Shown here one piece after another: positions 1 to 64,000 of a stretch of DNA of 64,000 bases (the stretch's first letter is position 1; each line of letters opens with the position of its first letter). The notes under the pieces were generated by a model, which saw only the letters and a program-made list of their open reading frames with translations, had not been told where the DNA came from and searched no databases. Both the position numbers and the translations under genes were made by a program. Origin of the DNA: Asterella californica (Eukaryota; Streptophyta; Marchantiopsida; Marchantiales; Aytoniaceae); contig JAYKYS010000004.1 of the NCBI GenBank assembly GCA_036924285.1, positions 25,328,001 to 25,392,000 on the forward strand, read 5' to 3'.

Positions 1-39
1 AGTTTTCTCCAGATTCTCAAACAGTCCTCTTGTGCCCCT

Positions 40-316
40 AGTATAGCGCCAAGAACCGCAAATATCAGTAAACATCGATAAGATAGGGCTTAGCTTGATT
101 TTCTCATCTTTCGAACCTCATAACGTCATCATTAAACATCCAAATGAAGCACCTTTGAGAACCTAACAACAAGCTCTATCTCTTGGTGCAATGAAAGTGG
201 AGATCCGAGATAAATCAAAAAGTCATTATTTCCCTCCACGAGCTTCTTTGACCAAAAATATAAAACTCCAAAATGTGATATTCAAATAAGAGTCAATCCA
301 TGACGCGACATCCACT
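40..316. repeat. Tail sequence of the G2 element, repeated at 24246-24705
   Basis: This stretch shares long runs with 24246-24705 in the same orientation, for example tatagcgccaag and gtccaaatgaa. In the second location part of it is present twice in tandem. It lies past the integrase end of the minus-strand G2 remnant, so it is probably part of that element's 3' region. The similarity is read by eye and the outer boundary is off the window or unclear. Confidence 0.6.
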
Positions 317-321
317 CCCTC

Positions 322-1330
322 TTAACATGTGCATCCTCCGATATACACCAATACCAACCAAGGAGTGGACCGGCATGCCCATCGTATTGTCATCTTACTT
401 CTCATCTTAGTCAACCTCATCCTCAAGCTTGCAACTTGATCGTCCTCTTGAAGTTGCAACCCTACTATGATTTTCTCTGGATCCGTGCTCATCGACTTCA
501 TCTTTAAGCTCTTTTGCATAATCCTCATTCTCGAACTGAAACTCTGTCAAGATATTTGCTAGATCGACCTCCTCATCTCTCTTTTTTAAAATCTTGACAC
601 GTTTATTTGACAGTGGTATCTTCAAGCTCGTTTCGTCCAACTCTTGTAGGGTGTATGTCGTATTGTCGTGAACCTTCTTCATCACATATGGATCAAATCA
701 CCGCTTGGAGAACTTCCTGTAGTGCACTATGTTGGTTATCTAGACTATTGCTGTAGACTAATGTTCAGTCACTTTCTTTGATTTCCCTAGGCTTTAGACA
801 ATGTTGCTGGTCAAATCTGACTTTATTCTTCAACTGTGTGTCTCGGAGTCTATTCAAAGCAACTTGGATATCCTCATGTCTCTTCTCTAACGCCTAATCC
901 AAATAGCAAGAAGTAATTCTTTTGTCAGATTGTCCTCCCTAGGTAGCACACTCCATGTCAGAACGTGCTCTTCAGTCGACATGATATGTTGCTAACCTGT
1001 CATGAGCTCCACTAGCATGTAACTCGTTACCGAGCTATGAGTTGTTCGATCTACCACAACGCAAACGGTAAGAGTCGAGGTCACTCACATGTCTTTTCGT
1101 TGCAAGTCTTCACCAAAGCTTTCACAATGGACGGATGATCGCGTTCGCTCTTAGCATTCTTTTTGGAGTTGTAGGTAGTTGTTTATGACAACTTCACCCC
1201 ACACCTTGCAAAGAATTCATGAGCATCATGTGCATCTAGCTCTCCTCGATCTGCAGGGATATTTCTCACACATCCATATCGACAAACAACCTTTTCCAAG
1301 ATAAATTTACATACCCCTTCAGTAAGCACC
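322..1330 (-). pseudogene. Ty3/gypsy integrase remnant (G2)
   Basis: Reading the minus strand with frameshifts gives integrase pieces similar to those at 58353-59637. Around 1330-1200 there is a core segment with CRYG and ADRGEL (the second catalytic Asp). Around 1160-1110 is SERDHPSIVKAL, which carries the catalytic Glu. The C-terminal part at 685-407 reads LQELDETSLKIPL and KRVKILKKR, matching LRELDGTPLRLPV and KRIKLLRRR in the G3 copy. After that comes a short YIGGC tail motif that also follows the G3 integrase. Several stops and frameshifts make it non-functional. Protease, RT and RNase H are missing between this and the gag remnant at 1465. Confidence 0.75.
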
Positions 1331-1464
1331 ATAGCTTGTAGCTTCGATAGCTACAACTGCGTGTGTTGCAAAGACTGCAATCATTTGCTAACTTCTTCAT
1401 CCCTCCTTTACCAACATTGGTTTGAAGAAGAGTACCTGTACTTGAATGTAATCTTTTCATCCTC

Positions 1465-2522
1465 CTAAGCAATAACTTCTCGTTGCAAAGACTCTATAAA
1501 GTCCATGCATTCCTCTTGTTGATGATCAGTACCATCGCACCACATGCATTGATGTGCCCGAGCTGGTTTGGGTACAAGCTCCATCTCAATAGACGATCTC
1601 TTATCCTCCAACCTAGTAACCTTAACTTTCAGCTCTTGCATCTTTTGTCGCAGGTCTTCGATGGTTGGAACCTCCTTCGCTACGATCACAACTGGAGGTT
1701 GAATCTCAAATACTATCCAAACTGGTGTGGTAGTCAGCGATATAGGTGTCAACCTTGTAATCTTTTCTCATGTATGTCTCAATTTGACAAGAAGTTCAAC
1801 CACTTCATGCATAACCTCTCAATTTCTTGTCAATCCTTCTTCTTCCTCCCATCCTCTAGGAGTAATTCCAACTGTTCTTGCCATATCTCATCCGCAGCTT
1901 GAAGAAGCAACTCTATCTTATAGGTCTCCAAGGTTAACTTCTCCACCCGAGATAGTTGAGAGAATCGTCTCTCAAACTTCTTCAACAGCTCTGTAGGCTG
2001 TAAACTTTCGTTAGGACTGTTGACCCATCTCAAAAATGATTTCTTGGTTACTAGATCTGAGTTTCTCAAGAAATATTCCTCCATCAATGCTAGTGAAAAC
2101 GTATCATAGTTCCTCTCAAATGTTTCACTAGACCCTTCACATGTTCTCTTCTCTCAAGCACCACTACGAGTTTGAATGTCTCGATCATCTCCTTCTCTGA
2201 TACTTGATCCAAATTCATCTTTGTCTTGTAACATCTCAAGTACTTTGAGATGTCTCTCTCATCAAATTGATCGAGCTTGTTGATCATCCTTCGAAGCATC
2301 TTCGTCCCCAAAGTCTCTTTTTGTTTGTTCCCTTGCTCGTGTCGCAAAAACAAAATGAAGACTTGAAACAATCGTGCAGTTGCTGCATCCAACTGCACCC
2401 TTGATACCTTTTTTGATCTGTTCATCCCATCCATAGTTGCTCGTCTTTTCCTCCCATGATCCTAAACCTTCTACATATCCATCACCTCTAGTCGACAACA
2501 TCTTTCCGAGCAACCAACCCAA
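1465..2522 (-). pseudogene. Retrotransposon Gag remnant (G2)
   Basis: Three minus-strand open segments in different frames (2522-2090, 2087-1830, 1752-1465) together resemble a plant-type gypsy Gag. The middle part reads KLDQFDERDISKYLRCYK followed by a helical region. The C-terminal part has a coiled-coil-like stretch (DLRQKMQELKVKVTRLED) and one CCHC zinc knuckle, CMWCDGTDHQQEEC, for nucleic-acid binding. Frame changes and stops separate the segments, so this is a decayed copy. It is followed on the minus strand almost directly by integrase sequence, so the protease-RT-RNase H part has been deleted. The family assignment rests on the knuckle and Gag motif, not on a database search. Confidence 0.75.
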
Positions 2523-2559
2523 TCTTCATCCTCGTTCATGATTGTTGATCTTCTCTTCC

Positions 2560-3560
2560 AAATTTCAACACAAAAATTATCTCCACCTCGGACCTTCATG
2601 TCGAGTTCACCACCATATCGTATCAAATTTTACGTGAAGGTTGTCTAGGAAAATGAGAGGTTCTTGACTGTGAAGATATCGTGTGCTGAACAGAAACAAG
2701 AAGAGAAAAAAACCACGAGAACAAGTTTCGCAAGATATACCAACTCCCACATTATGTACTCTAGTTTCTTTCTCTCTAATAATGCAAAAAAGAGAAACAA
2801 ACCTCAACGGTATGTCATCTACACATAGTCTCATAAAACAAGTCTATGAAATCTCAATCTAGACCCAAAATTATCGAAGCGCAGTTCAAAGCAAAAGAAA
2901 CATCTCTTTCCTAACAAAAAGCTTCATACCAATATCACACAATTCAAAAACCCAGTCTAAACAACATCCATGTACAAGCTCTTAGCTAAAGCTAGTTATC
3001 ACAAGCTGTACATAACCAACTAGAACTTTAACGAATCCAAAAGAGCGAAAACCGTAGCAAATGAACAAAAAAGACCTATCTGGGAACTTTCTTCTTCAAA
3101 CGGTCTTCAGATGTCAATAGGGTCTTCCTTCCTGACTCTGTTGGCTCCAAGAACTCTTAAACTGACTCTTGACAGTCAAGATATCTCCAATTTTTGATCG
3201 TAAGTTTCAAAAACTCCTCCTTGTGGCTTAAAACCACGTATATCCGAGAAATAGACCGCTTGATCTAAGATCCATCTTATCTGATGGATAGATCTGATTG
3301 CTTTGAACCATAGACAGGACTCCAAACAAGCCGTTTGGAGTCCCCTTCGCAAAACCATGCAAGAATGGTCACAAGAAGCTAAAAATTGACATAAACCGAC
3401 TCCGTGTGATGAGCGAGTCGTAAACTCGCTCATCACACGCAAACCAATAATCTAATCCACATACGGTCTTCTCTCATGCGTATATAAGGACTACTTAATC
3501 GCATAAACACCAAGAACGAAGAGCTAATAGTTTTTATTGATAGAAGGTACAAATTCTTTT
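2560..3560 (-). mobile_element. 5' untranslated leader/LTR region of the G2 element
   Basis: Read on the minus strand, this region matches 22141-22949 (plus strand) over several hundred bases. Shared runs include tagctcttcgttcttggtg, gtctttttcgttctttcgctac (young side) against its diverged form, and gttatgtacagcttgtg. It lies directly upstream of the G2 gag remnant, so it should hold the LTR and leader. I could not find a second LTR copy at the 3' side, so the exact LTR ends are unknown. No gene is visible in it. Confidence 0.6.
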
Positions 3561-3599
3561 GTATAAAATTTCAACCTGAGGTTGGATCACGGTCGATCT

Positions 3600-4208
3600 T
3601 AATATCAGAGAGCGGATCCAAGACGTTCAATCCACGTTGACTAAATATGACTCCGAAGATGATGATAGATATCAAAACGAAGAGACAATAATATAAAAAT
3701 CTCACTTTAATAAGAACTGAGACAAGAAATACAATCTCAGTTGCGTATATGATGATATGCTTTTGGCAGACAAGAGCTAACCAAGAGATATATAAAGTCT
3801 CTGATGTTGGCAAAAAGAGTAACTTGTGAAAAGAAACATAACGAGATTCTTGACAGACTTTATGCAATTAAAGAGAGGTATGGTTTTGATGAGTTACAGA
3901 TGATACAGATTGTCGAGATGTTTGACTCTTATGACAATGCAAATAACGACTCAAACGATCGATCACTCATAGGTGGACTAGACCAAATGGTCTTGGAAAT
4001 CATGTATCTTGACACCGAGTTAGAACATCTAATGTAATGCTCGAACTAAGAAGAAGATCTTCTGACATATGAGAGAAGAGCACTCCAGCAAGCACCTTCT
4101 GAACCAATACCTGAAGGTGAGATTAGCACTTGTTCTGCAAGAGTGCGGGTTTTCAAAGTAGACGTCATTCCGGATGAACATGTTGACATTTTAAAAGATG
4201 AAGCATGA
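3600..4208 (+). pseudogene. Unrecognised coding remnant behind a tRNA-Met-like primer site
   Basis: At 3601 the sequence aatatcagagagcgg resembles the tRNA-iMet primer-binding site of LTR elements (TGGTATCAGAGC). Downstream are plus-strand coding-like segments in shifting frames. The first (about 3611-3700) is rich in Asp and Glu. The second starts at ATG 3804 and includes NEILDRLYAIKERYGFDEL, ending at 4037. The third (about 4048-4208) includes EEDLLTYERRALQQAPSEP and stops at TGA. Composition and continuity suggest one ancestral acidic helical protein, perhaps a gag-type protein. I do not recognise the family. Stops and a frameshift make it a pseudogene. Confidence 0.4.
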
Positions 4209-6000
4209 CCTTCGACGTGTTAGTACTATAGTACTATAACATTTTGTTGTATTTTAGACTATAATGCAAAATATATTTTTGTCTGAAAATATTAAAGAGT
4301 ATTTAAGTGTGTTGTTAGTCTATTGAGTGAAATTTAGTTGAAATATTGACCAACAAGGTAATAAATAATATTTGTATTGTACTCAAGATGGTTCCGTCAA
4401 GTACATTGACCGGCGGAATTCGACTGACTTGTCTAATCAGACCATTCAGTCAATACAACTTGGAAACATGGTGATGAGCGACATTCTCAATATGTTTATC
4501 AGCAAGATATTCTACACACTATGAGGAGGGCTCTATGGATGGATGGTTTTTCTGCAAAATAATACAGCTGAAAGTAAGAAAAAGAACAAAAACAAAATAT
4601 TTAAAAGAAACAAGAAAGAAAATATCAAACAAAGGAATACTATATGAAAGGAAAAGGATAAATCGAAACAAAGATAACTAATCAAAAGAGACAAGAATGA
4701 ATAGGAAATAAGAAAGAAAGAAAGAAAAGAACACATAAGAGATATATAATATCCTATCAGAATAATTGCAGACAAGACTAAACATGAGGACAAGCAGGCA
4801 AAGGTAGGAAAGAGAAGAACAAATGTAAGTAAAAACCCAAAAAGAGAAACATGAGAAAATTGTAAAAGGGAGAGGTTTATCCCTTTACAAGTTCCCTTCA
4901 TCCAACGTAGACAAGAAAGACTTTCCTAACTGTCGACGCTCTCTGCAACAAAGAGGTCATGGCAAGGAAGCCATGACAGACTATACCGAGAATCAATTTC
5001 TGGTTATCTCTTGTCATTTTCTGATGTTCGTATGAATTTCAGTCGGTAATAAGATTGCATGTTTGAAGATGTCTGTATGTATAAGGAACGCACATTGCTT
5101 TACCTTCTCGTCAAAAGTAGAAATTTACTTCCTCTGTTCCTTGTAGAAACACCTGATTTTCCTCAGACCTCCATTGTTCGAAATATCTTCTTGAGTTCCC
5201 ACCCGGCTGGTGAGCAAGTTACTATTGTGGTTTGTTCGGAACTATGTTGACGAAGATAGTTTGTGACATACGTGGTAGAGCGATTGTGGATTGCTAAAAT
5301 GGATTGTCAGTCTCTGGACACGTGTGTTGCATAACAACCTTGAGTGCAGTCAATCATTACATGTTGTAATTCTTTTCGAGTTAAGTTGTGAAACAACAAG
5401 ACCAGATCTGTTCGGGATGTTATCTGTTGTCTGAATGATCCGGATTGTCCGTATCTCGTATTGGATATGTTGTAGACAACAGTAATTAGAGTGAGTCGTA
5501 TGAGTAAGATCAAGTCATTACTAAGTAGTACTCCAGAAATGATACTTAGAATAAAGATTTGATTTGTTAGTATCCGAGGAGTCTGTATTCCAAATGGTTC
5601 GTTTGACCCATATGATCTTAAGATCTCGGATATCCGAGTAGTCCATATAGTTCCAAATAATTGAAAGCTACTATGTCCCGAACAGATATGAGTCTAGAGT
5701 TATCAGCTTGGAAAAAGAAGAGTAGCATGACATTTGAGTGTTGAGACCGGATAGGTTATTTGAAGTCTCTTGGGATTGATATCCGGAATGATCATACATA
5801 TGGATAGTAAGCCGAATATCTTATATAGAGTTAGTTATTGTAGTTTAACCGTCTCTTGGCGTGATAATTGCAACATAGACCAAGACATGTACAAGTTGCT
5901 CTTTAGAGAGGTCTAGGCTCCGAAGGTCATTCATTGATCAATCACAAGTGTACTGCGGGTTTACATATTTCTTTGTAAAGAGTGGGATTTAAGTTTTAGA
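4209..6000. other. Intergenic stretch without a recognised gene
   Basis: No supported gene. 4555-4860 is a purine-rich (A/G) low-complexity tract whose long minus-strand ORF is only a compositional artefact. 5400-5830 has several short copies of words such as gatatccgag and ttgtccgtat, without clear periodicity. The old DMT element begins at 6005. Confidence 0.6.
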
Positions 6001-6004
6001 GACA
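6001..6004. repeat. Target-site duplication GACA of the old DMT copy (left)
   Basis: GACA directly precedes the left end of the old element and again follows its right end at 27491-27494. A 4-bp duplication agrees with the clearer AAAC duplication of the young copy. The element termini themselves end in GACA, so a slipped alignment cannot be fully excluded. Confidence 0.55.
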
Positions 6005-6112
6005 AGTCGTGCGCATACACATCGCTACACAACATACATCGCTGTCGGAAGTACACCACATATAGACATAACACATCAACGATGTCATACACATATACAA
6101 GTGTATCATAAT
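6005..6112 (-). repeat. Repeat B2 of the old DMT copy
   Basis: Reverse complement of the 107-bp B repeat of the young element (20397-20503), with scattered substitutions. It is the outermost 3' part of the old element and lies next to the GACA duplication. The expected terminal TGTC (plus strand) has decayed to AGTC. Confidence 0.8.
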
Positions 6113-6403
6113 AATAACGATCTGCACTCACTCCACCGTGCCAACCGGCACTACATAAACACTAAAGTCGAGCCAAATCCACTCTTTGCATCAGAGAATC
6201 CAGATTGTGCTCACCAAGACTATCCACCATAACCAAGAGCTTGAAGGCTCAACTCAAAGAACTAAAAATCTACAAGTCTTACCAGCGAAGTATATCTTTA
6301 GTGGAGCTAGCCAAAGAACCCACCCTAACGGCACTAATGATCCTATCGGAACTAGCCACTACGCACTCGGTCAACCTAGTTGAGGTGCTAAACTGATGTG
6401 ATA
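6113..6403 (-). repeat. Repeat A2 of the old DMT copy
   Basis: Reverse complement of the A repeat (young copies 10534-10827 and 20103-20396). It differs from the old A1 at 27211-27490 at many positions, far more than the single difference between the young A repeats, which fits a much older insertion. Confidence 0.8.
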
Positions 6404-6405
6404 AT

Positions 6406-6512
6406 TGTAGTGCGCATACACATCCTTACATAACACACATTCGCTGTCAGAGATACACCACCCATACACATAACACATCGATGATGTCATACACATACAC
6501 AAGTGTATCCCA
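6406..6512 (-). repeat. Repeat B1 of the old DMT copy
   Basis: Second B repeat, separated from A2 by two bases (6404-6405), just as in the young element (gc, 20101-20102). Directly before it on the sense strand is a purine-rich word (GTTAAGGAGACG), the counterpart of GTTAGGGGGGCG in the young copy. Confidence 0.8.
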
Positions 6513-6559
6513 ATCGTCTCCTTAACTAGCGATTAGATCCCTCTAATTCTAGATAGCTC

Positions 6560-9500
6560 CATATCTCAATTACGTGATATACACATTTGTGAGTGCAAGG
6601 ATCAAGAGGTCGAGTGCTACACCTCTCATCGTTAGTCGTCTGTCTGCAATCCATACCACGCAAAGATCTAATCGGCTATCCTTACTATATACATCGAGGA
6701 CAAACTCATCGTCCAATAGAAATGACATTGAGATGGAGTCAAACACGACATGAGTCAATCTCTCGAACAACCATCACACACCTACATACGAACTGCTCCA
6801 CCAACAGACCCACACAACATACATCTCAAACCGTCATACAATCACTAAGCTTGGGTCAACGGTACCATCGATGTTTGGAAGATTACATGTCTCGTAATTA
6901 CGCACATGGTCCTTCCAAACAACACCATCATGGCCCTCTAACATGAGTACTCTAGAAGATAACACCTCACTCACTCATAAAATAGTGCACCCTGTGATCA
7001 CAATCCAACGTCGTCGATGTTGTAGATAGATATAATTGTCAAGATGAAACTTGTGAATCGATGATCAATAACCTCCTCCTCGAATAGTCATATATCACAA
7101 CATGTCTCTATGATGAGCAATCGTTAAGTTCTCAAAAGTCATAGACATAACTCTCCGAAATGTCTCAGTTTGTTGAAAACATGCTCTCAACCAACTATCC
7201 GAGTCATCAAGGTTTAGCACCTCAGCAGAATCACGATGAATAACCAAAGGTAGATCTGGATCTCGATCATACAATATAAAATATGATGAAAAAAGCCAAA
7301 GACATTTGTCGACTAAACGGATAGCTCTTAGTCAACCATGATAACTGCAAATCTCACTCTCCCAAGTGATCCTTCTGCAAGCTATACTTGCGCAATTCTC
7401 TCTTCACTGTTGAACAACCCTCTCTGCCAAACCATCAACCTTTGGATGATCTCGAGATGTAGTCCGATGATCAATCAGCGCCTGATCACACCTGAAACTC
7501 ACCAAGAAATTGTGTACCTTGGTTTGTTAGCACTTCAGCTGGTGTTCCAAAACGACTCAGCACTCGATCTAAGGACGCCTATGCTGTCTCCGCACTCGTC
7601 TTGTCCGGTAATATCACCAACTCAATCCACTTGGAGAAGTGCTCCATCATCATCAACACATATCGGTGGTGACCTACAGTCAACAATAAGAGTCTTGCAA
7701 AATCCAAGCTCAAACGGTAATCCAACCCCGTAATCTGTAAGGGGTGTAATTCTGGAGTAGGAGCATTAAACGATGCTCGTACTCGATCACAAATCACACA
7801 TCGTGTGACAAATTGCTGCACATCGATGTGCATACTATGCCACCAATACTGTCCTTGGAGTAAGCTATGCGTATGCTTTACTCCAAAATGTCTCAACTCC
7901 TCATGGACCGTCGTACTAACTGTGCCCTTTGAGATGAATGTGACGCTATTTGTACTTTCTCATCGTCTCATACTCGAAGTACATGTCGTCCTTCTTGTCG
8001 AAAGATATGATATGGTCCTCCATACTAGAGTTCATGATCAACACACAAAAAAAGACAGATGCATGTCACTTTGACATCATCTCCTTATCAACCTCGTCAT
8101 GTCATCGAGCCCTAGTCTGATCTTGCTGACTTGTGCGTAGGTTGTGACTCAACCCATCAGCATCTAGGTTTTACAACTCCATATCTATGAACTATCTGGA
8201 AGTCATACTCTTGTAAGATCAGAGCCCATCGTGCAAGTTTTCTTGTAAGCTTGTCGAACTTCATCAACCACTTGAGTGGTTGGTGATCAGTGATGAGAGT
8301 AAAGGATTCTCAAATAGATAACATCAGAAGTGTGCAATAGCCTGCATTGCTGTCAAACACTCTCTCTCATACGAACTACACCTCACCTCCGTCAGATTGT
8401 TGAAGCGACTGATCATACACCACCATAAATTCCTTTTTCTCATCATCATGCTAAGTCAACACTGCTCCAAGTCTCAATATACTCCAATCAATGTGCAGTT
8501 GGAAGGGACTCCCCTTAACGGGTCTCTTCAAGATGAGAGCAGATGTCAACCTATCTTTGAGCTCTACAAAAGCTCACTATTGCTCATCTCTCCACTACCA
8601 CTCCTTGTCCACCTTCATTAGGTTGATCAATGACTTCGCAATTGCACTAAATCTCTTCACGTATCAACGATAGAAGTTCGTCAAATCAACAAATGTCCAA
8701 ACTCGACTCACATCTGAGGGACGTGAGATACGTGCAATAGCCTCAACCTTCAATTGTTGAACAGTCAACCCACATGAGTAGATGGTGTGACCCAGATACT
8801 CTACCAACTCTTGGAAGAACTTACACTTCCCAAGGTGTAACTTCAACTCATGAGTTCTCAATCGCTCGAACACATCCTGTAAGTGTCTCTCGTGCTTCTC
8901 CATAATAGCACTATAGACTAAGATATCGTCAATATAACATTGAACAAAATCCAGTCTTGCTGGGATCATGTTCATCACCTTTTGGAACTCGGCAGGGGCG
9001 TTCTTCAACCCAAATGGTAAAAATTACCACTGATACAAACAATCCTCACCGTGAGAGTCAATTCTCCAGAATGCTGTCTTGGACTTATCTTCTTCTCTCA
9101 TCAACAACTGATAATATCATACTCGAAGGTCCAAAGTACTGAAGACCTTCACATGTCCCACTGCATCAAAGATCTCCTCAGGTGTCAGCATGTTATACTT
9201 ATCGGACTACGTCTGTCGATTGATAGGACGGTAGTCTTCACACCTCCGCTATCCGTGTAGTTGTCATACATATCTTTCTTTGCTAGCATAACTGTGGCAG
9301 ATGCGTACTCTCCATGCAACATCTCTACCAACCCAACCTCCAACTAGTCTTGAGTCATACTCTGGATCAAGGCTCTATTCATGTCACTATATTTGTAGAG
9401 ACGTTGAAAGATTGACGTGTCAATAATCAAGTCTATCCATATACCTAGTCCCTTCAAGGTACCCAAATCCTTCATACTAAGGTAAAACAATTCATGTAGC

Positions 9501-9609
9501 TCTTCAGGAATCTCTGAACTCTTCGTCTCTCCTCTCTTATAAGCTTGGGTCCAATCTTTGACTCCCAAGTATCCTCTGTCACCATGCTAGAGATAGAAGA
9601 CACACTTAT
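6560..9609 (-). pseudogene. Pol remnant of the old DMT copy (RT-RNase H-integrase-PHD)
   Basis: Minus-strand sequence collinear with the young pol ORF (16726-19821) but full of stops and frameshifts. The N-terminal part is at 9568-9344. RT at 9008-8664 keeps the YIDD active site and the word NAPAEFQ. An integrase segment at 7896-7579 keeps the CVICDRV zinc-finger end and SLDFA. The PHD-finger region lies at about 6780-6640, with the GCSR and LMSCLTP counterparts still visible. No long intact protein is possible. It was made by the same family as the intact element, so the integrase-PHD fusion predates both insertions. Confidence 0.85.
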
Positions 9610-9618
9610 TGACTGCTA
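9610..9618 (-). promoter_or_regulatory. Conserved UAG CAG UCA stop context in the old copy
   Basis: The plus-strand word TGACTGCTA is TAGCAGTCA on the sense strand. It sits exactly where the young element has its gag/pol stop (16693-16701). The nine bases are unchanged although the surrounding sequence has diverged. Confidence 0.7.
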
Positions 9619-9915
9619 TCTGTGCAAAAAACTCATGCAGCCCTAGCTACAAGCTCCACACTCTCTCCTACATCTCATGATGTCCAAGGATGACAAACTC
9701 CACACGCCTCGTCCCTAGTCTTTGTCTCCATCGATCCGATAGACAAAGAGCTATGAAGTGTTCGAGCAATAACACCCGTCGATCATATTCGACGTTGTTC
9801 AGCCAATCTAAGGCTAACAATCCACGTCAAGCAGTTCAAATCCATTGCTTGATCCAACACCTGACGACGTGAAGCCTCTTACATCGAAACCACTACCGTC
9901 GTATCTGTAGAGAAA

Positions 9916-10096
9916 TTTCAGCGTCACATGCTTACAAAGATGGAAGACTTGAGCCTATGTGAGATGCTCAGTTACATCAGTTGGTGGAGTCCACCAACTG
10001 AGCCTCTCTCATCAGTATTGGACTCCACCAACTGATGTAACTGAGCATCCCACATAGACTCAACTCCTCCATCTTTGTAAGCATGTGACGCTGAAA
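9916..10096. repeat. 78-bp inverted duplication inside the old methyltransferase
   Basis: Left arm 9916-9993 and right arm 10019-10096 are near-perfect reverse complements separated by 25 bases. Only the right arm is where the young copy predicts it, so the left arm is an added inverted copy. Inside it ttggtggagtccaccaa (9981-9997) is a smaller palindrome that could have started a fold-back. Confidence 0.8.
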
Positions 10097-10529
10097 AACT
10101 CACTAAAGTGAGCAATGCTGTCCTAAGTCATCTCACTAGGTTCATCACCGCCATGAGTGACTTATCGACGACTCTCATTACTTGAGATTGTCGCCTTATA
10201 TCCAAGATGTCATCAACCGTGAGGTGCATGATCATCTCACTGCATCATGTGCGCGCTTGAGCACCTCTCTCGATAACAAGTTCGTCCATCACAATTGTGG
10301 ATGATGTGCACGAGACGTCACTCGAGAGTGATGCACGAGATCGCTGCATCCAGCAACACTATCGGTCCAACCCAAGACTACACTTGGTGCACACTTGTCA
10401 TCATCTGTGTATGAGCATCATCCAACAAAAATGTTCTCCAAGATGTACATTGGAGAATCCATTTGATGCATCTAGAGATGCCGTAAGATCCGTAACATCT
10501 CTCAAAACATACTAAAACGTGAGTCATGT

Positions 10530-10533
10530 AAAC
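10530..10533. repeat. Target-site duplication AAAC of the young DMT element (left)
   Basis: AAAC precedes TGTCACG at 10534 and recurs at 20504-20507 right after the element's terminal GACA. Removing the element and one AAAC restores gtAAACcct, which is what the young element's own methyltransferase gene has at the matching place. This is direct empty-site evidence for a 4-bp duplication. Confidence 0.9.
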
Positions 10534-10827
10534 TGTCACGTCAGTTTGGGCACCTCGACTAGGTTGACCGAGTGCGAAGTGGCGCATCCCGGTAAGGCCG
10601 TTAGTGCCGTTAGGGCGAGTTGGGGAGAGAGCCCACTAGGGGTAAACTTCGCAGGTAGGGCTTGGAGGCCTTAGTTCTTTGAGTTGAGCCTTCAAGCTCC
10701 AGGCTATGGTGGATAGTCTAGTTGAGTGTAACCTGGATTCTCTTCGCGTTTAGAGTGGGTTTGGCTTGACCGTTTGTGAGTAATCTTTGTTGTGGTGTTG
10801 GAGATGGTAATCTCTGTATTCAGATTA
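10534..10827 (+). repeat. Terminal repeat A1 (young DMT)
   Basis: 294 bp, identical to A2 at 20103-20396 except one C/T difference (10814 versus 20383). It starts TGTCACGTCAG at the insertion point. It is not followed by B, unlike A2. The sequence after its last base (10827) is unrelated to that after A2, so the repeat edge is exact. Confidence 0.92.
10673..10684 (+). promoter_or_regulatory. Segment in A1 complementary to the primer site (putative transcript 5' end)
   Basis: AGTTCTTTGAGT here is the exact reverse complement of ACTCAAAGAACT at 10827-10838, which begins at the last base of A1. In Tf1-type retrotransposons the first 11 bases of the mRNA pair with the primer-binding site right after the 5' LTR and act as primer. 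By analogy transcription may start near 10673. The old copy keeps the pairing with a compensated change. Confidence 0.65.
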
Positions 10828-10838
10828 CTCAAAGAACT
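10827..10838 (+). promoter_or_regulatory. Putative self-priming primer-binding site
   Basis: ACTCAAAGAACT lies at the A1/leader border, where a primer-binding site belongs. It does not begin with TGG, so no ordinary tRNA 3' end is matched. It pairs over 12 bases with 10673-10684. In the old copy the site is CTCGAAGAACT (plus 27200-27210 reversed) and its A1 partner is AGTTCTTCGAG (27350-27360 reversed), so base pairing is kept. Confidence 0.65.
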
Positions 10839-12777
10839 CAGTGCAGGTCGAGGCGGAGTTCAGTAAGAGCTCGCAGATCTGAAATCGGAAATCGTCCGCT
10901 GGTATCTTCGGGCGTTGTTGTTCGTGGTTGATTGTTTGGAGCTGTGATCGAGGTGTGTGGGCGCCGGGCTACATTGCTGTCGCAGATCGATTTGCTGTTG
11001 TTGGGGTCGAGTGGAGATTTCTGTCATGCGGAAGCGCTGCAGAAATTTTGCGGAATGTTCTTGAAGTGTGTTGTTGGAGCCGGATTGCGCGTTTGGGCGT
11101 AGCAGCTGAAATACTTGGCAATGTCAGGCCGGAGTGGGCTCTTTGGAAGCGCATTGGAGAGACGGTTCTAGCGCACTAAGTTTCGTGGAGTTTGGTCGAG
11201 GATTGAAGAAGTTATGGCATGTCGAAGTTCGATGCCGTGTGACCCGAAAGTACCAAAAGGCTAGTTACGTCAGATTTTGGTGCAATTTGTTGTGGAAACT
11301 CGAGTTTAGGAGTTTTGTTGTGTGTGTGTGCATTCGTGAAGTGTGTCTTGTGCATTCGCGAATCTGTTGTGGTGGTTTTCGGGTTGGATTTGGAGGTTCT
11401 TGCTGTTTTACGTCAGATTTTGGTCACCCGTGTGCACCCGCAAGCTGTTTTCGCTGTTTTGGAGCTTCTTTTGGTGCAATCTTCTGCAATTCGAGTTGGA
11501 GCCGAGTCCCTTGGTGTGTGTTGTACCTGTTCTTCTCTACTTCAAGCGGAGCGGAGCGGAGAGTGAGCGGGAGTATCGAGGTGTGGAGTGCGTGTTAGGA
11601 GGTGTTTAGAGGCTTCGAGGAGCAGAGGTGCGTGAGTGCGGAGGCGTGAGAGCGGAGTGCGAGAGTGCGGAGGCGGAGCGGAGCTGAGCCTGAGCCTGAG
11701 CCTGAGCCCGCGCCCGCCGCAAGCCAGCTTGCTGGCGTGCTTGAGAGAGGTATCCAAGTTCTAGTGTGTGGGAAGGGTAAAACCAACTGGTCACCCATCC
11801 CAACACTATTTCTGGACCTGGACTCCTGACTTTTCAGTCTTAGCTTTGGCTTTACCACTAGACCAATAGCTCTTGGTGTCCTACAGGGATGCGTGCAAGT
11901 ACTTATGGACTTGTTTAAGGTAGTAGGAGACCTTCTCGCACGTTCCTAGAGGAGTGGTAGGGCGACCCCATAGTATTAGGGGCAAGCTATAGTTGTGGTA
12001 GTGTTTGTCTATACCGTAGAGACGCGTATGTAGGCAGTTGGTGGCAGTTGTCTTGGGTGAGCTAGTAGAGCTACCACGTGGATGTTTTTGGAGCTACTAG
12101 AGGTGTGGACATCTAGTAAGTGACCTCCAGTGTCAGTTACGACAGTTGGTGACCATATATTGTGCATGTGGTCACCGACGAGGAGACGTCAGTCCGGGTG
12201 GGGCTGGATTTCTCTTTATGTGAATGTTTGAGTGTGGAGGGTTATCGTTTGGACTTCTTGTGGTTGGAACCCCTCCATATTCTGCTTCCTGTTTGTGCGC
12301 CGCGTTTGCTTGTGTTGGCGCTTGATTTCCGGAGTGAGTTCACTCCAGTGTGCTGTCGGTAGTGAGGCTGGAGTTGCGGACCAGTCAGACTACCTTTGTC
12401 TCTCTCACGGTGCGGTTGGAGTGACGACCAACAGACCGTGAGAGGCTGCCTGTGGTGATGGCAGGTACAGGTTGCCCTTACCTTGACCGTCCTAGTAGGG
12501 GATAGGTGAGCTCAGTAGGAGCGGGGTTAGGCAAGTGGTGGTTACGGTGGTGACGGAGATTGCGACTTCCGGTTGGAGAGTGTGCTAGCGGGATTCTCTC
12601 ATCACGGAGTTCTCGGGAGGTTCTGGTGGGGACTTCTCCGACAGTGGGTATACACGGAGTGGGGTGAGGTACCGACTACCTACACCATTACCGTCGGTTG
12701 TTCCAGAGGACGAGTCAGACGCAGACAGCGCGTTTTCTGGTGGTGAGTCTAGTGTCACCACATCGTTGTTGTGGGAC
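10839..12777 (+). other. Long untranslated leader of the young DMT element
   Basis: About 1.9 kb between the primer site and the first in-frame ATG of the Gag ORF. It holds GC-rich, low-complexity purine stretches (11540-11720), four tandem CTGAGC units at 11684-11707, and a tRNA/5S-like segment on the minus strand (11757-11880). Several short ORFs here look like shadows. The old copy has a matching leader at 25250-27199, so the leader is a family property. Packaging or translation signals are likely but cannot be shown by eye. Confidence 0.7.
11757..11880 (-). repeat. tRNA/5S-like segment (SINE-like) in the DMT leader
   Basis: On the minus strand TGGTCTAGTGG (11855-11865) fits the Pol III A-box consensus TRGYNNARNNG. 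An imperfect B-box-like word, GTCCAGGTCC, follows about 40 bases on. GGGATGGGTGACC (11789-11801) then resembles the end of the 5S rRNA internal control region. The old copy keeps this segment at 26158-26270, plus orientation. It may be a SINE captured by the ancestral element. Whether it drives antisense Pol III transcription is unknown. Confidence 0.45.
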
Positions 12778-15700
12778 ATGGACGAGATCTATGGGGCCAC
12801 GAAGGGGCCTCGACGTTACTCGGGTACAGTTGGTACCATTGAGCTGGATGACTTCATCCAGGAGTTCGACAGTTGGTGCGATCTGCAGCAGATGCGGAAC
12901 CCACAGCTGTTTACACCCTTCATGGCGTGGAAGGGTTTGTTCCAACACTTGGAGGGACCGCCGATGGACGATTATCATGAGTTCAGGCGAGATTACAATG
13001 TTGAGATCGAGTTGTGGAGACAACATTGGTCTCCCAACTACGTTTCTATCACTACTGGCGCAGTTTCGGGAGGCGTAGCACCTGCGAGTTCGGGTGCCAG
13101 TAGCAGTGGTGCAGCCACAGGTGGCGGAGTACCTACTACCGGTGCATCCACAAGTAGTGGAGCAGGTGGTAGTGTGAGCGAGATACCACCAGGGTTTAAC
13201 CCTGTGGTTCAGTTCTTCCAATGTTTGAGGAAGAACTATCAGGGTGTGCGGACCGACAAGTTGAGGAGTCTGCAGGAGTTCCAGCGGAAGACTGGAGAGA
13301 GCCTACGCGAGGCATTTACTCGCATGAGGCGGTTGATCAGCGTTACCCAAGGGGTGACGGAAGCACAGGCAGTCCAGTTCTGGTATGGGATACTAGACCG
13401 AGAGCTGCGTAGGAGAGTTAGAGATGCTACTCTTCTTAGAGATACCGCTCCGACGTTGGCGGTTGTCTTTAGTCTGGCTGAGCGGATTGAGCTCAACATG
13501 GTGGAGGAGAGGGTGGTGGTTGCTGGGTTCAGCAAGGAGACACCACATGGAGCGACCACCTCTTCTCGAGGATCACAGGCTACGCAACAGCGTGGTGGTG
13601 GTGGTAAGGATCGTGCAGAGCAGTCACGATCGCAGGGAGGTGTAGGAGGATCTGGTGGGCAGAAGCCCATGCCGTCCTTCTCTAGTCAGCAGCAAGCGGG
13701 TCCTTGCTGGACGTGTGATGGTCCTCATCAGCAGAGGGACTGTCCACAGAGGAGAGGTTATGAGACGTCAGGGACATCAGGGACGTCTCCAGCAGTACCT
13801 AGGCAATGTGAGCATTGCGGACGACCTGGTCACAGTAGTGACCGTTGTTTTGATCTCCATCCCGAGTTGCGGCAAGGGAAGGCTGATCGTGGACGAGGCG
13901 GAGGAGCTCAGGGAGGCCGTGGTGGTCGAGCTGGAGGTAGAGGTCCAGCACCTGGGAGAGGACCGGTCGGTCCACCGCCTGCTACGACGTCAGAAGCAGG
14001 TATGGCTGCTCGGATTGAGCAGTTGGAACAGAGGATAGCTAGTATGGCTATGGCTCAGCGGAGATCAGGTGGAACAGAGGCTTCCACGTCTTATGGAGGA
14101 GAAGGAGGCGACTTCGACTTCATGGCTGGTGTGGCGCAGATTGAGGCATCTGCGGCAGTGACTAGAGGTGCAGTACGTGCCTCTGAGCCACGAGGTGCGT
14201 CAGTGGAGTTGGATCCACAACGCGGGGAGGCTGGTAGACAAGCCAGGCTTCCTCAGTCGTTCACGCTATCGGAGGCGTTGAGGACCACATCTATGGTTCC
14301 TAAACGACCTACCGATGGTGCAGTAGAGTTGGAGGCATCGACATCCAGGAGTGGGTGTGATGTGAGTCCACCTTCGACGTCTGTGGATGCGACGTCGAAC
14401 CCGATGTTGGGGGCGGCTACAGCAGTTTTGCGAGCCCCACTATTCTCAGCCACGGATATGAGGGCATTGGGAGTCAACTTGGCTCCAGTGTTCCAGTTGG
14501 CGGCCACGCTCAGTGAGAGCGAGGATGTAGTTACCTCTAGTGCTGAGGTAGTTCAGCGAGAGGCGGTAGACGTGTCCATGGAGTCGAGGATCAGGACAGC
14601 TACCAGTGGTACTTGGCAAGCGACGGCTGCTAGATTAGATGAGTTACCAGCTAGGCCGGCGATTGACCGTGCTAGTTTGGCACCAGGTATGGTGTTGCTG
14701 GACAACAGAAGTGGTATCTTCTGTTTGGTGGCACCTTCTGGGAAAGTGTATCGACCCCAGAAGGTCTTGTTAGACTCTGGAGCCCAACCGTTGATGTTGG
14801 GAAAGGCGGCGTGTATTGGTTTGGGTCTGAAGAAGTCCGAGATAGAGAGATGTCCATTCCAGTTGCAGACATCTCTAGGGGGATCAGGAGGTACGGCTCT
14901 ACACATGACACGGGAGATGTTGACGGTGAGAGTTCGACCAGATCACCCTACGGATGGCTCTATGGTGAAGGCCAAGGCCATTGTTACAGCCGCAGAGTCT
15001 TATGATGTATTGGTGGGAGGTGCTGTGTTGTACCCTATGGGGTTCGTGATTGACTATTGGGCAGAGACAGCATCTTACAGACCAGGTTGGCAGTCCGATG
15101 AGGGACGAGTGAGCCGCTTACCAGTGCGGTTCAGTGCTAGAGTTGGGACGACGGAGCCTACACCAGGGACGATGGCATCTGTTGCAGGGTTCAGTTCGGT
15201 CATCACTTGGCCGGACGAGTTGTTGGAGGGCAATGCCCATGCGGAGGATACTCCGATCTATGAGGAGGTGGAGGACATGCCTAGCATGTCTACGTTAGTA
15301 CCATCTGCCTTGGATGTTCCACTCTGGAGTTCGAGTGGAGAGTTGCAGCAGTATGCTGATCAGTTGGTGCAGCAGGCTTGGAGTGAAGCTTTTGTACCAC
15401 CAGTAGAGGAACAAAGGGTTGTTCCTGCTACTGGCCCTGTGACCTTATCACCGTTGGATACGACTCCCATTGTGTGGCAGTATCCAGAGGAAGGTTTATG
15501 TGTGCTGGAGCTGTTTGGAGGGATCAGCACAGGTTTGGCTGCGGTATTGCAAGCAGGTATACAAGTACAGCGATACTTGTATGTGGAGAGAGATGAGATT
15601 GCGAGACGCATCTCATTGCGACATGTGGCACGTTTGGTGCAGAGATATCCTGAGTTGTTGCCCATATCAGCTGTTAGAGGATACCAGCAAGCATTACCGT

Positions 15701-16695
15701 CAGATATTTCGCTGCTGGGGGCGCAGGATCTCACGTTTGTGGGCACCATTCACTTGGTGATAGCCGGATGGCCATGTCAAGGTCACACGCGTGCAGGGAG
15801 AGGTCAGGGTTTACATGACCCGCGATCTAGGATGTTCTGGGAGATGTTACGGATCTTACGACATCTCCAGATGCATCAGGTGGATTCTCCAGCGTACATC
15901 TTGGAGAATGTTCCTTTGTTGGGTGATGCTCGTACACAGATGATGGCGAGTGTGCACCAAGTGCGGTCTTGGGTTGGACCAGCAGTGTTGTTGGATGCAG
16001 CGAGAGTGGGATCTCGTGCACATCGTCCACGGTTGTGGTGGACGAACTTGTTACCGAGAGAGGTGCTTAAGCGCGCACACGATGGAGTGAGACGACCAGC
16101 GCACCTCACGGTTGATAGCATCTTGGATGCAGGACGACGATCTCAAGTAGTGAGAGTCGTCGATAGGTCACCCATGGCAGTGGTGAACCTAGTGGGACGG
16201 CCCATGATAGCATTACCCACATTGGTAAGCTTTCCAGCGTCACATGCTTACAGAGATGGAGGACCTGGGCTTGTGTGGGATGCTCAATTACGGCAGTTGG
16301 TGGAGCCCAATGCCGATGAGAGAGAGCGAGCGATGGGTTTCACTACGGGTACGACGGCAGTAGCTTCGGTGTCGGAGGCTTCACGTCGTCAAGTATTGGG
16401 TCAAGCAATGGACTTGAATTGCTTGACATGGATTGTTAGCCTTGGATTGGCTGAGCAGCGTCGGATGCGATCGACGGGTGTTACTGCTCGAGCACTCTTG
16501 AGCTCTTTGCCTACCGGGTCGGTGGAGGCAAAGGCTGGGGGCGAGGCACGTGGAGTTCGTCATCCTTGGACATCATGGGATGTCATAGGAGAGAGTGTGG
16601 AGTTTGCAGCTAGAACTGCAGAAGTTTTACACACAGTAGCGGTGGAGGTTGTTGGTGGTGAGCAGAAGGAAACTGCTCCAGAGGCTGCAAGATAG
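12778..16695 (+). CDS. Gag - zinc knuckles - aspartic protease - DNMT3-type C5 methyltransferase polyprotein
   Basis: The frame is open from 12589, but the first ATG is at 12778 (MDEIYGATKG), also kept in the old copy, so I choose it. An earlier in-frame GTG at 12664 gives 1343 codons, used for numbering here. Gag spans about 50-280. Two CCHC knuckles follow (CWTCDGPHQQRDC at 348, CEHCGRPGHSSDRC at 382). A Gly/Arg-rich stretch precedes the protease, whose active site is LLDSGAQ (Asp 704). The methyltransferase fills 945-1300: cofactor motif LELFGGISTGLAAVL at about 947, catalytic AGWPCQG with Cys 1038, LENVP at 1081, RAHRPRLWWTNL, and a final RQVLGQAMDLNCL. The ISTGL and HRPRLWW forms and the closing motif resemble DNMT3 enzymes. 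All key residues are present, so it could methylate cytosine in DNA, perhaps the element's own cDNA. It ends in TAG, followed in frame by pol. Confidence 0.9.
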   Translation: MDEIYGATKGPRRYSGTVGTIELDDFIQEFDSWCDLQQMRNPQLFTPFMAWKGLFQHLEGPPMDDYHEFRRDYNVEIELWRQHWSPNYVSITTGAVSGGVAPASSGASSSGAATGGGVPTTGASTSSGAGGSVSEIPPGFNPVVQFFQCLRKNYQGVRTDKLRSLQEFQRKTGESLREAFTRMRRLISVTQGVTEAQAVQFWYGILDRELRRRVRDATLLRDTAPTLAVVFSLAERIELNMVEERVVVAGFSKETPHGATTSSRGSQATQQRGGGGKDRAEQSRSQGGVGGSGGQKPMPSFSSQQQAGPCWTCDGPHQQRDCPQRRGYETSGTSGTSPAVPRQCEHCGRPGHSSDRCFDLHPELRQGKADRGRGGGAQGGRGGRAGGRGPAPGRGPVGPPPATTSEAGMAARIEQLEQRIASMAMAQRRSGGTEASTSYGGEGGDFDFMAGVAQIEASAAVTRGAVRASEPRGASVELDPQRGEAGRQARLPQSFTLSEALRTTSMVPKRPTDGAVELEASTSRSGCDVSPPSTSVDATSNPMLGAATAVLRAPLFSATDMRALGVNLAPVFQLAATLSESEDVVTSSAEVVQREAVDVSMESRIRTATSGTWQATAARLDELPARPAIDRASLAPGMVLLDNRSGIFCLVAPSGKVYRPQKVLLDSGAQPLMLGKAACIGLGLKKSEIERCPFQLQTSLGGSGGTALHMTREMLTVRVRPDHPTDGSMVKAKAIVTAAESYDVLVGGAVLYPMGFVIDYWAETASYRPGWQSDEGRVSRLPVRFSARVGTTEPTPGTMASVAGFSSVITWPDELLEGNAHAEDTPIYEEVEDMPSMSTLVPSALDVPLWSSSGELQQYADQLVQQAWSEAFVPPVEEQRVVPATGPVTLSPLDTTPIVWQYPEEGLCVLELFGGISTGLAAVLQAGIQVQRYLYVERDEIARRISLRHVARLVQRYPELLPISAVRGYQQALPSDISLLGAQDLTFVGTIHLVIAGWPCQGHTRAGRGQGLHDPRSRMFWEMLRILRHLQMHQVDSPAYILENVPLLGDARTQMMASVHQVRSWVGPAVLLDAARVGSRAHRPRLWWTNLLPREVLKRAHDGVRRPAHLTVDSILDAGRRSQVVRVVDRSPMAVVNLVGRPMIALPTLVSFPASHAYRDGGPGLVWDAQLRQLVEPNADERERAMGFTTGTTAVASVSEASRRQVLGQAMDLNCLTWIVSLGLAEQRRMRSTGVTARALLSSLPTGSVEAKAGGEARGVRHPWTSWDVIGESVEFAARTAEVLHTVAVEVVGGEQKETAPEAAR

Positions 16696-16701
16696 CAGTC
16701 A
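16693..16701 (+). promoter_or_regulatory. Leaky-stop context UAG CAG UCA between the two ORFs
   Basis: The Gag-methyltransferase and pol ORFs are in the same frame. Only TAG at 16693-16695 separates them, then ten sense codons lead to ATG 16726. The six bases after the stop, CAGTCA, fit the CARYYA context of TMV-type readthrough. The old copy has the same nine bases at 9610-9618. Readthrough would give a Gag-methyltransferase-Pol fusion. Internal initiation at 16726 is the alternative. Confidence 0.7.
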
Positions 16702-16725
16702 ACGACTTCGTCTTCTACCTCTAGC

Positions 16726-19700
16726 ATGGTGACAGAGGATACTTGGGAGCCGGAGATCGGACCCAAGCTTATAGGAGAGGAGAGACGAAGAGTCCAAAGA
16801 TTCCTGAAGAGCTACAGGAATTGTTTTGCCTTCAGTATGAAGGATTTGGGTACCTTGAAGGGACCTGGTATACGGATCGACTTGGCTAATGACACGCCAA
16901 TCTTTCGACGTCCTTACAGGTACAGTGACATGGAGAGAGCCTTGATCCAGAGTCGGACTCAAGATTTGTTGGAGGCTGGGTTGGTGGAGATGTCGCATGG
17001 AGAGTATGCATCTGCCACAGTTATGCCAGCCAAGAAGGATATGTATGGCAACTACACGGATAGGCGGATGTGTGGAGACTACCGTCTTATCAATCGGCAG
17101 ACGAAGTCCGATAAGTATGCCATGCCGACACCTGAGGAGATCTTTGATGCAGTGGGGCATGTGAAGGTCTTCAGTACTTTGGATCTTCGAGCAGGGTATC
17201 ATCAGTTGCCAGTGAGAGAAGAAGATAAGTCCAAGACAGCATTTTGGGGAATTGACTCTCACGGCAAGGATTGTTTGTATCAGTGGCGGTTCTTACCATT
17301 TGGGTTGAAGAACGCCCCTGCTGAGTTCCAAAGGGTGATGGACAGAATCCTAGCAGGATTGGATTTTGTCAGATGTTATATTGACGACATCTTAGTCTAT
17401 AGTGCTACAGTGGAGGAGCACGAGAGACACTTACGAGATGTGTTTGAGCGGTTGAGAGCTCATGGGTTGAAGTTACACCCTGGGAAGTGTAAGTTCTTCC
17501 AGGAGTTGGTAGAGTATCTGGGCCACACCATCTATCCAGGTGGATTGGGTGTTCAACAGACGAAGGTTGAGGCTATTGCACGTATTCCACGCCCCACAGA
17601 TGTGAGTCGAGTTCGAGCATTTGTTGGTTTGGCGAACTTCTATCGTCGATACGTGAAAGGGTTTAGTGCAATTGCGAAGCCGTTGACCAAGCTGATGAAG
17701 GTGGACCAGGAGTGGCAGTGGGGAGATGAGCAGGAGCGAGCTTTTGTAGAGCTCAAGGATAAGTTGACATCTGCTCCCATCTTGAGGAGACCCGTTAGAG
17801 GGCGTCCTTTCCAACTGCACACCGATTGGAGTATGTTGGGACTTGGAGCAGTGCTGACTCAGCATGATGATGAGAAAAAGGAGTTCGTGGTGGCGTATGC
17901 CAGTCGCTCCAACAATTCAGCGGAGGCGAGGTATAGTTCGTATGAGGGAGAGTGTTTGGCGGCAGTGTGGGCTGTTGCACACTTTCGATGTTATCTGTTT
18001 GGGAACCCCTTTACTCTCATCACTGATCACCAGCCGCTCAAGTGGTTGATGGAGTCCGATAAGCTTACAGGGAAGCTTGCACGATGGGCTCTGATCTTAC
18101 AGGAGTATGACTTCCAGGTAGTACATAGACCTGGAGTTGCAAACCTAGATGCCGATGGGTTGAGTCGCAACCCGTGCACGAGTCAGCAGGATCAGACTGG
18201 GGCTCGATGGCATGACGAGGTTGATGAGAAGATAGTGCCAGGGTGGCATGCATCTGCCTTTCTTTGTGTGTTGGCCATGAACTCTAGTATGGAGGGCCAA
18301 GTCGTATCTTTCTCTGGTCAGAGAGTAGATGATGAGTCTCCAGATCCTGAAGGTGGAGATGGTGTTTCAGACCAGCGAGATATCCATGATGATGTGACCG
18401 TGATGGAGTATCTACGTACTGGTGTGGTAGTAAGCACAGTAAGTGCCAAGGAGCGAGATCGTGTCCTTCAACGAGCGAAGAGATTTCGACGAGAAGGACG
18501 ACATGTACTTCGAGTGTGGGGTGATGGGAGGGTACGGATAGTGCCACATCCATCCCAGAGGGCACAGTTAGTACGACATGCCCATGAGGAGTTGGGACAT
18601 TTTGGAGTGAAGCGTACGCATAGCTTACTCCAAGGACAGTATTGGTGGCGTGGTATGCACATCGATGTGCAACAGTTTGTCGCACGATGTGTGGTTTGTG
18701 ATCGAGTACGAGCATCGTTTAATGCTCCTACTCCACAGTTACACCCCTTACCGATTATGGGGTTGGGTTACCGTTGGAGTTTGGATTTTGCGGGACCCTT
18801 ACCGTTGACCGTACGTCATCACCGGTATGTGTTGGTGATGGTGGAGCACTTCTCCAAGTGGATTGAGTTGGTGGCATTACCAGACAAGGCGAGTGAAGGG
18901 ACAGCGTATGCGTTCTTAGATCGAGTGCTGAGTCGTTCTGGAGCACCAGCTGAAGTGCTGACAGACCAAGGTACAGAGTTCCTTGGTGAGTTTCAGGCCT
19001 TGTGTGATCAGGCGCTGATTGATCATCGGACTACATCTCGAGATCATCCTGAGGCGGATGGTTTGGCGGAGAGGGTAGTTCAGACGGTGAAGAGAGGATT
19101 GCGCAAGTATGGCTTGCAGAAGGGCCACTTGGGAGACTGGGATGTGCAGTTACCATGGTTGGCTATGGGCTACCGTTTTAGCCGACAAGCGTCTTTGGCT
19201 TCCTTCTCACCGTATTTCTTATTGTATGGCCGAGATCCAGATCTACCTTCGGCCATTCGTCGTGATTCTGCTGAGGTGCTGAACCTTGATGACCCGGATA
19301 TGTGGGTGAGAGCATGTTCTCAACGAGCAGAGACATTTCGGAGAGTTATGCCTATGGCTTTTGAGAACCTAGCGATTGCTCAGCATAGAGACACGTTGCG
19401 ATATGCGACTATCCGAGGAGGAGGTTATCGGCCATCGATTCGCAGGTTTCATCCTGGCGATTATATCTATCTACAGCAGACTGCACCGACGACGTTGGAC
19501 GTGACCGCAGGGCGCACTATTTTACGAGTGCGAGAGGTGTTACCTTCTGGAGTACTCATGTTAGAGGGCCGTGATGGTGTTGTGTGGAAGGACCATGTGC
19601 GTAATTGCGCGCCATGTCATCTTCCCAACATTGATGGTACCGTTGACCCAAGCTTAGCAGTTGTACGCGCGAGCTTGAGGTGTATGTTGTGTGGGTCTGC

Positions 19701-19821
19701 TGGTGGAGCAGCCCGTATGTTGGTGTGTGATGGTTGTTCGAGAGGTTGGCATATGTCATGTTTGACTCCACCTCTCAGTGTCGTTCCTACTGGACGGTGG
19801 GTTTGTCCTCGATGTATATAG
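16726..19821 (+). CDS. Pol polyprotein: RT - RNase H - integrase - PHD finger
   Basis: 1031 codons from ATG 16726, or longer if made by readthrough from ORF1. RT occupies about 80-290, with LDLRAGYHQLPV, FGLKNAPAEFQ and the YIDD active site (218-221). RNase H follows at about 360-460 with HTDWS and TDHQPLKW. The integrase has its HHCC zinc finger near 615-665 (GHFGVKRTHSLL, CVVCDRV). Its DDE triad is Asp 687 (LDFAGP), Asp 747 (TDQGTEF) and Glu 782 (LAER). The C-terminus (about 985-1031) is a C4HC3 PHD finger: CMLC, CDGC, WHMSC, CPRC. Gypsy chromoviruses carry a chromodomain in this place, so a histone-reading role in target choice is likely but inferred. All catalytic residues are intact. The old copy keeps the same order. 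Confidence 0.93.
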   Translation: MVTEDTWEPEIGPKLIGEERRRVQRFLKSYRNCFAFSMKDLGTLKGPGIRIDLANDTPIFRRPYRYSDMERALIQSRTQDLLEAGLVEMSHGEYASATVMPAKKDMYGNYTDRRMCGDYRLINRQTKSDKYAMPTPEEIFDAVGHVKVFSTLDLRAGYHQLPVREEDKSKTAFWGIDSHGKDCLYQWRFLPFGLKNAPAEFQRVMDRILAGLDFVRCYIDDILVYSATVEEHERHLRDVFERLRAHGLKLHPGKCKFFQELVEYLGHTIYPGGLGVQQTKVEAIARIPRPTDVSRVRAFVGLANFYRRYVKGFSAIAKPLTKLMKVDQEWQWGDEQERAFVELKDKLTSAPILRRPVRGRPFQLHTDWSMLGLGAVLTQHDDEKKEFVVAYASRSNNSAEARYSSYEGECLAAVWAVAHFRCYLFGNPFTLITDHQPLKWLMESDKLTGKLARWALILQEYDFQVVHRPGVANLDADGLSRNPCTSQQDQTGARWHDEVDEKIVPGWHASAFLCVLAMNSSMEGQVVSFSGQRVDDESPDPEGGDGVSDQRDIHDDVTVMEYLRTGVVVSTVSAKERDRVLQRAKRFRREGRHVLRVWGDGRVRIVPHPSQRAQLVRHAHEELGHFGVKRTHSLLQGQYWWRGMHIDVQQFVARCVVCDRVRASFNAPTPQLHPLPIMGLGYRWSLDFAGPLPLTVRHHRYVLVMVEHFSKWIELVALPDKASEGTAYAFLDRVLSRSGAPAEVLTDQGTEFLGEFQALCDQALIDHRTTSRDHPEADGLAERVVQTVKRGLRKYGLQKGHLGDWDVQLPWLAMGYRFSRQASLASFSPYFLLYGRDPDLPSAIRRDSAEVLNLDDPDMWVRACSQRAETFRRVMPMAFENLAIAQHRDTLRYATIRGGGYRPSIRRFHPGDYIYLQQTAPTTLDVTAGRTILRVREVLPSGVLMLEGRDGVVWKDHVRNCAPCHLPNIDGTVDPSLAVVRASLRCMLCGSAGGAARMLVCDGCSRGWHMSCLTPPLSVVPTGRWVCPRCI

Positions 19822-19993
19822 CGGAGATAGTCGATTAGATCTTTGCGTGATATGGATTGCAGACAGGCGACTAACGATGGGGCGATGTAGCACCCGGCCT
19901 CCTGATCCTTGCACCCATGAAGGTGTGTATCACGTAGTTGAGATATGGAGCTATCTGGAGTTAGAGGGACCTAACCGCCAGTTAGGGGGGCGA
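19822..19993 (+). other. 3' untranslated region with polypurine-like tract of the young DMT element
   Basis: No gene. GTTAGGGGGG at 19981-19990 lies three bases before B1. The old copy has a purine-rich word in the same place (sense GTTAAGGAGACG near 6515-6526). The position suits a plus-strand primer tract, which would put the start of the reverse-transcription LTR at B1 rather than at A2. Confidence 0.55.
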
Positions 19994-20100
19994 TTGTGGT
20001 ACACTTGTGTATGTGTATGACATCGTCCATGTGTTATGTGTATGTGTGGTGTACCTCTGACAGCGATGTATGTTGTGTAGCGATGTGTATGCGCACGACA
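19994..20100 (+). repeat. Terminal repeat B1 (young DMT)
   Basis: 107 bp, identical to B2 at 20397-20503 by eye, ending GCGCACGACA. It is followed by gc and then A2. Bases before 19993 differ from those before B2, which fixes the edge. Confidence 0.9.
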
Positions 20101-20102
20101 GC

Positions 20103-20396
20103 TGTCACGTCAGTTTGGGCACCTCGACTAGGTTGACCGAGTGCGAAGTGGCGCATCCCGGTAAGGCCGTTAGTGCCGTTAGGGCGAGTTGGGGAGAGAG
20201 CCCACTAGGGGTAAACTTCGCAGGTAGGGCTTGGAGGCCTTAGTTCTTTGAGTTGAGCCTTCAAGCTCCAGGCTATGGTGGATAGTCTAGTTGAGTGTAA
20301 CCTGGATTCTCTTCGCGTTTAGAGTGGGTTTGGCTTGACCGTTTGTGAGTAATCTTTGTTGTGGTGTTGGAGATGGTAATCTTTGTATTCAGATTA
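20103..20396 (+). repeat. Terminal repeat A2 (young DMT)
   Basis: 294 bp copy of A1 with one substitution and no gaps. It is joined directly to B2 without spacer, whereas A1 is joined to the internal region. Confidence 0.92.
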
Positions 20397-20503
20397 TTGT
20401 GGTACACTTGTGTATGTGTATGACATCGTCCATGTGTTATGTGTATGTGTGGTGTACCTCTGACAGCGATGTATGTTGTGTAGCGATGTGTATGCGCACG
20501 ACA
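20397..20503 (+). repeat. Terminal repeat B2 (young DMT)
   Basis: 107 bp copy of B1. It forms the right end of the integrated element, ending GACA, and is followed by the AAAC target duplication. Confidence 0.9.
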
Positions 20504-20507
20504 AAAC
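20504..20507. repeat. Target-site duplication AAAC of the young DMT element (right)
   Basis: Partner of 10530-10533. The sequence continues cctgatctc, which resumes the old methyltransferase on the minus strand. Confidence 0.9.
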
Positions 20508-21697
20508 CCTGATCTCTTCTAGCACACGTGTGACATCGACATGACCATTCGGCTATCACCAGTGAATGATGTCAACAATCGTGAGATCTTGCGTCCCCAT
20601 CAGTGAAATGTCCAATGGTAATGCTTGTTGATATCTTCAATAGCAGGAATCTGATGTTATGCAGAACGGCTGATATGAATAACAACTCAGGATATCTCAG
20701 CATCAAGCGTACCACATGACGCAATGAGAGACATCTCGCAATCTCATCTATCTCCACATATAAGTATCACTGTACTCATGTGTCTGTCTTCAATACCGCA
20801 GCCAAACTTGTGTTGATCTCTCCAAACAGCTCCAGCACACACACACCTTCCTCTGGATACTGTCATACAATGGAAGTTGTATCCAACGGTGATAAGGTCA
20901 CAAGATCAGTAGCAAGAACAAGTCTCTATTCCTCTATTGACGGTACAAAGACTTCACTCCAAGCCTGCTGCACCGACCGATCAGCATAATGCTGCAACTC
21001 TCCACTCAAACTCTAGAGTGAAACATCCAAGGCAGATGGTACTACCGTAGTCATGCTAGACATATCCTCATCTCCGGAGTATATTTCATATGGACATTAC
21101 TCTCTAACAACTCGTCCGGCCAAGTGATGACCGAATTGAACCCTGCAACGGATGTCATCGTCTCTGGTGTAGGCTTCGTTGTCCCAACTCTAGCACTGAA
21201 CCGCACTGGTAAGCAGCACGCTCGTCCTTCACTAGACTACCAACCTGATCTATAAGATGATGTCTCCGCCCAATAGTCAATCACGAACCTCATAAGGTAT
21301 AACACAACACCTCCAACCAATACATCATAAGACTCCGCGGCCGTAACAATGATCTTGGTCTTATCATAGAGTCATCTATGGGATGATCTGATCAAACTCT
21401 CACCGTTAACATCTCGCATGTCATGTGTAGAGCTGTACCCCTAGAGATATTTGCAGCTGGAATGGACATCTCTCCACCTCGGACTTCCTCATACCCAAAC
21501 CAATGCACGTCACCTTTCTCAACATCAACGTTCGGGCTCCAGAATCTAACAAGACTTTCTGCTGTCTATACACCTTCCATGAAGGTGCCACCAAACATAA
21601 GATACCACTTTTGTTGTCCAACAACATCACACCTGGTGCCAAACCAGACGGTCAATCGCCGGTCTAGCTTGTAATTCATCTAACTTGGCAGTCGCTG
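20508..21697 (-). pseudogene. Methyltransferase and protease part of the old DMT copy
   Basis: Minus-strand match to about 14630-15810 of the young element: the protease region (LLDSGAR still readable near 21530), the linker, the cofactor-binding motif and the catalytic loop. The catalytic segment near 20540 reads EWSCRCH where the young copy has GWPCQGH: the Cys is kept but the neighbouring Pro and Gln are lost. A one-base deletion just upstream shifts the frame. Match to the young copy stops at 21697. Confidence 0.8.
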
Positions 21698-22949
21698 CCG
21701 AAAAATCTTCACGCGATCGACGTAAGAGGGTAACTAAGAGGTTAGCTTGCACCTGCGATTTATCGGTGGACGGTTCAGGAGATTTGGATGTCCAACGCAA
21801 ACGCGCAAGGCGTCATTGGGTTCAGATCTGTGCATACTACGCATTGGTTAAGGTGGTTCGTGAAGAGGTAGATCATGAAGTGTGTTCTAGGAGAAATTGA
21901 GACACAGAGAAGTGCTTCAGTGATCTATGAAGGAGAGTTGGACCGTTCAGATCGTTCTGGAGTCCAAACTTGCTGTCCTTGGATCCATCAGGATCAGAAC
22001 ACCGAGTTCTTCATGAAATTAAAGACGATACGAAGTTTCATCGTTTCATGGGAGTTTTGGATGAAATTGACTTGCATGGAAATGCTTACGTCAATTCTTG
22101 TCGTCTGTGACATGAGATTGGGTTGTTCTTCACGATCGATGAGCTAAGCTCTTCGTTCTTGGTGCTTACGAGATCAGGGAGTCTTCACCTGTGCATAAGA
22201 GAAGACGGTATGTGGATTGGATTGTTCGGTTGGGTGTGGTGAGCAAGTTTGAGTCGCATGGAGTCGATTTACGTCAATTTTTGCTTCATGTGATCAAATT
22301 TCTTGCGTGGTTTTGCGACGAGAACTCCAAACGGCTTGTTTCAGGGTAGCAAGATCTATCTATCAAAGAAGACATATATCAGATCTGATGATCCGTTTGG
22401 ACGATTTGTGCAGTTTTAAGCGAAAAAGACCTTATCGACATCTGAAGACAGTTTGACGAAAGGAGGAAGTTCTCAGATAGGTCTTTTTCGTTCTTTCGCT
22501 ACAGTTTTTACTCTTTTTGAGTTCATTAGAGATCTAGTTGGTTATGTACAGCTTGTGGTAGCTAGTTTTAGCTAAGGGTTGTACGTGAACGTTGTTTGGA
22601 CTTGGGTTTGAATCGTGTGATATTGGTGCAACTCTTTTTGTCAGCAAAGGGATGTTCTCTTACTTTGAGTTACGCTTCGATAGTTTTGGTCCGGGTTGAG
22701 ATTCAAGGACTCATTTTAGAGAGGTTGGTGCAGATTACAGACCACTCTGGTCTGTTTCTCATTTTTGTGTTCTTAGGGAGAAAGAACCGGTAGTGTATAT
22801 ACATTGGGTGTTGGTATATACTGCGACGTCGTTTTCGTGGTTGTTTTTCTCTTTCTTGTCTATGTTCAACACACTACATCTCCACAGTCAGGAACCTCAC
22901 GTTTTCCTAAACATCCTTCACGCAAAATCTGACACAATAACGGGAGATG
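21698..22949 (+). mobile_element. G2-related leader/LTR fragment inserted in the old DMT copy
   Basis: 22141-22949 matches the leader region of the G2 element (3560-2580 reversed), including the run gttatgtacagcttgtg. 21698-22140 has no match I can see in the window but joins it without a visible break and may be the LTR. No intact gene. Its right edge abuts the inverted DMT gag piece at 22950. Confidence 0.6.
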
Positions 22950-24245
22950 TTTACTCGCATGAGGCGGTTGATCAACGTTATTCAAGGCGTGACGGAAGCA
23001 CAAGCAGTCCAGTTTTGATATGGAATACTAGACCAAGAGCTATATAAGAGAGTTAGAGATGCGACTCTCCTTAGAGAAAATTGATGGTTGTCTCTGGTTT
23101 GGCTGAGCGCATTGAGCTCAACATGCACTCAGCCAACATGGTGGAGGAGAAGGTGATGACTACTGGGTTCAACAAGGAGGTACCACATGGAACGATCACC
23201 TCTTATCGAGGATCACAAATTACGCAACAACGTGGTGGTGGCGGTGGTAGAGATCGTGTTGAACAATCACGATCTCAGAGAGGTGTTGGAGGACCTTGTG
23301 GGAAGAAGCCCATGCCGTCCTTCTCTAGTCAGCAGCAAGTGGGTCCTTGCTGGACGTGTTATGATCTCCATCAACAGAAAGACTGCACACAAAGGAGAGG
23401 TGGTTATGAGACGTCTAGGACGTCTCAAGCGATGTCTAGACATTGTGAGTATTGCGGACGACCAGGTCACAATAGTGACCGTTGTTTTGATCTCCACCTC
23501 GAGCTATGGCAAAAGAAGACTGATCGTGGACGAGGTGGAGGAGTTTAGGAAGGCCGTGGTGATCGAAGTGGAGATAGAGGTCCAGAACCCGAGAGAAGAT
23601 CATTCGGTCCATCGTCTGCTACGACGTCAAATGCGGGTATGGCTTCTTGGATTGAGCAGTTAGAGTGGATGATAGCTAGTATGACTATGTCTCAACAAAG
23701 ATCTGATTCGAGAACAGAGGTTTCCATGTCTTATGGAGGAGAAGGAGTTGACTTCGACTTCATGATTGGTGTGACACAGATTGAGACATCTACGGCAGTG
23801 ACTTGAGGTGTTGTACGTGTCTTTGAGTCACGAGGTGCATCAGAAGAGTTGGATCCACAATGCGAGGAGGCTGATAGACAAGTCAGGCTTCCTCAATCAT
23901 TCACGTTATCGGAGACTAAAGACCACGTATATGATTCTTAAAGAGCCTATCGATGATGTAGTGGAGTTGGAGATATCAACATCTAGGAGTGGAGGTGATG
24001 AGAGTCAACGCTCGACGTCTGTAGATGCAACGTCAAACCCGATGTTGAGGACGACTATAGCAGTTATGTGAGTCTCCATGGATATAATGACATTGGGAGT
24101 AAGCTTGTGTAACTAGTGTTATAGTTGACGGTCATGCTCAGTAAGAGCAAGGATGTAGTTACCTCTTGTGTTGAGGTGGTTCAGAGAGAGAGGATAGATG
24201 TGTCCATGAAATCGAAGATCAGAACGGCTATCAGTGGTATTATGA
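22950..24245 (+). pseudogene. Inverted gag segment of the old DMT copy
   Basis: Plus-strand sequence collinear with about 13309-14616 of the young ORF1. It carries the Gag C-terminal half and both zinc knuckles (CWTCYDLHQQKDC, CEYCGRPGHNSDRC) with frameshifts. The flanking old-element pieces on the minus strand stop at the positions matching 14630 (at 21697) and 13303 (at 24706). This piece therefore fills the missing interval but in reverse orientation. It is an inversion of the old element's own segment, not a separate insertion. Confidence 0.75.
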
Positions 24246-24705
24246 GCAAGCAGGCCCCTTGCATCCTTAGTATAGCGCCAAGAGCTGCAAATACCCAATC
24301 AACAATAGTAAGCTAGGGCCTAGGTTGATTTTTCCTTCGTTCGAGTCTCGTAACTTCACCACTAAGCGTCCAAATGAAATAGATCAAGTGCCCATAGAAA
24401 GCTGACAACAAGCTCTACTCATAATGAAAATGAAGATCCGAAGCTGTGCAAAAAGTCTGTAAGCTAGGGTCTAACTTGCTTTTCTCATCTTTCGAATCTT
24501 GTAACTTTTCCATTAGACGTCCAAATGAAGTAGACGAAGTGCCCATGGAAAGCTGACGATGAGCTCTATCCATTGATGCAATGAAAGTGAAGATCCGAAG
24601 TTGTGCAAAAAGTCTCATTTTTAGTCTCATGAGTGTATTTGGAGCGATAATGATAAGTATCGAAAATAAATTTTTTTAGTTAAGAGCCGATCCACGACAC
24701 GACAT
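24246..24705. repeat. G2 tail fragment with internal tandem duplication
   Basis: Matches 40-316 in the same orientation. Two tandem copies of about 140 bases are visible (about 24330-24455 and 24475-24620), sharing gtccaaatgaa, agctctac/agctctat and gaagatccgaag. It closes the right side of the inverted gag segment. Confidence 0.6.
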
Positions 24706-25250
24706 TGTAGGCTCTCTCCAGTCTTCCGCTGGAACTTTTGCAGACTCCTCAACTTGTCAGTCTGCACACCCTGATAGTTCTTCCTCAAACACTAGAAGAA
24801 CTGAACCACATGGTTAAATCCTAGCGGTCCCACTCATACTACTGTATGCTTCACTACTAGTAGACGCATTGTTGGTAATAGGTACTTCATCACTCATGGA
24901 TGTATCACTGCTACTGACACCCGAACTCATAGGTGCTATGCCTCTGAAACTCTGTCAGTAATGATAGAAACATAGTTGAGAGATCAATGTTGTCTCCACA
25001 ACTCAATCTCCACTATGTAGTCTCTTATGAACTCATGGTAAGGGCAGTCCCTCCAAGTGTTGGAACAAACTCTTCCATGCCATGAAAGGTGTGAACAGTT
25101 GAGAGTTACACATCTGCTGCAGATCGCACCAACTGTCGAACTCCTAAATGAAGTCATCCAGCTGAATGGTACCCACCGTACTCGAGTATCGTTGAGGCCG
25201 CTTCTTAATCCCCTAGATCTCGTCCATGTCTCTCAACAACAATATGGCGA
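24706..25250 (-). pseudogene. Gag N-terminal part of the old DMT copy
   Basis: Minus-strand match to about 12770-13303 of the young ORF1, including the counterpart of the likely start ATG near 25228 and the region encoding LRSLQEF and CLRKNYQG. Stops and frame changes are present. Confidence 0.75.
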
Positions 25251-27199
25251 CACTATGTGTATCTCCAACCACGTCCTCATCTGAATCAATGTCCTCCACT
25301 GATGAGACCAGTGCTATTGCCTACTCGTCTTCATCGTCGTTGTTTTTTGAAGTTGATTCTCACATCGCTCCGTGTGATCCCACTACGTACTGTAGATGAA
25401 TCTCTCCTAGAACCTCCGTGGTCCTTCGTGATGACAACCCCCGTGTCAATCATGAACACAAGCTCTAACTAGAGCATCAAAACCTCGTCACCACACATGA
25501 CGTCAACCTGAATAATCCAGCTCCTATTGAGCTCACCTATTCTCTACTAGGATGGTCAAGATAAGAGCAACATGTCTCTATCATCACCACAAGAAGTCTC
25601 TCACGGTCTGTTGATCACAAGTCCAACCTCACCGTGAGAGAAATAGAGATAGTCTGACTGATCCGCAATTCCAACCTTACTACCGATAGCACACTCGAGT
25701 GAACTCACTCCGAAAATCAAGCGCCAACACAAGCAAATGCAACGCACAAACATGAAGTAGAATATGGAGAGGTTCTAGCCACAAGAAGTCCAAACGATAA
25801 CCCTCCACACTCAAACATGCACCAAAAGATAAACCCAGTCTCACATGGACTGACACCTCCTCTTCAATGACCACATGCACAATATGATCACCAATTCTTA
25901 TAACTTGTACCTAAGGTCACTGACTAGATGTCCACACCTCTAGTAGTTCAAAAAGTCTCTACGTGGTAGCTCTACTAGCTCATCCAAATCAACTGTCATC
26001 AACTGTCTTCATAGAGCATCTCTACGATATAGACAATGCTATCACAATGCCAACTCCCCCTAATACTATAGGATGTCCTACCACTCCTCTAGGAACGTGC
26101 GAAAAGGTCTCCTATTATCTTAAACAAGTCCATAAATACTTGCACGCATCCCTAGAAGACACCATGAGCTATTGATCTAGTGGTAAAGTCAAAGCTAAGA
26201 GCTAAACAGTTAAGCACATTCTTCAAGAATAGTATTGGGATGGGTGACTTGATTCTACTCACTCTCACATCACTGAAATTGGACTTAGCTTACGCACGAG
26301 TTCGAGCTCGCTCTCATGTCTCAGCACTCACACACCTCTGCTCCTCAAAGCCTCCTAACACTCGCTCCACATCGCAACACTCTCGCTTACTCTCTGCTCC
26401 GCTCCGCTTGGAGTTGAATAGAAAATTGGATCAAATGTGCACAAGAAGGAAACACACCTCAAATAGCACTTCAGAAGGTCGAACAACTCCAGAAGGTCTA
26501 AATCTGTCAAAGATATTCGCGTAGACAAATTTAAGTCAGATTTTGGAGAACATGCAACCTTCTTTCTCTTGTAACTCCCTCGATCCTTCACCAAATCGGA
26601 TGATTTTTGGTGCGTTGTGGGATCGTCTTCTCAACGTGCACCTACTGAACTCATCACCACCAGAAATTGCTAACCAATGCCTACCCGACGTCCGCTGATG
26701 CACATTTGTCGATCTCCAAGTTGATCCCAAAAACTTATCATGGAAAATTTCAGCGGCACTTTCGCACTATCTCACCACAAATTTGATCAAGAATAGGATC
26801 AAACACTACTTATCCGCACAGCAATCAAACACACAACCAAAAAGAACTGAACGAGTCTCGCCGACTTCAGTCCTATTTAACCATCCGGGGGGGGGCCATA
26901 ACAGTTTGTAACCCCCGAGACAAGATCATTCAGCAAGCGTTCTTAAACGTATTGCAACCCATCTTCGAAGGCGGCTCCGTCTGGCAAGAAAGCGAGCAAT
27001 CGACCTACGAAAAGCACTCCCGGGAATACACCCAATGTCATCCCTCCCTAACCTCCAGTAGACTCACAAGACGATCCATAGAACCACTCCGTGCAAGCAC
27101 GCACTTGCAAATCGAAAGGTATCAACGATCTATACACTCCGGAGATACCACCGGCACAAATTCATGATCTGAAAGCTCCCAATCAGACCTTGCAAACTC
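25251..27199 (-). other. Leader of the old DMT copy
   Basis: Minus-strand counterpart of the young leader. The tRNA/5S-like segment is at 26158-26270 (TGATCTAGTGG at 26173-26183, TGGGATGGGTGAC at 26236-26248). A GCTCCGCTCCGCTT run near 26395 matches the GC-rich part of the young leader. A run of ten G lies near 26887. No gene. Confidence 0.65.
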
Positions 27200-27210
27200 A
27201 GTTCTTCGAG
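27200..27210 (-). promoter_or_regulatory. Putative self-priming site of the old DMT copy
   Basis: The sense strand reads CTCGAAGAACT right after A1. Its partner AGTTCTTCGAG lies inside A1 (27350-27360 reversed). Compared with the young copy both sides changed at the same pair (A-T to G-C), so all 11 bases still pair. Confidence 0.6.
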
Positions 27211-27490
27211 TAATAATGATCTGCACTCACTCCACCATGCCAAACGCACTACACAACATTAAAGTCGAGTCAAATCCACTCTGTGCATCTGAGAATCCAG
27301 ATTGCGCACACCAAGACTATCTATCATAGCCAAGAGCTTGAAGACTCAACTCGAAGAACTAAAGCCTACAAGCCCTACCTGCGAAGTATACCCCTAGTAG
27401 GGCTAGCCCAAGAACCCGCCCTAACAGCACTAACGGCCCTACCAAGACTAACCTCGAAGAACCTAACTGAGGTGCTAAACTGAGGTGACA
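27211..27490 (-). repeat. Terminal repeat A1 of the old DMT copy
   Basis: Reverse complement of the A repeat, starting TGTCACCTCAG on the sense strand at 27490 and ending next to the primer site. It is not followed by B, just as in the young copy. Confidence 0.8.
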
Positions 27491-27494
27491 GACA
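27491..27494. repeat. Target-site duplication GACA of the old DMT copy (right)
   Basis: Partner of 6001-6004, directly after the A1 end of the old element. Confidence 0.55.
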
Positions 27495-30400
27495 TTTGCT
27501 TCGATGCACCTACATGAATGAACATTGATTACTTGCATATATGAATGTTGAGATGGTGAATGCTTGTAAATAATCGAATTACATGTAGAAAGATCAAGAC
27601 ATTGAATCCGGATCAATATAGTGAATCAGATGTGTATAGGTTCCAAGGCATGTCCAATCTTATAACAACGTGATCCAACAAATTTGAGAGCTTGTGTTTA
27701 GTAGAGCGATGAAAAATGTACTCAACTTGGAGGTTGAAGTGAACTAGATAGTCGTATAGAACAGCAATAGCGGACAAGGCACAATAGTTGTGGCTTTGGT
27801 AGATTTAGATTTCATATCTGTGTTCTAAGTCTGAAATCGTCTCGTTCAGATGGATGTTTATACACGTATATAACATATAGAGCACTTGAGAGTAAATTGA
27901 GATTGGTATGAAATTAATGCAAGAACGATAAGAATATGCAAGCAGCATTGCAAAATCCAAGGGACTTGTGAATTCGCTTATTCCACTCGAAAAAACTCAT
28001 TGAAGAAAATCTTCTCAATAGATAGTGAAATTACCAATGCTCAACTGATGTACATGGTTCATTTTAGTCATCAAGTTTGTAGCTTCGAGTGTTCCTAATG
28101 TGTACAACATAGTTGTATCACAACACTATAAATCCATCCATCGGATTACGTCCATTGCTTATCTCGTGGTTAGTATGAATTCCAAAATATATCTCATAGC
28201 ATTTGAAGAAAAGTTCATGTGTTGGTTCAACAAAATATCAGTTATACTATCATGCTCGTTAAGAGGACGACTCAAAAAAAGAAGAGAAAAGAGAAAAATC
28301 ACCGCTAGCGAATTACTAATCTGTATTATTAAAATGTAAAATTTTGAGGGAAAAAACTTAGATTGTGATTTTAAAAACATTTATGTTTCTCCAAATCTAG
28401 TCATTCGGTCCGAGATCATTGAACTTCCAATCATTCGCTCATCAAGTGTTTGGATTTCTAATCATTTAGAGAGCGATTGAAACCAATCAACAATTTGGTA
28501 GCAAACGATTGAGTTAATTTAATTTTTTATAAATTCTAAAGTTATATTAAATTTTTAGAATAGTTGTTATAAAAAATATCGATAAAAAGTTTCAATAATT
28601 AGGCAACAAATGACTTCTCTCTTCTCACACCACCTTCTTGTTAAATTATTCTTGAACCAACAGTCGCGACAAGTGACGACAATTTGGATCTCAACATGTT
28701 TAAACCTATGAGCACTCTTATGAGCTGTACTGTCAAGACAAATGATTCAAAGTAATGACGGATGAAGAAAAACATCGACTGATTACATTCTGGCTACTGG
28801 AGTTATCTGTTCGAAGCGTATGGATTTGTCAAACATGTCGAGCAAAATATCTAAGAACACCGATGTTGCTTGTAAAGGGTGGATAAACAAATACAAGCCT
28901 TCTATCACGAAGGATATGATACAGTCTAATATCTTCCTCTTTTTTAACCTTTTCTTTCTAGAAGAATGGACAAAATGATCTAAGACGACCGAAAAACAAT
29001 ATCAACCGTACTATGTACTCAATCAACGACAACTCACTGGGAACTCACCGCTCTAGAGATAATCTCCAAATGAATACATTGCGAATAAATGATAAATGTT
29101 ACTATTCGGGTCTTCATGAATCATGAGACTATCCATGCGAGTCTACCACAACAACATGATCAAAAGTTTCATTAAAATTTACAACGCATGCACCTCCAAC
29201 TGTACTCACAAGGGGTAGATTCAATCCTTTGCGAATTATTGAACCTATGACCTTTCTCTTTAGAGAACTGTAGGATACACAATTCTTCGATGTCCCAATA
29301 AACGAGATAAAGCCGATGGTCCCTACACTGAATGACCTGTGCTCGCGTCCGCACAAATGTTTTTGAATCCTGGAGAAATAGTGAACCAAAACCATCATGG
29401 GACGGAACAAATGGGGTGTGAGGAGGATCGAGTGTTGCTACAGGAGTTTGAAAAAGTCCATTTCTACGTCAGAAAGTTCTTGTGACTCTCTGTGAAGTCG
29501 TTGTATTGTAACAAATGTAATTAAACCTTTAATTTTAGAATAGCTGATTTGATTGGCTGTCGAGATTCTACCTTTGGACAGGGATTTCGTCACCGCCTGA
29601 TATCAGAAACGAGATAATTTAGAGTTGATTCTAACCTTTGGGATTAGGGTTCTTGAGTCCATCGTCCACGTGAACACGTGGATAATTGTGCAGGGTGTCA
29701 AGGCACAACTTGAGAAGACTATATGTCAATTCTACTGGATCTTGTGGATGTAGATGCACTTCTGTTCCCGAGAAAGTTCCAATTTTCTTCTTTCTCTTGT
29801 CCGGTTCGAGTACAATAATACAAGAGAGTCGCTGTTACACTCATCCTGCTGCGCCAATTTCACTTTTAAGAACTTCAGGCGCTGCGTCATGCTTATACGT
29901 GTGGTGAAATGAGCATTAACATGTTTTTTCACGTATCTCACTGTGCCTCATCAACGAGTTCTCGTTTTCTACCCACAGGATGTTGCGCTGTCTGCAAGAT
30001 GCCTCAAAACCCCGAAAACTGTTATGGGAACTGATTAGGAGAAGGTAGCTTAAAACGATCAACTAGCTCAGGCATACATGGCCTTCAAAGTCGAGTCGAG
30101 TTGGCTGAAGGTGACAGAGATTAGAGACTGAACTACTTAGAGTTGGACTGAAGTAATCAGCAGATAAGCCCAAGACTAAAGGAAGTAAAGTCCAGATTCA
30201 AGAAGTATAAACGTTACGTCCTAACCCGAGAAGACCCTCAAGTGTATCATCTACAAAATACAACTCCTAGGAGGAATCTGGTGACCTGTCTGGCTTATAC
30301 AAAATGATACCCTCCTGGAGACTACTGCTTTGTGTCCCAAAAAACGATCAAATACGAAACCGAGTGAGAGTCAAGGTAACTTCCTAGTCTTCCTCACATT

Positions 30401-30929
30401 TGGTTGTATCCTCTGCGCAACACTGAAAGCCGCAATACTATATCGGAACGAACAAGTGCTTCTTATTCTTTATACAAGTGAAGTTGGTGACGCAAGTATA
30501 AGCACCTGTTCTTTCCCACTTGGCAGAGCATCCGCAGTCTGAGTGATTTTCTTCATGTCATCCTGTAAACACACATCAAAACGTTGTCATGAAAGCTTTC
30601 ATGTCCATGGTTAGTAAATATCACAGCCTGGGCTGGAGCATGGACCCAAGGTCCACATGACGCGATGACTTGAAAATCCTTGCTTCCGCTCATGACAAAT
30701 TTTTGCAGAATATACAGCTCTCTAAAATCTTGTTGATGTGTACTAAACGACCAGGTGAGTGTCCTTATGATGATGCATTACAGTAAAGTCACTGAGCCGC
30801 ATGGACGATGTTGAACCCTGCAAAAGGTGCTCTGACTGTGGCTGGTTCATTCATGAATTCTATCAGCTTCAACTGCTGGACCTCGTAAGCCGTTATGTGA
30901 CTTACGTTGAAAATTCCGAAACAAAACTA
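27495..30929. other. Intergenic stretch without a recognised gene
   Basis: I see no supportable gene. 28250-28620 is AT-rich. A 93-codon minus-strand ORF at 29129-29410 has an ordinary protein-like composition but no motif I know and no supporting context. 29665-29682 is a palindrome of two G-box cores. The 3' flank of the minus-strand gene at 30930 lies in the last few hundred bases. Confidence 0.5.
29665..29682. promoter_or_regulatory. Palindrome of two G-boxes
   Basis: TCCACGTGAACACGTGGA contains two CACGTG cores two bases apart in mirror arrangement. CACGTG is the binding core of plant bZIP and bHLH factors. No gene start is recognised nearby, so the role is unknown. Confidence 0.3.
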
Positions 30930-32105
30930 TCAATCAAGAACCTCGCCTAAACAGGTAGCTGCAAAATGAGCAGGTTCGGGATGGTGATGAGGTCTTACTG
31001 ACTGGGGGGGCGTGACGATTTTGAGCAAGTCTTGTAACTGACTTTTCATGCTTTTGCAATGGGCACACGAGACAACACTCTCTCCTGATAGTTGGAGACC
31101 CCCCGAAAGTTTCTCCTCGTCTGATTGAAGTCCGTGAAGGTACTCTTTCACTTTCTCCAGCGCCTCCTCAGCTGCTTTTCTCTTTTTCTCGGCCTCCTCC
31201 TTCAGCTTCAAAAGGCCACAATCAGCTGACAGAGGAGTAACAAGTACTTTACCTTTCATGTCGCGAAACTTAGCGACGGTGAGGCCTTCTGGAGCCGTGC
31301 TGTACGCAAAGTATCCATCTTCCTTAGGGTGGTTTAGGGCTTCCTGCCAGCCTGCGCAATCCAATGCTGCTCCTGCGACTGCCTGCCTCAGTGTACTGTC
31401 GACAATTGCCTCGCTGGTACATCCCTCGGGCACTTTTACTATTCTCCGTAGGCCGTTCTCCTCATAGGAAACTACAAGGCTCAATGGGTCCCTGCCCTGA
31501 CCGAAAGCAACTTCTTGTGCCGCAAGCTGGAGAATCTGCCGGCGAGATCTACCCATTTTACCAAACCGCTCGGATGTTGGGCACTTGCCTTCACGTCGCC
31601 GTGCGTACTGTTTCGAGTTTCTTGCATTATGCACGGTGGTGGATTCCGTAGCCTGGGCCGAAAATATTGCAGCTGTAGCAGCAACGCGTTTCGTAGCTGC
31701 ATTCTGCCCAGCGCTGAACACGAAAGAAGGTCCCGAAAGATGTAGTTCCTCGCCTAGAGGGAATACGGGTGTGGTGATGGTTGATGTCAATTTGGGTGCA
31801 CGCGGCTCTTCCGTGGAAAGGGAAAGAGGCGCTGACACGGGGGGACTAAATTGGGGTACTGCCAATGACAGTAAAGGTTCGACGATTTCGACGAGATTAG
31901 GCGAAGTATCAGCTTCGCCTTCAGACTTGCTTTTGGAAGTAGAACCAACGGCCGGGTCTTGTTTTAACCCTTGACTAATTGCATCGGCCAATTTCACATC
32001 AATTGTCCGTACGGGTACTTCGTCTCCCGGGACCTTGCGTCCATCCTTTTTCTTTTTTTTCTTCCCCGTCATATTTTCAGCAATTGGTCGCTCAGCGCAG
32101 CTCAA
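30930..32105 (-). CDS. Uncharacterised protein with basic N-terminus and C-terminal coiled coil
   Basis: A 391-codon uninterrupted minus-strand ORF, much longer than chance here, starting at ATG 32105. A second ATG at codon 12 begins the more compact MTGKKKKKKDG. Residues 14-30 are a lysine-rich patch. About 45-150 is Ser/Pro-rich and probably disordered. About 180-270 looks folded, with LSLVVSYEENGLRRIVKVP and LDCAGWQEALNHPKEDGYF. About 290-330 is a strong coiled coil (LKEEAEKKRKAAEEALEKVK), followed by a CAHCK pair. No signal peptide or membrane segment. I do not recognise the family. It is divergent to UTP10, with 1.28 kb between the start codons, so the two may share a promoter. More exons cannot be excluded. 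Confidence 0.6.
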   Translation of the reverse strand: MSCAERPIAENMTGKKKKKKDGRKVPGDEVPVRTIDVKLADAISQGLKQDPAVGSTSKSKSEGEADTSPNLVEIVEPLLSLAVPQFSPPVSAPLSLSTEEPRAPKLTSTITTPVFPLGEELHLSGPSFVFSAGQNAATKRVAATAAIFSAQATESTTVHNARNSKQYARRREGKCPTSERFGKMGRSRRQILQLAAQEVAFGQGRDPLSLVVSYEENGLRRIVKVPEGCTSEAIVDSTLRQAVAGAALDCAGWQEALNHPKEDGYFAYSTAPEGLTVAKFRDMKGKVLVTPLSADCGLLKLKEEAEKKRKAAEEALEKVKEYLHGLQSDEEKLSGGLQLSGESVVSCAHCKSMKSQLQDLLKIVTPPQSVRPHHHPEPAHFAATCLGEVLD

Positions 32106-33382
32106 TCGGCATCAACGGACCTTTAACAGCAGAAAACTGGAACCCATGAAAAGTCTGCAAGACCTTACAGTGACGCTGAAGCACTAAACGAGAGTTGACT
32201 CAATGTCCCATCAGCGAGTGACATGCTCAAGGCCGCATCTCAAGATACCGTCCTCTGGTTCGCCTATCTTATCCATTCCTGCTAGGATCCACAGGCAGAA
32301 AAACAATTCCAAGCAAATAAGATGTTGATGAACTAAAACGATAATGCAGACAACCTAACCACAAAGCTCCCGTGTTCACTGAGTGTGCCTCAGTCCTACT
32401 ACTCCTTCATCGCAGCCTAAAGGAAGCAATCCGATAAACCGTGAGACATTTCGACTTCACATCAGGACACATACCAGGCGACGAGTTACTACATCGCGGA
32501 CAGCAGCTGATCAGGAAAGGCAGAGAAGTTCTCCACACAAAATTTTGTATCCGATCCTGGAGGCCCGAAGTTGGCCTTTCCCCATTCAGCTTCATATACC
32601 TGTGTCTGCCTTCCTGCCAGCGTCCTCCGCCAGCTTCTTCGGGCCTTACTTTATCTGGTGATCCATTTCCCCTCTGGCCCCTGCGTCTCCTTCCACTTTT
32701 CAGACACGAATGTGAAAGTCGAGCTACGTCGACGTAAGCGCACGTATCTGACTGAGCTTCCCCTTCTGAAGTTCTGATGTGGAACTCGCCTCGTCTGGAG
32801 TCTTGGACTGGTGGGCCCGAGCAGTACGCTTCTTCCAGTTTCGTTCTTTGCTTAAAGCAGACGAAAAGGAGGGCTTAGGGTTCAGCTGATTTATACATGG
32901 CCTTAAACCCCAAACCCTAAGCTCTGCCTATTGAACCCTTTGCTGGGTTAGTGGCAGAGGAACTTTAACGACGACTCCAGACCGTGAGGGTAGGAGGGAC
33001 AGGGACCTCAGAGCATGCGTTCAAATTTGGACAAATCGGTACTAGGCAGTCGGGAAACGGCACGCACCTGTTGCTGTATTCCTCCCTTTGATCGTGCGCG
33101 GGAAATTTCTAAGTTGGAACAACGGTTCTCACTCGCGCAGCTGAGAAGTAGGAGAATTTTAAAAAGGAAAGGAACGCGGATTCTTCTCGAAGGAATTCTA
33201 TAGCCTTGGGACTTCGATACGCGAAGAAGAACGCCAAGGGTATAGCTCGAGCAACCCTTCTCGAACCCACGATATTCATGGTACTGTGTTCAGAAAGCAT
33301 GTGGCAGCAGCAGAAGTGTCGATATTAAAATCGACAAATTAGGCTAGTCTTAGCAAGGCCTGCCAGGAGCAGGGTAATCACC
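32106..33382. promoter_or_regulatory. Shared upstream region of the minus-strand gene and UTP10
   Basis: 1.28 kb between two divergent start codons. It holds a site II-type TGGGCC (32812-32817), two telo-box words about 30 bases apart in opposite orientation (TTAGGGTT 32875-32882 and AAACCCTAA 32912-32920), and an E2F-like GCGGGAAA (33098-33105). In flowering plants telo-boxes with site II elements mark ribosomal-protein and ribosome-biogenesis promoters. That fits UTP10. Transcription starts are not visible. Confidence 0.5.
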
Positions 33383-36300
33383 ATGACGTCTCAATTGGCA
33401 GCTCAGCTACAGGCCTTGGTAGTTGCTAATGGTACCTCTGCGAAGGGCAAGCAATCCACACGTCCATCCCTCCTTTACCATCCATCTAAGGCTGCTGATA
33501 TCGACCTTCGTACGATCTTTGATGCAGCCCATTCAGGTGTGCTCAGAAGTGTCAATTGCTCCAGTGTTTAGTGTCATTTGAGGTTCACTGTGTGTGCTTT
33601 GTGTTGGATATAGTGTTTGGTCGAATGTGTCTGCGCAATTGTTCAAGATTCGTGCCAGGCAGTCTTGAGGTCTCATTAATCTGGTTTTAACTGATCCGAA
33701 ACTTCCAAAAGATCTATCCTCGCTGTGGAATACGCTGTACTTCGGTTGCCAGGACCTTGTTGCTTTAGTAAGTTTCTAATTCCAGCGGACAGCAGATTCA
33801 GCTTGAATACTGTGCAGCGAATCAGAACATGTCATGTAATTGGATTATTTTTCCTGTGACAGGCTTGGAGGAGCTTATACACATGGATGGTCGGTTCAAG
33901 ACCTATCGACCTAACCTATTCGCTGTTGAAAAGATGAGAGAGGATAGAGAGCTGCAGTCAAAAGAAGCCAATGAGAAGTTGAACAAGCTCATATCTGCGT
34001 ATCTTCGATTATTATCTGGTTACGTGCTGTTGACACCAGCACACAGTACGCTCGAGTACCTCATTAGACGATACAAGTTTGTTCCTGGCCTTGACCTCCC
34101 CAGTTGATTTGATCGTCAAACATTTCATGCTTAATTTTGGGAGGTTCTCTTCTTCTCGGATAGTCATGAAGTGGATGTTTCGAAGGATATTCAGTGATTC
34201 GGTCGACTCACGGCATTGGAATTCTTTCTGTACAGGATCGAGGTCTATAACGTAGAAGACGTCGTTCTTTGTGTTCTCCCGTGTCATGAGACCACCTTAT
34301 TTGTGAGAATGATTCAACTCCTTCATTTGAAGTAAGTTTAACCTTCACTGAAGTTCATCATTTGCTTTGGAGGTTTGCACACACATGATATTCCTCTGTC
34401 AGAGGCAATCAGAGGAAATCAAAGGCATTTTAGACACCTAGTTGTTCCCTTGACAGGAGATCCTACATGCATGTCGTGGAGGAGAGTGCCTGTTTTGAGT
34501 CTTCTTGTTTGCTTCGCAGAAACACTCGTTGGCACTTCTTGGAGGCCTTAAAGGATTCAGGTGGACCTCCACCTAGGCAATGGCTTGTCAAGAAATGTAC
34601 TACAGACATGGCAGTTCTGGAAGCTATTTGTGACTCAGTAAGGACTGACGGCTTAACTTTCTCTCATATTTGCACCGCAGTCTGTTTGCATATATTTACT
34701 CGTCAGTTTCAAATTTCTTACCGACGGTTCTTCATGCTGTGTCTAACTTTGTTAAGTTTCACCTGTGGCCCGGTGCATACAGTCGTCAGTCTTGAGGCTG
34801 CCCTCTAGAAACAGTCAGCTGTGTTAATATTTTGTCCTTGAAATTGCAGGCCATTTCTGTTTCTGAACTAGCTGTCAAAGCGAAGACCATTATCTCTTTT
34901 ACTTTTGTGGTCATCGTGGAAACCCTGGCAGAAGTGCGTACGGTGTCGTCGGAGCTTGTCAACAGGATGCAGCCCCTCATATTACACAGTCTCGAGAAGA
35001 ATCTTGATGAGGACTATCGGGTACTATTTATTTTCTCACTTATATTCTAGTGTTTCTTCTTGCAATTATACTTTCATCTCATTCTTTTGTCTTTCATTTA
35101 GTTGTCATTCATTTTCCACGTTTTGAATCAGTTTCAAAGTTCCCTTGGTTTACTAGATGTTTGCAAGGGAAGGGAAGGATGCAGTCCCGATTGTTGTTTG
35201 CATTACACTGTTCTAACGTTTGAAAACAGAAGACTAATGTTGTATGTTGTTATTCAGGTTGGAGCTTTGATGGTTGTCGGTGCATTGGCAAATAGGACCA
35301 CGTTGTCCTTACTGTTTGTAGAGACCTTGTTTGATCTCGTGGCCAGAGCTTTTGTTAGAGGCTTGAAACGAGATGGAGCGTCCCTCCTTCAGCTACAAAT
35401 AATGGTCCTCATCCAGTTGGTGCAGGTCAGTTATTTTTTAGTGTCAAGCTTCTCTATAAGAAAAATCTGGGTTCTCATCACTATAAGCGTAGACCTGCGC
35501 ATGGAAAGCATCTTTGTTTATTATTTCCCACGTACCATCTACCTTTTGTCAAATTTCATGCGCTGGCGAGGAATAGAAGAATCCCAAGGAGAATATTATT
35601 GCGGTAATACTAATGACTTTTGTGCACTCCTTCAGACGCATGAGTTGGCCGCATTTCCTCTTAAGGCTTTTAAAACGCTGGTGAAGACAAGGTAATCACC
35701 CCTAGTCGGGCGAAGTCTAGATTTGCCAGTATCCAGTATGTCTCAGATTAGTACGTTTGTGCATTCTGCTGAATTTTTGTTCTGACTTTTCCCTTGTTTC
35801 TGAATTTGAATCATCTGCTACCGGACTTACCGTCTTGTGATACAACTTAGGCTTGACGACATCTTACGAAGGCATAAAGTATTGGCACGTGTTGACACGA
35901 CTTTTTGCTTGGTGTGTGTTGATTTACGGCAGAGATTTCTTGTCCACGTTGACTGAACTGGCGAAAGTATTCCACGCACAAAAGTTTCTCAACCTTTACG
36001 TTCAGGCGTTACTAGACCACTGGTAAGTTTCACAATGTGTGAGTCAGTTAAGCAGTTTGCTTAATTTTCATACCGGATGGTTGTTCACTGACGATGCGCG
36101 TTCTCCTCATTCGTCGTCTAACACTCGCCTGTCTGAACAGTTTAATCAATGGGCACTATGAGACGGCTGTCATACATGCCATCAGTCTTCTTCCGTTGAG
36201 TCACCAAGCGGAAACAATGGTGGTGAAGCTTTTGGACCTCGGCTTCGGGAACGAGGGAGATGATGACTCGTCGAAAATAAGTGAGTCGTACCTTCACAAC

Positions 36301-39300
36301 TGTAATTCCTCAGAGATTTCATTATCCAGTTCTCAGTGAGTTGACTTCACGTGCCGTAGACTGTTTCATTTAAGCAGATTTGTTGACGTCTAGATCTCAG
36401 GACTTTGCAATCGTTTGGAAGCAAGTAGACTGACCGAGGTATACATAGCGTAACCTGCTTTTCAACTTAAGACGAAAGAAACCATTTTGATTCTTTCTTT
36501 AAGAGAGAGTTTGTGTTGTGAAGGGGACTTTGTTAAGAGGGTTTTACAAGCAATGGAGAAGCGGTACCCTGTTGAACTGGACAAAGGTGTGAGCACTTTC
36601 TTCAAAGTAAGGTCTTCTACCTTCAAACCGTTACTTTTCCCTGCAGAAACTTTCGTGTAGAACCTAGTAAACCCAACTAGCAGTCGCGGTAATATCTATA
36701 AAACGGTCGTTTATATTTGAGGCTTGTGTGCCAGTCCGTTCGACCCGGACTTAACTCAAGTTCACTATTACGTCTTGGTTTTGCAGAAGTCCAAACTCTC
36801 GACAAACGATAAGAAAAATAATCCTCTTTTCGATTTCCTAACGGAGATCTTTCAAGGCAGTCTACGCTCTCCTCTGGCAGAGTCCAACATGAGCCTGTAT
36901 CTTTCTATTGATCACCCGCAGGTATTTTCGAGGCCTGCCGTCAGATGGAAAGATCAAATGGCCCCTTGTTGTTTTGGTTAGCTCTTTATTGCCTGTGCGT
37001 CTAGGGCTCTAGACCTCCTTCCTGCAAGGATCACTTTGGGACTATTGGGAGTTGAAGGATAAAAGTCCTGCCAATTGTTTCTGATTTTTTGTTTCAGGTC
37101 GTTATGTATATCATACAGGAGAACTGCTTTACCCGTGTGCCACTAAATATATCATACAGGAGAATTATATTATTGATAAACTCCACCTACGTTGATGGCA
37201 ATCAATTTCTAATTTCACCGGAGCCGTCTGTTTGTCCAGGCCCAAGTGAGAGAGCTAGCTCTAAAGAAGCTAACTGAACTTGCTGCATCATCAAACCCAA
37301 ACGAGCGTGGAGAGGTAGCGCCATGTCTTTCTATTCGTATGAGTCGAACTGTTTCGATTGTTTTCTAACATATGGCTGCTCAGAGTATTTGGTGTCACTC
37401 ACAACCTTTTTGATGGTGCAGATAAACATAGTACTGCGAGAGGCTTATTTAAGGCGCCTGAGTGATGAAAACTACAATATTTTACGAGCTGTTATTTCTG
37501 CGGATGATCTGGTGAAGCTTGTACCACCCCAGCGGCTTCTCCATTCTGTTTCGTCTCTCCTTGCCACATGTTCGACTAAAATGTCGGCAGGTACAGCTTC
37601 ATTCTCTAGCTGAATCAGTCGCTTATGAGCAAAGTTGTTTTCAACTTATTCATTAAGGCTCTGGTTGATCATATCAAGCTGGATAGAGCATTTCTGACTC
37701 AGGTAATCAGCTGAACGTTTTTGACGGGTTGATCCCTCCAGGAACTGAGTCGTCAGTGAATGACGTGAGGTCTATAGCGAAGAAGAGCGTTCACCTTCTT
37801 GCATCCCGCTTTGTCGAAGAGCACCCTAGCTACGTGGAGCCCGTAGGTCATGTTCTCATGGACCACCTTCTTCAGCATCCAAAGGTTGGTAGTAAGTTGG
37901 ATATCCGTGTCGTTCTGTATCGTTACGAGAGGACTATGAGAAACATCATTGACGACTCGTGCCGCTAAAGCCCGCTGGACATGGAACTTGGTTTATACAG
38001 ACAAGAATGCTGAACAAGTACGTGTTGGAAGCAGCTGGGACGTTGCCTTTCACATTATTCAAAAGTTTGTCAAAGGTTCTTGAGCGAGCACCCCTTCAGG
38101 TTGAGAAAGAAGGGACCAAGCCCAAGGTAGGGTTCTGGTAGTCCTACTTGATCGGACTCTTCTTTGTGTACCTATTACTGGGCTGATAGGGCTTGCGGCG
38201 ATTTAAGTGTCAATAAGTTTTGAGTCGCTTATGTATATCGCTTGGTTTCGTTCTTGACCATGCCTATGACACTATTGGCGCTTCTTTCTCTAGTAAGTTC
38301 GCTTATTATCTGAGAATAATCGTCAGTGATTCTGTGGGTATCTCCAGGAGAACGTTGAGAAGCAAAAGGAGCGATTAGCAGATGTCAACGAGAAAATAGT
38401 CAAGTCTTTGGTTGCAAGAGTTGCTAAACACCCAACTATGTTGGCCCCTTCGCTTCTTAGATCAAACATGAGTGACAACTCAAAAGTGTTGGTGGCTCTT
38501 GTTCTTCTGCAGTACTTACAGGAACACAGCAAAGGTGCGAAGTTCATACTTAGCTAGTCGTTTAACTCCCGAACGCATATCCAGACTGATTGGCCCTGAT
38601 TCCAGTTAACAATGTCTTTGAGATTCGCTTGTGTCAGTAGGGTGCAATTTTTACCTGTCCAGTTTTGGTAAACACGGACAATAATTGTGTCCATTTTCCA
38701 CTGAAATTGTGGTCCGCAGATATCCTTCCCAGTTTTTTCGAAACTAGTCTACGGTGGCTTAGAGGTGAATGGACAACTGTAGCGTCTGGGAAGTCGTTGC
38801 TGGCGTTGGAGGAGTTTGAGAAGGTTAGTACTCTTCCTGTCTTCTGTTTGGAAGGATTACCTTGTCGGCAGGAAAGAGGTGATAAATTATGTGATTAAGT
38901 ACTGAGCACGTCCAAATGCGGCAAATTTGATGGTGGTACATCTGTAGGAGACGGAGGTTTCAACTTTGGTGGTATAGGTTTCGTCTATATGTTCAAGACG
39001 GGTGAATTATCATGATTGTTAGGTTTTTTGTGTCATGGTTAGTTGATAGGTTCATGTTAGAGCTTGTCAGGTGCGTCTGGTTTTACGTGTCCTAACTATA
39101 AGCTCCACATGGTTTGCAGATCGACTATTCTGGATTGACTGACCTTTTCCATATACCTTCTCAGTCGATGTTATCCGACAAGTATTCGGAGCTTCTCCTT
39201 CGTGCTTTGCACAGCTTAGTCGTATGTCTTCCGTTGAACAGTGATGTGAATTCTGAGGTAATAAGCTAATATCATCTTAAGTTTGTGCTCGGCTGCTGGT

Positions 39301-42300
39301 TTCACGAACTTATTGCCCGGTTGATCCTGTATAGCCCTGCGTCTCGGAACTTATTAGCAAAGAAGTACTGGTGTCTAGGGTGACTAAGAGATCTGTGACT
39401 AAGACTAAGCTGATCGCGTGGACCAAGATAATTGATGATCTATCAAGAAAATTTTGCTTCGGTATTCGCAGAGTCAAAATTCTCTCAATCAATTAACAAA
39501 TTTTGCGGTTTTTCCTTCACTACAGAGCGAAGGTGGAACTGGACATGACATCAAGGATGAGCTTTTCTTCTTCTTTGCTGGTTTTCCCTCGGTTAAATTG
39601 TTTACTCCTCACATCGAGGTCCTTCTGAGTTGCTTACCAGCACCAGATACATTCCCATTCCTCTCGAAGTTTTTCATTTCGGAAGGTATGGTACATGATT
39701 TAGCATTAATACTGTTGCTCATGTTGCTCAGGTCTGATCGTTGGAGTTTTATGAGTAGTTTTGTCGTACACAGGAACTTACCATTTCTGCAACTGGTGTT
39801 GGACGGAATCAGAACTGCTGCTCCGAACTAACACAGGTTTCATCTGCAGGCTCAGCTGTTCCTGCGTTTGTTCAAGTTCATAGCTTGGATGTTTTAGCTT
39901 CTCAGCTACTGAACTACTCAAGCAAGTTGAAATCACCGGATGACATTTCGGTGAATCATCTTCAAGGGTTACTTACTCCACTGTTAGTGGCACTCTCAAG
40001 TCCACTCAAGGTCCGTACCAAGATACACTTCTTCCTAGATCATGTTTTGGTTGCATCTTTAGATAAAGCGGATGGATGAGTGTATTGCAAGACCTATCCA
40101 CTCAGCAAGTTCCTAGGCTCCAAACTGGGGAAATAACTTACCGGCTGAACGGTCATGATGTGCCGATTCTGGTTGTCACTTGAACAAATATATGGACTCG
40201 TCTGATCGCAACAAGTTAGGTACAGTACTCACGTCCGTGTATTATTTCACCAGGCTGTTCGTAAAAGTGCCAGTCGGTGCTTGGAATATCTCCTACTTAA
40301 TTGGGAACGGCATGGTCAGCGAGGAGACGAAGGTATCATTCAGTTAATTTCTTTTGTGTTTCATACGTCACTTATTCCTGATTTGTGCTCGGGTATAATA
40401 GCTAGAATATTGGTGGTACTCACCTTCTCAGAATTTGTTGGCATGTTCACAGGACATAAGAATGCTGAACCACCTTCAATTGAATTTTCGGTGTTTGGAG
40501 ACGTTGTTATTGCTCTGGTGGCTGCAAAAGAAACATTTCTTGCAAGCGAAACTGCCCTTGCTCAGTTTTTTTCTGAGAAATTTGGTCCCGTTAGAGAATC
40601 GGCCGCGGATGTGGTCATGAAAGGGTATACTTTCCACACATGCGAAGGGAACTTAAATCCACCAGTTTAGTGTTTTGTTCATGTTTTGATAGCTTTGCGT
40701 GTTTCCTTTCTCCTTTGAGTTCTGTGTCTATTACTTTATTACTTACTCCAAACATCGCCATTAGTAACAGTTTTTCCTTCTCTTTTCGGATAGTCTGCAT
40801 CTCTTTGTTATTGGGTAGGGAAACAAAATGCGAGTTCTTGGTTAAGGTTTTGGCCAGTTCTTGGTAAGGCTAATCGTTTGGGTTTTCGCAGAAATGGTGA
40901 CGTAAGGCATCAGTCACTTGTTACCTTCCTCGTAAACCACACATTTCGTCTACCTGTCCATATGCAGGTAATCTGCAGTCCATCGTTTTAATCTCCGAGA
41001 TTTGTCTTCTCCTTCCCAATTGTGGTTGTCTTGTTTGTTGACTACAGAAAGTGTTAGAATTTTGAATGAACTTAAGCTTCGTGGTCTAGCTTATATAGGG
41101 GTGCTAATTGCGTTGTGTAATTCTGTCCCACAGAGGGTGATATTCTCAGCTCTTCACGGTATCGCACACGGTTCTGAGCTTGTCAGTGCAACTCATGAGA
41201 GGTTCAAGCAACTTGTGGAGCGCCGAAAGCTGTACCATCTGGAAAAACCTTCAGAAGGAACGTTTGGGAGGTTGGCGGATGGTGAAGTCGAACTGCTGGA
41301 AGTTTTGGTACAGGTGAGTATGATCTAGGGCAAGTAGATGAAATTGTATTCTTTAGCTCCCAGAACCATCATGTCACTTGTCTAGTTCAAAATACTTGCG
41401 CTGCTTGCACCTCTTTGCTTTGCAGTTAGTTTAACCAGATGCAAAGCAGTAAGAGTGTATTCGCCTCTTCCAATCCTGGTCGCGTTGCTCGCCCTTCTCC
41501 GCATCAAGGGAGTAGGTGTCATCACCTATTAGATATTCATACCTTCCTTCTGGTCTCGTCCATGGGTCAGTGCACAAGCCTAATCTTCGGTTATGAAATG
41601 GCGGTACAGATGTACACACCAGACGTGATTCTGAATGGGGAGAATCTCTTACCAGCTTTTCTCGAAACTCTTCATGTAAGGCCTCTGGTATCTTGTACCA
41701 TCTGCATGAGCAGGAGTAGGACAAAGATAAAGATACAGATTCTATTGCTTTGCTGTTGTTTTGCTTTTGGACGTCGAAAGTACCTTCATAGTTGAAATTT
41801 ACTCCGCGTTTTACTTTGCGACCTTGAGTTTCCCTACATGGCTTTGTTTCCTTTCCAGTTTGTCATCTACAGGCAGGTGGCTCGTTACTGGGTGACACAG
41901 CTGCGCAGTAGAGGTTGCGTAACAGATTACCTGTTTGTCTGATTGGAGCTAGAACTAGAAGTATTGTCTAGCTGTGCAAGCTTTTGACAGGTTTCATGTG
42001 ATGTGGTTAGGTCGATGGAGGATCGTTGCTCGATCCTGCAGTTGTGCAGCCTTGCTGTACAGCTCTGAAGTGCTTGACGCCAGAGTTTTATGGTGCCTTG
42101 AGTAGTTCATCACAGGTTCGGCAGTATGAAAAATCCGTCTAGTGACAATGTGCATTAAAGTATCTTTAAAGTGCAGAGTCTTTCATCTACTTTGGGGTCA
42201 CATTAGAGATCTGTTTGGTTCTACTGAGGAATGGAAGGAAGTGGAGATACATTTCAGAATCCAGCATCCATCTGATTTTTTCTTGTAACTTGGAACTCCC

Positions 42301-45300
42301 TGCTGACGGTTCTAGTAGTAGTTGTGTACCATTGCTTTTAGGGACATATCGTCTCACTCTAATGTGCTGCGTTAACATTGTGCAACTGCAATCTTCATGA
42401 CAGGACTTGGTCTTTCAGTCCCTCATCACTCTGTCCACGATTAACAACGAATCCCTTCGTTCTGCAGCCCATGGTGTGATGAGAGCAATCAAGGTAAGCT
42501 AAAGTTTTTGAGCGCAACTGTCATTCGTAACTACAGCAATGCTAATGGATGAAAATCCACTAGAGTCCCAGACAAAACTTATCCGAAATCTTGTACTGAT
42601 CTTGTGTCGGCCGGTCATAGTTTTGGTTAGAGCTACTGGTAAGTACTACCGTTCAACCGATAGCTGTCTTGGGCTTCTAATCATGGATCCACACGTACCT
42701 CAGTATACGTACATAAGCATAGTAATGTTCAAACATTGCACACATCGGACGCAAGAAGAGAGCGTTTAGGTGGATGCGTTAGCGGTGGGAGCCAGTGAAG
42801 CAGTTGGTTGGTCGCGGTGTTTAAAAGTGAGCTATGTGCTGATCGTTAAAACGTTCCTGGATTGTTCTTAAGGCTCATTGGACACTGCATACCGCTGATA
42901 GTCCAGTTTCCTCTACACAGTACATTTTCTCTCTATTCTTTGTTGTTGGATCCATCTTATTTTGCAGAGTTATCGTTCATTTACTTTTTTCCTCTGTACT
43001 CTCTGGATATCAATCTTGATTTGACCACGCAGGATATTCTTGCTACAGCCACAGACAAGTTGTATGTTTCCTGATTACGAAACAATATGCCTTTTGGTTT
43101 CTGTGCTTTGTGGTTGGTTATGTTTAGATCGATGCAACAACGGTCGCAAGACATGTAGAGTATTTGTTGAACGAGGAAGCCCGACCAGCTGTTATTTCAA
43201 GACCAAAGAAGAAGAGTAAGATCATGGAAGCACCACCTTCCGAAGGGCAGAGGTGGCCTCTAAAATGCCATCTGGAGAGTTGTACGTCTTCAGTTTTGGA
43301 GCTTCTGTTGTGGAAGTCGGACATGGTTGCAAGGTATGGATCAGTGACGTTGTTTGAATTTTGAGTTTTTGTCAGCACTCAGCCAGTGTTGATAAACGCC
43401 GTAGTTCTGCCTGTTTGGATATTCACTTTGGTTATGTTTTGTTAGTGATGGGATAGTACGTTGACTTGTCCTTCTGAATCTGCCTAGAGGATGGCAGATA
43501 AGCCTTACTTGGATGTGTTATCTGCTCAATCCGCAGGCATGTACTCGTTTCTCCTCTGTGTAAACTCTTGAAGAGTATCGTCAGCGGAATGTGGCCACAC
43601 TGGACCGTTGAAACCGCTTCTACGAGGAAAACACCTGAGAAGAAAGAGCAAGATTTGGCGCACGCTGGAACTGTTTTGAACATACAACATCTTGTGTTGA
43701 TGATTCTTGATAGAATAGCACGGGATTTGGTCACAGGAGTGGAGAAGTTGAAGGTACTGTTTTAATTTGCTTTGTCTTTTTGTGCTAGATATTTGCTACT
43801 TTGAGCGCATGTTTGGCGGCGTCCGCGTCAGTAGAGTCAAAGTGCGAATATGCATACACCACTAAGTTGATTAAATCTTCTACCACTGGAAGCATTGCCT
43901 CCTTCTGATAGACAGCTGGTGTAATTCCCAAAGCCAATCAAGATTCGTGCATTGGTGCCACGTACACTCCAGTTCCTTACTCCTTGCTGCTGTGAAGCCC
44001 CTCGAAGGGCCTGAGTAATTTGCCCATGGAGGTTTTCACCGTCATCAGGAATATGTAGGACCTACTAATAGTAGTACCTCCCCCCTTGTTATATGTTATA
44101 AACATATTGATTTCATGCTGGATTTCCATTTTGGGTTGAGGGTTGAGAGAATTCTCTGTTGAGAATTCTGTAGAACTGATTATTGCTGAGTTCAGATTAG
44201 TTTATCACACGTTGAACAAACTGGTCACCTGTTTGCAGGAGAATGTTGGTCAAGCTGATTTCGATGTTGATTCGGTGGTTGTCTCTGTCAACAAAGCAAC
44301 GGATGTAGCTACCAGAAACTATGCCCTTGCGTTACTCACTTCCTTAGGGAAGCTAGTACCACAAGCTGTTCTGAAGCATGTGATTGACATTCTCGGTGTA
44401 GTTGGAGAATCTTCTGTTATCCAGGTAAATATCCAGAAAACCAACACGTGTGTTTGTCCTGGACGTCCATTTCCTGGGTTCCGTCCATATGCTTCATGTT
44501 CATTAGGTCGTTTCTGTTTGTTCAGCTAGACAAGTCTTCTGCTTACCTTGATTAGACATTTAAGCCATATTTTCTAAAGCTTTTCTCCGGTTAAAGGGGA
44601 ATTCCTCTTAGGAGACTGAACCAGCATCAACTAGAATTATAGGTCTCTGTGATTCGGTTGCAGTTTTTCTCATTTGGCAGCTTTCTGTGTTCCTCAGGAT
44701 GATAGCCACTCGCATGAAGTCGTGTCACAGATGCTGACAGCAGTTGTACCAGTTTGGTTGTCCTCGGAGAAAGATCCGACCGCATTACTGCAGGTGATTG
44801 TTATCAACCAGTATTTTTCTCTTGAACGCAGATGTGCTCATGCTCCGTGTTTTGGTTGTTTGTTAACGAGTCTGTTGTCTGCGGTAATAAGCAGGTATTC
44901 GTGAGTGCCTTGCCAAGAGTCCCGCCTCACCGAAGGATGACCCTTGTCACGAATCTTCTCAGGTAACAACCATAACCCCTAGTCCAGTAACAAACGTTTA
45001 CTGTCTTTATTCTCCTCCTCATTTGATTACAGCTTTTTCTACACCTTTAATCCATCCATATTCTAGTAGATTATACTGGATATATAGGTAATGTATTGCA
45101 ATGTCGATCAGATTTGGTGGTTGTAAATGTCTGATTCATGACTGTAAATTATTTCTTCAGAGTGACAGCAGTAGAGGAGAGCCTTCACATCTTCGTTTAT
45201 CTGCTTCTTCGAGGAGCTACTGCTGAAGATAGTTTGGAGCTGGAGTTTGCGTCAACACTATGCAGACATTACTCGTTAGACGCGAGACTTCCCGCATTGG

Positions 45301-48300
45301 TTAAGCTTCTTCGTATGGTTAAAGTTGATGATAAAACGAACTTGGAGTCCAGGAAGACGGCTTGGGCTCTTCAGCAAGCAGGCACTCAGTTTGTTGCTAA
45401 TCACCTGCGTAGTTCAGAAGGTTATGCGGATGCAGATGTTTCTGAGGGTCTGCAGGTAATCTGGAGAGATAGTTGAGCTTTGTCGGATCGTGGGCGTGTG
45501 TTTTAAATTGCCTTGCCGCTGTCTTTTAAGTTATCTTGCCGCTTTAGTGATTGCGATGCTTAGTGTTACTTAACGTAGGTATTGTCATTAGTGCACGTGT
45601 ATGTAGCTTTGGTGTATATTCATGCATACTATTGTTTGCGCTTTGGTCTCTTACAGGCCCTCTTGGAGCATATTTTTTCCCGATAGGCTGTTCTCATCAT
45701 CGTTGTTTTTATATCATGCAGTCATCGTATGTTGCTCTGATGGAGCAAGTACTCTTACAACTCCAAACCCTGGGAAAAAGTACCACTATACCCAGCCGTC
45801 TAAGAAAAGGCTCTCAAGAATCTGCGTGCGCCCTGTTGGATGGTCTTACACATGTGATGGCGTCCAGAGAATACATTAAGGGCATCAGCTTCTTGCTGAA
45901 GCACTCAGATTCGGGCATACGGAGAAAGGCAAGTTGTACATTGGTTTCATCTTTCCAAGGAAGGCGCTGGTGGTAACTCGAATGTAGAAAATCTGACACC
46001 TTAGCGTCCTATGCTGCAGGCTCTACGCATGTACGCCGCGAAACTGAAGGAGCAAGAGGTGCCTAAACGAAGCAGACAGTCAAGAAAGAAGCAAGCAGAG
46101 GGGAAGTTAATTGACGAGGATGGCTTCTCTGAGGAAGAGCTTGAGATTCGCAGGAACATGGTCAAGGACATCACGGAGCTTCTGGCTGGTCCACTGGAGG
46201 AGCAGTCCATCAGTGTGAAGCTTGCGGCGATCGATGCTTTGGACATCTCTGCACTTAAGTTTGGAGATAAACTACCAGAGACTTTTACGGCCGCTTTGTC
46301 AGCTCTCGTCAGAAACTTTCTCCTGGAGAATAGGACTCTCATTGCATCAGCTGTACGGTGTGTGTCCACAATTTTAGCGCAGTTGGGTCCGCTTGCTCTG
46401 CCTGCTTTACCGGAGACTGTGATAGGGCTCTTTCAAGTTGCAGACAAGACACTTGGGCAACCAGAGAAACCAGTGTATAAGACAGATGAAGAAGAAATAG
46501 AATCAAGTGGCAAGGAACAGTCAGACCTTCTGCTTGCAATCCTTCTGTCCATTGAAACCTTATTGGACAAACTGGGATCGTTCCTCACTCCTTACTTGCA
46601 GAAAATAGTTGGTCTTTTTGTGCTGCAACCTTCCTTGATTACAGGCTCAGTAATGGAGATCAGCAAAAAGGCTGAGGATATACGACTATTGATACCCATG
46701 AAGTTGCCGGTAAGAAGATATAGCAATATATACGAATGCCCTTTCTGAACTGCCATGCTCTTCGACGTATCATATAATAAAGGCCTGGCTCACGTGACCC
46801 ATGTTCACAGCGTCAATGTAGGAAGGTTCGGTCTCTTTGCGGATTACAGGGAACGTTTGGTTCTGTTTTGTCATTTGTACACAATGTGCTATTAATTGTT
46901 TCCTGACTTCTGGAGTGTTTGGATGGTTGTTCAGGCTCGTCTTCTGTTGGATCCTTTGATGAGCCTGTATGAGAAGGCCATTGAAGCTGGCGGAGAATCT
47001 ATATGTGCCCTCTTTAACATTCTGGGAGCAATGACAACAAAGCTGGACCGTCCCTCAGTTGCAGCATATCATGCGAAGATTTTCGACTTCTGTTTAGCGG
47101 CATTTGATCTCCGAAGGAAGTCAGTCAGCTTGCTCCCTAACATAAACCGAGTTGAGACGTCCGTGGTGTCGGCTATAGCATCTCTGGTGATGAAACTGAG
47201 CGAGACCTCATTCAAACCATTATTTGTGAAGGTTTTGGAATGGGCCGAATCAGAGGATTCCACAGGGGCATGTGTTGCAGGCAAAAGTGTGGACAGAAAT
47301 ATTGTTTTTTACAAGTTCGTAAATCAGCTTGCCGATAAACTCAGGTTCGCATATTTCCCTTCCAACGTTCGTTGAACGTTGAGCTCTGAAGTTGATCTAT
47401 TTCTTACTTGACTTCCAAAGTATACCCGTGTCTGTCACTGGGATAACTAGAAAGTGATATTCAGGAGCCGTTTAGCCATGTTCGAGAGTTCAGCATATGT
47501 CCGGTGGGTCGGCCACCAAATAGCAATCCATTATATACGTTTGACCTTGAGTTTGACCTGTATTCTTTGCTTTGGACGTCTGTTTTGCGATTGAAAAGAA
47601 AAGCCTTTGCGGACGTCTGTCTCGCCTGGCTGATCCTGATCAGGTGGAATACATGCTAACATGTACCTTTCTTTGTGCCTTATTCCTGCAGGTCTGTATT
47701 TGTTCCGTATTTCCAGTACCTGCTGAATGGATGTGTGCAATATCTCATGAGTGGAACAAATTCACGAAGGCCAAAGAAGAAGAAGAAGAAACACTTCGAA
47801 GAATCATCTGCTAGTACTTCAGAATGGCACCTTCGTCAGCTTGTTTTATCATCATTGCACAAGTGTTTCTTGTACGATACTGTTGGCTTCTTGGATACAG
47901 CCAAATTTGAGGTACGAATGCCTACCCTCCTGTAGTAACTGCTTCGTCTTCATAAAGCTCAGTGCGCGTCGCGAAAATCATCTCATTACGTATTGTGGAA
48001 ATGGCAGCAATTATTGGAGCCCATTGTGACGCAAATTGGTGTGGACCCACCTAGTACACTTCCAGCCACGAAGCAAGTCCCTAGTGTACAAGAAATGGAC
48101 GACACAATTGTTTCTTGCTTGGGTCAAATGGCCTTAACCGCAGGAAATGATCTCCTCTGGAAACCGTTGAACCATGAGGTATGTCTTGTTTGTTCAATAT
48201 AGGAGATGGAGGTTTTTATGCTTGGTCATGACATCATAGGCGATGACAGTTAGGGTTATGGGAACTTATCTAGTTGTTCACATAGAGTTCTGTCATTTAT

Positions 48301-48727
48301 GCCATCGAAAGCTTTGGTATCGAGTAGGGACCAGGTTCCTTTTGTCTGAAGGAGCTTAGAAAATCCGATGTTATCGAATGATACGTACAAGCGACTGTAG
48401 AGCACAGATGCATCATGTTGGTAGTCAGATAGCGGATTACGTTTCGAAATTAGTCATTCTAACTGCGTGTGCTGTGTTTATTTTGAATGAGAGCAGGTTT
48501 TGATGAGTACCCGCTGGCTGAATGAAAGGAGTCGTTTGTTGGGGCTGCGAGTTGTGAAGTTCCTCGCGGAACACTTGAAGGAGGAGTATCTTGTGCTCCT
48601 GCCAGAAACAATTCCCTTCCTTGCGGAGTTATTGGAAGACGAAGAGCTTACAGTGGTTGCCAAGACACAGGAGGTTGTGAAACTCTTGGAAGATTTGAGT
48701 GGTGAAAACTTATCACAGTACTTTTGA
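33383..48727 (+). CDS. HEATR1/UTP10: U3 small nucleolar RNA-associated protein 10 (HEATR1/UTP10/BP28), about 42 exons
   Basis: A large HEAT-repeat protein of the small-subunit processome in the nucleolus, needed for early pre-rRNA transcription and cleavage. The N-terminus (MTSQLAAQLQAL, then LYHPSKAADIDLRTIF joined to GLEELIHMDGRF) matches the HEATR1 start. The next exons give VLPCHETTLFVRMIQLLHL, a hallmark HEATR1 segment. The C-terminal part (46935-47344) is the BP28CT domain, with VSAIASLVMKLSETSFKPL. The last exon gives LLPETIPFLAELLEDEELT and ends ENLSQYF before TGA at 48725. Exons are short (mostly 50-250 bp, one of 690 bp), with GT-AG introns plus one GC-AG. Reading is consistent and no break is needed, so I take it as functional. 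The junctions around 34637-34850 and 41560-41675 are uncertain. It is the only well-identified host gene here. Confidence 0.93.
33383..48727 (+). other. HEATR1/UTP10: Exon map of UTP10 as read by eye
   Basis: Placed by splice signals and reading frame: 33383-33536, 33863-34076, 34236-34331, 34520-34637, (one around 34680-34750, unsure), 34850-35020, 35258-35425, 35636-35691, 35933-36022, 36141-36280, 36504-36586, 36787-36921, 37240-37314, 37422-37590, 37658-37702, 37742-37884, 38001-38126, 38348-38534, 38720-38823, 39120-39257, 39526-39685, 39850-40010, 40254-40332, 40453-40621, 40892-40967, 41134-41313, (about 41560-41675, unsure), 42011-42115, 42404-42493, 43033-43061, 43128-43333, 43537-43753, 44239-44424, 44698-44793, 44895-44962, 45161-45455, 45722-45928, 46020-46709, 46935-47344, 47692-47911, 48008-48178, 48497-48727. 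Single-base errors are possible. Frames were checked at only part of the junctions. Confidence 0.65.
45929..46019 (+). other. GC-AG intron of UTP10
   Basis: The exon ends in GAGAAAG and the intron starts GCAAGT, then ends CTGCAG. Joining gives IRRKALRMYAAKL, which fits HEATR1 proteins. AG|GCAAGT is the usual context for GC donors. Confidence 0.75.
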
Positions 48728-50281
48728 AAGTCATGTCCAGTCATATTAGAATGCGGCATGTAGATACGTTCACCCCGACCTGTTGAGTACGCCGTGGAGG
48801 AACATATGGTTCTCCCATTGCTATGTAATTATTCTCTAAATACTTGGCTTCAAGTTTTTCCTCCATTGAAGCGAGTATTATTACAGATGTAACACGATTC
48901 TTTCCTCTCCGAAAACATTTGTCCACTCCTTATTTCCTCCCCCGGAATATCACCGTTATGAGTGTTTTGCTTAATATGAAGTTGAACCACTTCAGGCTTC
49001 GTTTGAACAAACGTAGAAATGCTATATATAATTTCTCGCTATAATATCCAGTGGGATCTCCCTGAGGATAAGTATTATCTCCAACTTATGCAACTTACTG
49101 CTAATCCCTGGATTTCCCTGTTCTCCGAAGGAATGCATGTCACCTGTTCACAGGATTTTCTTGTTAGTATGGGAATGCTGTAACCGGGAAGGTTAGTTAC
49201 CTGGCGTTATTTCGGTGAGTTTCATGCGCTCAGTTTCTGCAACAGGCGTGGTTAAGCAATCTTCTAGTAGTGCCTTCTGGTACTACTGATGTGAAATTAT
49301 GAGAGCACTTAAAGTACGGGTCCAGCATACATCATCCAGACGTGAGACCAAGAAGTTCTTTGATACTACAGTCAAGATCCTCTAGGAGGACAGGAGACCC
49401 ATAACTTCTCCGATGCTGTAGTGACGACCCCCCAGGAGGAGCAAGTAAACTCCCGAGAAATTGTGGGTCGAATCCGATTCAATTCAGGGTCGAATGAACC
49501 ACTCAGCTGACGGAGCTAATATAGTTTGTGGCTGGTGAGTGGCATGACGAGTTGGAAGTAAGGATATGGCACTGTAGATCAATCTTGCTGTCTTCCATCA
49601 GTAGAGGTGAGGAACTCGATAAGAGCAAGAGTTACTAGTCGGATTTTGGTGGTTCGTCGAGATACTTGTAGTATGCAGGATCAGAAGTCCCCTGCTGCAC
49701 CCAAGTACATAAACTGGAAAGTGCAAAGGAAACCACCTGGTTTGCTGTAGAGCCAGTGGCATCGATATGCAAATCTACACTGTTATGTGGAATCAACTTA
49801 AAGGTGTCCATCAGTGAGACCTAATCAGTTTCTTTCCGAAGGTAATTCAGTTGTTGTGTAATGACGGCGTTGTATAATCTCAGGAAAAGAACCTGCAGCG
49901 CAGCAAACTTGTTCATGATGGTGTTTTCTGAAAGTCTTACTATTTATTAATCCGGGTCGAGTGCCAGATTCTCGTCTAAAATGATTCTATGTACGTACAT
50001 CCACACCGCACCTGACACACTATTACATCTGGATGCAGCAAAACAACGAAGTTCTGGTATAACCCAGATCGTGTCGAACCTTGGTGGTTCGGTTCTTAGT
50101 GATATCGATGTGATTCTATTTGAGAGTTCAGAATAAAAAACTAGCACCTCTCTAGTCAGTACTGCAAGCTAACAATATTTGATTCGGTTTGGTTTTCGCC
50201 AATGATATTTTCTTACCAGCACTGAAATCTCTTTATTAGATTCATGTTTCCTTTTTACAACATAAACTCTATCAACATAGA
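48728..50281. other. Intergenic stretch downstream of UTP10
   Basis: Holds the UTP10 3' UTR at its start; I see no clear AATAAA. No gene, RNA gene or repeat is recognised up to the LTR at 50282. Confidence 0.5.
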
Positions 50282-51417
50282 TGTCAGGACCCTCATACTC
50301 AAGGTCGGACGCAGACGCGAACAGCATAATCTTAGTGGACTTGCGTTAGGTTGTGAACGCTGCGAGTAAGACTTAACGGCTTGACCGGGAAGTCGAGATC
50401 ACACAAATCTTAAGTGCTTCTCTGAATCAAGATTGGAACATTGGGTTAGGACATAAGCGCCTATCCCAAGACTTCTCATACGAACGCTCACTTAATGGAG
50501 CAAGTCTAGACACGGACCGAAACATAACTCTGAGACATAGATCAGAGACGTGAGATTGAGATGTGGATCCGGCGCAGACGGACCATGGTTCGGACGCTGG
50601 TCCTTACCACAGGGTTCAAGTATGGGTCTGGACCACAAGTTTTTGAGAAACAGCTAAGTGTTGGAGCTCCAGCGACATTTTAGATAGTGGACGGAGCTCC
50701 ACTTAAGATCTTGAGGCAAGTAAGGTATCATTGAAAAAGTATCGGCGAGAGCTTTCCACAGATGTGCATAACTCCTCGAACTGATCTCTGAGCTGAGAAC
50801 TATGACTGATCTCGTGATCAGGTTGTGATATAATTTTCAGAGACCAAAGAGGAGACGGGACCACCGATCCTCAAAAGTATATATGAGGGGGGCTCGATGC
50901 ATGGGTGGGCCAAGACGAGTCATCCGACCCCAGGGTTTGGCTGACGAACTCTGGGGGCATGAGGTGATGGTTTGGACCGGTTCCAAGACACGTTTCGATC
51001 CAGACTTGCACGTCTGGACTTAGGAACGATCTAAGGGCTGGAGTAAGACTAGAGAACGAGACGGCGGGTTAGATCACATCAGGAGCCTAGACCCAGACAG
51101 ACATCACGGACGGTTGACCGCTAGGTGTGATGGAGACACCGTTTAGGACCTTAGACTTTATGGGAAGTCCACGATAAGTCATGTTGTGACTTGCTCATTT
51201 TTGAGACCGACCTAGCCAAGTCTAGGTCAGGACTTAGAGAATATTGAGCTTGATGATTAGGGAGACGGCCCGGCTCCGGTTCGGATCAAACAGAGTTAAG
51301 ATAAGTGGTGCATGAACGTTAACGTGTGAAGGTGATTTGGGGGTTAGCGTTGTGAGTTTCGTGATCTACTGAGCAAGAGCTTCCATTGATGTAACAAGAC
51401 AGTAGGTGCGCAAAACA
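50282..51417 (+). mobile_element. Single LTR of an unrelated LTR retrotransposon
   Basis: Starts TGTCAGGACC and ends AAAACA, two bases before a tRNA-Met-like primer-binding site. A TATA-like word agtatatatgag lies at 50873-50884 inside it. At about 1136 bp it is a typical LTR size. No second copy is in the window, so the downstream end of the element is missing or was replaced by the tandem array that follows. Confidence 0.7.
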
Positions 51418-51419
51418 AG

Positions 51420-51434
51420 TGGCGGTATCAGAGC
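51420..51434 (+). promoter_or_regulatory. Primer-binding site complementary to tRNA-iMet
   Basis: TGGCGGTATCAGAGC directly after the LTR. It matches the common plant primer site TGGTATCAGAGC with a short insertion. Confidence 0.65.
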
Positions 51435-51459
51435 CGACGCTTCGGTGAGTGAGAACTTG

Positions 51460-51840
51460 AGGTAGCGGCTGAAGGCTCGACGCTTGAGGAGGGATGCGAG
51501 ATACGAAGCGGATCAACGTTTCTAGGAGAACACTTGGAGCAATGACCGATGTAGAATAGAGTTCCAGGAGGAAGATCAAGAAACGAGTGGCGACTGACAC
51601 CGGGATCAGATCGACTCGAGCTAACCCCGAGGCAAAGTCAGGAGACGATAATCGACAACCTTTGCACCAACGTCAAAGGAGTCCAGTATCAGCTAAGACA
51701 CCGGTGCAGCAAGATGGAGTTTTGTCAACTGTGTCCAACGATTGAGGCGCGGGAAGTCAAGGAGCTTTGTATGCACAGCTCATCAAGATGATGAAGATCA
51801 TGCAGGAGGGTATGGTCTTCATCATGGAATAGAGTAAAAT
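51460..51840 (+). pseudogene. Gag N-terminal remnant behind the 50282 LTR
   Basis: Plus-strand coding-like sequence with stops. Near 51590-51730 it is rich in Arg, Gln and Ser, and near 51755-51835 it reads GSQGALYAQLIKMMKIMQEG, a helix typical of Gag N-terminal regions. It breaks off where the tRNA-like segment starts at 51845. Copia or gypsy cannot be decided without pol. Confidence 0.45.
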
Positions 51841-51844
51841 GGCA

Positions 51845-51975
51845 TGGTCCAGTGGTCATCTATAATTGCCGACGAGCATTAGCTCGTTTGCAACCCATCC
51901 GCTTGTAGCCGAGACGGCATGGGATCGAGTCCTCCTGCCGGAAGGTCTCAGTCCGTGTAAGGGAAGTCACGTACG
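51845..51975 (+). repeat. tRNA-like (SINE-like) head
   Basis: TGGTCCAGTGG (51845-51855) fits the Pol III A-box and GATCGAGTCC (51923-51932) fits the B-box GWTCRANNCC. Between them acgagcattagctcgt can form a small stem. The spacing of 67 bases is long for a tRNA. A degraded second copy of the B-box side is at 54565-54650. It heads the A-rich tandem array that follows. Confidence 0.5.
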
Positions 51976-53340
51976 GCAGTTGAAAGTTTCACAGCGATAA
52001 AGAGACAAAAATAAAATAGCTTAAAGAGAAAAAATAAAAGTGACCTAAAAAACAAAAATAAAATAACGTAAAGAGAAACTAAAAGTGGCATAAGTTTCAC
52101 GGCGATAAAAAGACAAAAATAAAATAGCATAAAGAGAAAAAATAAAAGTGGCCTAAGTTCACGGTGATAAAGATACAAAAATAAAATGACATAAAGAGAA
52201 AAAAATAACATAAAGAGATAAAAATAAAATGGCGTCCTGGGCTTAATTCATTTCTTGCTTCCACAAAAAAAGATTTGCATAAAGAGACAAAACTTCGTGG
52301 TGATAAAGAGACAGAAATAAAATGGCGTCATGGGCTTAATCCATTTCTTGCTTCCACAAAAAAATAAAATGGCTTCCATAAAATAGCATAAAAAAATACA
52401 AATAAAATGACGTCGTGTGCTTAATCTGTTCCTTGCTTCCACAAAAAATAACATGACATAAAGAGATAAAAAATAGCAAAAAGAGACAAAAATAAAATGG
52501 CGTCGTGGGCTCAATCCGTTTCTTGCTTCCACAAAATAAAGTGGCTTAAGTTTCACGGCAATAAAAATAAAAAATAAAATGGCATCACGTGCTTAATCCG
52601 CTCTTGCTTTGATGACATCGTTGGCTTAATTCTTTTCTTGCTTCAACAAAAATATGACCTAAGTTTCACGGCGATAAAGAGAAAAAAATAAAATGGCATC
52701 GCGTGCTTAATCCGCTTCTTGCTTCGAAAAAGAAGTGACCTACGTTTCACGGCAATAGAGAGACAAAAGTAAAGAGAAAACATAAAATGGCATCGTGAGA
52801 CAAAATAAAGATAATAAGATAAACAAGATAAAGATAAAGATCTACGTTTCACGACGATAAAGAGACAAAAATAAATTCCCGTCGTAGACTTAATCCGTTT
52901 CTTGCTTCGATAAAAAAAGTGGGATAAGTTTCACGGTGATAAAGAGAGAAAAATAAATGGCATCACAGGCTTAATCTGCTTCTTGCTTTGACAAAAAAAG
53001 TGACCTAAGTTTCACGGCGATAAAGAAAAAAAAAATAGCGTCGCACGCTTAATCCGCTTCTTGCTTCCATGGCATCGCAGGCTTAATTCGTTTCTTGCTT
53101 CGACAAAAGAAAATGACCTAAGTTCCAGGCGATAAAGAGAAAGAAATAAAATGACATCGCGAGCTTAATCCTCTTCTGCTTCGACAAAAACAAATGACCA
53201 AAGTCATGACGATAAAGAAACAAAAATAAAATTACATCACGTGCTTAATCCGCTTCTTGCTTCAATCAAAGACATGGTCTAATCCGTTTCTTGCTTGGAC
53301 AGAAAAAAATTGCCATCGTGTGCATTCTGTTTCTTGCTTC
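51976..53340 (+). repeat. A-rich tandem array, unit roughly 80-90 bp
   Basis: About a dozen or more imperfect copies of a unit containing taagtttcacggcgataaag, agacaaaaataaaatgg, cttaatccg and ttcttgcttcgacaaaaa. Copies vary by partial deletion. Minus-strand ORFs through it encode only repetitive F/L/K-rich text and are not genes. Confidence 0.8.
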
Positions 53341-53402
53341 TCTTTTTTAGACATGCATATTCACCTCCTCCATCTTTCGATGGAGAAGGTAAATATGTTA
53401 AT

Positions 53403-53454
53403 GTTAATTTATTACCTAACCCTTCAGTTGGGAAGGGTTAGGTAATAAATTAAC
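53403..53454. repeat. Perfect 23-bp inverted repeat at the end of the array
   Basis: Arms 53403-53425 and 53432-53454 are exact reverse complements (starting gttaatttattacc) around a 6-base loop. Just before it is a smaller hairpin, ctccatctttcgatggag (53368-53385). A similar small hairpin and taataaatta word follow the second array at 54333-54402. Confidence 0.8.
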
Positions 53455-53879
53455 GCTTAGATAAATAATTATCTTATGATTGATGAATGTGAAGGCCTTG
53501 ACAGTCTTGGACTTGTACTCCCGGGAGGTTATCCTTTCACGTTAAACTTATGGGTTACGATCCTCTTTTTGTTGTACGTGTACTTCATGAAACTTTATAT
53601 TCTAAAAAGAGTTAAGACGGTTCTTCAAGTCTTCGGATTCAGTGCCACAGTTCTTTGCAATCTCAGTTTTCACTTATCCAACCTTAGCCATTTTAAACTA
53701 GTGATGTGACATAATCTGCTATACCTAAACTATGTCACATACTTAAATTAAATCTGTCACATACTTAATATTAGTATAGCCAGAAGAGACTATAAAGTAG
53801 TCTTACAACCAATGATCTAATGAATTTTAACTGCCGTTCTTATAGCTTGTCTTTTTTCTTCTCTGAACCGAAAGGGGAG

Positions 53880-54415
53880 TTTGGATGCATATTTAGCCTA
53901 AGTTTCACGGCAATGAAAAGAGAAAAATAAAATAATGTAAAGAGATGAAAATAAAATGGCAGCATGGACTTAATCCGTTTCTTGCTTCGACAAAAAAAGT
54001 GGTATAAGTTTCATCACGATAAAAAGAAAAAAATAAAATAGCATCGCGAGCTTAATCCGCTTCCTGCTTCGATGCTTAATTGTTTTTCTTGCTTTGATGA
54101 AAAACATGATCTAAGTTTTGACGGCGACAAAGAGACAAAAATAAGATGACATGGCGGGCTTAATCCGCTTCTTGCTTCGACAAAAGAAATGACCTAATCC
54201 GTTTCTTGCTTGGACAAAAAAAGATGGTGGTCTATAATTTCCAACTCGATTTTACTCATTCTCTCCCAAGTTCGAGTTGAAGATGCGGACGGTTGGAGAT
54301 GCTTATTTATTGAGGCATGCATAAACTGCTTCCATCTTCTGATGGAAGAGCGAAGCATCTACAATTTATTACATACACCTCTTCTCTCTTGGTAATAAAT
54401 TAATCATCACTTATA
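53880..54415 (+). repeat. Second, shorter copy of the array with its hairpin tail
   Basis: About three units (53897-54215) with the same words as the first array. Then comes a tail with gcatgcata, the hairpin cttccatcttctgatggaag (54333-54352) and taataaatta. This parallels the tail at 53351-53455, so array plus hairpin tail behaves as one repeat type. Confidence 0.65.
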
Positions 54416-54564
54416 ACTAATAACTATATGTATCAAGTTCCCTATACTTCTAAGGACATAACCCATAACCCATTTTGGTGTATGAGTTATGTCTGCATCT
54501 GCACTTGATCCTTGATTAGATTATCGTTTAATATTTAAGCAAACAAGCAGTAACTTGTTAGCAA

Positions 54565-54660
54565 ACCCCATCAGTTCGTAGTGGGGGCGGCATGGGGTCG
54601 AGTTTTCTTGCTGGGGGTCTCATGTTGTGCAAGGGCAGCAGCTCACGGATGTAGAAAGCT
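54565..54660 (+). repeat. Degraded second tRNA-like head
   Basis: Matches 51890-51975 by eye: catggggtcgagtttt against catgggatcgagtcct, then ggtctca and tgtgcaaggg against tgtaaggg. No array follows it. Confidence 0.45.
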
Positions 54661-56410
54661 CTCTAGCGTAAGAGGTCTAAAACAATTGTTTTTAAGACAT
54701 AAAGTTATCATTTAATACTTATGCTAATTTATAATATATAGTAAATAGACATTTCCTAATACAAGAAATAGACATAGTCTAGTCTTGTAAACGACCAGAA
54801 ATTTACATTACCCCATCCCTAATATTTTTGTCGGATTTGACCCATCTCTCTTAACTTTGCGTTATTTGATCACACCCCGACTAGTAACAGCAAGGTTTAT
54901 GGTTATGTAAAGACACAACATTAAGACAACAAGAGATAATCTGAGTTAATAATCTGTCGTGGAAACATTTTGAATTGAACTTTCTGTGTAGATACATGGC
55001 TGATGGCTAACATTCACTTCTGTCATTCTGATGACATGGCACTTTGACCTACTGAACCTGTTATAACGTATATCTCTTGAAAATACATCCTAAGAGTTAT
55101 ATCCTCCTGAAGATTTTATAGAAAGTAAAGAAGAACTAAATGCTTATCTTTACCTTAACTTTTCAATCGTACCCCTGATTTTGGAATTCAAATTAAAGAT
55201 TTGAAAAATATGCATCTCAAGGAGATGGAGAAGTTCGGAGCGAAACAAGACAAGCTATAAAGGAGAGAAAAATATAGATGGCTTCATTGGTCTGCCTATT
55301 GAGTACAACATACTAGACATGTAAAGAAAGAGAAAATGAAATTATACGGATTTACGCTTCATACCATCTAAAGGTTTATACCGAGTTTACTTTGAATCAC
55401 CCCTAATATGTTTGTTAAACTTGACCCCACCTCTCTTAACTCTACATTACTTTATCACACTCTTGATTACCTTGTCTTTTGAAGAGTTGTTTTCTTTTCA
55501 TACTCAAGTCTATAATTTTGAGACTTGTAATCTTAATTTTAGAATAAAGATTTGAGTTTCAAATCTAGTCTAACTCTCTTGAAAAGAGGATTTCGAGACT
55601 AGATTTGAACATCATCAAATCACATGGACTGTTCAATAGCATGTTGGTTATGTAAGCTAAAGTAGTGCTAAGTGAATATTGTCAAAAAGGAACAAGAAAG
55701 TTGTTGACAATGTACGATAGGATATGCATATATGAAACTAGAATCAAAAGAAAAGAAATAATAACATTCTATTATGAAAGTTTCTAGAATCTATAACAAT
55801 TGCAAGAGTTTGTTGATGTAACCGATTAGAAACTTTAGTCTCCTTTTTCTAGATCTGAGTATATGAAGTTTACATAATACAATATAGTAAATCGACTGGA
55901 CGGTCAAATTTAAAGACTTTATGAATAACTTGTCCCGAAACGTAGAAGTTGTAAAGTTTAAAGACTAATCTTTTAAATATATTTTTGACAATATTCTAAT
56001 CATGAAAATAATAGTTAGATTAGGTAAGATACACACGTTTGAAGTTTTCATGTTTCAAATATCGACTTGGATATGTTAATGTGAATATGCATGCTTCCTG
56101 ATGTTGAAAGCAGGACAAGCAAAAGGAAAAGAACTCTCGATAGAGATAGATTTTGCATTTAAGTAATATAGAAAAAGTATCCTGAATAGATTAATCTTAG
56201 TTGATACCATGTTCGATTTGTGTTATTGGTAAATAAATAAATATTATTGAAAATTTTATATTAATATAAATTATAAATGTTAAATTTTGATAAATGTTAA
56301 ATATTAACCAAGAAAGGTATAAATTCAATATCTAGTGACTAATTATACCAGGCATAACATACGCTTGAGAGGATGTATTGTATATTTTCAAATTATGCTA
56401 AGGCAAGATC
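54661..56410. other. AT-rich stretch without a gene
   Basis: No gene seen. 54810-54890 and 55390-55465 share an imperfect direct repeat of about 75 bases (cctaatat, ttgaccc, cacctctcttaact, tttgatcacac) and may be ends of one decayed element. The rest is AT-rich and unstructured to the eye. Confidence 0.5.
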
Positions 56411-56502
56411 TATTTTTTTTAATTTTTTATATTTTTTATATTTTTTATATTTTTTATTTTTTTTATTTTTTATTTTTTATATTTTTTATTTTTTATTTTT
56501 TA
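56411..56502. repeat. T-rich microsatellite
   Basis: Runs of six to eight T separated by single A or TA dinucleotides. The overlapping F/Y-rich ORFs are artefacts. Confidence 0.85.
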
Positions 56503-56993
56503 ACAAAACCGCCACCGCGGGCCGGGACCAGATTTATTCCATGTTCAACGGGAACCCCTGATTACAATTACGCTGCCCGCGCTCCACGCGGGAGCCCCTT
56601 CTCGTCTCATCTTGCGAGGCCGGCATACCCGTCTCGCAAACGCACTCACTCCATTTACCAACTCTACACGCTAACGTGATGAGAGTCTTTCTTGGGGAGG
56701 GCTGACCTCCTGACTGTGATCGATCAGAGAAATGACCAGAAGAGAAAAACAGGTAGTCGCTGACCATGAGATCTCCAAAATCTTGCTTCTTGCGTCCACC
56801 GATTACAAAAACAAGCACTCCAACACACCTTGGGTACACAGGAAGGTCTCTCAAGATTCAAATAACTTTATTTCAGTGTCGCTGCACCATCAATCTCTTC
56901 AACTGTAAAGAAAATCTCTCTCTCTTCCTCTCTTACGTGCCTCTCTCTCTCATCAATCAGTTCTCAGCCAAAAGTCTACCAAGTACGTCTCAG

Positions 56994-57546
56994 TCCGAAC
57001 CTAATAGTGAAATTCAGACCTCTGAATCTTATTCCTCTCTTTGTCCCAACTGAAACTCTCAGAAAATTTGATCCAGCGTTGATCAAAACTCCTCTGTAGC
57101 TTTTCAAACGATCTCTCTCAAAAACAATTGCCTCTTGAGAGTAATTTCTCTTCAGAACAGTTTATTAGACAACATCCAAGCTTAAAACTCCTGCCCCTCT
57201 CCCTACGATGATCTCCCAATTCAATTTGTCAGCAATTTGATCTTCCCTCCGCCTCCTAGCTTCTCCTGCGTGTCCTCACACCCCCAATCCCTAATCCTCC
57301 TCCTTCCGCTTCAACTCTCTCAGAAAAATCCTTTGCAAACTGTCCCCGATCCCAAGCCACCGCAGGTATTTAACCTAAAAGTTAAAGCCCCAGCTTAAGC
57401 TGCCCCTGCTGTCCTTATAAGCGCAATCACTTATCAGAAGTAGGACCCTAGCTTAAGCTGCCCCCTGCTGTCCTTATGGGTACAGAGCTTTATTTACAAA
57501 GTTGGCCCCTTTTTAATACAAGTTTCACAGTTGTCTCCACAAACTC
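56994..57546 (-). repeat. LTR-like direct repeat of G3, left copy
   Basis: Matches 63507-64000 closely from tccgaacctaatag to ccacaaactc. It has one extra stretch of about 59 bases made by an internal duplication (cagcttaagctgcccc occurs twice here, once in the right copy). The LTR probably continues to the right past 57546, where the partner is off the window. An AATAAA on the minus strand near 56870 could be its polyadenylation signal, which would put the outer LTR end further left than 56994. Confidence 0.75.
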
Positions 57547-57760
57547 TACCCTTCACTAATAAAGGTTCTCATAGTCTCATTCCTCATCGCAAGCCGACTC
57601 GATGGTTATTTAACTAATTAGCAACTAATTAGCAAAAGTTTCCCGTGCTCTTGATGCCATCTTGATGCCACCCTGAATATACTACAAGCCATCCAATGTA
57701 GGCCGAAGCTCCAACACTTATGAGGCTGTCCCACAGGGCTTACAGCCCCCCCATATGCGC

Positions 57761-57797
57761 ACCAGGTATCTCCCATAGTACATGGAAGATACCTGGT
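57761..57797. repeat. 16-bp inverted repeat
   Basis: accaggtatctcccat and atggaagatacctggt are reverse complements with one mismatch around agtac. It lies between the LTR-like repeat and the tRNA-like segment. Function unknown. Confidence 0.7.
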
Positions 57798-57879
57798 CAT
57801 GCGGAGGCTTAGACCAGGAAGCCCACGATTAAGAGAGATATCGGTCTCCCGCCCCTAGATATGCAGGATGTGGCTGCAT

Positions 57880-58015
57880 ATCTAACATAGACTCCCTTGC
57901 AGGAGGCCAACATGCCGGAATAGGAACCAGAGGCTAGGAGGGATTGATCCTGAGACCACTTCCCTCCTAGGCAGGCGCCCTATCACTGGGATAGCCTTTG
58001 GTTCCGTTCAAGAAG
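57880..58015 (-). repeat. tRNA-derived SINE-like segment in G3
   Basis: On the minus strand GCTATCCCAGTGATAGGGC (57977-57995) has the form of a tRNA D-arm/A-box. GGATCAATCCC (57940-57950) contains a perfect GWTCRANNCC B-box. The anticodon-arm-like part between them is GCCTGCCTAGGAGGGAAG. No acceptor stem is seen, so it is a tRNA relic rather than a tRNA gene. Confidence 0.55.
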
Positions 58016-58352
58016 GGAAAATTTTCTGTACATATGTTTTTCTGAGGAAATTTTCCTGTAAAGTCTTTACTAGCCTTTCCTGCGCTAACTTCTCTATACC
58101 ATTCTGTTTTTAATGAACAAGGAGTCAAAACTATAGTATTTGTGAACACCTACACACTCACGCTATCAGATTCTGAGTTCGAGTCACGAGCCAGAATCGA
58201 CGGATTTCTCTTTTTCACATATTTCTCAGTTTAAAACCCGTACTAACTATTGCTTAAAACACTTTCTGTCAAAACTGGAAGCATGAGGTCACTCCCCTCG
58301 TCGAGCTCTGCATTCTGATGCCCTTCGACCTCTTTCAAGGTGATATTTCAGT

Positions 58353-58762
58353 CTAAGCTAAGGGGCAGCTTGTCAAGCATGGCCCCAGCTTAGCTCCTGC
58401 CCAGCTTGATAAGCTAGGGCGCAGCTTCTCGAACAAATGCTGGTTGAGTGTCTTCTGAAGTTCCGTTTCATCATGTGGAATGTCACGCACTACGACATTC
58501 ACCCCCTCCAAACCTGCACATCCTCCGGTATGTGTCAATTTTTCCACTAGTCCCTATGGTTCTCTAAATTACCATCGTCCTCCTCATCGTCCTCTACGTC
58601 TCCTTTTGATACCAGATCTGCATCTACATTCATCATCTGATCTAACTCCAAAAATTCATCTAGCTCAATGGATTCTCCCCTTCTTCTAAGCAACTTGATA
58701 CGCTTACCAGCAACAGGAAGTCTTAGAGGTGTACCATCGAGCTCCCGTAGAGTAAGTAGCAT
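58353..58762 (-). pseudogene. Integrase C-terminal tail of G3
   Basis: Two minus-strand segments. 58762-58547 reads LRELDGTPLRLPVAGKRIKL and then an acidic tail. 58547-58353 starts MEKLTHTGGCAGLEG. The same order of motifs is seen in the G2 remnant. Function is probably DNA binding by the integrase C-terminus. No chromodomain is visible. Confidence 0.65.
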
Positions 58763-59034
58763 TCTGATGCACTTCTAAGACAACATACGGGCCAAACCAC
58801 CTCCTCGAAAATTTCCGAACCGTAGAGTGTTGATTCTCTAACGTACTGTCATACATCAAAACCCAGTCTCCAGCATGTATGGGCTTCGGTCGGAGCCTAT
58901 GAGTCTTGTGAAACCAGTCCTTGTTCTTGAGATGGACCTTTTTCAGTTTCTTTGAGCTTCTATAAGATCCTCCTCTCTATGTTCCAACTGCCTGATTCGA
59001 AGTGCAAGAAGTTGTACATTATCCATTTCGTCTC

Positions 59035-59637
59035 TCACGGTAAAGTAGCCCATGTAGGAAAGTCCTCCTCTGCCGGCATGATTGGTTTCTGACCCAACAT
59101 TAGTTCAATGGGCATGTACCCAGTAGTAGTGCAGTGAATCGATCTGTCAGCCCATAGAGCAAAAGAGAGCAACCTAGGCCACTGTCTATGCCTACCATTG
59201 CATGCCTTTATCAGAGCTTGAACAATTGACGGATGTCCTCTCTCACTCTTATCAATCCTTTCCAGATTCATAGCAGTAGTGAGTTTGAGTTTCACTCCGT
59301 GTTGGACGAAGAACTCCTTCGCTTCTGTACCACGCAACTCTCCTCTGTCTGCACGCAATCTCTCTATAGATCCGTACCTACAGATAATATCTCCAAGAAC
59401 AAACCTACATATCTCTTCTGTGGTCTTCGTCCTCAGAGCTCGTCCTTCCACAAAGTTGGAGAGGTCTTCTCGAGCCAACACCAAGTATCTCATGTCCCAT
59501 AACCCAGGGGGCATTGCTACCAAATCAAGAACCCATTGAAAATGGATACTAGGCGGATAGGTTGGCACCAGACCATCTCTGTAACGTACCTTTGAATAAA
59601 ATTGACTGTGCAGGCATGAACTTACAAAGTTCACCAC
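59035..59637 (-). pseudogene. Integrase core of G3
   Basis: A 200-codon open segment holding the DDE core: WVLDLVAM (first Asp), LRADRGEL (second Asp) and SERGHPSIVQAL (Glu), then SIHCTTTGYMPIELMLG, the usual gypsy motif after the core. The HHCC zinc finger part is out of frame upstream (near 59700, FHDTLWAGHRG). The catalytic residues themselves are intact. Confidence 0.8.
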
Positions 59638-59691
59638 ATCTTGATAAAGTCCTCTCCATCAGTATCTCTATTTCAACTTTGTGTAGGTAGC

Positions 59692-60156
59692 TCAAGCTCC
59701 TCGATGTCCGGCCCACAAGGTGTCATGAAACTCTTTCATCAACCGTTGCTTGGTCTGCAGATCATCTATAACTCGTAAAAGTGCCCCGTCTCCTCTCTTT
59801 GGACGTTTCCAAAGATACCCATCTCGCAATAAGTAGTCATATGCCTTCCTCCTTACCTCTCTAAACTCTGCATCCCTCAAACGTTCCCGTCTGTTTAAAG
59901 AACTTAGAAAGAATCCAATGTCACGTAACCTTCCTGTGTAGAACTCCTCTTTGAACGGCAGCGGCTCCAAGTTTGTAGTGCGTCGATTAACCTGACACTG
60001 AGCATCCTTTCTCTCTTCCTCCTCAGCTTCTGAAAACATGACATCCTCATCTACAAATCGAGCCCTTGACAACATATCTGCGATCACATTCTCCTTTCCT
60101 TTTATATGTTTCAACTCTGGATTCAAGCTTCTAATATAAGCAATCCAACGTAACAC
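59692..60156 (-). pseudogene. RNase H end and integrase start of G3
   Basis: 154-codon segment beginning LRWIAYIRSLNPELKHIKGK followed by NVIADMLSRA, the usual gypsy end of RNase H. It then runs through a linker to the start of the integrase zinc finger. A frameshift separates it from both neighbours. Confidence 0.75.
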
Positions 60157-60935
60157 GCTATGTCTGACGTGTTACAGTTGGATATCATGCCTAGTAGAGG
60201 TAGACAATCCGTTTCTAGGACTACATGAGCACCAATCAGAAACTCACGGTCTGTCTTCATCGCTGTCATCGCTCCCCACAACTCACGCTTCACCTGGGGA
60301 TAATCTCGTTGCTTGTCCGTCAAGATCCTAGCTCCAAACCTAGAGGTAAGCCGCATACCATCCGCATCATCTTGACCTATCGCCCAACCAATCGCCTTTG
60401 GACTAGTATCTACTGTGACAATGACAGATCTCTCACACCCGTAGTCTACTCTTCTCAGAACAGGTGAAGACTGTAGAGCCTCCTTCAGCCTATTCATAGC
60501 TTCTCGATGGACTGAGGTCCATACAAATCTCTTACCCTTCCTCAATAATGCATACAAAGGATCAGCAACATGAGCATAATGAGGAATGGATAAACGATAA
60601 AATACACAAGCACCTAGAAAACGTCGAACCTCCGTGATATTCCTACAGTCTGCCATCCTAGCTATGGCTTCAACCTTCTCCGGATTTGGTCGTCTTCCAA
60701 AAGCACCACACAAATGTCCAACCACTAAAATCTCAGACACACCAAACTTGGACTTAGCTCCTGACAGGGTGAGATGTACCTCCTCCAAACGAGTTAAGAT
60801 ACGTTCTACATCCCTGATATGATCTACAACAAACCTCCTACATCCATTAGGAAGTATTGCTTCATCCTTGTCTTCAACCGTGCAACCTTTCATAGGAATA
60901 TCATCTAGAAATGGAATGGTACCAATCAGGCACAA
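60123..60935 (-). pseudogene. RT C-terminal part and RNase H of G3
   Basis: 270 codons. The start carries the polymerase active site as FLDD (IPFLDDIPMKG). RT then continues through LTLSGAKSKFGVSE, VEAIARMADCRNITEVRRFLG and ALLRKGKRFVWT. RNase H begins near SVIVTVDTSPKAIGWA. It is out of frame with the RT N-terminal part, which it overlaps by about 34 bases. Confidence 0.8.
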
Positions 60936-61422
60936 ATTCCCTTAGTACCTTATGCATCGCATTCTGCATATGGACCACCGAGTTCGTCGCTCCTTGTGGA
61001 AGAGTACACATCCGCATCAAGCCCAGGGGCGTACGCATAGTAGTTAAATCTCTACTCTCCACAGCCAGCTGGAACTGATCATAACCAGAATATAGATCTC
61101 TTATCGAATAGATAGCTCTCCCTGCAAATGCCTCTGCTACCTCTTCGATCACAGGACCCGTCCCAACGTTACGAATGATTACGTTATTCGCAGGCTGTAG
61201 GTCTTGAATAAAATGCAAAGCTCCTGACTTCTTGTGTGCAGTGAACCACCTACTAGAATATGGCCTCATAGACGGCTCAAGTATCCTCATATGTACCTTC
61301 TCTTTCAACAACTCGATGAGCTTAGGCAACAAAGCACGAGGAACTGGGATCGGTTTCAGGTCCCAAGGCACATGAGGGATTGTGAATATAACCATAGGCG
61401 CTATAACCTTTGGTCCACACAA
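60901..61422 (-). pseudogene. RT N-terminal part of G3
   Basis: 173 codons with VPRALLPKLIELLKEKVHMR, then SGALHFIQDLQPANNVIIRN, IRDLYSGYDQFQL (catalytic Asp) and LPQGATNSV. A frameshift just before the FLDD motif moves the rest into the next segment. Confidence 0.8.
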
Positions 61423-62108
61423 CCTATCTCCTCTGCTGAAAAAGAGAATGCTTTACCATGCTTCACTATCATCTGTTCAAACACTGTCTTCTCCACCTCA
61501 GTCAAGAAATCACTCCCTCCTATCTGGAGCTCCTTCAATGTCTCCTCAGTAAATTGGTGCCCTACTCGTCTATGATCACGCAATATAGGTTCAGTCCCCA
61601 CTAACTGTACTTGCTGCTGGGAGTTAGCAGGTAATTGAGCTGCTACCGGTCTTACCTTTCTCATTACAGATTTGTACTTTGCATGGACATCAGTTTCCTG
61701 AAGGAGTGCACACCAACAACTTGCTTCTCTCCCTTCATTATTCTGCATCGGATGAGGAAAGAACTGCACGTATGTAGCAATCTCCTCATATATGCGTCGA
61801 GAGTGGATAGAGATCACCGCCATACTATTTTTCCCTTCTACCAATCTACTCACATTGTCTAACCAACTGACAACTGACTGTACAGACATAAACTCTTCAA
61901 ACAAACCAGAAACCACTTCGTCTTCAGGTAGAACTCCTACACGCCACAACTCTGATATCTGCTTCACCATCCATCTTTTTGTATTTTTCCCCATATCTTC
62001 AACTCTTGTAAATCGACTCCACCCATCTGGCTCAAACATCAGCAATCCAGACTGCCAACTCTGTACACTACATTTGTCTCCAGATCTTTGTACATGTCTC
62101 GCTTCCAA
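61401..62108 (-). pseudogene. Pol N-terminal region of G3
   Basis: 235-codon segment between protease and RT without a catalytic motif. Its end, VKHGKAFSFSAEEIGCVD, is the usual gypsy lead-in to RT. The earlier part (WMVKQISELWRVGVLPEDE) is a helical linker of the kind seen in related elements. Confidence 0.7.
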
Positions 62109-62244
62109 CTCTGACGGGATCTCAACAGTAGGTTCTACACCCCTGTCTTCTCGCTCTACAGGAGTGGACTGCGAAAACCCTTACATCTCTTCGTCTGAGA
62201 ATCTCTAAGGGTTTGTCGGTTTCGCTCATGTCTTGAGCGAACCG

Positions 62245-63507
62245 TCAAAAACTGTAATGAGTATCTGTCATCAGGACTCCGAACCTGGCATAATGAGACC
62301 CATCATTCATCACCTTTGTTTTCATTCGAACAGCGGTGATGTATGGTTGGCCCAGTATGACAGGATAGGAGGCAGACGACTGTACAAAGAAATGTTGATC
62401 AACCTCTACATCTCCAATCCTTACACGCATATTGGGACAAGCTCCGTATAACTCACCTTTTTGATTATTTGCAGCGCGAAGTACCCAACCATGATTCCTT
62501 TCGATTGGTCATTGCCCCTTCTCATACACCTCCTTAGAAATGATGTTGATCTCCGACCCGTGATCCACAAGTGCAGGTACTGGTTCAGAAAGTCCTCCAA
62601 GCCGGACATGCGTCTCTGTTGTCGCTCTTGCCCAGTGCTTCTCCTTAAAATCGCTATCTGCGCTTGACCTATCCTCTTCAAACTCTTCATCTTCATTCTC
62701 AATAACAGCAGGACCAGCAACCCATGCCTCATACTTATCATCTCTGAACTGATCAACACCAATAGCATCTACTGCTCCAACCATCTGACTACTTACTTGT
62801 TCAGTCAATACCTGTCTCTTTCTCTTCATGATGTCTATTATCAACTCATGAAACTCTCTCTTTGTGATACCAAGCACTTCATGAAGAATAAACTCAACTC
62901 TAGCATCCAAAATGCGTTGCTCTAGAACAGCACGCAAGTCTGTTGTTGTTTCGATATCTGCCGCTAACTTGTAAGCTGGAGCTTTCCCCTTCTCCTGTGC
63001 TGTAAACCTCTTTCCTCGTACTCTATCTGTAGCAGTAGTCTCTTGTGGTAAATCCTGTACACCTTCTATAGGATCTATTGCAGGTGGTGGAGCTGTAGAG
63101 GTAGAAGGTATATCCTCTGCAGCAGGAAATCTACCAGCTGGTACAGATGGTGATGGTTCCACTGCTCTCCTCCTCGTAACCCTCCGACGGTCACTGTCCT
63201 CTGGTACTCCTGCATCTAAATCAGAAGCGTCCCGTCTTCTTTTGTCTTCGATCATGGCATCTTGTTCACCACTCGTCTCTAAAAGCGCTCGAATAGAAGT
63301 TGCATCTATTGGGTCTCTCCATCCAGTAGCTCTCCTAATGCTTTTAGCACCTCTCTTCATCATTTCAACCGGAACCTCAACAGCCTACTCAACCATAGTT
63401 GGATTAGAGCGCACCTCAACTCTCCCAGTATATACATCAGCCTCCGCAGAACCCGCAGTCATCGCTGTAGTATTCGCACCAGTAAGTGCTAGAAGAGAAC
63501 TCCTCAT
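62245..63507 (-). pseudogene. Gag-protease of G3
   Basis: The frame opens at an ATG (63507-63505), right at the edge of the LTR-like repeat. It has an in-frame TAG at 63387-63385, then continues MMKRGAKSIRRATGWRDP and on to 62509. The protease active site is PALVDHGSEINIIS, with DHGS where DTG or DSG is usual. The second half of the protease (VRIGDVEVDQHFF, SYPVILGQPYI) is in another frame at 62430-62245. So one stop and one frameshift inactivate it. Confidence 0.75.
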
Positions 63508-64000
63508 CCGAACCTAATAGTGAAATTCAGGCCTCTGAATCTTATTCCTCTCTTTGTCCCAACTGAAACTCTCAGAAAATTTGATCCAGCGTTGATCCAA
63601 AGTCCTGTGTAGCTTTTCAAACGATCTCTCTCAAAAAGTATTACCTCTTGAGAGTAATTTCTCTTCAGAACAGTTTATTAGACAACATCCAAGCTTAAAA
63701 CTCATGCCCCTCTCCCTACGATGATCTCCCAATTCAATCTGTCAGCAATTTGATCTTCCCCCCGCCTCCTAGCTTCTCCTGCGTGTCCTCAACCCCCAAT
63801 CCTTAATCCTCCTCCTTCCGCTTCAGCTCTCTCAGAAAAATCCTTTGTAAACTGTCCCCGATCCCAAGCCGCCGCAGGTATTTAACCTAAAAGTTAAGGC
63901 CCCAGCTTAGGCTGCCCCCTGCTGTCCTTATGCGTACAGAGCTTTATTTACAAAGTTGGCCCCTTTTTAATACAAGTTTCACAGTTGTCTCCACAAACTC
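63507..64000 (-). repeat. LTR-like direct repeat of G3, right copy (cut by the window end)
   Basis: Partner of 56994-57546. Its left edge coincides with the gag ATG, so no primer site or leader separates repeat and gag. An inner part of this LTR and the leader have probably been deleted. Confidence 0.7.

Follow-up and report, generated by a model that had tools for sequence, protein, structure and literature searches.

A gypsy-type element of Asterella californica with split direct repeats and a variable A2-B2 joint that may integrate from an end-joined two-LTR circle

How does a retroelement integrate when its direct repeats are split between its ends and it encodes a DDE integrase? The question is raised by the element at 10534-20503 of the window, the 64,000-nucleotide stretch of Asterella californica DNA analyzed here (Table 1). 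In the window sequence, the element reads TSD-A1-internal-B1-gc-A2-B2-TSD, in which the target-site duplication (TSD) is AAAC on both flanks; it starts with TGTCACG and ends with GCACGACA. As originally predicted, A1 and A2 are the same bar one base (position 281), and B1 equals B2 at 107/107 bases, with GC separating B1 and A2. The element is inserted into an older member of its own family, in inverted orientation, and the match of that copy on the two sides overlaps by the AAAC bases. The older copy has the same arrangement, with B1, A2 and B2 present on the minus strand, and its TSD, read by eye, is TGTC with the last base changed.

Table 1. Features of the element and of the older copy into which it is inserted (window positions)
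Feature	Position	Strand	Basis
Left TSD, AAAC	10530..10533	+	
Repeat A1, 5' end of integrated element, starts TGTCACG	10534..10827	+	
Putative self-primer AGTTCTTTGAG within A1, complementary to primer site	10673..10683	+	
Primer-binding site CTCAAAGAACT, immediately 3' of A1	10828..10838	+	
ORF1, stop-to-stop frame, 1368 codons	12589..16695	+	
Stretch matching DNMT3A structures, query residues 13-198	15496..16053	+	
In-frame TAG between ORF1 and ORF2	16693..16695	+	
ORF2: reverse transcriptase, RNase H, DDE integrase, PHD finger	16696..19821	+	
Integrase core (rve)	18769..19050	+	Pfam
PHD finger, ORF2 C terminus	19681..19815	+	
Putative purine tract AGTTAGGGGGGCGA, immediately 5' of B1	19980..19993	+	
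Repeat B1	19994..20100	+	
GC spacer, flanked by CA of B1 and TG of A2; probable integrase site, uncut copy	20101..20102	+	
Repeat A2	20103..20396	+	
A2-B2 joint, probably new each cycle by end joining	20396..20397	+	
Repeat B2, 3' end of integrated element, terminates GCACGACA	20397..20503	+	
Right TSD, AAAC	20504..20507	+	
Older nested copy, same family and same repeat order	about 6005..27490	-	
Older copy repeat B1	6406-6513	-	
Older copy repeat A2	6167-6401	-	
Older copy repeat B2	6006-6111	-	

In DIRS-type elements the circle is the accepted integration form, and DIRS, Ngaro and PAT elements are not known to make a TSD. The present element differs from these and from VIPER: its integrase is of the DDE type, its ends are TG...CA and its TSDs are 4 bp long. 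Split direct repeats in the order A1...B1-A2-B2 are described in PMC6681497 for the tyrosine-recombinase elements DIRS, Ngaro, PAT-like and VIPER. The original prediction cited DIRS and Ngaro as elements with such repeats; the order does match, but a published figure legend had previously noted the arrangement in a DNMT-bearing Gypsy element, KnitGypsy-Dnmt3 of Klebsormidium nitens (de Mendoza et al. 2018, PMC5890265, Fig. 4). Both elements have a Gypsy-type polyprotein, a Dnmt3-like domain and a DIRS-like repeat order, the repeats being matched by their description in PMC5890265. The host is different, and the description there is without analysis of TSD, joint, primer or mechanism. As far as that description goes, the repeat arrangement is known and the evidence at the A2-B2 joint is what is new.

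The split arrangement and its TSDs are found across the family, which agrees with the expectation that the order is inherited. An exact-pattern search gave 302 A-primer-site junctions genome-wide and 0 A-B-primer-site junctions, the latter pattern covering the 5' junction of an ordinary LTR, and on this count an ordinary LTR element was rejected. Internal-B1-gc-A2-B2 was present in 29/30 high-scoring 3' ends fetched, and the remaining locus is a solo A-B with TSD GTCC. These 30 loci, the window copy among them, were drawn from 40 A2-B2 places listed with a query that spanned the A2-B2 joint, so they are biased to canonical joints (deviant in 1/30, L029) and were excluded from the joint rate. 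Judged by the exact 5' pattern and the fetched 3' ends, a full identical LTR at both ends of an integrated copy is absent; A stands at the 5' end and B-gc-A-B at the 3' end. An accidental rearrangement of an ordinary LTR element, or an assembly artefact, has the rarity of the arrangement in its favor and nothing else, while the same junctions lie at hundreds of dispersed places and the older copy shares the order; we consider its probability negligible.

The integrated ends are likewise those predicted, since 4-bp TSDs were found in 25/25 copies having an intact A1 start and B2 end within reach. The 25 consist of 14 copies from a first batch, 10 from a second batch and the window copy. The first batch covered 20 places, in 6 of which the stretch retrieved did not include an A1 start; the other 14/14 pairs had a TSD, and the script scored none as 'noTSD'. 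The second batch, also of 20 places, gave TSDs in 10/10 intact reachable pairs, including the internally truncated L086; at 7/20 places the stretch retrieved did not show the 3' end, and the same held for 7 places in a further batch of 20. The 'noTSD' rows of the second batch were L100, in which A1 is 5'-truncated, L108, for which the fetched stretch stops inside A2, and L104, in which the B2 end is mutated, yet ATGT can be seen by eye on both sides.

Judged by sequence, the proteins are Ty3/gypsy-like (Metaviridae-type). ORF1 carries a DNMT3-like C5 methyltransferase domain. By eye it also has two knuckles of CCHC type and a DSG motif like that of proteases, neither with a Pfam match. The context of the TAG between the frames, TAG CAG TCA, is identical in the five other places found, at four loci. 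In ORF2 the order is RT-RNase H-integrase, the DDE core is related to that of Ty3, and the best structure match is Ty3 Gag-Pol (7q5b); the predicted DDE integrase was confirmed by a Pfam match to the rve core. ORF2 is 47% identical to the K. nitens DNMT-RT protein P0054, and a search for ORF2 relatives in viral contigs found none. The Pfam matches to ORF1 and ORF2 (E up to 0.001) do not include a tyrosine recombinase. A DIRS-like tyrosine recombinase acting on the circle, whether encoded by the element or supplied in trans, would account for an A1-internal-B1-A2-B2 order like that given for Ngaro, PAT-like and VIPER elements in PMC6681497, but with no such match, a DDE core present and 4-bp TSDs at every intact-end copy within reach, it is highly improbable.

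The position of the primer site bears on where reverse transcription starts. Immediately after A1 lies an 11-nt complement to the element's own repeat (AGTTCTTTGAG vs CTCAAAGAACT). As the primer site lacks an initial TGG and has its complement in a repeat of the element itself, a tRNA primer was set aside; no tRNA gene was found in the 64-kb window, and an Rfam scan of 10300-20800 at gathering scores gave no match. From the original prediction we adopt the primer site after A1, the purine tract before B1 and the 403-bp B-gc-A LTR. One compensated primer/site change in a 78% relative speaks for the self-primer; an uncompensated self-primer change in two copies (L051 and L058) speaks against it, as does the minimum-energy RNA fold of the stretch from self-primer to primer site, in which the primer is not paired with the site. 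The self-primer of Tf1 is also 11 nt, and Tf1 and Tj1 have an ordinary LTR at both ends, in contrast to the split repeats of the present element. PMC4600332 describes for Tf1/Tj1 a primer site that is the complement of part of the 5' repeat of the element itself, and the putative priming here may resemble Tf1 self-priming.

The A2-B2 joint shows an excess of length changes. Among 100 joints listed, 79 are canonical, 18 have a length change and 3 have substitutions only, compared to 0 length changes in 100 listed B1-gc-A2 junctions, 9 of which are rows without letters and were judged by span (Fisher p 3e-6). In the 91 lettered rows, the spacer is substituted (AC or GT) in 14. In some joints the added bases (A, GA, GGGCGA) correspond to those at the end of the purine tract. 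Single-base changes make up 11 of the 18, +A and +T occurring five times each, and because they recur, slippage or inheritance could explain them; with single-base changes removed, the difference is 7 of 100 vs 0 of 100 (p 0.014). Of 22 copies reached via their 5' ends, six carry an indel located precisely at the A2-B2 joint, no two alike: a 22-nt filler, an 11-nt filler resembling the B start, a net +2 (TGAC), +T, +A and a 36-nt deletion. Four of these six are also within the 18 listed length changes. Other 16-nt windows of the same 22 copies have a mean of 0.25 indel copies (maximum 3), and the B1-gc-A2 spacing was constant in 23/23 copies. A1 ends normally in four joint-deviant copies (L029, L082, L110, L112). 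B2 tracks B1 within a copy, with 1.26 vs 3.31 differences (0 of 10000 shuffles) in 19 of the 22 copies, L094, L104 and L130 being left out for an incomplete B1 or B2. In an earlier 15-copy set, by contrast, a copy's own A2 was nearest or tied to A1 in only 9, and B was nearly invariant.

Given length changes at A2-B2 and none at B1-gc-A2, A2-B2 is probably newly made by joining the two ends of the reverse transcript, and end-joining scars at one fixed joint are readable across many genomic copies. Were the whole of A1 to B2 instead transcribed and copied as linear DNA, with split repeats inherited and no end joining, the 79 canonical joints and the recurrent single-base changes would be expected, and gene conversion could underlie the identity of the A and B repeats. 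That scenario is disfavored by the joint variation: filler, indels and bases like those of the purine tract occur precisely at A2-B2, whereas the B1-gc-A2 spacer of the listed copies has none. Moreover, the primer site adjoins A1 and the purine tract adjoins B1, rather than the element ends, and truncated and snapback copies carry TSDs. It was rejected as very unlikely.

We consider it likely that the reverse-transcription frame is offset from the integration frame, that the ends are joined and that integrase then cuts inside the LTR. Under this scenario, the transcript's own AGTTCTTTGAG would prime reverse transcription at the site after A1 and the plus strand would begin at the purine tract before B1, giving a linear cDNA B-gc-A-internal-B-gc-A with the 403-bp LTR. 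The A end and B start of the cDNA would be united by DNA end joining, the step to which the genomic scars point. The DDE integrase would cut the palindrome CGACA-gc-TGTC in the LTR copy adjacent to the primer site, with loss of gc, and A-internal-B-gc-A-B would be inserted with a 4-bp TSD. Through the retained B1-gc-A2, the next transcript would again contain an integrase site that is still uncut.

The original prediction, a two-LTR circle opened inside the LTR in an element with a DDE integrase, accounts best for the data and gains support from aberrant copies and the joint scars. In L086, the internal region is truncated at 8572 and followed by T-rich filler and B2, with TSD CATG. Two snapback copies end in rc-B and rc-A, with TSDs TTCT and GAAG, and would fit joined molecules or circles opened at the B-gc-A site. 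The 5'-truncated L099/L100 has no clean TSD. L100 and L123 lack A2-B2 and have the form A-internal-B, which could come from one-LTR circles or from B1-B2 recombinants. The joined ends of the circle reading are supported, but a symmetric free circle is disfavored, as about half of the copies would then be mirror images. One mirror-image copy (A-B-gc-A-internal-B; L061/L070) was found, which has no clean TSD and retains gc at one end, by an exact-pattern search that misses mutated mirrors and is to be compared with the 302 A-primer-site junctions; a single mirror copy suggests that opening is strongly directional.

Such directionality bears on the order of the steps. Integrase might act before joining, on the primer-side B-gc-A as the sole duplex finished by then, cutting it and keeping both new ends, while the 107-bp B fragment set free by the cut is attached within the complex, start first, to the A end on the far side, with no free closed circle at any stage. 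This order would account for the near-absence of mirror copies and for use of the site closest to the free end of B, also in the snapback copies, where the cut fell in the inverted terminal site and left the internal one intact. It requires, however, that a 107-bp fragment be held and rejoined, and we regard it as possible but unlikely. The two orders are inseparable by sequences; we infer a closed circle, with joining before cutting. Our confidence is only a little better than even that integration is obligatorily from an end-joined two-LTR circle whose internal CA-gc-TG palindrome is cut by the DDE integrase.

In bacterial circles of the IS3/IS30 type, a DDE enzyme likewise cuts abutted ends with a short spacer, but there is no reverse transcription. 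In the textbook view of LTR elements and retroviruses, linear DNA integrates and two-LTR circles are dead ends. Passages in PMC1905944 and PMC11054761 describe cleavage of the two-LTR junction palindrome by HIV-1 integrase in vitro and retroviral two-LTR junctions that vary by deletion or insertion; there, the circle is regarded as a dead end, the 1984 claim of a circle precursor having been dropped in favor of linear DNA. The palindromic CA..TG junction is common to the retroviral circle and the present family, whereas the structure of this family, known here from genomic scars, points to joined ends.

A successful family that seemingly depends on joined ends and an internal integrase cut offers a natural test system for the circle route. 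If our reading is true, a gypsy-type element would be using a pathway that was put forward for retroviruses in 1984 but later abandoned. Split direct repeats would then mark an offset between the frames of reverse transcription and integration, whichever recombinase is used, giving them mechanistic sense beyond the tyrosine-recombinase elements. It would also show how DIRS-type elements could have arisen from a gypsy-like ancestor in which a tyrosine recombinase replaced the integrase, providing a testable bridge between gypsy and DIRS.

A1 and A2 of the retrotransposon in the window differ at one of 294 positions and B1 and B2 at none of 107, as the original prediction had stated. The element is inserted in an older copy of the same family that runs in the opposite direction, and the match to that copy picks up again on the far side with AAAC repeated. 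The prediction that this older copy has the same arrangement was also borne out; its target-site duplication (TSD) by eye is TGTC with the final base altered, and one of its pieces is reversed relative to the remainder, an internal inversion. Elsewhere in the window lie an array of A-rich repeats and two direct repeats that probably belong to another, ordinary LTR element.

Features of the window and of the element within it
Feature	Position	Length	Description
Older copy	~6005-27490		minus strand; B1-A2-B2
Retrotransposon	10534-20503	9,970 bp	begins TGTCACG, ends GCACGACA; AAAC on both flanks
Repeat A1		294 bp	5' end of element
Putative self-primer AGTTCTTTGAG	10673-10683		inside A; perfect complement of CTCAAAGAACT
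Putative primer site CTCAAAGAACT	10828-10838		right behind A1
Antisense open frame	11595-11945	116 codons	in long 5' leader
TAG CAG TCA	16693-16701		in frame, between ORF1 and ORF2
Putative purine tract	19980-19993		right before B1
Repeats B1, GC, A2, B2		107 bp (B1)	3' end of element, in that order
Inverted piece	22950-24251		in older nested copy
Irregular array	51984-54225		units 65-100 bp
Direct repeats	56994-57546 and 63507-64000	~550 bp	95-96% identical, 6.5 kb apart

The arrangement is that of the family. In the genome holding the window (516.7 Mb, 773 contigs), exact patterns gave 302 A-primer-site junctions and no A-B-primer-site junction, the mark of an ordinary 5' LTR. Forty A2-B2 places were listed, 30 of them as loci including the window copy; 29 of the 30 read internal-B1-gc-A2-B2, the last being a solo A-B flanked by the TSD GTCC. 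Another solo A-B (L060, TSD GAGT) lies ~120 bp from the 3' part of another copy, with telomere-like TTTAGGG bases between. The TSDs confirm the start of A1 and the end of B2 as the integrated ends: 4-bp TSDs flank all 14 copies with A1 in reach (20 matching 5' places probed), and TSDs flank all 10 with both ends intact and in reach among 20 further places from the A-primer-site list, for a total of 25/25 4-bp TSDs with the window copy. Some copies of other build, namely the 5'-truncated L099/L100 and L061/L070, a mirror copy (A-B-gc-A-internal-B), have no clean TSD.

The matches of ORF2 to Ty3 cover the reverse transcriptase, RNase H, the zinc-binding domain and the DDE integrase; a PHD finger closes the ORF. 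No tyrosine recombinase is among the Pfam matches of either ORF, in agreement with the predicted DDE integrase. The sole Pfam match of ORF1 is a C5 methyltransferase, with DNMT3A and 3B leading the structure matches; CCHC knuckles and a DSG motif were read by eye. Both ORFs share one frame, interrupted by a TAG whose context recurs unchanged at the five further places identified, in four loci. TAG CAG TCA fits the leaky-stop motif UAG-CARYYA. Given this fit and the conserved context, programmed readthrough is likely. Named relatives of ORF2 among the best 120 of 1523 matches listed suggest a liverwort host: Calypogeia fissa (83% over 72% of the ORF), Riccia sorocarpa (81% over 50%) and Marchantia (82% over 41%). 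Neither a tRNA nor an Rfam match came up for the antisense frame in the leader.

The proteins, ends and TSDs are those of a gypsy-type element, but the arrangement of the termini is not that of a standard LTR element. Split direct repeats, attributed beforehand to DIRS/Ngaro elements, do mark Ngaro, PAT-like and VIPER elements in passages of PMC6681497, but one legend line of PMC5890265 gives the repeat order of a Gypsy-Dnmt3 element from Klebsormidium nitens as well. The Asterella element is not of the DIRS kind, yet is similar in circle logic. Searches of open-licence papers, mostly at the level of listings, turned up no description of scars at the joint, or of integration by way of circles, in Gypsy elements of this kind.

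Reverse transcription from the site after A1, with the purine tract before B1, would yield a B-gc-A-internal-B-gc-A cDNA, and joining its two ends would make the genomic A2-B2 joint. Under this scenario A2-B2 should be scarred, while B1-gc-A2, being templated, should not. Among 40 places reached by way of their 5' ends, 22 show the A2-B2 joint and six carry an indel there, each different (22-nt filler; 11 nt like the B start; net +2 (TGAC); +T; +A; 36-nt deletion), whereas B1-gc-A2 spacing is constant in 23/23 copies (6/22 versus 0/23, p 0.009). Other 16-nt windows have indels in a mean of 0.25 copies and a maximum of 3, a GA deletion common to three copies. Genome-wide, 309 A2-B2 joints match a loose pattern; among 100 listed, 18 are changed in length (four being copies already in the set of six), 3 have just a substitution and the other 79 are canonical. 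A pattern of the same type places B1-gc-A2 at 835 sites, with spacer substitutions in 14 of 91 rows with letters and no length change among 100 listed, nine rows without letters being judged by span (18/100 versus 0/100, Fisher p 3e-6). Eleven of the 18 are single-base changes (five +A, five +T, one +G) that could be slippage or inherited; excluding them leaves 7/100 versus 0/100 (p 0.014). In several cases the added bases (A, GA, GGGCGA) are those at the end of the purine tract, which is what a variable plus-strand start would predict. In L029, L082, L110 and L112, four deviant copies whose 5' end could be read, the A1 end is normal. As B1 and B2 of one copy share variants (1.26 differences within versus 3.31 between copies; 0/10000 shuffles, 19 copies), the two probably stem from one cDNA. 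In a weaker set of 15 copies, A1 and A2 differ by 2.9 within versus 6.1 between copies, the own A partner is nearest or tied in 9, and B is almost invariant.

A given 11-mer such as the putative self-primer has a chance expectation of ~1e-4 in 403 bases. In a relative with 78% identity in A the pair reads TCGAAGAACT and AGTTCTTCGA, a compensated change mid-helix, and the base after the primer site is G in 25/46 matches (overlapping loci counted twice), allowing three more bases to pair, one as G-U. Two copies with an uncompensated primer change (L051, L058) and the absence of the helix from the minimum-energy RNA fold count against self-priming. Such priming would be of the Tf1 type, the primer site being complementary to a stretch of the element's own repeat, as in Tj1 self-priming (passages of PMC4600332).

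The predicted two-LTR circle opened within the LTR fits the A2-B2 scars and the aberrant copies; symmetric opening is disfavoured. With two equal sites, a symmetric circle should give mirror copies in about half of the cases. An exact search for the mirror 5' side found 6 places: two snapback copies, three other rearranged copies and one genuine mirror copy, L061/L070, whose joint is altered, whose B end retains gc and which lacks an exact TSD. With this single mirror copy against 302 A-primer-site junctions, opening is almost always at the site adjoining the primer site. Integrase assembling on the primer-side LTR while the other is single-stranded would explain this direction. According to excerpts of PMC1905944, HIV-1 integrase cuts a two-LTR palindrome in vitro; excerpts of PMC11054761 have the 1984 claim of a retroviral circle precursor displaced by linear DNA.

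L100 and L123 lack A2-B2 and read A-internal-B, a form that either one-LTR circles or B1-B2 recombination would yield. Among the rearranged copies L063 and L064 there are a head-to-head junction of two A ends and, in an autointegration-like manner, a fusion of A and the primer site into the internal region. In L086 the internal part is cut at 8572 and followed by T-rich filler, B2 and TSD CATG, best interpreted as the joining of a truncated end to the B start followed by opening at the sole B-gc-A. Two copies, L071/L062 (TSD TTCT) and L067 (TSD GAAG; internal part rearranged, B before A mostly absent), begin with reverse-complemented B and finish with A, CTCAAAGAACT and reverse-complemented A (139-1). 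Their structure suggests plus strands that folded back onto the self-primer complement, were joined at the B start to a truncated internal end and were opened at the inverted A-gc-B site, the one closest to the free B terminus. L086 and both snapback copies are consistent with opening of a joined molecule at CA-gc-TG, and the snapback forms, having TSDs, are a useful record of self-primed reverse transcription.
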